A stretch of 32,523 nt of DNA, from contig JABIFY010000121.1 in NCBI GenBank assembly GCA_018650465.1, positions 1-32,523 on the forward strand. Reading direction: 5' to 3'. The DNA is from Alphaproteobacteria bacterium. Its GTDB lineage: Bacteria; Pseudomonadota; Alphaproteobacteria; UBA2966. Positions 1 to 32,523 of the stretch are shown here, in pieces (position 1 is the first letter of the stretch; every line of letters begins with the position of its first letter). A model generated the notes under the pieces. It was not told where the DNA came from. It saw only the letters and a program-made list of their open reading frames with translations, and did no database searches. A program made the translations under genes and the position numbers.

Positions 1-1
1 C

Positions 2-121
2 GGCCTCAATGCCTTCAGAAAAGCCATGGTCAAAATGTCTGAATTGGAAATCCGCGACTATATGATGGCTTTATTCAAACCAAACATTCCTCGGAAACCG
101 TTGATAGAGTTGGTGTTATGA
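2..121 (+). CDS. 3' end of an unidentified gene
   Basis: An open frame runs from the left edge to a TGA at 119-121, giving the last 39 residues of a protein whose start lies outside the window. The fragment is basic and amphipathic, with a helix-like stretch containing MSELEIRDYMMAL. That stretch is loosely like the last helix of class I c-type cytochromes, where a 'LSEEEIxDLAAYL' pattern is common. No CxxCH haem motif is in view, so this is only a guess. The gene is co-directional with torR, 169 bases upstream of the torR start I chose. Confidence 0.5.
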   Translation, partial: GLNAFRKAMVKMSELEIRDYMMALFKPNIPRKPLIELVL

Positions 122-290
122 AAAGAGTCGGGTACTGTGGTTTTATGCACACTATTTTCTGTGTGCTTATTCTCTTCAATAGGTATTTTATTGGTTAAAT
201 GTGAAAAACATTCGCATCTTGGTTGAACCAGCTGTGTTATTATGTGAAAAATTTATTACAATAATTTTGACGATTTATTGGACTCGAAAG
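122..290 (+). promoter_or_regulatory. torR upstream region with repeats
   Basis: This AT-rich gap holds three small repeats. A perfect 6-bp inverted repeat, GCACAC/GTGTGC, lies at 147-152 and 161-166 with an 8-base spacer just after the upstream gene; it could be a weak terminator or an operator. The decamer ATGTGAAAAA occurs twice, at 199-208 and 242-251, 43 bases apart, about four helical turns. An 11-bp palindrome, TGGTTGAACCA, lies at 220-230. These would fit binding of a dimeric regulator, possibly TorR itself, but I cannot assign a factor. An in-frame GTG at 201 exists, but the region does not look like coding sequence. Confidence 0.35.
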
Positions 291-998
291 ATGACGGAAC
301 CGCATCATTTGCTAATTATCGAGGATGACGAGGTCACCCGCGCCAAGCTTTCGGGGCATCTTGAAGTTGCAGGATATCGTGTCAGTGAGGCCGTTGATGG
401 CGCCGAGATGGAGCGTGTCCTGTTGCGAGATCCGGTCGATCTTATTCTTCTCGACATCAACCTTCCGGGGGAGGACGGGCTCGACCTGACTCGCAAGCTT
501 CGCAATCGATCCAACGTCGGCATTATTCTCGTTACCAGCCGAACAGACGAGGTGGACCGGATCGTTGGCCTTGAAATTGGCGCCGATGATTACGTGACAA
601 AGCCGTTCAATCCTCGCGAATTGCTGGCTAGGGTCAAAAGTGTCCTCAGGCGTGCCTCTCAGTCCGACCGACCGTTTGATCAGGTGCGACGTTTCGCGGG
701 GTGGGGGTTCGATATGCTCAGCCGCCAACTGGAATCCATCGAGGGTGAAAGGGTCCCCCTGACGCGTGCTGAATATGAACTGCTGTCCGCATTCATAAAA
801 CGACCGGGCATGGTGTTAAGCAGGGACCGCCTGCTGGATCAGTTGACCCATCGTACAGGTGAGCCCTGCGACAGGACGATCGACGCCTTGGTCCGTCGCC
901 TCCGCAAAAAACTGGAGGCCGACCCGAAGATTCCGGAAATCATTATCACGGCCCATGGTGAAGGCTACGTTTTCGCGGCGGAAATTTCCAACTATTAG
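291..998 (+). CDS. torR: TorR-like response regulator (OmpR/PhoB type)
   Basis: This 235-residue two-component response regulator probably activates TMAO-respiration genes when phosphorylated by TorS. The receiver domain (about 1-120) has the acidic pair near residues 11-13, the phospho-acceptor Asp55 in LILLDINLPGEDGL, and Lys104 in YVTKPF. The C-terminal winged helix (about 135-230) has LTRAEYELLSAF and the recognition segment around RTIDALVRRLRKKL. Runs such as VDLILLDINLP, RIVGLEIGADDYVTKP and the HGEGYVFAA ending closely match what I recall of E. coli TorR (230 residues). I chose the ATG at 291 because it gives the family length; the GTG at 201 would add 30 hydrophobic residues not seen in the family. 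The gene converges on torS with a 4-base overlap of the 3' ends. Confidence 0.9.
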   Translation: MTEPHHLLIIEDDEVTRAKLSGHLEVAGYRVSEAVDGAEMERVLLRDPVDLILLDINLPGEDGLDLTRKLRNRSNVGIILVTSRTDEVDRIVGLEIGADDYVTKPFNPRELLARVKSVLRRASQSDRPFDQVRRFAGWGFDMLSRQLESIEGERVPLTRAEYELLSAFIKRPGMVLSRDRLLDQLTHRTGEPCDRTIDALVRRLRKKLEADPKIPEIIITAHGEGYVFAAEISNY

Positions 999-3919
999 GA
1001 TTGGTTAAGCCGCTCCCAAAAATCACGCAATTCCTCAGTACTTTGGTGAAAGAGGGCTTCGAACCCATCGAAGTGCTCTTTTACCATATCGGCGTTTTGA
1101 GCCTTCGCGGCCGTTTCTAGCTGTCGGGTACTTGCCTCGGTCGAGCGTAGTCCTAATATAGAGGCGCTTCCCAAAAGGTTGTGTGCAACATAGGCGACGC
1201 CCTCCCAGTCTTCCGCATCAATGGCCTTGGCGAGTTGCTCGATTTTGCTGGTGGAGGATTCCAGGAAGGCTTCGACCATCCTCCTCGTCCTCTTGGGACC
1301 TAGGGTCCTGAAGTCATCATTAAGGATGTCCTCATCCAGAATCGGCCACTGATCCTGAGGCGTTGTTACCTTTTCCGGCAGAACTTGATGGGTGATCATT
1401 CCCCTGCGTCCGATTTGTGACAACCTTTCAGCTAATCGTTCCGGAACGACCGGCTTGCCGATAAAGGCGTCCATACCCGCATCTAAAAAGAGGGCTGTTT
1501 CGTTTTCGAACACATGGGCGGACATGGCGATAATGGGAATGGATTTTTTCTCATTCATGAGGTTGCGAATACGTCGCGTCGTTTCGATACCATCGATACC
1601 GGGTAAGGAAATATCCATCAATATCACGTCAAAGCTGCTTTCCTTGACGCATTCGACGGCCTCTTCACCCGTCGTCACCAAGGTGACGTCATGGCCCATT
1701 CTTTTCAGAAAGGTCTCAACGACGATTGCATTCGTTTCGTTATCTTCGACGGCAAGAACCGAAAGAGCGCCGGCGTCGGAACGCAGATTATGCAGATCCA
1801 CATTGGTATCAACGATGGCCCGCTCATCGCCCTCAATAAGCTTAACGCGAAACCAGAATTGACTTCCTTTACCTAATTCGCTTTCAACGCCAATTTCGCC
1901 GCCCATAGCTTCGACCAGACGCTTGCAAATAGCCAATCCAAGCCCGGTGCCACCGCGGCGGCGAGAACGTTGAACGTCGGCCTGATAGAAGGCATCGAAC
2001 AACTTTCCGGTTTTTTCGGGCTCAATGCCTATGCCAGTGTCCGAAACACAGATGTGCAGGCCGACAGAGGAGCCGTGCCGCTTATCGTTCCTTGTAACAG
2101 ATATTGAAACGCCTCCTTCGTCAGTAAACCTTAGGGCATTTCCTATCAAATTCAGAAGTACCTGACTGAGTTTGCCGGAATCGCCCTTGATGACCGTGGG
2201 GACGTCGTCGGCGATGGACTGGGTGAGGTGAAGTCCCTTTTCATCGGCGCGGAAACGCATCAGGGAAATGATATCTTCAAGAAGCTGACGAATGTCAAAT
2301 TCTGAAGCCTTTACGATGACTTCATCGCTTTCGATACGCGTGTAATCAAGGATGTCATTAAGGATTCCAAGTAATGCCCGACTGGAAGAGCGGGCGACGC
2401 CAAGGCGTTCGCGTTGCACCTCGGAAAGCGGGCTGTCACTGACGATTCGCAGCATGCCGAGAATTCCGTTCATCGGTGTCCGAATTTCATGACTCATGGT
2501 GGCCAGAAATTCGGATTTGGCGCGACTGGCCTGTTCCGCCATTTGACGAGCTTTGTCGTGATTGTCGACGGCTTCGGATAATTGTTTCGTGCGTTCTTCC
2601 ACCAGATCTTCCAATTGATCCTTGTGGCGGCGCAACTCAATTTCGGTTTGCTCCCTCTCCTTCTCGAGTTCGCGCTTGGCGATGGCTTGATCTTTAAAGA
2701 TCACAACTGCTCCGCTCATTCGTGTCAGCTCATCACTTCCCCCGGTTTCCACGGCGACATCAAGGTCGCCGTCGGCCAGTTTTCGCATTACGTTTTCCAG
2801 ATGCTTCAAGCGCCGAATAACATTTCTTTGTACGTACAGCCATATAATCAAAGCGGCTACGATTAACGAGCCAATGGCCTGAGCGATAAGGGTGGTGACG
2901 CCCGTTTCAACGGCGTTTTGAGCCTTCCTGGCGGTGGTGTCGGCAAGTTTCTGGGTTTGATCGACCAAACTCAGGACAAGTGTGAAAAGAGAAGAGGAAA
3001 GATTGCGATTGTCGGTCGTGGCCGTTTCGATGGCCGCATTTAACGAAAGAAGCCCTTTGCGCAGACGAAACAGATTTTTTGCGTCCTCTCCGGCTACGGA
3101 TTGCAACCGATCCACAAGTTTTCGGGCCTGCTGACGCCGGGTGGGATCAGCGATGCCGTTTGCCCGACGATCAAGAATTCTGAGGTTTCGTAGATAGCTT
3201 GCCTCGATATCGGCAACCTCCTCCGGGGTCCCGGCTTGCTCAATCTGGTTGAGTAGCAATCCTATCTGCGAGGAGCGCAACCGCAGTTCAAACATACGCT
3301 CCATGGTAAAAACATCTTTTTCAAGAAGCCGATCAAGGGCGTTTAACGCATCCCCAACCCGTTCTTCCGATTCAACCAACTCATAAAGGTTGGAAATTAC
3401 CGCCGTTGTTCCCGAGGCTGCATTGGAAACAAGAGTTTCGGACATATCGGATAGATTCTTGGCGGCATCGAGAGACGTGTGAACGGCTTGGGAAAGGCGT
3501 TCGTCGAGGGTAATTCGGCGGGCGATTAGTTTATCCAGTTTCCCCAAGGCCCCGATCAGTAGATTCGACATATTCTGCAGATCGTCTTGATTTATATCGT
3601 TGAAGCCAAAACCGCCAAGGCGTGAGAGCACGTCGTTCAGTTCTATTGCTTGCAGGGATAGGGCTTGGGCCTCAAGTCGACGCGTGGACTGCGAGGTGGC
3701 GCGCCGTAAAAGGGGAATGCGGTCGGCAATTCTTTTGGAGATCTCGGCAACAATTTTGGCATCGGCTGCTGCCGGCATGGCCTGTTCGACGACACTTTTT
3801 TGTGCTTTGTCCACATCATGCAGTTTCCACCAGCCGACGAAGCCGGATGCAAGGGACAGGGTCGCTATGCAAGCGAAAGCCAATAACAATCGTCCGGCAA
3901 TTCCAATGGGTTGGATCAT
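995..3919 (-). CDS. torS: TorS-like hybrid sensor histidine kinase
   Basis: This 974-residue inner-membrane kinase should sense TMAO through periplasmic TorT and pass phosphate to TorR. In order it has a first membrane helix (about 8-30), a long helical periplasmic sensor (about 31-340), a second helix (about 343-363), a HAMP domain (about 364-415), a charged coiled coil (about 412-470), and HisKA with His477 in [13 protein letters not shown]. The ATPase follows, with N-box Asn590/Asn594, DTGIGI at 627-632 and GGTGLGL at 656-662. A receiver domain has Asp769 and Lys822, and a C-terminal HPt domain has His913 in AHNLLGSAS. This is the full four-step phosphorelay layout of E. coli TorS (914 residues). 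It is divergent from torT across 56 bases. It could instead serve a related ligand, but the neighbouring torT and torR make TorS the best call. Confidence 0.9.
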
Positions 3920-3975
3920 GGTTTTTCAACAGTCCACTAGCCTTCGACCCTTGATTTACAGCATAATCCCAGACC
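3920..3975. promoter_or_regulatory. torS/torT divergent intergenic region
   Basis: Only 56 bases separate the divergent torS and torT start codons, so promoters for both must overlap here or extend into the coding sequences. I see no clear -10/-35 pair and no strong Shine-Dalgarno before the torT ATG. The gap alone suggests low expression, as is usual for sensory proteins. Confidence 0.3.
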
Positions 3976-5061
3976 ATGCGCTACCAGCAAACACGATCAC
4001 CGCATTTTCTTGGCGCCTTGTTCCTATTTTTCCTACTGATCAAGGGGCCGTTACCGGCATTCGCAGAAGAAAAACCGTGGCTCCTGGAAACATGGGAAAG
4101 ACCCTTCGATTACACGAGCCCGTCGCGCACTATTCACTATGCGCCCCTGGCTTCAGCTTCAAAAAAATGGCGCATCTGCGCATCCTATCCGCATCTCAAG
4201 GATTCCTATTGGTTAAGCGTCAATTATGGGATGGTGGAAGAGGCTAGGCGTCTTGGGGTGGCGCTTCGTGTTGTTGAGGCTGGGGGATATCCCAACCTAT
4301 CCAGACAAATCAGCCAAATCCAGGAATGCACGGCAAGAAATACCGACATCCTTGTGATCGGTAGCGTTAGCTTCAAGGGAGTAACGCCGACGATTAAGGA
4401 TATCGCTAAGCGCATTCCCGTTGTTGCGGTTGTCAATGACATCGCCGATGACGGCATAACGGCGAAGACAGGGGTCTCCTGGATTTCCATGGGCAAGCGG
4501 ATCGGCGAGTTTTTGGCCCGCGCCCATCCTCAGGGGTCCGCTCCGGTCAAGGTCGCCTGGTTCCCCGGGCCTAAAGCTTCAGGCTGGGTACCGTTTGTCG
4601 AAGAAGGCTTCAAGTCCGCCCTCGCCGATAGTTCAGCCGAAATCGTGGTGACCAAGTATGGAGACACCGGCAAAGAGATTCAGTTGATCCTGATTGAAGA
4701 AGCCTTGGAGGAACGTCCCGACGTCGATTATCTCGTCGGCAGCGCCGTGACCGCCGGAGCCGCAGTGAGCGTTCTCAGGGCGAAAGGGCTTTCGAACAGG
4801 ATTAAGATTCTTGCCGATTATTTTACCCATGCTGTTTATCGCGGCATCAAGCGCGGCAAGATACTGGCGGCGCCAACCGACTTTGCGATCGTTCAGGGAC
4901 GATTGGGGATAGAGCAAGCCGTCAGGGTGCTTGAAGGAAAATTAAGCCTTAAGCATGTGGGGCCGGCCATCACTCTTGTTGATTCAAATAATGTGAATGA
5001 GATAGGGACAGGTCAATCTCTGGCACCGGCGACTTTTTCACCAACTTTTATCATCGAATGA
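3976..5061 (+). CDS. torT: TorT-like periplasmic TMAO-binding protein
   Basis: This 361-residue periplasmic binding protein of the sugar-binding type I fold (Peripla_BP_4-like) should present TMAO to TorS. A Sec signal peptide is clear: a hydrophobic core, FLGALFLFFLLIKGPLPAFA, with likely cleavage near residue 30 before EEKPW. The mature part has two-lobed features such as DSYWLSVNYGMVEEARRLGV, DILVIGSVSF, GWVPFVEEGFK and DYLVGSAVTAGAAV, matching my recollection of TorT (about 340 residues). Its position beside torS and one gene from torR supports the call. It ends 8 bases from the convergent nitrilase-family gene. Confidence 0.88.
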   Translation: MRYQQTRSPHFLGALFLFFLLIKGPLPAFAEEKPWLLETWERPFDYTSPSRTIHYAPLASASKKWRICASYPHLKDSYWLSVNYGMVEEARRLGVALRVVEAGGYPNLSRQISQIQECTARNTDILVIGSVSFKGVTPTIKDIAKRIPVVAVVNDIADDGITAKTGVSWISMGKRIGEFLARAHPQGSAPVKVAWFPGPKASGWVPFVEEGFKSALADSSAEIVVTKYGDTGKEIQLILIEEALEERPDVDYLVGSAVTAGAAVSVLRAKGLSNRIKILADYFTHAVYRGIKRGKILAAPTDFAIVQGRLGIEQAVRVLEGKLSLKHVGPAITLVDSNNVNEIGTGQSLAPATFSPTFIIE

Positions 5062-5069
5062 TGAGGTGA

Positions 5070-5894
5070 TTATTTCTCAAGCGTATAAGAACGGTCGTGG
5101 TCAAGGGCGGGGATCATCTGGCGGGCTTGCTCGACGCGGGCGGTTTCGACATCGGCGATGATGAATCCCACCTCGTTTCCGGCATCGGCTAATATCTCTC
5201 CCCACGGATCGATGATAAGGGAATGTCCATATGTCTCGCCGGCACCATGAGAGCCGGTTTGGCAGGGGGCGAAAATGTAACTTCCCGTTTCGATCGCGCG
5301 GCTGCGCAACAGCACATGCCAGTGGGCCTTGCCGGTGGTTTTAGCGAAGGCCGCCGGAACCGCATGAAACAGTGCGCCACCCTGCGCAAGTGTTCGGTAC
5401 AGATAGGCGAATCTGAGGTCATAGCAGACCGACATGCCTAACGGGCCCCATGGGGTTGGCGCCAGGACGGCTTTGTTGCCGGGTTCGATAATTTTTGATT
5501 CGCGATAGCTTTCTCCATCGCTCAAATCGACATCGAAGAGGTGGAGTTTATCATAGCGGGCCGTGATGACGCCGTTATCATCGATCATGTAAGAGCGATT
5601 AAGGATCTTGCCGTTATCGCCCTCAATGGCCAGGGATCCCAACAAAATCCAGCTATCGAACTGATTAGCGAGATTTTGAAGATGCGATAGCGCCGGGTGA
5701 TCTTCTTCAGGGTAAGGGGCGACGGCGAAGCCATCATCGGTGATGTTCAGGCAAGATACGTATTCCGGCAGACAGATGAGTTTTGCCCCCTTCGAGCAGG
5801 AGTCCCTGACAAGATCATCGAGGGCTTCCAGGTTGGCATCCATATCCGGGCCGGCGCAGTTTTGGATACACGCTACCCTGAATGTCACACTCAT
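5070..5894 (-). CDS. carbon-nitrogen hydrolase (nitrilase superfamily, Nit-type)
   Basis: This 274-residue cytosolic amidase is of the Nit1/Nit2 branch, whose known members hydrolyse deaminated glutathione or omega-amides. The Glu-Lys-Cys triad is visible: Glu in CLPEYVS, Lys in YDKLHLFD and the nucleophile Cys in SVCYDLRF. Length and the closing DPWGEILADAG motif fit the family. Its ATG overlaps the stop of the folB-like gene as ATGA, so it is the last gene of the formate-dehydrogenase operon. The substrate is unknown. In this setting an omega-amide, such as a glutamylamide-derived product, or housekeeping repair of deaminated glutathione are both possible. Confidence 0.85.
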   Translation of the reverse strand: MSVTFRVACIQNCAGPDMDANLEALDDLVRDSCSKGAKLICLPEYVSCLNITDDGFAVAPYPEEDHPALSHLQNLANQFDSWILLGSLAIEGDNGKILNRSYMIDDNGVITARYDKLHLFDVDLSDGESYRESKIIEPGNKAVLAPTPWGPLGMSVCYDLRFAYLYRTLAQGGALFHAVPAAFAKTTGKAHWHVLLRSRAIETGSYIFAPCQTGSHGAGETYGHSLIIDPWGEILADAGNEVGFIIADVETARVEQARQMIPALDHDRSYTLEK

Positions 5895-6316
5895 TGCGTC
5901 ATTTCCATTTCATTGCGCCGCTCAATTTCAATGCCGACGCTGGCGGCGTCCTCAATGATATCAAGTTTTTCCACACGGACTCGAACTGATTTGGACAAAG
6001 GGATATCCAGACAACATGCGGCGATTTTTTCGGCCAGGGATTCGACAAGATTGGTGTGGCCTTCTCCAACGATTGCTTCGACCAGGTCGGCTAAACTATC
6101 GATGCCGAAGGTGTTCCTTTCCGGTTCGTGATCGGTAACCGGACAAAGGCGGGAAAGTTCTAAATTAACGCGGATACGCTGTTCGGCGAGTTGCTCGTGA
6201 TCGTGAATGCCAATCATGGCACTAAGGACATGGTCGCGCAGAGAAACCGTCATTTCCTCGAAGTGGATGCCGGAATGAGGAATCTCTGAAATTCTTAAGG
6301 CGTTACCCGTCTTCAT
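5891..6316 (-). CDS. folB: dihydroneopterin aldolase family protein (FolB-like)
   Basis: This 141-residue protein is of the FolB/FolX tunnelling fold, which converts 7,8-dihydroneopterin to 6-hydroxymethyl-dihydropterin in folate synthesis. Family marks are VSLRDHVLSAMIGIHDHEQL (about 25-44), the NLVESLAEKIAACCL segment with the conserved Glu, and the late VRVEKLDIIEDA segment with the conserved Lys. The ATG at 6314-6316 overlaps the fdhA stop (ATGA); a longer upstream frame merely overlaps fdhA. The N-terminal 20 residues are extra compared with the roughly 120-residue FolB enzymes. Finding it inside a formate-dehydrogenase operon suggests a role in pterin or folate supply for C1 metabolism. 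It may also be a FolB paralog with another pterin substrate. Confidence 0.8.
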   Translation of the reverse strand: MKTGNALRISEIPHSGIHFEEMTVSLRDHVLSAMIGIHDHEQLAEQRIRVNLELSRLCPVTDHEPERNTFGIDSLADLVEAIVGEGHTNLVESLAEKIAACCLDIPLSKSVRVRVEKLDIIEDAASVGIEIERRNEMEMTQ

Positions 6317-9066
6317 TCCAGTTTCCTGAGACTGGCGGCGCAGAACTTGAACTCGGGTATTTTCCCGAAGGGGTCGAGTACGGGATTGGTGAGAATGTTC
6401 GCTGCCGCTTCGGCATAAAAGAACGGGATAAAAATCATCCCCTCTGCAAGATCCGGGTCGGCTTTGACGCATAGCTCGATTTCGCCGCGACGGGTCGAAA
6501 CCTGGGCCCGGTCACCCGGCTTTAGCCCAAGTCGTTTCATTTCAAGCGGGTTCAGACTGACATGCGCCTCAGGCGTGATGGCGCTGAGAGAGGAGGCCCG
6601 GCGTGTCATGGCGCCGGTATGCCAATGTTCAAGCACCCGTCCGGTGGTCAGGATCATGGGATAGTCGTCATCGGGTGTTTCCGCCGGCGGCTTAAGGTCA
6701 GCGGCTACGAAACGGGCACGGCCAGACTTCGTGGGAAAGCCGTTGCCGAAGATTACGCCTTTGCCGGGGCCGTTGGGATCGTCGCATGGGTAGGTGACGG
6801 CTCCTTCTTTGTCCAGGCGTTGCCAGGTAATGTTGTCAAGCGATGCCATCACCGATTTCATTTCGGCGAAAATGTCGGCCGGGCTTTCATAGTTCCATCC
6901 GCCACCCATGCGATTGGCGATGTCACCGGTGATCTGCCAGTCCGGGCGAGCCTCACCGGGCGGCAAGCCCGCCGGGCGACCCATTTGGATCTCGCGGTTG
7001 GTGTTGGTGACGGTGCCGGATTTTTCCGACCAGGCTGCTGCTGGCAGAACGACATCGGCGTGGAAAGCCGTTTCGGTCAGGAAAATATCCTGGACGACCA
7101 GGTGATCCAGTTTTGCAAGCGCGCCCCGCGCGTGGTTGAGGTCCGGGTCCGACATGGCGGGATTTTCCCCCATGATGTACATGCCTTTGACATCGCCCGA
7201 ATGGATAGCATTCATGATCTCGACGACAGTCAGTCCGGGATCGGGATCAAGCGGAGTTTGCCAGGCCTTTTCAAACCGCGCCCTGACGTCAGGATCGGCG
7301 ACGGATTTATAGTCGGGGAAAAACATTGGTATCAGACCGGCGTCCGATGCGCCTTGGACGTTGTTTTGTCCTCGCAAGGGATGCAGCCCGGTTCCGGGGC
7401 GCCCGATGTGACCCGTCGCCAGCGCCAGGGCGATCAGGCAGCGGGCATTGTCGGTGCCGTGTGAATGCTGGGAAACGCCCATGCCCCAGAAAATCATTGA
7501 GCGCCCGGAAGTGGCGTAAGCGCGGGCCACCGTGCGGATGGTGTCGGCGTCTATACCGCAGATCACGGACATTTCCTCTGGCGGAAAGTCCTTTATCCGA
7601 TCAGCCAACGTCTCGAAACCCTCGGTATGCTTGTCGATGAAATCCCTGTCGATCAAATTCTCGGTAATGATAACGTGGAGCATGGCGTTGAGTAGCGCCA
7701 CGTCGGTACCGCCGGTGAATTTTAGGTGGTGATCGGCGTGACGGGCCAGGCCGCTTCCGCGCGGGTCAATCAGGATCAATGTTGCCCCGTTCTTGCAGGC
7801 CTGTTTGAAATAGGTCGCGGCGACGGGATGGTTTTCCGTCGGACGGGTGCCAATGACGATGATGCAGTCGGCGTTCAGGGCGTCGTAGAAGGGGGCCGTG
7901 ACGGCCCCGGACCCGATTCCTTCTATCAGGGCCGAAACCGACGAGGCATGGCATAGGCGGGTGCAATGATCGACGTTGTTCGACCCGAAAACGCTGCGCA
8001 CCAGTTTTTGAAACAGGTAAGCCTCCTCGTTTGAACACTTGGCCGATCCGAAGCCGGCAAGCGACTTCGGGCCTTGTTGGTAAAGAATCAGCTGAAGGCC
8101 AGTGGCGGCATATTCGAGCGCCTCTTCCCACGAGGCTTCCCTGAAGTGTGTTAACGGGTTGGCCGGATCGACAATGTCCGTTCCGCCCTTGGCGACGCCA
8201 TCCTTGCGGATCAGGGGCACGGTCAGGCGGTGGGGGTGTTCGATGTAATCGAAGCCGAAGCGGCCCTTGACGCAAAGGCGCTTTTCATTGGCGGGGCCGT
8301 CCAGTCCGTCGATATGACGGATTTTGCCGTTCTTCAGATGATAAGTTATCTGGCAGCCAACCCCGCAATAAGGACAGACACTATCGACAAGCTGGTCGGA
8401 GTCGCGTTCTCCAATTTGCGCGCTATCCAACAGTGCGGCAGGCATCAGGGCCCCCGTCGGGCAGGCCTGGACACATTCGCCGCAGGCCACGCACGAAGAA
8501 TCACCCATCGGATCGTTAACGTCGAAGACAATTTTTGATGCGGCCCCGCGACCAGACATTCCGATGACGTCATTGACCTGAACCTCTCTGCAGGCCCGAA
8601 CACACAAGTTGCAGTGGATACAGGCATCCAAATTGACGCCCATGGCGGGATGGCTCGAGTCCGCGGGTGGGGTGATTTGGCGGGCCGGGAAGGGGCTGCC
8701 TTCTATGCCGAGTGCTTCGACCCAATACCAGAAGCGGCTGTTGCGGTCATGAGCCCGATCCCGAGCCGGTTGGTCGGCGAGCAGCAGTTCGAAGACTGTT
8801 TTACGAGCCCGTTGCACACGCTCGCTTGATGTTTTTACCACCATGCCCGGCGCTGGTATACGTGAGCAAGACGGAGCCAGAACCCGTTCACCCTCAATTT
8901 CGACAACGCAGGCGCGACAGTTGCCGTCGGCGTGGTAGCCGGGTTCGGGCAAGTGACAGAGATGGGGAATGTCGATGCTATGGCGCTTCGCGGACTGCCA
9001 GATTGATTCGCCCTCTACAGCCTCGACGTCATTTCCATCCAGGCTGAATGTCATTGCTTGTTTCAT
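6313..9066 (-). CDS. fdhA: NAD-dependent formate dehydrogenase, catalytic alpha subunit
   Basis: This 917-residue cytosolic molybdenum- or tungsten-bis-MGD enzyme oxidises formate to CO2. In order: an N-terminal 2Fe-2S domain (Cys37, 50, 53 and 67), a NuoG-type cluster-binding segment (about 85-130), two 4Fe-4S ferredoxin motifs (CIHCNLCVRAC near 149-159, CVACGECVQAC near 192-202), the CPYCGVGC 4Fe-4S site (231-238), the molybdopterin oxidoreductase domain with active-site Cys372 in CTRLCHASS, and a C-terminal dinucleotide-binding domain. The active site is Cys, not selenocysteine. The layout matches FdsA of Cupriavidus/Rhodobacter and Fdh1A of Methylobacterium. I chose the ATG at 9064-9066, which overlaps the fdhB stop (ATGA), over a much longer frame reaching 9258. 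Confidence 0.93.
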   Translation of the reverse strand: MKQAMTFSLDGNDVEAVEGESIWQSAKRHSIDIPHLCHLPEPGYHADGNCRACVVEIEGERVLAPSCSRIPAPGMVVKTSSERVQRARKTVFELLLADQPARDRAHDRNSRFWYWVEALGIEGSPFPARQITPPADSSHPAMGVNLDACIHCNLCVRACREVQVNDVIGMSGRGAASKIVFDVNDPMGDSSCVACGECVQACPTGALMPAALLDSAQIGERDSDQLVDSVCPYCGVGCQITYHLKNGKIRHIDGLDGPANEKRLCVKGRFGFDYIEHPHRLTVPLIRKDGVAKGGTDIVDPANPLTHFREASWEEALEYAATGLQLILYQQGPKSLAGFGSAKCSNEEAYLFQKLVRSVFGSNNVDHCTRLCHASSVSALIEGIGSGAVTAPFYDALNADCIIVIGTRPTENHPVAATYFKQACKNGATLILIDPRGSGLARHADHHLKFTGGTDVALLNAMLHVIITENLIDRDFIDKHTEGFETLADRIKDFPPEEMSVICGIDADTIRTVARAYATSGRSMIFWGMGVSQHSHGTDNARCLIALALATGHIGRPGTGLHPLRGQNNVQGASDAGLIPMFFPDYKSVADPDVRARFEKAWQTPLDPDPGLTVVEIMNAIHSGDVKGMYIMGENPAMSDPDLNHARGALAKLDHLVVQDIFLTETAFHADVVLPAAAWSEKSGTVTNTNREIQMGRPAGLPPGEARPDWQITGDIANRMGGGWNYESPADIFAEMKSVMASLDNITWQRLDKEGAVTYPCDDPNGPGKGVIFGNGFPTKSGRARFVAADLKPPAETPDDDYPMILTTGRVLEHWHTGAMTRRASSLSAITPEAHVSLNPLEMKRLGLKPGDRAQVSTRRGEIELCVKADPDLAEGMIFIPFFYAEAAANILTNPVLDPFGKIPEFKFCAASLRKLE

Positions 9067-10751
9067 GATTTGCTCCCGGGCGTGTCTTCCGGAAAGTGGG
9101 AAAGAAGACTGCGAAGCGGATTTGGCGCCGCCTGCCCAAGGCCGCAAATCGATGCGTCGCTCATGGCGTGGCACAATTGCGTCAGGACGGGAATATCCCA
9201 TCGCGTTGCTTTCATCAGGGCGACGGCTTTTTCGGTCCCAACCCTGCAAGGCGTGCATTGGCCGCAGGATTCCTCTTCGAAAAAATGCACCAAATTGCGA
9301 GTCAAGTCGGCCATGTCGTCCTTGTCAGAAAGCACCACAACGGCAGCCGAGCCGATGAAACAGCCGTACTCTTCAAGGGTTCCGAAGTCGAGTGGTAGAT
9401 CGCTAAGGCTGGCCGGTAGAATGCCGCCCGAGGCGCCTCCGGGTAGATAGGCCTTGAAGGTGTGGCCTGCGGCCATGCCGCCGCAATGTTCTGCGATCAG
9501 TTCGGCGATGGTGATGCCCGCCGCGGCCAGTTTTACGCCTGGGTCCTGAACCCGACCCGAAACAGAAAAGAAATGCGGCCGTCCGGCGTCCTGATACCAG
9601 CCAGCGCCTTTTTCGAGAATTTCCGCCGCCCAATAAAGAGTTTCGACGTTATGGATCAGGGTTGGGCGCCCAAACAGGCCGACCTGGCTGGGAAAGGGCG
9701 GTTTTTGGCGCGGAATTCCCCGTTTCCCTTCAATGCTTTCCAGCATCGCCGATTCCTCGCCGCAGATGTAGGCGCCAGCGCCACGCCTGAGATGAAGGCG
9801 AGTGTGGTTGGTCATGCCCGCCTTTTCGATCTCTGCTATGATGGCGGCGAGGGAAAGCCGAATGTCGGGATATTCATCCCGAAGATATATATATGTATCG
9901 GCCGCCTCGACGGCCCAGGCGGCAATCAGCACCCCCTCCAGGAAACGGTGTGGGTCGGTCAAAAGAATATGGCGGTCCTTATAGGTGCCGGGTTCGCCCT
10001 CATCGGCATTAACGCAGAGAAAGCGCGGGCCTGGTTCATCGCGAACCAATTTCCATTTCATGGCACTGGGGAAGCCGGCCCCGCCCAGGCCGCGCAAGCC
10101 GGAATCCTTGAGAATTGAAACGACATCGTCGAAGCTCATCTTACCGGACAGGCAACCCTCGAGTGCTCGAAAACCGCCTTTGTCGAGGTGGCTCTGATAG
10201 CTGGGAGCATCGACTGCCCGCGTTTCGACATCCTTCGCCGCCACCGTGACACCAACCTTATCGACACTGGCTTCTGTGACATGATTTTTGCCAACGGCAA
10301 CGACCGGCGCGCTGTCGCATCGCCCCATGCACGGTGCAGACACGACCCGGACATCCTGTCCGGTTTTATCGCCTATGTTTCGAAGAAGGTCGGACGCCCC
10401 GGCCATGGTGCAGGCGGGGCCATCACAGACACGGACCGTAATGCTCGATGCCTGATCGCCGTCCTCAAGAATATCAAAATGGGCATAGAAGGACGCGACT
10501 TCGTAGACCTCCGCCATGGCCAGCCCCATTTTTTCCGCCAGGGCGACAAGATGGGGCTTGCTGAGGCAGCCAAAGGCGTCATGCAACAAATGCAGGTTCT
10601 CGATTAGGTGGTCGCGCCGAAGTGGAGCGTCATTAAGGATACCGCGGATGGCTTCTTGAGAAGCCGTATCGGCCCCCCGTCCCTTGGGGTGATGCTTGTT
10701 GGAGCGTCTTTGTTGTGGCGCTGTGGCAGCTTGTTGGGTTCCCTCGATCAC
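9063..10751 (-). CDS. fdhB: NAD-dependent formate dehydrogenase, fused NuoE-NuoF beta subunit
   Basis: This 562-residue diaphorase subunit passes electrons from fdhA to NAD+. The N-terminal part (about 40-190) is a NuoE-like 2Fe-2S domain with Cys pairs in CDGPACTMAG and CMGRCDSAP. The C-terminal part (about 195-555) is NuoF-like: FMN/NADH-binding GLRGLGGAGFPSAMKWKL and GAGAYICGEESAML, and the 4Fe-4S set in SCGQCTPCRVG plus a later Cys. In FdsGB these are two proteins; the fused form is like Fdh1B of Methylobacterium. The start is a GTG at 10749-10751, with AAAGG about 8 bases upstream. It is the first gene of the operon fdhB-fdhA-folB-nitrilase. Confidence 0.92.
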   Translation of the reverse strand: MIEGTQQAATAPQQRRSNKHHPKGRGADTASQEAIRGILNDAPLRRDHLIENLHLLHDAFGCLSKPHLVALAEKMGLAMAEVYEVASFYAHFDILEDGDQASSITVRVCDGPACTMAGASDLLRNIGDKTGQDVRVVSAPCMGRCDSAPVVAVGKNHVTEASVDKVGVTVAAKDVETRAVDAPSYQSHLDKGGFRALEGCLSGKMSFDDVVSILKDSGLRGLGGAGFPSAMKWKLVRDEPGPRFLCVNADEGEPGTYKDRHILLTDPHRFLEGVLIAAWAVEAADTYIYLRDEYPDIRLSLAAIIAEIEKAGMTNHTRLHLRRGAGAYICGEESAMLESIEGKRGIPRQKPPFPSQVGLFGRPTLIHNVETLYWAAEILEKGAGWYQDAGRPHFFSVSGRVQDPGVKLAAAGITIAELIAEHCGGMAAGHTFKAYLPGGASGGILPASLSDLPLDFGTLEEYGCFIGSAAVVVLSDKDDMADLTRNLVHFFEEESCGQCTPCRVGTEKAVALMKATRWDIPVLTQLCHAMSDASICGLGQAAPNPLRSLLSHFPEDTPGSKS

Positions 10752-10800
10752 TTTTGTAGCCTTTTCCAGTGCGGCTCATATTTGGCCAAAGAGTCTTAAA

Positions 10801-10829
10801 GGTATAAAATTGGACCATAATCCGGGCAA
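10801..10829 (-). promoter_or_regulatory. candidate sigma-70-type promoter of fdhB
   Basis: Read on the minus strand, TTGCCC (10829-10824) and TATACC (10806-10801) are separated by 17 bases, each matching four of six consensus positions. The implied start lies about 40 bases before the fdhB GTG. Alternative TATATA boxes lie just upstream, so the assignment is tentative. Confidence 0.3.
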
Positions 10830-11042
10830 TGCAGGCGGTATATATAATGGGCGACTTCACTAGGATCAAGAAAAATATTTTTTGAATAAAACGAATTTTG
10901 TTATTAAATTCAATTAAATAAGTATTAAATGTTATTTATTTACTTTATTTAAATAACAATCAAAAATAAAGCGCTTAATTAGAAAGTAATTTTACATAAA
11001 ATTAATTGTTATAGGGCAATTATATTCTGCGCAATTTCTTGT

Positions 11043-11095
11043 ATTTTCATAATTTCGTATAATTTTCATAAGAAATATTGGTCTTTGTTCATCCA
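11043..11095 (+). repeat. direct repeats resembling tor boxes
   Basis: The decamer ATTTTCATAA occurs exactly twice, at 11043-11052 and 11062-11071, with a related ATTTCGTATA between them at 11052-11061 and TTGTTCATCC at 11086-11095. The units run in the same direction about 10 bases apart. E. coli TorR binds direct decamer repeats with consensus CTGTTCATAT; the first, third and fourth units match about seven of ten positions. Low complexity in this AT-rich tract makes chance similarity possible. Confidence 0.3.
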
Positions 11096-11119
11096 TTGTC
11101 AGATTAGAAAGGTTTTGTT

Positions 11120-11148
11120 TTGACAAATAATGGTTAATGATAGATATT
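11120..11148 (+). promoter_or_regulatory. candidate sigma-70-type promoter of the ABC transporter operon
   Basis: A perfect TTGACA -35 box at 11120-11125 is followed after 17 bases by GATATT at 11143-11148, four of six matches to TATAAT. It would start transcription near 11155 and give a leader of about 110 bases before the ATG at 11265. The tor-box-like repeats lie immediately upstream, where an activator would sit. Confidence 0.4.
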
Positions 11149-11264
11149 GAATTGGTAAAAAATAAATAAGGGCTCAAGCCCTGGAAGTATTAGGCCGATG
11201 ATCTCAAATGGGACTGCCATATATGACGGCAGCGGCATCAACGAAACAGGAGGCTTTTGAAAAA

Positions 11265-12569
11265 ATGAAAACACTTAGAATGTCATTGGGGGTGCTAATA
11301 TCAACGGCATTGCTCTTGACCTCGCTTATCGCCCCGGTGGGTGTGGCGAAGGCTGCTGAATGGAAGGATCCGAAACCGGGCGATACGGTTAATATCGGAT
11401 TCCTGGGCGCGCTTTCGGGCCCTGACGCTGGTTGGGGGCTTCCCGGCCTGACCGGGAACCAGATGTTCATTGACGAGGTCAACGCCGATGGCGGCTTACT
11501 GGTCAATGGAAAGCGTTACCCGCTGAAGATGTTTACTTTTGATGACGAAGCCGTTGGAAGTAAGGACCTGCAGGGCGCCAAGGAATTGGTTCTTCAACAT
11601 GACGTCAAATTTATCAGCGCGATCGGCGGCAACCCGGCTGATGCGGTGCATCCGTACTTAACAAAGAAAAAAGTCATTTATGCGAGCCTTATTTCGACCG
11701 ACATTAAGCCGGATCGGCCCTATCTGATCGCTGGCGGTGATGTAACGCCGCGTATCGACATGATGCGTCCGTTCTATCACAAAATGAGCAATCCCAAGCT
11801 CAAGCGCTGGGCGGTGATTTCGCAAGACGACACCATTGGCCTTACGTCCCAGTCCTGGGAAGTGGGGTCGGCGCTGGCCGACGGCTGGGATGTCGTCTAT
11901 GACAAGCATTACTCGCTTGAAACGACCGACTTCGCGCCCATCGTCACCGCCATGCTGGCGACCAAGCCTGAAGTCGTCAGCCTGAACCTGTCGTATCCGA
12001 CCTTCGTCGCCCTGATCATCGAACAGCTTTACATTCAGGGATACAAGGGGGTCATTTCGGCCAACTATCTGGACAGTGAATCGATCCTGCAAAAGGTGCC
12101 GGCCGCCTACGTCGAAGGGGCCGTCGACAGCTTCCCGCTGTTTGACGATCCGTGGTGGAACGAGCCTTCATTCCAACACAAGTTCTATCAGGACTGGATC
12201 AAGCGTTATGGCCCCGGCGGCAAAGATGACGTACATCGCGGCATCTCCGGCATCGACTGGGATCACGTTATCATGCTGCGTTTGTGGGCCCAGGGCGCAC
12301 AGCTTGCCGGAAGCTTTAATCCCGACAAGGTTCTGGCCGCCCTTCGTAAAGAAGATTCGATCCTGACCATCCTCGGCCCGGGCAACATGTCGGGCAAGGA
12401 AATGTGGGGTATCGACAACATGATCGCGACGCCGATTCCCTTCAACGAGCACAAAAACGGGGTCAAGCGGATCCAGGCCGTGATCAACTTCTCGAACTGG
12501 TTCAAGTCCCGCAAGGACCAGATCATCGCCGTCGTGCGTGAGCGCGGCCAGATGTTCGACCAACGTTAG
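11265..12569 (+). CDS. branched-chain-amino-acid-type ABC transporter, periplasmic binding protein
   Basis: This 434-residue solute-binding protein of the Peripla_BP_6 (LivK/UrtA/AmiC-like) family delivers substrate to the downstream permease. A Sec signal peptide is plain: MKTLRMSLGVLISTALL followed by a cleavage region near AKAAEW (about residue 30). The mature part has VNIGFLGALSGPDAGWG, the family's N-terminal strand and ligand loop, and FISAIGGNPADAVHPYL. The ATG at 11265 has AGGAGG at 11248-11253; an in-frame ATG at 11208 would put 19 polar residues before the signal peptide. Ligands of this family include amino acids, urea and short amides. The operon's downstream formyl-amide hydrolase makes an amide or N-acyl compound worth considering, but nothing in the sequence settles it. 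Confidence 0.88.
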   Translation: MKTLRMSLGVLISTALLLTSLIAPVGVAKAAEWKDPKPGDTVNIGFLGALSGPDAGWGLPGLTGNQMFIDEVNADGGLLVNGKRYPLKMFTFDDEAVGSKDLQGAKELVLQHDVKFISAIGGNPADAVHPYLTKKKVIYASLISTDIKPDRPYLIAGGDVTPRIDMMRPFYHKMSNPKLKRWAVISQDDTIGLTSQSWEVGSALADGWDVVYDKHYSLETTDFAPIVTAMLATKPEVVSLNLSYPTFVALIIEQLYIQGYKGVISANYLDSESILQKVPAAYVEGAVDSFPLFDDPWWNEPSFQHKFYQDWIKRYGPGGKDDVHRGISGIDWDHVIMLRLWAQGAQLAGSFNPDKVLAALRKEDSILTILGPGNMSGKEMWGIDNMIATPIPFNEHKNGVKRIQAVINFSNWFKSRKDQIIAVVRERGQMFDQR

Positions 12570-12583
12570 TCTACGGCGTGTCA

Positions 12584-12613
12584 CCGGGGGATGGCGGTTT
12601 TGCCATCCCCCGG
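12584..12613 (+). other. strong intercistronic stem-loop
   Basis: A perfect 12-bp inverted repeat, CCGGGGGATGGC / GCCATCCCCCGG, with a 6-base GGTTTT loop starts 15 bases after the binding-protein stop. No T-run follows, so it is not a standard intrinsic terminator. Hairpins at this position between a binding-protein gene and its permease genes commonly protect the upstream message and lower downstream expression, giving excess binding protein. That role is inferred from position. Confidence 0.75.
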
Positions 12614-12758
12614 AACACATCGGGTGTATCAGGCTTCTCTTCATTTAATTTGATTGTAATGTCTGGCTGCCCGCCATTATTCGGGGAAGCAAAAAAAATG
12701 ACAGTTAAGTGTTTGAATGGAATTTTCCCGGCTATTGGTTCGGGACAGAGGTAAAACG

Positions 12759-13628
12759 ATGGATTGGCCGACCTTTATTCAAAGTATCTCCAACGCCGTG
12801 ATTCTGGGTTCCATATACGCCACGGTTGCCGTTGGCCTGGCCTTGGCCTTTGGCGTCATGCAGATGGCGAATTTCGCCCATGGTGAATTTTTCATGGCTG
12901 GCGCCTATGTGGTTTATGTGTTTTACGCCCTTGGCGGAATGCCGTTTCCTGCCGCAGTGATATCGGCTTTTCCGGTTGTTGCGGCGCTGGGGGTCGTAAC
13001 GGAAAGATTCGTATTCAGACCAACACGCGGGAATGTTCTTGCCGGTTTTATGGCGACGGCTGGCGTTGCCTTTATTCTTCAGGTCATCGTCGGGCAAGTT
13101 TGGGGCGTTGGTTTGATGCGTTCCGTTCCCACCCCTTACATGGGCGCCGCGTCGATTCTCGGCGCTCAGGTGTCATGGCAACGGCTGATTATTCTACCTT
13201 CGACCCTGGTCATGGTTGGCGGCCTGTGGTTCTTTCTTCACAGGGTGAAACTGGGTAAGGCATTGCGGGCTTGTGCCCAGGATGTCGAGGCGGCATCCCT
13301 GCAAGGAATCAACATCAATAAAATAACGGCCTTGTCGATGGCTATTTCGGGCGGCTTCGCCGGGGTCGCTGGCGCCCTGATGGCGCCGATTAATGCTGTC
13401 ACGCCCTACATGGGCCATTCGATTATCGTCACCGCATTTATCGTCGTCATCGTCGGCGGCATGGCAAGTATCGAAGGTAGCATCCTTGCGGCCTTCATAC
13501 TTGGTTTCATCCACACCTTTGTCACGACGCTGTTCGACGCGGTTCTGGCGACGATGGCCGGTGTGGCGTTCATGGCGATCATTCTTGTTGTCAAACCGAC
13601 CGGTCTTCTCGGCCGGGTCAGGATGTAG
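12759..13628 (+). CDS. livH: ABC transporter permease, LivH type
   Basis: This 289-residue inner-membrane permease of the branched-chain amino acid type (BPD_transp_2) has about eight hydrophobic helices. Family segments are GSIYATVAVGLALAFGVM and MQMANFAHGEFFMAGAY near the N-terminus, the cytoplasmic coupling stretch GKALRACAQDVEAASLQGIN, and GGMASIEGSILAAFILG near the end. I chose the ATG at 12759 (MDWPTF), preceded by AGAGGT; a frame from 12717 would add 14 charged residues. The gene is separated from the binding-protein gene by the strong hairpin and from livM by 9 bases. Confidence 0.9.
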   Translation: MDWPTFIQSISNAVILGSIYATVAVGLALAFGVMQMANFAHGEFFMAGAYVVYVFYALGGMPFPAAVISAFPVVAALGVVTERFVFRPTRGNVLAGFMATAGVAFILQVIVGQVWGVGLMRSVPTPYMGAASILGAQVSWQRLIILPSTLVMVGGLWFFLHRVKLGKALRACAQDVEAASLQGININKITALSMAISGGFAGVAGALMAPINAVTPYMGHSIIVTAFIVVIVGGMASIEGSILAAFILGFIHTFVTTLFDAVLATMAGVAFMAIILVVKPTGLLGRVRM

Positions 13629-13637
13629 GGGGATTTG

Positions 13638-14591
13638 ATGATGAGATATCTTGCCGCCCTCGCTGTTCTTGTCGGGTTCGCCATAATGCCGGAAGTGATC
13701 GGCGAATATTACGTCGAAATCATGATCCTGTTCATGATCAACCTGATTCTCGCGTCTAGTTTCCGGCTCATCACGACCTGTGGCGACTGGTCGCTGTCGC
13801 ATGTGGTTTTCATGGGCGTCGGCGCCTACGCCACGGCCCTGCTGGCGAAATTTCTTGGCTGGCCGTTTTGGGGCACGGTGTTGCTCGGCGGCATGGCTTC
13901 GGCGGTGATTGGCTTGGCCGTCGTCTTCCCCTTGCTGCGCACCAAAGGTTTCGGGTTCTTCATCGGGTCGTTCGCGCTTGGTGAATTTGTCCGCCTGATC
14001 TGGGTTAAGTTTCATTTTCCCTTTGGCGGCCCCCGCGGCATGATCGGCATCCCATCGATAGAACTCAGCGATATCGATTTCTATGAGGCTATACCGTATT
14101 ACTATCTGGTCTTATTGTTTACCATTGCCTGTCTGGCGATCCTTTATCGTATCGACCTATCACGGACGGGGAAGGTCCTGAAAGCGATCTATGCCGACGA
14201 GGATCTATCCAGGTGCATCGGGATTAACGTGGCGCGTTACCGGGCCATGGCTTTTAGTGTTTCAGCATTTTTCGCAGGAATCGCAGGGGTGTTGTTGGCG
14301 CACCGCCTGGGTGCGATTGATCCTAAGAACTTTGACGTCAATACAATGGTTTATCTGGTGATTTGGGTCGTCGTCGGCGGCGTTGGATCATTCTGGGGGC
14401 CGTTGATAGGCGTCGCCGTGATGATGCTGGTCGGCGAGGCTGCGCGGCCGTTGGCTGAATGGCGGCCGTTACTTTTTGGCGGCATCCTGATCGTCTTTTT
14501 GACCTTGCTGCCGGGTGGGCTTGACAGCCTGATGAGCAAAGTCAGGGAAATGCTGGATAAACGAACGGCTGACGGAACCGAGAAAATTTAA
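13638..14591 (+). CDS. livM: ABC transporter permease, LivM type
   Basis: This 317-residue second permease subunit pairs with the LivH-type protein to form the membrane channel. It is strongly hydrophobic, with the family segments MINLILASSFRLITTCGDWSLSH cut by a short loop, FMGVGAYATALLAK, RTKGFGFFIGSFALGEFVRL and VVGGVGSFWGPLIG. The last helix is followed by a charged tail. Start is the ATG at 13638 or the adjacent ATG at 13641; GGGGG lies just upstream. Spacing of 15 bases to livG indicates one transcript. Confidence 0.9.
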   Translation: MMRYLAALAVLVGFAIMPEVIGEYYVEIMILFMINLILASSFRLITTCGDWSLSHVVFMGVGAYATALLAKFLGWPFWGTVLLGGMASAVIGLAVVFPLLRTKGFGFFIGSFALGEFVRLIWVKFHFPFGGPRGMIGIPSIELSDIDFYEAIPYYYLVLLFTIACLAILYRIDLSRTGKVLKAIYADEDLSRCIGINVARYRAMAFSVSAFFAGIAGVLLAHRLGAIDPKNFDVNTMVYLVIWVVVGGVGSFWGPLIGVAVMMLVGEAARPLAEWRPLLFGGILIVFLTLLPGGLDSLMSKVREMLDKRTADGTEKI

Positions 14592-14606
14592 GGGACGCGC
14601 GAACAG

Positions 14607-15374
14607 ATGGCTATCCTGGAAGTTAAAAACCTAAGCAAGAATTTCGGCGGCCTGATGGCCAACCGGGATCTAGACCTTGAGGTGGAGGAGGGCGAAATCC
14701 GTGGCGTCATCGGCCCAAACGGGGCTGGCAAGACGACGTTCTTCAATGTTATTAGCGGTGTCTACAAGCCTTCCGGCGGCACCATTAAATTCGACGGAAC
14801 TCTCATTTCCAATCTTTCTCCCGACAAGATCGCCGGTCTGGGCGTCGTTAGAACATTCCAGCGCGTCGCCTTGTTTCCGAATTTCACCGTCCTGGAGAAC
14901 GTCAACATCGGTCGCCATTTGCATGCGCGCGAAAGCCTTTTCGGTGCGGTTTTCGGGATGTCGAAGCAGAAGGAAATTGAGAACCTCGAAAAATCCCGGC
15001 AAATTGTCGATTTTCTTGGCATGACGGAGCACCAGGACGAATTGGCGAGCAACCTGCCCTATGGTTTGCAACGCGCCCTGAATGTCGCCATAGCGTTGGC
15101 GACCGAGCCCAGGTTGTTGATGCTGGATGAGCCGGTTGCCGGAATGAACCCGACGGAAACGGCGGAAATGACACGGATCATCCGACTTATCCGCGATGAA
15201 ATGGGAATGACCGTCATGCTGGTCGAACATGACATGAGAACGGTCATGAATCTTTGCGACAAAATCACCGTTATTGATTTCGGCGAAAAACTTGCAGAGG
15301 GGTTGCCACAGGAAATCCGGGCGAACAAGGACGTTATCGAAGCTTATTTGGGAGCCGAAGACATTGTTGCTTAG
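14607..15374 (+). CDS. livG: ABC transporter ATP-binding protein, LivG type
   Basis: This 255-residue cytoplasmic ATPase powers the transporter as a dimer with the LivF-type subunit. Walker A is GPNGAGKTT (about 36-44), the Q-loop lies in VVRTFQRVALFP, the signature region is LPYGLQRALNVAIALA, Walker B is LLMLDEPVAGMNP and the switch His is in LVEHDMRTVM. The signature reads YGLQ rather than the usual YGQQ of LivG proteins, a minor variant. The 3' end overlaps the start of livF. Confidence 0.92.
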   Translation: MAILEVKNLSKNFGGLMANRDLDLEVEEGEIRGVIGPNGAGKTTFFNVISGVYKPSGGTIKFDGTLISNLSPDKIAGLGVVRTFQRVALFPNFTVLENVNIGRHLHARESLFGAVFGMSKQKEIENLEKSRQIVDFLGMTEHQDELASNLPYGLQRALNVAIALATEPRLLMLDEPVAGMNPTETAEMTRIIRLIRDEMGMTVMLVEHDMRTVMNLCDKITVIDFGEKLAEGLPQEIRANKDVIEAYLGAEDIVA

Positions 15375-16077
15375 TGTAAAAGAAGCCAGCGTTTACTTCG
15401 GGAAGGTTTCCGGGATCAGGGATGTCTCGATAGACGTTGAAGAGGGGCAGATCGTTGCTCTGATCGGGGCCAACGGCGCGGGTAAAAGTACGACCCTGAG
15501 GGCGATTTCCGGTTTGAAACAGCCTTCAAGCGGCGAAATCTGGTTCAAGGGCGAGCGCATCGACGACCTGTCGCCTGAGGAAATCACAATGAGGGGCATT
15601 GCCCATGTGCCCGAAGGACGGCGGGTTTTCCCATATATGACGGTGAAGGAAAACCTGGAGATGGGCGCTTTCTCACGCAAGGATAAGGCCGGCATCGCCC
15701 GTGACCTTGAGGGCGTGTTCAGGCATTTTCCCCGGTTACGCGAGCGCCTGACCCAGGCGGCGGGAACAATGAGTGGCGGTGAACAGCAGATGCTGGCCAT
15801 GGGCCGGGCCTTGATGTCCGACCCAACAGTCGTGCTGATGGATGAGCCATCACTGGGATTGTCGCCTATCCTTTGTCAGGAAATCGCTAAAATCATCAAG
15901 GAAATTCATGCCGAAGGTCGAACCGTTGTTCTGGTCGAACAGAACGCTCGTCTAGCCCTTTCCCTGGCGCAAAAAGGGTATGTTCTGGAGACCGGCTCGG
16001 TGGTCCTTGAGGACGACGCAAAGGCTTTGCTCGAAAACGACAAGGTCAGGGAAACCTATCTAGGCGGCAGCGATTAA
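15364..16077 (+). CDS. livF: ABC transporter ATP-binding protein, LivF type
   Basis: This second ATPase subunit has about 237 residues. It has Walker A GANGAGKST, the LivF-typical IAHVPEGRRVFPYMTVKENL segment, signature MSGGEQQMLAMGRAL, Walker B VVLMDEPSLGLSP and switch His replaced by Gln in LVEQNARLAL, as is normal for LivF. No ATG fits the family's N-terminus. The likely start is TTG at 15364 (or the adjacent TTG at 15367), 9 bases after GGAG at 15351-15354, inside the livG 3' end. A frame open back to 15274 is only the shadow of livG. Confidence 0.9.
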   Translation: MLLSVKEASVYFGKVSGIRDVSIDVEEGQIVALIGANGAGKSTTLRAISGLKQPSSGEIWFKGERIDDLSPEEITMRGIAHVPEGRRVFPYMTVKENLEMGAFSRKDKAGIARDLEGVFRHFPRLRERLTQAAGTMSGGEQQMLAMGRALMSDPTVVLMDEPSLGLSPILCQEIAKIIKEIHAEGRTVVLVEQNARLALSLAQKGYVLETGSVVLEDDAKALLENDKVRETYLGGSD

Positions 16078-16105
16078 GAACAAGAATCTAGGAACAAGCT
16101 TGGCC

Positions 16106-16918
16106 ATGAAAGACTTAATGATTCATCTCGACAACAGCGCCGCATCTGACTCGCGGCTGCAGGTGGCGTTGCAGTTAGCGGCTCGCTTTGAGGCGAGATT
16201 GACGGGCGTGTTCGCCGTGATTGACAGGAAAATCGGTGCCAAGACGACGCAACCGAGTGATGAGGTCGCCTCCCTGATCGAACAGGCTGAAGCGTCCTTT
16301 AAGCAACGCACCGCTGAAGCGGGCGTCGAGCAGCGTTGGGTCTCCCGAATCACGGGCAGCGGAAATATGATGGTCAAGGCGGTCCTTGCCTGGGCATCAT
16401 CTTCGGACATGGCGGTTCTTGGTCAGCACGACCCAGACGCCAGCGTCGCGACGCCCAGGGATTTGGTTGAACAGGTTATCAACAACTGCGGCCGGCCTGT
16501 CCTGGTCATTCCGTTCGCCATGAGTCAGCGGACGATTGGTAATAAAATCATGATCGCCTTTAATGGCGGACGCGAAGCAAGCCGGGCGATGAACGACGCT
16601 ATTCCCCTGCTCAAACTTTCCAATGACGTCCGCCTCGCCATCGTTAACTGGTCCTCTAAGGAAGAGGGCGAATACGCCTTCACAGAAAACGATGTCGTCG
16701 ATCATCTGGGTGTGCACGGGATCGACGTCAAAATCGAACGGTTCAATGTCGACGGCATCGGCATTATGGATCTTCTGCTTGCTCGCCTGGCCGAAGAAAG
16801 CATGGATATGCTGGTCATGGGGGCGCACGGACATTATGGCTTTCCTCACCTATTTAAAGGCTCAAGCACGCGTCATATCCTTGACCATATGACGGTACCA
16901 GTGCTGATGTCGCATTAG
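16106..16918 (+). CDS. universal stress protein, two-domain
   Basis: This 270-residue cytoplasmic protein is made of two UspA folds. The C-terminal domain ends in the nucleotide-binding pattern GAHGHYGFPHLFKGSSTRHIL, the family's G-x2-G-x9-G-S/T motif. The N-terminal half (about 1-140) keeps the fold but its motif is degenerate. Start is the ATG at 16106 (MKDLMIHL); a TTG at 16100 is less likely. It lies 28 bases after livF and 13 before the formyl-amide hydrolase gene, so it is probably part of the transporter operon. Its role there is unknown. Confidence 0.85.
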   Translation: MKDLMIHLDNSAASDSRLQVALQLAARFEARLTGVFAVIDRKIGAKTTQPSDEVASLIEQAEASFKQRTAEAGVEQRWVSRITGSGNMMVKAVLAWASSSDMAVLGQHDPDASVATPRDLVEQVINNCGRPVLVIPFAMSQRTIGNKIMIAFNGGREASRAMNDAIPLLKLSNDVRLAIVNWSSKEEGEYAFTENDVVDHLGVHGIDVKIERFNVDGIGIMDLLLARLAEESMDMLVMGAHGHYGFPHLFKGSSTRHILDHMTVPVLMSH

Positions 16919-16931
16919 TCCGGAGAGGGAC

Positions 16932-17729
16932 ATGTTAGCTGCCGATGATCCGATTCCCTATCGTGTTCGGCGAGTTGAAGGAAGCAGTCCTTATGTGCTG
17001 GTCTGTGAACACGCCGGAAACAGAATTCCAAAGGCCTTGGATAATCTCGGCTTGGGCGACTATGACTTGTCGCGTCACATCGCTTGGGATATCGGCGCCG
17101 AAGCTGTTGCGGATGGTGTCAGCGAAATTCTCGACGCGACCCTTGTAACCCAACCCTATTCACGCCTGGTTGTCGATTGCAACCGCTGGGCCAATGATCC
17201 CGAGATCGTCCCTACGCAATGCGATGGAACCGCGATTGCAGGGAACAGAGAGCTTTCAAGCTGCGATGTTGCCAATCGCATAGACGCCATTCACAAACCT
17301 TTTCACGAGCGGCTCGCTGGAGAACTTGACCGCAAGAAGCAGGCTGGGCGACCGAAGGCGCTGGTGACGATACACAGTTTCACGCCAGAGATGTCGGGTT
17401 CCAAACGCCCTTGGCAGGTCGGCGTCATCTATAATCGCGAGGGCCGGTTGGCCGAATCCCTGATCGATTTGTTTGCCCGCGAAGAAGGATTGGTTGTAGG
17501 CGACAACGAACCATTCCGTATGTCTGACGATAATGTGTATACGGTTCCCTCTCACGGCGAAGGGCGCGGAATACCCACTGTCGAGCTAGAAATCAGACAG
17601 GATTTAATCGGCGATGGAAAAGGCCAGGAGTACTGGGCCCACTTATTGGGCGGAGTGCTGAGGCAAGCACTGGAAACTTTGGATATGGGACGTGTGCGGC
17701 ATCATTTGTCGTCTGGAAGTCTGGCTTGA
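16932..17729 (+). CDS. N-formylglutamate amidohydrolase family protein
   Basis: This 265-residue zinc-dependent hydrolase of the FGase family (HutG type) would release formate from N-formylglutamate or a related N-formyl amino acid. Family marks are VLVCEHAGNRIP (about 22-33), HIAWDIGAEAVAD, QPYSRLVVDCNRW and the later VTIHSFTP and VELEIRQDL segments that carry the metal and substrate residues. The ATG has GGAGAGG just upstream. No other histidine-degradation gene is near, so histidine catabolism is not supported. In this C1 setting it more plausibly feeds formate to formate dehydrogenase. Its 3' end overlaps the convergent GFA gene by 28 bases. Confidence 0.85.
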   Translation: MLAADDPIPYRVRRVEGSSPYVLVCEHAGNRIPKALDNLGLGDYDLSRHIAWDIGAEAVADGVSEILDATLVTQPYSRLVVDCNRWANDPEIVPTQCDGTAIAGNRELSSCDVANRIDAIHKPFHERLAGELDRKKQAGRPKALVTIHSFTPEMSGSKRPWQVGVIYNREGRLAESLIDLFAREEGLVVGDNEPFRMSDDNVYTVPSHGEGRGIPTVELEIRQDLIGDGKGQEYWAHLLGGVLRQALETLDMGRVRHHLSSGSLA

Positions 17730-18151
17730 CCATTCCGGAATGCGCCTTTGGATGACCCCGGATATTTCGGCAGCTCATCACTTAATGTGTAATAGTCTGC
17801 GATGTCATCGCAGTAGATATGTCCAACCTGCCTGAGGCCGCTCGGCTGGTTGAGGCAGCCGGCGCTAACCGATGTGTCGCTCGCTCCTGCCGGTTGCCAA
17901 AATAGGGATGCGCCGCACTCCTGGCAAAACCCCCGTTTTGCCTGGTCTGAAGAAACATACCATTTCAGCCCTCTGTCTTCGGTGAATTCAAGCTCATTTG
18001 TCCGGCACTGGGTGTAGGCGGCGAAGTGGCCGTGTGTGCGCCGGCACTGGCTGCAATGGCAGGCGACGACGCCTCGCAAGGACCCCCGAATTTCAAATGA
18101 AACGGCCCCGCAAAGACATCCGCCGGTAGCTGAAACGCTAACCGACGACAT
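17702..18151 (-). CDS. GFA-family (CENP-V/GFA, DUF636) zinc protein
   Basis: This 149-residue zinc-binding protein is of the family named for a glutathione-dependent formaldehyde-activating enzyme; the family's true activity is disputed. It has GGCLCGAVSFE, CHCSQCRRTHG and FCQECGASLFW, giving the usual seven Cys for two zinc sites. It is the last gene after soxG and overlaps it by 14 bases, so it is co-transcribed. Because the sox-type enzyme can release formaldehyde, handling of formaldehyde or its glutathione adduct is a reasonable inference. Confidence 0.85.
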   Translation of the reverse strand: MSSVSVSATGGCLCGAVSFEIRGSLRGVVACHCSQCRRTHGHFAAYTQCRTNELEFTEDRGLKWYVSSDQAKRGFCQECGASLFWQPAGASDTSVSAGCLNQPSGLRQVGHIYCDDIADYYTLSDELPKYPGSSKGAFRNGQARLPDDK

Positions 18152-18710
18152 TTTGAATGGATGTTTCGACGGCGTGCAGGAATGAGGCCGCCGATGATGA
18201 GGCGGTGATCAGAAGGAAGCTATCCGCACCGTCGGGTAAAATGATCACGCCCATGTGCTCCATAGAGGTGCGGGCGACTTTTCCTTCGGCAAACCGGGAC
18301 GGCTCGAGATCAAGCGGACAGATGCGTTCAAGAACGTCGCGGCTCTTCGATCCTGACAGACGCAAGCCGACCCAGTTGTCCGATTGCGAAGTGAGATAAG
18401 CAACGTCCTTCAGTTTTCCGCCGACAATGTCAACGGCGTCCGGCTCCGTGTGATCGAAGATGGCGAACATCTGGTCTCGGGCCATTCCCAGAAAGCGGGT
18501 CTGGCCGTCTTTGGAGAGGCTGACCTCACCGGTTTTTGGAAGGGCCGCGCCGTAGCCGTCTTTCAGCGCCTTGACCAACGCATCCTCTCCGCCAATAGGC
18601 GTAGCGATGGAAACGATAGCGAGCCCGGTTTGTTCCTCAAGGGACACGCCTTCAAAGGTTTCCTGATATCCACCCAACGCTGGTTGAGCTGTTAAGGTAT
18701 ACTCAGACAC
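18138..18710 (-). CDS. soxG: sarcosine oxidase-type gamma subunit
   Basis: This 190-residue small subunit belongs to the heterotetrameric sarcosine oxidase / N-methylglutamate dehydrogenase complex and has a GcvT-like fold that helps close the folate site. It shows SDNWVGLRLSGSKSRDVLERICPLDL (cut by family-typical spacing) and ARTSMEHMGVIILP, standard for SoxG. Start is a GTG at 18708-18710 with AAGGAG about 8 bases upstream, giving an 8-base overlap with soxA; a frame reaching 18809 is the shadow of soxA. Length fits the family. Confidence 0.85.
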   Translation of the reverse strand: MSEYTLTAQPALGGYQETFEGVSLEEQTGLAIVSIATPIGGEDALVKALKDGYGAALPKTGEVSLSKDGQTRFLGMARDQMFAIFDHTEPDAVDIVGGKLKDVAYLTSQSDNWVGLRLSGSKSRDVLERICPLDLEPSRFAEGKVARTSMEHMGVIILPDGADSFLLITASSSAASFLHAVETSIQNVVG

Positions 18711-21651
18711 GCAGACGTTCTCCTTCCGGATCGATGAAGTGGGCCGAAACGATCTCGACTTCAATATCCTTGCCACGCACCAGGTCGACGGCGCGGACAA
18801 CCTCGCCAAGGCGCTCGGACCCTTGCTTGATAAAGCCGATGCCGATCGAATGCCCCAGTTCCGGCGAGAAGGTGACCGAACTCATCCAGCCTTCGTCGTT
18901 GTCCATGACGGCGCTTTTGCCCAGCGCGATAAAATGAGCGCCGGACGTCAAGGTTTCCACCCTGTTGACCGGCTTAAAGCCGACGAGGCGCAATCCGTCG
19001 TCGCGATTTAGATCGGGTCGTTCCGACAGCGTGTTGCCGATGCAGTCCTTCTTTTTCGAGACCATGCGGCCCATGCCTAAGTTCGCCGCACTCGTTTGGC
19101 CGGTCAGTTCGTTGCCTGCGGCATGGCCTTTTTCGATCCGCATGACGCCCAAGGCCTCGGTGCCATAGGGTACGACATCGAACTCTTCGCCGACCGCCAT
19201 CAGAACCCGCATCAGGGAGTCGCCATAACGCGCCGGAACGGCGATTTCGAATGCCAGTTCGCCGGAGAACGAAATGCGGAACAGTCGCGCCTTTGTTCCG
19301 CCGCAAATAGTCAACTCTGCGCATGCCATAAAAGGGAAGGCCTCGTTTGTAATGTCATGTTCCGGATCGACGACCTTTTGTAAGAGCTTGCGGGCATTAG
19401 GTCCGGCGACGGCGAACTGGGCCCAGCCATCGGTGGTCGAGATCAAATTCACGTCGAGTTCAGGCCACAGGCATTGACGGCAAAACTCCATGTGCCGGAA
19501 GACCGGTCCCGCGTTTGCCGTCGTCGTCGTCATGACGAAGTGGTGTTCGCCAAGCCGCGCCGTGGTGCCGTCGTCCATCGCCATGCCGTCCTCGCGCAGC
19601 ATCAGGCCGTAGCGGACCTTGCCGACCGCCAGTTTGGCGAAACCGTTGACGTAGAGCTTGTTCAGGAACTCAGCAGCGTCGCGGCCCTGAATGTCGATCT
19701 TTCCCAGCGTCGTGACATCGCAGACGCCGACAGAACCACGGGTTCCGGCGACTTCGCGATCAACGCTTTCGCGCCAGTGAGTTTCATCCGGACGCGGGAA
19801 CCACTGGGCGCGCAACCACATGCCGGTGGTGACGAAAACAGCGCCTTGTTCCTCCGCCCACTTGTGGCTGGGCGTCAGTCGGTAGGGACGGAAGTCCTTG
19901 CCGCGCGCCCGTCCGGCCAACGCGCCCATGGCAATGGGCGTGTAGGGGGGACGGAAGATGGTGGTTCCGGTTTCCGGGATCGTTTTGCCGGTGCATTCGG
20001 CCATGATTGCCAGCGCCAGCATGTTCGCCGTTTTGCCCTGATCCGTCGCCATGCCGAGCGTTGTGTAGCGTTTCAGATGCTCGACCGAGCGATAACTTTC
20101 ACGGTGTGCCAGCTTGACATCCTTGGCCGTGACGTCATTTTGCTGATCGAGCCAGGCCCGCGCCTTGCTCTCGCCAACATGCCAGAAAGCGGTGATATCA
20201 GCCGCCTCATCCTCGGCCTTAACCATGTCGCCGCCATTTGGCGAGATACCGAGATCATTGAGCGCTTTTTCGGACGCCGCGCGTCCTTCTGACAGGGCGG
20301 CGGCCAGCGTCAGCGCGCCGTTTGCCGCACCGGCAACCGCCATGCCGGCAGGCAGGTCTTCACCCGGCACGAAGGCGGCCAGGTCTTCGCGCCATGCCGG
20401 ACGACCGCGCTGGTGGCCCGTCAAGTGAACATTCGGGTTCCAACCGCCTGAAACGGCAAGGCAATCGGCGTCAATCGTCCGCCCGTCGACAAGCTTGATT
20501 GAACGGATGCCCTTGCGGCCACAGGTATCCATGACCCGACCGCCCATGGCGACGGTCGCGCCCGGAATCTGCGCCCGTGGCTCACCGTCGCGGCTGTCGA
20601 TGATGGCAGAGATGGTGACGCCGGCTCGAGAAAGATCGCTCGCCGTGCGCCAGCCGTCATCATTGTTGGTAAAGACGGCGACACGTTTACCCGGCGCCGC
20701 GGCCCAGCGGTTGGCGTAAGCCCTGACGGCCCCGGCCAGCATCACGCCCGGACGGTCGTTGTTGCCGAAGGCGATGGGGCGTTCGGTCGCTCCGGCGCAG
20801 AGAACCGCGCGCTTCGAATAAATGCGCCAGAGAATCTGACGCGGCTTGCCACTCGAAGTCGGCAAATGGTCGGTCATGCGTTCAAGTGCGCCATAAATCC
20901 CGTGATCGTAGGCCCCATAGACGGTGGTGCGCGTCATCAGCCGGACGTTATCCATGGCGGTGAGTTCCGCGCGGGCCCTCTCCGCCCAATCGGAACCCGG
21001 CATGGCATCCACTTCGAACGTCTCAGCATTCAGCCGGCCGCCAAAAAGGAAATCCTCGTCGGCAAGGATCACGCGCGCGCCGGAGCGACCCGCGGTGAGC
21101 GCCGCGGAAAGCCCGGCTGGGCCGCCGCCGATGACGAGAAGATCACAATGCAAGAAACCCTTGTCATAGATATCCGGATCCTCTTGGCCGGATAGGCGGC
21201 CAAGGCCGGCGGAGTGGCGGATGATCGGCTCGTAAACTTTTTCCCAAAACGATTTCGGCCACATGAATGTCTTGTAGTAAAACCCCGCCGACAGGAACCG
21301 CGAGAAAAGGTCCGTCACCTCCATCAAGTCGGTTTCGAGCGAGCCGCGATGGTTCTGGCTTGTCGCGGCGAGGCCGTCGAAAAGCTCGGCAACGGTAGCC
21401 CGGGTGTTCGGTTCCTGATGCGCACCGGCCCGCAATTGAACGAGGGCGTTCGGTTCCTCAGAGCCAGCAGTAAGTACGCCCCTTGGGCGGTGATACTTGA
21501 ACGACCGTCCCATCATCCGTTGGCCATTGGCAAGCAGGGCGGAGGCCAGCGTGTCGCCGGGATGGCCCTGCAAGTTTTTGCCGTTGAAGGTAAAATTCAA
21601 CGTCTTCGAGCGATCAACGAGACCCCCGGATATGCGGTTTGTTTGTGTCAT
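18703..21651 (-). CDS. soxA: sarcosine oxidase-type alpha subunit
   Basis: This 982-residue large subunit binds NAD+ and tetrahydrofolate, transferring the methyl-derived C1 unit to give 5,10-methylene-tetrahydrofolate. The N-terminal part (about 15-100) is the 2Fe-2S-ferredoxin-like fold found in SoxA. The dinucleotide-binding site GGGPAG is at 175-180, followed by a pyridine-nucleotide oxidoreductase domain to about 480. The GcvT-like folate domain (about 590-975) includes GSVGVCDVTTLGKIDIQG and PYGTEALGVMRIEKGH. The same architecture serves as MgdC in the N-methylglutamate pathway, and sequence alone does not separate the two. Start overlaps the soxD stop as ATGA. Confidence 0.92.
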   Translation of the reverse strand: MTQTNRISGGLVDRSKTLNFTFNGKNLQGHPGDTLASALLANGQRMMGRSFKYHRPRGVLTAGSEEPNALVQLRAGAHQEPNTRATVAELFDGLAATSQNHRGSLETDLMEVTDLFSRFLSAGFYYKTFMWPKSFWEKVYEPIIRHSAGLGRLSGQEDPDIYDKGFLHCDLLVIGGGPAGLSAALTAGRSGARVILADEDFLFGGRLNAETFEVDAMPGSDWAERARAELTAMDNVRLMTRTTVYGAYDHGIYGALERMTDHLPTSSGKPRQILWRIYSKRAVLCAGATERPIAFGNNDRPGVMLAGAVRAYANRWAAAPGKRVAVFTNNDDGWRTASDLSRAGVTISAIIDSRDGEPRAQIPGATVAMGGRVMDTCGRKGIRSIKLVDGRTIDADCLAVSGGWNPNVHLTGHQRGRPAWREDLAAFVPGEDLPAGMAVAGAANGALTLAAALSEGRAASEKALNDLGISPNGGDMVKAEDEAADITAFWHVGESKARAWLDQQNDVTAKDVKLAHRESYRSVEHLKRYTTLGMATDQGKTANMLALAIMAECTGKTIPETGTTIFRPPYTPIAMGALAGRARGKDFRPYRLTPSHKWAEEQGAVFVTTGMWLRAQWFPRPDETHWRESVDREVAGTRGSVGVCDVTTLGKIDIQGRDAAEFLNKLYVNGFAKLAVGKVRYGLMLREDGMAMDDGTTARLGEHHFVMTTTTANAGPVFRHMEFCRQCLWPELDVNLISTTDGWAQFAVAGPNARKLLQKVVDPEHDITNEAFPFMACAELTICGGTKARLFRISFSGELAFEIAVPARYGDSLMRVLMAVGEEFDVVPYGTEALGVMRIEKGHAAGNELTGQTSAANLGMGRMVSKKKDCIGNTLSERPDLNRDDGLRLVGFKPVNRVETLTSGAHFIALGKSAVMDNDEGWMSSVTFSPELGHSIGIGFIKQGSERLGEVVRAVDLVRGKDIEVEIVSAHFIDPEGERLRV

Positions 21652-21935
21652 CTGCCACGTCCCCCCGCGATGGCCACATCGCGGGCCAGCTCAACGTTGG
21701 TAATTTCATGGGTCAGGGTATCGCGGGTAACGACGAGCCAGGAACGGTCGCCCTGTTCGTGATACCACAGCTCGCGATGCTGCCCAGCAGGATTGTCGCG
21801 GATATAGAGATAGTCATGAAATTTTTCCGCCGCATTTTCATCCTGCCAGTCGGGGCGGTCGATCAGCGATGCATCGCCCAGATAGGTGAATTCCTGAGCA
21901 TCGCGCGGGCCGAGAAGCGGGTGATTGATGATCAT
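21648..21935 (-). CDS. soxD: sarcosine oxidase-type delta subunit, lacking zinc ligands
   Basis: This 95-residue small subunit shows the SoxD pattern around GPRDAQEFTYLGDA, DNPAGQHRELWYHEQGDRSW and VVTRDTLTHEI. In well-studied SoxD a zinc ion is held by CPYCG near the N-terminus and by His and Cys around residues 59-63. Here the N-terminal motif reads HPLLGPRD and the protein has no Cys at all, so that site cannot form. The divergence is in-frame and the rest is well kept, so this looks like a functional subgroup, not decay. It lies 18 bases after soxB and overlaps soxA. Confidence 0.85.
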   Translation of the reverse strand: MIINHPLLGPRDAQEFTYLGDASLIDRPDWQDENAAEKFHDYLYIRDNPAGQHRELWYHEQGDRSWLVVTRDTLTHEITNVELARDVAIAGGRGR

Positions 21936-21953
21936 CTTTCTATCTCCCCACGA

Positions 21954-23204
21954 TCAATGCAGGTTCGGTTGGGCGCCAACGCCCTTTTCGTCGATCATGG
22001 TGCCGCGCCTAAAACGGTTTAAGCGATATTCCGTCGCCGTCGGGTGCGGTTCATCACGGGCCAGCAGATGGGCAAAACAGAAACCGGACGCCGGCGTCGC
22101 CTTGAAGCCGCCGTAACACCAACCGCCATTGAAATACAGACCATCGATGTGTGTCTTGTCGATATACGGTGAACCATCCATGGACATGTCCATGATGCCG
22201 CCCCACGAGCGCAGCAAGCGGGTCCGCCCGATCATCGGCATGATCGCCATGCCGCCCTCGCAGACGTCCTCGACGACCGGCAGATTGCCGCGCTGTGCAT
22301 AGGTGTTGTAGCCGTCGATATCGCCGCCGAAGACAAGGCCGCCCTTGTCTGACTGGCTGACATAAAAATGTCCGGCGCCAAATGTGATGACGCCTGGCAG
22401 CAGCGGTTTTAATCCTTCAGTCACGAAGGCCTGCAGCACATGGCTCTCAATCGGCAAGCGCATGCCTGCCTTGGCCATGACACGGCCCGATGAGCCGGCG
22501 ACGGCGACGCCGACTTTCTTGGCGCGGATGTCTCCACGGCTTGTCTCGACGCCCATGCAGACGCCTTTATCCATGATGAAGCCCGTTACTTCACAATTTT
22601 GAATGATATCAACGCCGCGCATATCGGCGCCGCGGGCATAACCCCAGGCGACGGCGTCGTGACGAACGGTGCCGCCACGGGGCTGCCAGATGCCGCCGGT
22701 GATGGGGAAGCGGGCGTTCTCGAAATCAAGGAACGGGCACATCTGACGGACGCCATCGGCGTCAAGCAGAACCGCGTCGGCCCCGGCGAGGCGCATCGAG
22801 TTGCCGCGCCGAGCAAAGGCGTCGCGCTGCGGGTCCGAGTGGGAAAGGTTCAAAATTCCCCGTTGTGAAACCATGGCGTTGTAGTTGAAGTCCTGCTCCA
22901 ACCCTTCCCATAATTTCATTGAGAACTCATAAAAAGGCTCGTTGCCGGGAAGAAGGTAGTTCGAGCGCACGATCGTCGTATTGCGACCGACGTTGCCGGA
23001 ACCCAGCCAGCCCTTTTCGATAACGGCGACGTTGGTGACGCCAAATTCCTTGGCCAAATAATAAGCGGCAGCCAAACCATGCCCGCCGGCGCCGACAATG
23101 ATGACGTCATAAGCCGCCTTGGGGTCGGGTTCGCGCCAGGCCGGCTTCCAGCCGGTATTACCGGTGAGACCCTGCCAGATAACCTTCCAGCCCGAATAAC
23201 TCAT
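21954..23204 (-). CDS. soxB: sarcosine oxidase-type beta subunit
   Basis: This 416-residue flavoprotein is the amine-oxidising subunit of the heterotetramer: it removes hydride from the N-methyl amine at FAD, with a covalent FMN at the interface with alpha. The FAD-binding motif VIIVGAGGHGLAAAYYLAKE spans about 34-53. The presumed FMN-linking His is His182 in GGTVRHDAVAWG, matching the site known in bacterial SoxB. The conserved ending GGWCYGGFKATPASG binds FAD near the substrate. AAGGAG lies 6 bases before the ATG. This is the first gene of soxBDAG-gfa; it could equally be mgdA of N-methylglutamate dehydrogenase. Confidence 0.92.
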   Translation of the reverse strand: MSYSGWKVIWQGLTGNTGWKPAWREPDPKAAYDVIIVGAGGHGLAAAYYLAKEFGVTNVAVIEKGWLGSGNVGRNTTIVRSNYLLPGNEPFYEFSMKLWEGLEQDFNYNAMVSQRGILNLSHSDPQRDAFARRGNSMRLAGADAVLLDADGVRQMCPFLDFENARFPITGGIWQPRGGTVRHDAVAWGYARGADMRGVDIIQNCEVTGFIMDKGVCMGVETSRGDIRAKKVGVAVAGSSGRVMAKAGMRLPIESHVLQAFVTEGLKPLLPGVITFGAGHFYVSQSDKGGLVFGGDIDGYNTYAQRGNLPVVEDVCEGGMAIMPMIGRTRLLRSWGGIMDMSMDGSPYIDKTHIDGLYFNGGWCYGGFKATPASGFCFAHLLARDEPHPTATEYRLNRFRRGTMIDEKGVGAQPNLH

Positions 23205-23406
23205 CTGTCACTCCTTCGAATTCAGTTCCGGCGTCATGGCCTGTGAAATTCCGTTTGGACTTACACGAAACAAAAAAGGAAACTGAGCGCACCAAAGTCA
23301 ACCGATTTTATACCAAATGTCAACAAAAAATGCACCAAAATAGGTTGCTGGTGTATTAAATGATGAGATTGGGTCGACTTTCGTTTTGGCAAAAGGTCGT
23401 TACGGC
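23205..23406 (-). promoter_or_regulatory. soxB upstream region with GCACCA half-sites
   Basis: This 202-base gap separates the regulator gene from soxB, so the sox operon probably has its own promoter here. It contains GCACCA at 23289-23294 and again at 23332-23337, exactly 43 bases apart. The second copy forms a near-perfect inverted repeat, TGCACCA / TGGTGTA, at 23331-23337 and 23349-23355 (11-base spacer). The same half-site makes the repeat upstream of the regulator. TTGACA and TATAAA boxes occur on the minus strand, but not at good spacing, so I do not assign a promoter. Confidence 0.45.
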
Positions 23407-24132
23407 CTAATTTGAGCGAACGCTGACAAGGTCCTGGCGGGCTTTTTCGAGGTGGTTGATCATAAGTTTTTCCACATCTTCAATATCCCTGTTTTCCAAG
23501 GCAGTGTATATGGCGCGATGTTGGCTGTTGTAGGATTGGATGTTTTCCTCGGTAACAATCAGTTTTTTCATGCCGTCCCATTGAGCGTGTGAACGAACAT
23601 CGGACAGCTTTTTATAAAACCAGTAGATTAAGCGGTTATGGGAAGCGGAGGCGAGGCCCAAGTGGAATTGCTCGTCGGCTTTCGAGAAACACTCCCGGTC
23701 ACCCTGACAGTTCTCAAGGTTTTCAAGGGCCGATTTCAGTTGCTCCAGGTCGCGGATAGAGGCGTGAAGCGCCGCGAGCTTGACCATATGTGGTTCGATT
23801 GCGAGACGGGCTTCGATCAATTCCAGGGGGCTGGTTATCTCGGCGATATCCCTTTCTTCATCGTTGTTCCTGTCGGAATCGCCCTGGTAAATGACAAATG
23901 TTCCGCTGCCGACACGTCGGGCCAGCAGGCCCGTTTCCTCCAATTGATTAAGGGCTGCGCGGATGGTTCCACGCGAGGCAGAAAAAAAATCGGCCAGCTC
24001 CCGTTCGGCCGGAAGCCTTGTTTGGAAAGGGTATTCCCCTTCGAGTATGGCGCGCCGCAATCGTGCGGCGATGCTCGCTGAACCGGATTGAACCGCTTCA
24101 GGGGTGTCTGCAAATTTTGCCGTATCCGTCAA
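23407..24132 (-). CDS. GntR-family transcriptional regulator, FadR/FCD type
   Basis: This 241-residue DNA-binding regulator has an N-terminal winged helix (about 18-82) with LPAERELADFFSASRGTIRAAL as the helix-turn-helix region, then an FCD ligand-binding domain (about 100-232). The metal and ligand residues typical of FCD appear as Asp153, His157 in DEQFHLGLA, His205 and His227. The start is a TTG at 24130-24132 with GGGAG 6 bases upstream; no ATG lies before the helix-turn-helix, so low translation is likely. It stands between the soxBDAG operon and the divergent ligase operon and probably controls both, with an amine- or glutamate-derived ligand. Confidence 0.88.
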   Translation of the reverse strand: MTDTAKFADTPEAVQSGSASIAARLRRAILEGEYPFQTRLPAERELADFFSASRGTIRAALNQLEETGLLARRVGSGTFVIYQGDSDRNNDEERDIAEITSPLELIEARLAIEPHMVKLAALHASIRDLEQLKSALENLENCQGDRECFSKADEQFHLGLASASHNRLIYWFYKKLSDVRSHAQWDGMKKLIVTEENIQSYNSQHRAIYTALENRDIEDVEKLMINHLEKARQDLVSVRSN

Positions 24133-24157
24133 GTGCTACTCCCTAATTTCAGACCAA

Positions 24158-24197
24158 TTAGCACCACTGTATAAAAATGGATTGATAATGGTGCTAA
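24158..24197. promoter_or_regulatory. candidate GntR operator
   Basis: A perfect 9-bp inverted repeat, TTAGCACCA (24158-24166) and TGGTGCTAA (24189-24197), is separated by 22 bases in the divergent region between the regulator and the FAD oxidoreductase gene. An 11-bp palindrome, TTGTTTAACAA, follows at 24200-24210. The GCACCA core recurs in the soxB upstream region. FadR-type regulators often bind TGGT/ACCA half-sites, though usually closer together, so two dimers or a looped arrangement may apply. Confidence 0.5.
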
Positions 24198-24351
24198 AGT
24201 TGTTTAACAATATGCCGACAATGCAAGGACGAAAAGAAAAATGCCAACGTTTTCGACCTTATCGCGGAAAAAAACCAATTGAGCCTGTATCTATAAATAG
24301 GCGGGAAACCAAAAAGAGTCCACCGGGACGACAATCAAGGGAGTAAGTCAA

Positions 24352-25695
24352 ATGGCGATGCCGGCTCATGCCAAATACGTCATTATCGGCGCGGGAATTC
24401 ACGGTCTCAGTACGGCCTGGAATCTTGCCGAAGGGTTGAAGGCCTCGGGCAAGGGAAGCGGCGAGGACATTCTGATCCTGGATAAGGGTGGAATTGCAGC
24501 TGGTGCCAGTGGCATTGCTTGCGGGGTGATTCGAAACAACTATTTTCAACCAGCGATGCGTGAACTGATGGCCCATTCGGTCGATGTCTGGGACAGCGAT
24601 CCGGAAGCATTTAGTTATCATCAAGTCGGCTATATGCAGATCAGCGCCGAATGCATGCGCGACGATGTTCGTTCCATTTACGAACAGCAACAAGCCATCG
24701 GATACGAATCGACTTTCATAGAGGGTGCAGGAGAAACTGACACCTACATGAAGAATGTCTTTTCCGATTGGCAGGCGACGGGTGTGACATCCGTCCTTCA
24801 TGAAAAGCGCGGTGGGTTCGCCAATAATACGGCGGCGATGTACGGTTTGGCGACCAAGGCGGAAAATCTTGGCGTTCGCATCATGTCGGGTGTCACGGTG
24901 ACAGGGCTTATATCCGATGACGGCTCCGATGCGATCAAGGCGGTGGAAACTGACCGGGGCACGATCGGATGCGATGAAGTTGTCGTCGCCCTTGGGCCTT
25001 GGGTCAAGAGCGTTTGGGATATGCTCGACCTGCCGAAGACGGTCGACATAAAAGGCGCCGACGGAGCCATGCATACTGACATACCAATGTGGCGCTACTG
25101 GGCCCTGGAAGAGGGGACGCTCGGCATTGATCCGAACATTCAAAAGACCAACGATGGCGGCATGCCGCCGGTCATTCATGTCGATTCCGACGCACCGCTT
25201 TTATCCGACGTCGATGGATCACTGATCACCGACGAACTGTGGGGTATCTATTACAAGCCGGACTTCAACTTCGGTGGCATCCAGGGCGGTGCCATGCCCT
25301 ATCCGGTCAAGAAAGATGCTGATGAGGTTGAAGTCGACCCGTATGGCGTCGAATCGCCGGAGTTCATCGTTGACGATAATTTCGCTCACATGTGGTGTTC
25401 CGCCCTGGCATTCTGTCAAAAGCGTTTCGAGGGCATGATCAAACATTACAAGGACGAGCCGTCCGGCGGCATCGGTTGCTTTACACCCGATTCCTTCCCG
25501 GTATTCGACCGTTTTAGGGAAAACGTCTACATCGTTGCCGACTCCAATCACGGCTACAAGATGATTGGCGTCGGAAAATTGGTGGCCGAGGAATTGCTGG
25601 GCCAGCCGAGCGCCCTTCTGAAACCATTCTCATTCGGCCGCTACGCCCGGGGTGAACTTCACCCAGTCAGCAACAGCCCCTTCCCGTGGAGCTAG
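24352..25695 (+). CDS. DadA/DAO-family FAD-dependent amine oxidoreductase
   Basis: This 447-residue flavoenzyme of the D-amino-acid oxidase / SoxB superfamily probably oxidises a secondary or N-methyl amine. The FAD motif VIIGAGIHGLSTAWNLAE spans about 10-27, GGIAAGASGIACGVIRNNYF follows, and the C-terminal FAD segment is DSNHGYKMIGVGKLVAEEL. It lacks the soxB-style RHDAVAWG FMN-linking site. AAGGGAG lies 8 bases before the ATG. It leads the operon with the ligase and mgs-type genes, 128 bases before the ligase. It could be a one-subunit dehydrogenase for the glutamylated or N-alkylated product of this operon, or a glycine-betaine-type demethylase. The substrate cannot be read from sequence. 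Confidence 0.82.
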   Translation: MAMPAHAKYVIIGAGIHGLSTAWNLAEGLKASGKGSGEDILILDKGGIAAGASGIACGVIRNNYFQPAMRELMAHSVDVWDSDPEAFSYHQVGYMQISAECMRDDVRSIYEQQQAIGYESTFIEGAGETDTYMKNVFSDWQATGVTSVLHEKRGGFANNTAAMYGLATKAENLGVRIMSGVTVTGLISDDGSDAIKAVETDRGTIGCDEVVVALGPWVKSVWDMLDLPKTVDIKGADGAMHTDIPMWRYWALEEGTLGIDPNIQKTNDGGMPPVIHVDSDAPLLSDVDGSLITDELWGIYYKPDFNFGGIQGGAMPYPVKKDADEVEVDPYGVESPEFIVDDNFAHMWCSALAFCQKRFEGMIKHYKDEPSGGIGCFTPDSFPVFDRFRENVYIVADSNHGYKMIGVGKLVAEELLGQPSALLKPFSFGRYARGELHPVSNSPFPWS

Positions 25696-25823
25696 GCGGA
25701 GCAGGATTAATTGAAACTTTGACAAAGAGGGCACGTAAGAAAAACCAACTCACGGCATTCGAAAGCAAATTTATTATAACGACCGTGATACGAAGCCCAA
25801 TTTTTATACAGGGAGACAAATAA

Positions 25824-27296
25824 ATGACTGATCTTGAACAACATGTAGAAGCCCCGGGACGTGCCGAACTGGTGAAGCAGGTCCGTGCTAAAATCGACGA
25901 ACTTGGCATCACCTACGTATATTTCCAGTTTATTTCCGTAACCGGCCGCATTGTCGGTAAAGGCATTCCCGCCGATCATTGGGAAACCGTCGCCCAAAAG
26001 GGGTTTCAACTGGTTTACGGTTCGACCGCCAACCTTTTTGTTGACCGCCATGGGGATTATATCGGCTATGGGCCAGAGGCATCGGAACTGGTCGGTATCC
26101 CCGACCCGGAAACCTTCGTTCAGTTGCCATGGGACAAGCGAATCGCACGTGTTTACTGCACATGCTTCCGCAATCGTGAAGAGGCCGTGAATCCGGGTGG
26201 GCATCTGACATCAGATTGTCGTGGCAACCTGCGCATTCACCACAAAGAGTTCGAAAAAGATCACGGCATGCACATGCGCCTGGGTACCGAACCCGAAATG
26301 ATGTGGTTGAAAAAAGGCGAAGACGGGATGCCCGACGGCGGGTTCTCGAAGCCCAACTGTTACCATATCGATCAGTTTGAAAGCCTGCGCCCGGCCTTCA
26401 TGAAAGTAATTGAGTATTCTGCCGCGATGGGTCTGGATATGATTCAGGGCGATCACGAGGATGCCCCCGGTCAGCTTGAACTGAACTGGATGTACGATGA
26501 TTGTCTGCGCAACGCAGATCGCCTGACGACTTACCGTCAGATTTGCGCCCAGGTCGCACGCGAAATGAACCTCATTGCCTGCTTTATGACAAAGCCTTTC
26601 ATGGGGGTTTCTGCGTCGGGCTGTCATCACAATATGTCCCTTTGGACGGGTGGTGAAGATCACTTGGTCAACACGGCCCATGTCGATTCTCTTCCCGGCA
26701 TGGACGGAAACTACAGTTATCGCAAAGGCGGCGAAAACCATTTCATGCCTGATCCGTCAATCGATGCCAGGAAGCCGGGCCCTATCGGCCTGCAATCCAT
26801 TGGCGGCGTCATCAAGCATCTGGGTGCATTGACTTCGATCGGATCATCGACAGTTAACTCTTACCGACGGTTATGGGATACGGGCTTCTGGGCACCGGTC
26901 TTTGCCGATTGGGGCTATCAGAACAGAACGTGCGCACTGCGTATTTCTGCTCCCGGTCGCTTCGAATATCGCTCGGTCGATTCAATGGTCAATCCGTACC
27001 TGATGTCTTCGGCCCTGCTGAAGGCGTTCGATGACGGCATCAGGAACGATCTTGATCCGGGTGAGGCGGAAGAGCGCAACATTTACGATGCCATCGACGC
27101 CGGTAAGCAAGTCAAAAAGCTTCCGATGTCTCTTGGTGAAGCGCTGGTTGAACTCGAAGCCGACGATGTCGTCAAATCGGCAATGCCCGATGAAATGTAC
27201 AGGGTCTTCGAACATTACAAACGTGACGAGTGGGAGAAGTTCAATCACACCGTTACGGATTGGGACATGGAAACATATTGGGACTGCCTGCCTTAA
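25824..27296 (+). CDS. glutamine synthetase-family ligase (probable gamma-glutamylmethylamide synthetase)
   Basis: This 490-residue ATP-dependent ligase joins glutamate to ammonia or an amine. The glutamine-synthetase catalytic set is present: Glu156/Glu158 in GTEPEMMW, DHEDAPGQLELNW (210-222), His268/His269 in SASGCHHN, Arg in NSYRRLW, NRTCALRI, and Glu381/Arg383 in FEYRSVDSMVNPYL. It is longer than the roughly 435-residue GlnT/GmaS proteins I know, and its N-terminal domain (VYFQFISVTGRIVGKGIP) is of a different type, so the amine may not be methylamine. The following mgsABC-type genes support gamma-glutamylmethylamide synthetase (GmaS) by context. GGGAGA lies 8 bases before the ATG. Confidence 0.8.
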   Translation: MTDLEQHVEAPGRAELVKQVRAKIDELGITYVYFQFISVTGRIVGKGIPADHWETVAQKGFQLVYGSTANLFVDRHGDYIGYGPEASELVGIPDPETFVQLPWDKRIARVYCTCFRNREEAVNPGGHLTSDCRGNLRIHHKEFEKDHGMHMRLGTEPEMMWLKKGEDGMPDGGFSKPNCYHIDQFESLRPAFMKVIEYSAAMGLDMIQGDHEDAPGQLELNWMYDDCLRNADRLTTYRQICAQVAREMNLIACFMTKPFMGVSASGCHHNMSLWTGGEDHLVNTAHVDSLPGMDGNYSYRKGGENHFMPDPSIDARKPGPIGLQSIGGVIKHLGALTSIGSSTVNSYRRLWDTGFWAPVFADWGYQNRTCALRISAPGRFEYRSVDSMVNPYLMSSALLKAFDDGIRNDLDPGEAEERNIYDAIDAGKQVKKLPMSLGEALVELEADDVVKSAMPDEMYRVFEHYKRDEWEKFNHTVTDWDMETYWDCLP

Positions 27297-27348
27297 GTTT
27301 TTTAAGGGTGAACAGACAATTTTTTTTGAAAGAGGAGAGTTCTAACAA

Positions 27349-28284
27349 ATGTGTGGAATTGCAGGAATCATTCACCGCAAAAAAGGCGGAGATGTGGGCA
27401 CGGAAATGACTTCCATGCTCAGGGCCCTGAAGCATCGTGGTCCGGATTCAACCGGCTTTGCCTTGTACGGCGAGCCGGCTGAGGGTGAATATGTGATGCG
27501 TTATAAAATCGCTGAACAGGAAGAACTGTCATCGGGTTTTCATATTCATAAGGAACTTGAAGAGCGCAAAGCCCTCGTTGACGAAAGGCTGCGTGGCCTG
27601 GGCGTGGAAATTCTTTCCGAAGAAGCCGTGACGGAATATGCCTACCGCTGCCGTATCAAGTTCGATGGTGACATGCGCAAGATGGCGGATTTCATTGAAG
27701 ACGTTGACGGCGTTGAAATCCTTTCCATCGGCGAAGGCCTGGAACTGGTCAAGGACCTAGGCGATGCAGATGTCGTCTCCGACCAGTACAGCCTGAATGG
27801 TTTTGCCGGTACCCATGGTCTTGGCCATACCCGTATGGCGACGGAATCAGATGTCGATATCCGCTCGGCTCACCCGTACTGGGCTTATCCGTTCAAGGAT
27901 GTTTCCGTGGTTCACAATGGTCAGCTGACCAACTACTGGAATTTCCGCCGCCAGCTGGAACATCGTGGCCATCGTTTCGTGTCCAATTGTGACTCCGAAC
28001 TGATTGCCGTTTACCTGGCGGACAAGATGGACCAGGGCAAGGACCTGGAAGAGTCCATGACCGACTCACTGTCAGAACTGGACGGCGCGTTCACCTATCT
28101 CGTCGCCACGACTGACAAGCTGGGCATGGCGAAAGACACAATGGCTGCCAAACCAATGGTCATTTACGAATCGGACGACATGGTAGTGCTGGCTTCCGAA
28201 GAAGTCGCCATCCGCAGCATTTTCCCGCACGAGGTCGATACATTTGATCCATATGAAGGAGAGGTTCGGGTATGGGAACGCTAA
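27349..28284 (+). CDS. mgsA: class II glutamine amidotransferase subunit (MgsA/GlxB type)
   Basis: This 311-residue subunit corresponds to the amidotransferase domain of glutamate synthase and would release the amine from a gamma-glutamyl amide. The nucleophile is Cys2 in MCGIAGI. Other class II residues are in RGPDSTGFALYG, GHTRMATES, VHNGQLTNYWNF and NCDSELIAVYL. An inserted region (about 60-145) is normal for MgsA/GlxB. In the N-methylglutamate pathway it forms N-methylglutamate synthase with MgsB and MgsC. GAGGAG precedes the ATG, and the 3' end overlaps mgsB by 13 bases. Confidence 0.88.
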   Translation: MCGIAGIIHRKKGGDVGTEMTSMLRALKHRGPDSTGFALYGEPAEGEYVMRYKIAEQEELSSGFHIHKELEERKALVDERLRGLGVEILSEEAVTEYAYRCRIKFDGDMRKMADFIEDVDGVEILSIGEGLELVKDLGDADVVSDQYSLNGFAGTHGLGHTRMATESDVDIRSAHPYWAYPFKDVSVVHNGQLTNYWNFRRQLEHRGHRFVSNCDSELIAVYLADKMDQGKDLEESMTDSLSELDGAFTYLVATTDKLGMAKDTMAAKPMVIYESDDMVVLASEEVAIRSIFPHEVDTFDPYEGEVRVWER

Positions 28285-29123
28285 ACGACGAACAACATAA
28301 AAGTTACGACATGGGCATGCACACCGAGCAACTCTCTGGCCGGACGATGCAAAAATTCTTCTCGCTTGATGAAGACGGCGGACGGTTTACCCAACCGTAT
28401 ACTCACGATGTTGACTTCGATAAAAAGGCCGATCTTGACATCAAGGATATGGAAGCTTCGGAAGTAAACACCAAGATACGCGAGCTGATGGCTGAAGGTT
28501 ATGGTCATATCGTGATCAAAAACCCGCTGGCTAAACACTCCATTTGTGTTGGCATCCTCAATCGTTTGAAGGTCGATATTGAAGGCAGCCTGGGCTACTT
28601 CGGTTGCGGTTTGATCGATGGACCCAACGTTCGCATTACCGGTCGTGTTGGCTGGTCGTGTGCTGAAAACATGATGTCCGGTACCGTTGTTATCGAAAAG
28701 AATGCCGGCTCCACTTTTGGTGCCGCCATTCGTGGCGGAGACCTGGTCTGCAAGGGTGATGTTGGTTCGCGTACCGGCATCGACCAAAAGGGCGGCAATA
28801 TCATTGTTGGCGGTTCAACCGGCGCGTTTTCCGGCTTCATGATGCAGCGTGGCCGCATGGTTATTTTGGGTAATGCTGGCATCAACCTGGGCGATTCAAT
28901 GTACGACGGCACTATTTATGTTGGTGGCGATGTCGAATCTTATGGCGTTGACGCCGTGCCCGGTGAAATGACCGACATGGACGCCAAATGGCTGGAAGAT
29001 AAGTTGAACCTTTACGGCATGAAAGCGCCGAACGGAATTTCCAAAATGAAGAAGATCGTCGCCGGTAAACAGCTTTGGAACTACGACAATCTTGAGCCAA
29101 CCGAAAAGAAGATCATTCTTTAG
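28272..29123 (+). CDS. mgsB: GXGXG-domain subunit (MgsB/GlxC type)
   Basis: This 283-residue subunit is equivalent to the C-terminal beta-helix domain of glutamate synthase. The repeating glycine pattern shows in CGLIDGPNVRITGRVGWSC, GAAIRGGDLVCKGDVGSRTG, GGNIIVGGSTGAF, MVILGNAGINLGDSMYDG and TIYVGGDVESYG (about 110-220). The domain has a structural role, linking ammonia or amine transfer between the amidotransferase and FMN subunits. Before it lies an acidic N-terminal stretch of about 70 residues. AAGGAG is 10 bases before the ATG at 28272; later in-frame ATGs could give a shorter form. Confidence 0.85.
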   Translation: MGTLNDEQHKSYDMGMHTEQLSGRTMQKFFSLDEDGGRFTQPYTHDVDFDKKADLDIKDMEASEVNTKIRELMAEGYGHIVIKNPLAKHSICVGILNRLKVDIEGSLGYFGCGLIDGPNVRITGRVGWSCAENMMSGTVVIEKNAGSTFGAAIRGGDLVCKGDVGSRTGIDQKGGNIIVGGSTGAFSGFMMQRGRMVILGNAGINLGDSMYDGTIYVGGDVESYGVDAVPGEMTDMDAKWLEDKLNLYGMKAPNGISKMKKIVAGKQLWNYDNLEPTEKKIIL

Positions 29124-29140
29124 GATAATGAGGAAACATC

Positions 29141-30478
29141 ATGTCTAAACCACGTAACAAGTCGATTCTCGGAAAAAGTTTCATCTTTAAGCCTGAAGTC
29201 ATCGACGATATTCACATCAAGTCTGAACTGGGGCGTTACCGCATGCGCGGCATGTCCCTGTTCAAAAAAATACCGTCCTGGGATGATCTGACATTTATGC
29301 CCGGCACCCTGACACGCTTTGTTATTGAGGGTTATCGGGAAAAATGCGAAACCAAGACCGTCATTGGCCCGCGCGCCAAACGGCCCCTGGTTCTGGATAT
29401 TCCGATCTACATCACTGGTATGAGCTTCGGCGCTTTGTCTTTCGAAGCAAAGACAGCCCTGGCCCGTGGTGCAACCATGGCCGGAACAGCAACGTGTTCC
29501 GGTGAAGGTGGTATGATTCCCGATGAACGCCGCTATTCTGAAAAGTGGTTCTATCAATGCATTCAATCCCGTTACGGCTTTAATCCCCATCACCTTCAGC
29601 TTGCTGACGGTTGTGAGTTCTTCATCGGGCAGGGTTGTAAAGTTGGCCTTGGCGGTCACTTGATGGGCCAAAAAGTCACCGATCAGGTCGCCGAAATGCG
29701 CTCGCTTCCTGCCGGTATCGATCAGCGTTCTCCCGCCCGTCACCCAGACTGGTTGGGACCGGATGATCTGGCTTTGAAGATCAACGAAATCCGCGAAGCA
29801 ACTGATGGTCAAATTCCGATCCAGCTGAAACTGGGTGCGGCGCGTGTCTATGATGATGTCCGCATGGCCATCAAGACCAACCCGGACAGTATCTATATCG
29901 ATGGTATGGAAGGCTCTACGGGCGCTGGACCTCACCTGGCGACGGAAGAAACCGGTATTCCCGGGATCGCCGCCATCAGGCAGGCCCGCAAGGCGTTGGA
30001 TGATCTGGGTATGTCCGGCAAGATTTCGCTGGTCTACGCAGGCGGTATCCGCAACGGCGGCGACGTCGCAAAGGCGATTGCCTTGGGCGCTGATGCCATC
30101 GCCATCGGTCACTCATCTATGATGGCGCTGAATTGCAATAAGGACATCGAAGAGGCCGATTACGAGGCGGAAATGGGTGTCGAAGCTGGTGAATGCTACC
30201 ATTGTCATACGGGCCGTTGCCCGGTCGGCGTGGCGACGCAAGACCCCGAGTTGCGCAAGCGTCTGAACCCGGATGAAGCGGCAGAAAGGGTCTACAACTT
30301 CCTGCACTGCCTGACCATTGAAGCGCAAATGATGGCCCGCGCCTGCGGTAAAACCAACATTCATTCGCTTGAGCCGGAAGATTTGGCGGCGCTCACCATG
30401 GAAGCCTCCGCGCTTGCTCAGGTTCCGCTAGCCGGTTCGCAGCACACGGTCGGCCGTCCCGACATGACCCGTTATTAG
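29141..30478 (+). CDS. mgsC: FMN-binding glutamate synthase-like subunit (MgsC/GlxD type)
   Basis: This 445-residue subunit is equivalent to the FMN and iron-sulfur part of glutamate synthase. It has a TIM barrel with ITGMSFGALSFEAKTALA (about 91-108), GSTGAGPHL (258-266), and the phosphate-binding YAGGIRNGGDVAKAIALGADA (split across two strands). The 3Fe-4S cysteines are Cys352, Cys355 and Cys360 in ECYHCHTGRCPVG. It would build N-methylglutamate or a related N-alkyl amino acid from a 2-oxo acid and the amine passed from MgsA. It lies 17 bases after mgsB and 12 before the unknown 129-residue protein gene. Confidence 0.9.
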   Translation: MSKPRNKSILGKSFIFKPEVIDDIHIKSELGRYRMRGMSLFKKIPSWDDLTFMPGTLTRFVIEGYREKCETKTVIGPRAKRPLVLDIPIYITGMSFGALSFEAKTALARGATMAGTATCSGEGGMIPDERRYSEKWFYQCIQSRYGFNPHHLQLADGCEFFIGQGCKVGLGGHLMGQKVTDQVAEMRSLPAGIDQRSPARHPDWLGPDDLALKINEIREATDGQIPIQLKLGAARVYDDVRMAIKTNPDSIYIDGMEGSTGAGPHLATEETGIPGIAAIRQARKALDDLGMSGKISLVYAGGIRNGGDVAKAIALGADAIAIGHSSMMALNCNKDIEEADYEAEMGVEAGECYHCHTGRCPVGVATQDPELRKRLNPDEAAERVYNFLHCLTIEAQMMARACGKTNIHSLEPEDLAALTMEASALAQVPLAGSQHTVGRPDMTRY

Positions 30479-30490
30479 GAGGAAAAGAGA

Positions 30491-30880
30491 ATGAGCGATA
30501 AAATTGATATCGACCACTTTCTAACGACCGATGGTCTTGATTCCGAGCGAGAGCAGGAAATCGGCCAGCATATCGGTTACCGTTATGATGTGAACCTGGT
30601 GCCTGATTTGAACCGCCTGACGCCGTATCTGAAAGACTACATGGAAGTTATGGGGTGGTCGGACCTGAACTGGCTGGAAGACGTCCACCTCGGTTACGAG
30701 GAAGGCAAGGCTGCCGTGTTCGATCGTAACATCAACGGTTGGGTTCAGGTGCCCGACGACATCAAACTACCCGACAATCAGCAAGACAGGGACATGATCG
30801 CACGGGAATTACTGCTCAAATTCCAGATGTCCGATCGCCATCCCCTGGTTCAGTTGAAGGCGGCGTACAAGAAGTTCTAG
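30491..30880 (+). CDS. uncharacterised 129-residue acidic protein
   Basis: I do not recognise this gene. It encodes a soluble 129-residue protein with no signal peptide, no membrane helix and no Cys, rich in Asp, Glu and aromatic residues, including PYLKDYMEVMGWSDLNWLED. The N-terminal half is acidic and the tail basic (LKAAYKKF). AGGAGG lies 8 bases before the ATG, among the strongest ribosome sites in the window, so it is well translated. It is 12 bases after mgsC and directly before two terminators, so it is the last gene of the operon. A small accessory subunit or assembly factor for the MgsABC-like enzyme is a fair guess from position only. Confidence 0.8.
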   Translation: MSDKIDIDHFLTTDGLDSEREQEIGQHIGYRYDVNLVPDLNRLTPYLKDYMEVMGWSDLNWLEDVHLGYEEGKAAVFDRNINGWVQVPDDIKLPDNQQDRDMIARELLLKFQMSDRHPLVQLKAAYKKF

Positions 30881-30910
30881 CCTATCCTCCCTGATAAATA
30901 GGCGGACTAT

Positions 30911-30949
30911 GCCCGGTTTCACTTTCCCCCAGTGAAACCGGGCGTTTTT
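30911..30949 (+). terminator. intrinsic terminator of the ligase-mgs operon
   Basis: A perfect 13-bp stem, GCCCGGTTTCACT / AGTGAAACCGGGC, with a 7-base loop is followed by GTTTTT. It starts 30 bases after the stop of the 129-residue gene. Stem strength and T-tract are those of a standard Rho-independent terminator. Confidence 0.93.
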
Positions 30950-30954
30950 CTAGA

Positions 30955-31003
30955 TCAAACGGCATTAAAATGGAATCCCTTATATGCCGTTTGAGCGTTT
31001 TTT
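30955..31003 (+). terminator. second, tandem terminator-like hairpin
   Basis: A perfect 11-bp inverted repeat, TCAAACGGCAT (30955-30965) / ATGCCGTTTGA (30984-30994), with an 18-base loop is followed after three bases by six T residues (30998-31003). It lies right behind the first terminator and is likely a backup stop. Confidence 0.65.
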
Positions 31004-31011
31004 AAAGAATC

Positions 31012-31049
31012 GAGCAACTTATCCGCGTTTGATTTTACGCAGGTTGCTC
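31012..31049 (-). terminator. terminator-like hairpin after the 186-residue gene
   Basis: GAGCAAC (31012-31018) pairs with GTTGCTC (31043-31049), extended by a G-U and an A-T pair, and an inner GCGT/ACGC pair at 31025-31028 and 31037-31040 extends the fold. Read on the minus strand it starts at the stop codon and is followed by a T-rich stretch, so it could end the minus-strand transcript. Confidence 0.45.
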
Positions 31050-31609
31050 TAATCGCCTGCCGAGGTGTAGGCCGCACCCGCCCAGTCAGGAGAGAAGGAC
31101 AGAATTATAGAGCTTTCGGAGATATGTGGGTTGAACATGTGATTGTGCCAGAAAGTCGCTTGCCAAGCGGGAACATCCTTCTTCAACTCGGAAACGGTGC
31201 AGGGGATTGAGAAGGATTGGCCGAATTGGCTGAATTCCAGTCGACCGGCTCCTTCCTTCAATAGCGACGCCGCGATGCCAGAGCCTTCGGAAAACAAGGC
31301 CGTCATCTGATCGGAGAATTCATTGGGGTATTGATAATGAAGGGTACTCACCAGCTTGATGGCGTCGTCCACCCTTTTTTGCGGATCGTGGGTTCGTGTG
31401 ACGATATGACGAAATTCACTGGTCGAGGCTTTGGGGTCATTATGTACGATCAAAACGGTGATGTTTTCGATGATGGCGGTGCCGTCAACGCCTGTAAAAC
31501 TCGGCATCATGCCGGGCTGCGGCTTGCCGTTATGCTTGCGGACCGATAATTGCCGGATACGGCATTGCCAAGCAAAGAACTGCTCGCGGATCGTTTCTGT
31601 CATCTCCAT
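31049..31609 (-). CDS. uncharacterised 186-residue protein
   Basis: I do not recognise a named family. The protein is soluble, with no signal peptide or membrane helix. Its start is marked by REQFFAWQCRIRQLSVRK, and GKPQPGMMPSF follows. The middle holds mixed strands and helices, with PQKRVDDAIKLVSTLHYQYP and FSDQMTALFSEGSGIAASLL. It has one Cys and two HN/HM-containing segments near the end (FWHNHMFNPHISES). The ATG at 31609 has GGAG 5 bases upstream (a second ATG is two codons on). It is divergent from the ferredoxin gene with an 81-base gap. Codon use and a good ribosome site indicate a real gene. Confidence 0.75.
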   Translation of the reverse strand: MEMTETIREQFFAWQCRIRQLSVRKHNGKPQPGMMPSFTGVDGTAIIENITVLIVHNDPKASTSEFRHIVTRTHDPQKRVDDAIKLVSTLHYQYPNEFSDQMTALFSEGSGIAASLLKEGAGRLEFSQFGQSFSIPCTVSELKKDVPAWQATFWHNHMFNPHISESSIILSFSPDWAGAAYTSAGD

Positions 31610-31690
31610 TCGCTCCGGACTTAAAGTATTGAAAATTCATCATATATCGATGTCATTATAGGCTGTCCTTGAACAGAATGAAAAATCAAA

Positions 31691-32014
31691 ATGGCCAAAG
31701 AAAGCATTTTTAAAGTGACTATTCGTCCGTATGGGGCAAGCTACGATTGCCACCCTGGGGAAAGCCTGTTGGAGGCTTCGCGGAAAAGCGGACTTGTCCT
31801 CGCCAACAACTGCCGACAGGGAGAGTGCGGCACATGCAAGGTCAGAATCCGCAAGGGTCGTATCAAGCTGGCCCCGTTCATGTTGTCGGCGCTCAGCATG
31901 CCCGAAATCGATGCCGATTACACACTGGCTTGTCGATCATATCCGTTGACGGATGTTGAGATACTGGTGGAACTTCCCGGATACCCCGAGGCACGGCATT
32001 ATTCGCGCGAGTGA
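31691..32014 (+). CDS. 2Fe-2S ferredoxin, plant-type
   Basis: This 107-residue electron carrier has the plant-type Cx4Cx2C...C pattern at Cys41, Cys46, Cys49 and Cys81 in NNCRQGECGTCKVRI and TLACRSYP. The sequence resembles the ferredoxin domain at the end of oxygenase reductases but stands alone, without FAD or NAD domains. Upstream lies only a weak ribosome site. It is 32 bases before the HAD gene, likely the same transcript. It could take electrons from, or give them to, a nearby flavoenzyme or an oxygenase outside the window. Confidence 0.88.
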   Translation: MAKESIFKVTIRPYGASYDCHPGESLLEASRKSGLVLANNCRQGECGTCKVRIRKGRIKLAPFMLSALSMPEIDADYTLACRSYPLTDVEILVELPGYPEARHYSRE

Positions 32015-32046
32015 TTGTCCTAGCCTGATCGAGAGGAGATAGCGAC

Positions 32047-32523
32047 ATGCCGATACGTGGACTATTGATCGATTTGGAGGGTGTTCTCTATCAAAACGGT
32101 CGGGCTATTGAGGGCGCCGTCGAAACAATTCGGAATTTGCAGGCAACAGGTACAGCCTTTCGTTTCCTGACTAATACGACGACCATATCGCGTAATCGGG
32201 TCGTATCGGCAATGACAGACATGGGCTTTGATGTTGATGCTGCGGCCGTCTTTACGCCTGCGATAGCCGCTGGACAGTTTCTTGAGGCGCGAAATATCAG
32301 GCGGGTTCATCTTGCCGCGCCGATGGAATTGGCCGAGGACTTTAAATCTTTTGAGCAGGTGGAAGAAAATCCCGAAGCCATCATTCTTGGTGACCTGCAC
32401 ACGGCCTTCACTTGGCAGCGCCTGGACGGTATTTTCAGGATGTTACAGGGCGGCGCCATGCTGATCGCCTTGCATAAAAACCGATACTGTCGGCGCGGTG
32501 AGGCATTGTCACTGGATATTGGC
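32047..32523 (+). CDS. HAD-superfamily IIA phosphatase (LHPP/NagD-like), 5' part
   Basis: The first 159 residues of a HAD hydrolase run off the right edge. Motif I is LLIDLEGVLYQNG and motif II is FLTNTTTISR, as in HAD subfamily IIA; the cap domain begins near residue 80. Motif I reads DxE where most HAD phosphatases have DxD. LHPP-type relatives also vary at this site, so activity is not excluded. AGGAG lies 8 bases before the ATG. Family substrates include sugar phosphates, phosphoglycolate and phosphohistidine or pyrophosphate; none can be chosen here. Confidence 0.85.
   Translation, partial: MPIRGLLIDLEGVLYQNGRAIEGAVETIRNLQATGTAFRFLTNTTTISRNRVVSAMTDMGFDVDAAAVFTPAIAAGQFLEARNIRRVHLAAPMELAEDFKSFEQVEENPEAIILGDLHTAFTWQRLDGIFRMLQGGAMLIALHKNRYCRRGEALSLDIG

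Follow-up and report, generated by a model that had tools for sequence, protein, structure and literature searches.

An operon that joins a glutamine-synthetase-type ligase to a three-subunit glutamate-synthase-like enzyme and a FAD oxidoreductase raises the question of which amine it handles. The operon lies in a 32,523-nucleotide stretch of alphaproteobacterial DNA (contig JABIFY010000121.1 of assembly GCA_018650465.1; hereafter the window). The first-pass annotation of this stretch had envisaged a self-contained route, in which an amine other than methylamine might be glutamylated, transferred to form an N-alkyl amino acid and then oxidised, and had suggested a phylogeny of the ligase and a gene-neighbourhood survey as checks; both were performed. 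The favoured reading, assigned a probability of about 0.6 from sequence comparison, is that the operon would provide a glutamate-mediated route for dimethylamine (DMA), replacing DmmDABC in the conversion of TMA via TMAO and DMA to glutamate, with DMA as the presumed substrate of the ligase.

The six genes predicted on the forward strand (24352-30880) were recovered at their positions, and all but the last were assigned to families by Pfam and NCBIfam. These include a DAO-family FAD oxidoreductase of 447 residues (24352-25695; PF01266, 124 bits), proposed as an N,N-dimethylglutamate demethylase; a glutamine-synthetase-type ligase of 490 residues (25824-27296; PF00120 Gln-synt_C, 264 bits), proposed as a gamma-glutamyl-dimethylamide synthetase; an MgsA/GlxB-like class II glutamine amidotransferase subunit (27349-28284; GATase_6/7, N-terminal MCGIAG); an MgsB/GlxC-like GXGXG subunit (28272-29123; PF01493, 65 bits); an MgsC/GlxD-like FMN glutamate-synthase subunit (29141-30478; PF01645 Glu_synthase, 297 bits); and a small protein of 129 residues without a family (30491-30880; hereafter U129). 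A GntR/FCD regulator of uncertain start codon (23407-24132; PF00392, PF07729) is encoded divergently on the reverse strand, followed on that strand by probable MgdABCD/soxBDAG-type N-methylglutamate dehydrogenase genes (18138-23204). The latter encode a SoxB/MgdA-like subunit (21954-23204; TIGR01373, 688 bits), which shares 77% identity with the SoxB encoded next to gmaS/mgsABC on plasmid pAMI6 of P. aminophilus, a SoxD/MgdB-like subunit of 95 residues (21648-21935; a frame translation named by position and appearance), a SoxA/MgdC-like subunit (18703-21651; TIGR01372, 1347 bits) and a SoxG/MgdD-like subunit (18138-18809; TIGR01375, 60 bits, under the cut-off of 144). The operon had been thought to be bounded by two terminators; a strong terminator-like hairpin of 15 pairs (8 G-C) followed by a T-run lies 3' of U129 on the forward strand (30909-30945), but a terminator scan of the region yielded no comparable second one, and since the 5 terminator-like sites across the region fall below the shuffle mean of 8.3, only the 15-pair hairpin is notable. 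Beyond it lies orf186 (31049-31609, reverse strand), which has no match in Pfam or NCBIfam and whose family recurs beside the operon in 18 of the 92 clustered loci.

The view of the ligase as unusual and distinct from GmaS is upheld by phylogeny, which places it in a clade of its own (support 100/99), apart from those of GmaS, GlnA and PuuA. Its identity to canonical GmaS is about 26-30%, and its score of 297.6 bits with the GmaS model TIGR03105 falls well short of the cut-off of 469.6, which canonical GmaS proteins pass; the GlnA model gives 245.5 bits (cut-off 429.15) and the PuuA model NF045547 gives 211.6 bits (cut-off 650). The length of about 490 residues is as described earlier; the supposed non-GlnT N-terminal domain is instead a beta-grasp domain of divergent sequence (PF03951; 22.4 bits with a cut-off of 33.4), and the additional residues come from an insertion around positions 279-316. 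The amine pocket of RhGmaS (Y147, Q175, D177, E179, E186, N188) is matched by Y180, Q208, D210, E212, E219 and N221 of the ligase, and K46 aligns with the GmaS lysine taken, by an inferred numbering offset, for Lys30'. In the ligase alignment Tyr65 replaces the ammonium-binding Asp50 of glutamine synthetase, a loss that rules out glutamine synthetase identity. In the Alphaproteobacteria set, a canonical GmaS match (E <= 1e-120) accompanies the ligase in 20 of the 28 ligase-bearing genomes; this, together with the position of the ligase outside the GmaS clade, led to the rejection of an ordinary N-methylglutamate operon. At the same limit, no canonical GmaS was matched in the genome of the window itself, and the glutamine synthetase homologue on its contig 28 was rejected as a canonical GmaS (219 bits against the cut-off of 469.6).

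The distribution of the ligase was compared with that of Tdm (TMAO demethylase; E <= 1e-150) and of DmmA-like proteins (DMA monooxygenase subunit; PF11927, which stands for DmmA by Pfam and position only) in 289 Alphaproteobacteria, 28 of them ligase-bearing and 261 not. Tdm is present in 23 genomes, 18 of which also have the ligase, that is, in 18/28 ligase-bearing against 5/261 other genomes (p=2e-17, the genomes being related and not independent). Strong PF11927 matches occur in none of the 18 genomes with both Tdm and ligase against 4 of the 5 with Tdm alone (p=5.6e-4), and the contrast persists when counted by family (0/10 against 3/3; p=0.0035). A DmmA-like match is missing in 26 of the 28 ligase-bearing genomes, the exceptions being G044 and G278; the matches in G044 (51 bits) and G271 (59 bits) are weak, and the PF11927 protein of G264 has no NCBIfam match at E <= 1e-15. 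Three genomes carry a strong DmmA-like protein despite the ligase, namely G278, whose ligase is a more distant relative (63%), and G430 and G436, which also carry Tdm. Among the 50 genomes behind the named loci, Tdm is found in 39 and PF11927 in 2, and in the cyanobacterial locus L106 Tmm immediately precedes the ligase. The window's own genome has neither a Tdm match at E <= 1e-150 nor a PF11927 match at E <= 1e-10. The lack of Tdm here and in 10 of the 28 ligase-bearing Alphaproteobacteria, and the three genomes that combine the ligase with a strong DmmA-like protein, count against the DMA reading, as do the loci, described below, in which the DAO is not directly upstream of the ligase or the mgsABC-U129 unit does not follow it.

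The association with Tdm also holds when gammaproteobacteria and cyanobacteria are included in a mixed set, and across 120 genomes from the order to which G044 belongs, taken here as SAR11, where 50 genomes have both ligase and Tdm, 2 the ligase only, 8 Tdm only and 60 neither (p=1e-22). Thus, 50 of the 58 Tdm-bearing genomes of that order have the ligase, and for 7 of the 8 with Tdm only a contig end can account for the missing ligase, G368 being the remaining one. The Pelagibacteraceae locus L109 has the order TmoX-Tdm-DAO-ligase-mgsABC-U129-Amt. In the sections available of two reports, SAR11 is described as lacking dmmDABC, termed a 'metabolic bottleneck' (PMC5520151), and strain HTCC1062 as growing with TMAO as the sole nitrogen source while having no dmmDABC homologue, for which the authors propose an unidentified replacement enzyme for Dmm (PMC8918994). 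GmaS itself accepts DMA poorly: its Km is 16 mM, whereas that for methylamine is 27 uM (PMC7948447, Table 1). A dmmA-deletion strain of Ruegeria pomeroyi reportedly fails to grow on the substrate of the blocked step (PMC13390433). No published account of such a DMA route was found among open-licence PubMed Central papers, and the names gamma-glutamyl-dimethylamide and dimethylglutamate were met there in medical papers only, probably on a reagent.

These distributions bear on whether the operon could be a second methylamine system, in which the ligase acts as a diverged isoenzyme of GmaS, MgsABC makes ordinary N-methylglutamate, and the link to Tdm arises since methylamine ends the TMAO pathway. 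Such a system would accord with the GmaS pocket residues kept in the ligase, with pathway proteins of the same types and with the absence of a canonical GmaS match (E <= 1e-120) from 8 of the 28 ligase-bearing genomes. It is nevertheless judged unlikely, as the other 20 already possess canonical GmaS, and as it leaves unexplained both the near exclusion with DmmA-like proteins and the use of DMA by SAR11, reported in the sections cited above to grow on TMAO nitrogen and to lack dmmDABC (PMC5520151, PMC8918994).

The neighbourhood survey revealed a firmly conserved unit. The order ligase-MgsA-MgsB-MgsC-U129 is kept in all 49 loci that have the three Mgs-like genes and enough sequence, with U129 no more than 600 bases after the mgsC-like gene in each, and in 49 of 55 testable loci the ligase is followed by the MgsA-like gene. 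Ligase (E <= 1e-60) and U129 (E <= 0.001) share the same 13 genomes out of 96, including that of the window, which, with the gene order, places the operon far from chance. The unit occurs in SAR11, Thioglobus and others, and frequently adjoins TMA/TMAO genes (Tmm, TmoXWV-like, Tdm). The DAO-type enzyme leads the operon in the window as first described, but is directly upstream of the ligase in just 27 of 66 testable loci and not so in the other 39; a GntR homologue is divergent and upstream in 30 of the 66. Given this variable DAO and the adjoining N-methylglutamate dehydrogenase genes, the self-contained character of the route is less supported, while glutamylation and transfer of an amine other than methylamine followed by oxidation, with DMA now proposed as the amine, remains the favoured reading.

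The same survey weighs against a scheme in which the amide is directly demethylated to gamma-glutamylmethylamide, by the DAO or, in cyanobacteria, by a PhyH-type dioxygenase, and this product then enters the ordinary GmaS/MgsABC route. PhyH-type genes are present in 6 of the 92 clustered loci (cyanobacterial L113, L125 and L127, and also L040, L102 and L111), and the ligase lacks a downstream mgsABC-U129 unit in five cyanobacterial loci, as this scheme would have it, and also in L102; elsewhere, however, the ligase is tied more firmly to its own MgsABC and U129 than to the DAO, and the scheme appears improbable. Another amine, such as ethylamine, ethanolamine or a diamine, with the TMAO linkage reflecting a general clustering of amine genes, is very improbable, for although more distant ligase relatives (52-54%) on plasmids of Ruegeria and Paracoccus have different neighbours (a second glutamine synthetase homologue and an amidotransferase, in Ruegeria also a P450) and 10 of the 28 ligase-bearing Alphaproteobacteria lack a Tdm match, the Tdm association persists in all three genome sets and the near exclusion between the ligase and DmmA-like proteins suggests a single step of the TMAO route.

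In the preferred DMA route, the ligase would form gamma-glutamyl-dimethylamide from DMA and the gamma-carboxyl group of glutamate at the expense of ATP. The MgsA-like amidotransferase may then free DMA from the amide for transfer to MgsC, the FMN subunit, where it would serve in the reductive amination of 2-oxoglutarate to N,N-dimethylglutamate, although the evidence fits other downstream intermediates equally. The DAO, whose nearest solved sequence is the beta subunit of heterotetrameric sarcosine oxidase (E 2.7e-14), would, where present, take one methyl off N,N-dimethylglutamate to give N-methylglutamate. N-methylglutamate dehydrogenase (MgdABCD) demethylates N-methylglutamate back to glutamate, and the soxBDAG-type enzyme would in this way remove the second methyl. 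For U129, a role as fourth subunit or assembly partner of the synthase is probable. The protein is 65-88% identical to homologues in 12 other alignment rows and has no Pfam or NCBIfam match at E <= 0.001; comparison with solved structures gave chance-level rows only (best E 0.039), and a fold search with its predicted models (pLDDT 75.5 and, from a deeper alignment, 77.8) gave none at E <= 0.001. Searches of plasmids with U129 and the DAO found nothing at the limits applied. The chances are put at even that the operon represents a previously undescribed, oxygenase-free first step of DMA use, comprising a gamma-glutamyl-dimethylamide synthetase and an N,N-dimethylglutamate synthase in four parts, the three MgsABC-like subunits and U129.

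DMA arises from TMAO demethylation by marine bacteria and is linked to marine aerosols. If the proposed route is correct, N,N-dimethylglutamate would be a new pathway intermediate, the reported DMA gap of SAR11 would be closed, and the unit would be shared by Thioglobus and other gammaproteobacteria, with cyanobacteria sharing the ligase alone. The operon is a concrete, testable candidate for the missing SAR11 step, by which some highly abundant marine bacteria would consume the DMA that remains from TMAO. The route further predicts misnaming of the SAR11 genes annotated as glutamine synthetase, sarcosine oxidase and glutamate synthase, and an underestimate of oceanic DMA use in surveys that count dmm genes alone.

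Among known systems, the N-methylglutamate pathway (GmaS, MgsABC, MgdABCD) shares with the operon a glutamine-synthetase-type ligase with the same amine-pocket residues, a three-subunit glutamate-synthase-like enzyme and a soxBDAG-type dehydrogenase nearby; it differs in that the operon's ligase belongs to another clade, far under the TIGR03105 cut-off, and in that the operon adds U129 and the DAO and often coexists with the canonical set. PuuA of the gamma-glutamylputrescine pathway is likewise a glutamine-synthetase-type ligase that glutamylates an amine ahead of oxidation, as proposed here, but the operon's ligase falls in a different clade and far under the NF045547 cut-off. SAR11_1304, SAR11_1305 and SAR11_1309 of HTCC1062, likened by locus number and name only, fit the L109 order; their printed names are monomeric sarcosine oxidase, glnT and hypothetical protein, and the sections available do not link them to DMA. 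DmmDABC, finally, is the system whose metabolic place after Tdm the operon is proposed to take; the two have no homology, and the operon would use ATP and glutamate where DmmDABC uses an oxygenase.

The six genes that the first-pass annotation had grouped into one operon were confirmed, by ORF positions and family searches, in both coordinates and family types: an FAD oxidoreductase (DAO, 24352-25695), a 490-residue glutamine synthetase (GS)-type ligase (25824-27296), MgsA-, MgsB- and MgsC-like proteins (27349-30478) and a 129-residue unknown protein (U129, 30491-30880), all on the forward strand. The window is an entire contig (G000:C159) of a 4.8-Mb draft genome. A terminator-like hairpin of 15 pairs (30909-30945) lies directly 3' of the operon and a divergent GntR/FCD regulator gene lies upstream, past which occur soxBDAG-type genes, their SoxB sharing 77% identity with the Paracoccus aminophilus SoxB adjoining gmaS/mgsABC.

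A scan of named genomes identified at least 543 stretches coding a relative, of which the best 80 were kept; among these 80, most hosts are alpha-, gamma- or betaproteobacteria, Pelagibacteraceae (SAR11) and Thioglobus/SUP05 among them, while six loci are cyanobacterial and one belongs to a MAG labelled Flavobacteriales. In a set of 96 genomes that includes the own one, searches for the ligase (E <= 1e-60) and for U129 (E <= 0.001) picked out the same 13. Gene order was surveyed in 79 loci (L052-L130) with author-set identity thresholds, 55 of them extending at least 4.2 kb past the ligase. MgsA, MgsB and MgsC follow the ligase in 49 of these 55, the exceptions being five cyanobacterial loci and L102, and the order ligase-MgsA-MgsB-MgsC-U129 holds in 49/49; U129 begins within 600 bases past the mgsC-like gene in all 49 loci where the mgsC-like gene is complete and the sequence long enough. 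Of the 66 loci that extend 2.6 kb or more upstream, by comparison, only 27 have DAO immediately preceding the ligase, and 30 have a GntR gene upstream in divergent orientation. Thus, of the six-gene order proposed earlier, the five-gene core ligase-MgsABC-U129 stands, while the leading DAO is optional rather than a fixed member.

The proposal that the ligase differs from GmaS, the canonical methylamine ligase (TIGR03105), was borne out by a 52-row tree that assigns it to a separate clade (support 100/99), distinct from Escherichia coli GlnA and PuuA and from the GmaS clade (97/93), which takes in P. aminophilus GlnT; several long branches were flagged by the tool and the deep branching order is unsure. 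It scores 297.6 bits against TIGR03105 (cut-off 469.6). In the alignment, the methylamine-pocket residues described for Rhodovulum GmaS (RhGmaS) in PMC7948447 have the ligase counterparts Y180, Q208, D210, E212, E219 and N221, and K46 aligns with the residue taken as Lys30', the numbering offset being inferred from the motif. Ile207 occupies the position of the ATP-binding RhGmaS Tyr174, and Tyr65 stands in place of Asp50, the ammonium-binding residue of GS. The nearest aligned relatives, such as the Ruegeria/Paracoccus plasmid paralogues (52-54% identity), share with it an insertion at about residues 279-316. These features point to a putative small-amine gamma-glutamyl ligase rather than glutamine synthesis.

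The gene setting suggests which amine may be involved, as the unit in relatives often lies among TMA/TMAO genes. Against NCBIfam models, the TMAO demethylase (Tdm) scores 1087 bits in the Pelagibacteraceae locus L109, just missing the cut-off of 1100, and 1210 in L107; Tmm immediately 5' of the ligase in the cyanobacterium L106 scores 801 (cut-off 675), the TMAO permease in L040 831 (cut-off 690), GmaS proper in L109 626, and Amt-type transporters near the unit 176 and 230, under the model cut-off of 343. No NCBIfam model matched the substrate-binding protein of the ABC genes that we label TmoXWV-like, a tentative name based on their gene order and on papers about SAR11. Across 92 clustered loci of varying flank length, Amt occurs in 44, Tdm-length GcvT proteins in 29, TmoX-like in 20, gmaS-like in 15 and Tmm-like in 6. 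A single contig of G301, which belongs to the G044 order, carries Tdm, Tmm, soxBA, another mgsABC, DAO and ligase with its mgsABC within 20 kb. In three cyanobacterial loci the ligase is not followed by mgsABC-U129: in L106 it adjoins Tmm, in L113 it is accompanied by Amt and PhyH, and in L127 by Tmm, PhyH, a short Tdm-like protein and a further GS-like protein. The contig itself encodes TorR, TorS and TorT and a two-ORF NAD-type formate dehydrogenase (201-10751), fitting putative TMAO sensing and C1 oxidation.

We propose that the ligase would join dimethylamine (DMA) to glutamate with ATP, giving gamma-glutamyl-dimethylamide; that the MgsABC-like proteins with U129 would convert the amide, 2-oxoglutarate and two electrons to N,N-dimethylglutamate and glutamate; and that DAO would demethylate N,N-dimethylglutamate to N-methylglutamate, which the soxBDAG-type N-methylglutamate dehydrogenase MgdABCD would demethylate to glutamate. 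Genes for all four proposed steps are carried by the window (18138-30880). RhGmaS can use DMA (Km 16 mM, vs 27 uM for methylamine; PMC7948447, Table 1); the bond is therefore feasible, and the pathway would require a specialised ligase. Downstream steps may vary with the host, since DAO is optional and the cyanobacteria lack an mgsABC unit after the ligase.

Tdm and the ligase co-occur. The window's class is taken, on the strength of its named relatives, to be Alphaproteobacteria. In a set of 289 of its genomes, Tdm is present in 23 and the ligase in 28 (both E <= 1e-150), 37 match PF11927, the stand-in for the DMA monooxygenase subunit DmmA, and 49 have canonical GmaS. Tdm is present in 18 of the 28 ligase-bearing genomes vs 5 of the 261 others (Fisher p=2e-17). 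Strong PF11927 matches (>100 bits, an author-set threshold) occur in 0/18 Tdm genomes with the ligase vs 4/5 without (G036, G172, G264 and G295; p=5.6e-4). The fifth, G271, is a member of the G044 order with a contig that stops inside tdm; with this genome excluded, the family-level split is 0/10 vs 3/3 (p=0.0035). Weak matches were seen in G044 (51 bits) and G271 (59 bits). The only strong match among the 28 is in G278, which lacks Tdm and has a ligase only 63% identical. No match to Tdm was found in the window's own genome (E <= 1e-150), whose DMA would therefore need an outside source. Canonical GmaS has no match in 8 of the 28, some of them incomplete, 5 of which have Tdm, as expected if DMA nitrogen were to reach glutamate without free methylamine.

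The order of G044 is taken as SAR11 because its genomes are 0.7-1.6 Mb and, at the DNA level, its loci nearly always match named Pelagibacteraceae loci best. Of its 120 genomes, 52 have the ligase, 58 Tdm and 50 both. In seven of the eight Tdm-only genomes the contig past tdm is shorter than the shortest tdm-ligase spacing (11.9 kb in 30 same-genus pairs, most commonly 13.2 kb), so that a contig end could explain the missing ligase. In the remaining one, G368, the contig runs on for 14.4 kb past tdm. Among 50 author-picked genomes of the 80 behind the named loci, short contigs and near duplicates mostly omitted, 39 have Tdm and two PF11927 (G430 and G436, each also with Tdm). The ligase-free G264 carries within one 20-kb stretch Tdm, Tmm, GmaS, mgsABC-looking ORFs, an Amt-type gene, a PF11927 protein and a solitary GcvT protein that resembles DmmD in its position. 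From these counts and this cluster, the same metabolic place appears to be filled by either Dmm or the ligase unit. Three ligase-bearing genomes that also have a DmmA-like protein are a point of doubt for such replacement, and co-occurrence is unable to separate DMA from methylamine with certainty.

Relatives of orf186, an uncharacterised protein beside the operon (31049-31609), directly follow canonical gmaS in L049 (6526-7113) and L101 (17457-18077), so this family may belong to methylated-amine metabolism. A branched-chain-type ABC importer (11208-16077) may take up a pathway substrate, because homologues of its substrate-binding protein (70-71%) adjoin the operon in L062 and L105. Two further proteins are encoded at 5070-6472: a nitrilase-type amidase, with 50-60% homologues beside the operon in L039, L041 and L047, and one with a FolB domain, whose homologues (36%) lie near the operon in L043, L119 and L126. 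Another mgsABC type, whose MgsA and MgsC share about 40-45% identity with those of the window, occurs a few kb from the operon in L039 (1017-3814), L041 (15798-18604), L054 (4247-6142) and L099 (1742-3637). Contig 28 of the own genome (L037, 3708-11918) has a second mgsABC-like set, in which MgsC shows 51-52% identity; it comes with a divergent GS of its own, scoring 219 bits against TIGR03105, and with genes for an ABC importer upstream. In the Paracoccus and Ruegeria plasmids (L164, L165), the neighbours of the 52-54% ligase relative are type 1 glutamine amidotransferases and another GS, itself divergent, joined in Ruegeria by a P450; this is a putative further glutamylation route. A 40% relative of the ligase on the Gordonia plasmid pGKT2 (L167, 8001-12151), which we take to be the xplA/xplB explosive-degradation locus, runs into an FAD oxidoreductase, with a P450 adjoining.

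The order in L109 is TmoX-like, Tdm, small unknown, DAO, ligase, mgsABC, U129 and Amt. By published locus numbers and names, the SAR11_1302-1310 region of HTCC1062 fits this order: Sun et al. 2011 (PMC3160333) list a glycine betaine transporter, an aminomethyltransferase and a monomeric sarcosine oxidase under SAR11_1302-1304, and glxBCD with glnT under SAR11_1313-1316; PMC5069961 gives SAR11_1305 as 'glnT' and SAR11_1302 as opuAC; and PMC2704228 has the hypothetical protein SAR11_1309 preceding SAR11_1310 amt. The GntR-family regulator TmoR of R. pomeroyi is described in PMC13390433 as chiefly DMA-responsive. Lidbury et al. 2017 (PMC5520151) report dmmDABC as missing from all SAR11 representatives, and PMC8918994 shows that HTCC1062 can grow with TMAO as its sole nitrogen source, its authors suggesting a DmmDABC isoenzyme.
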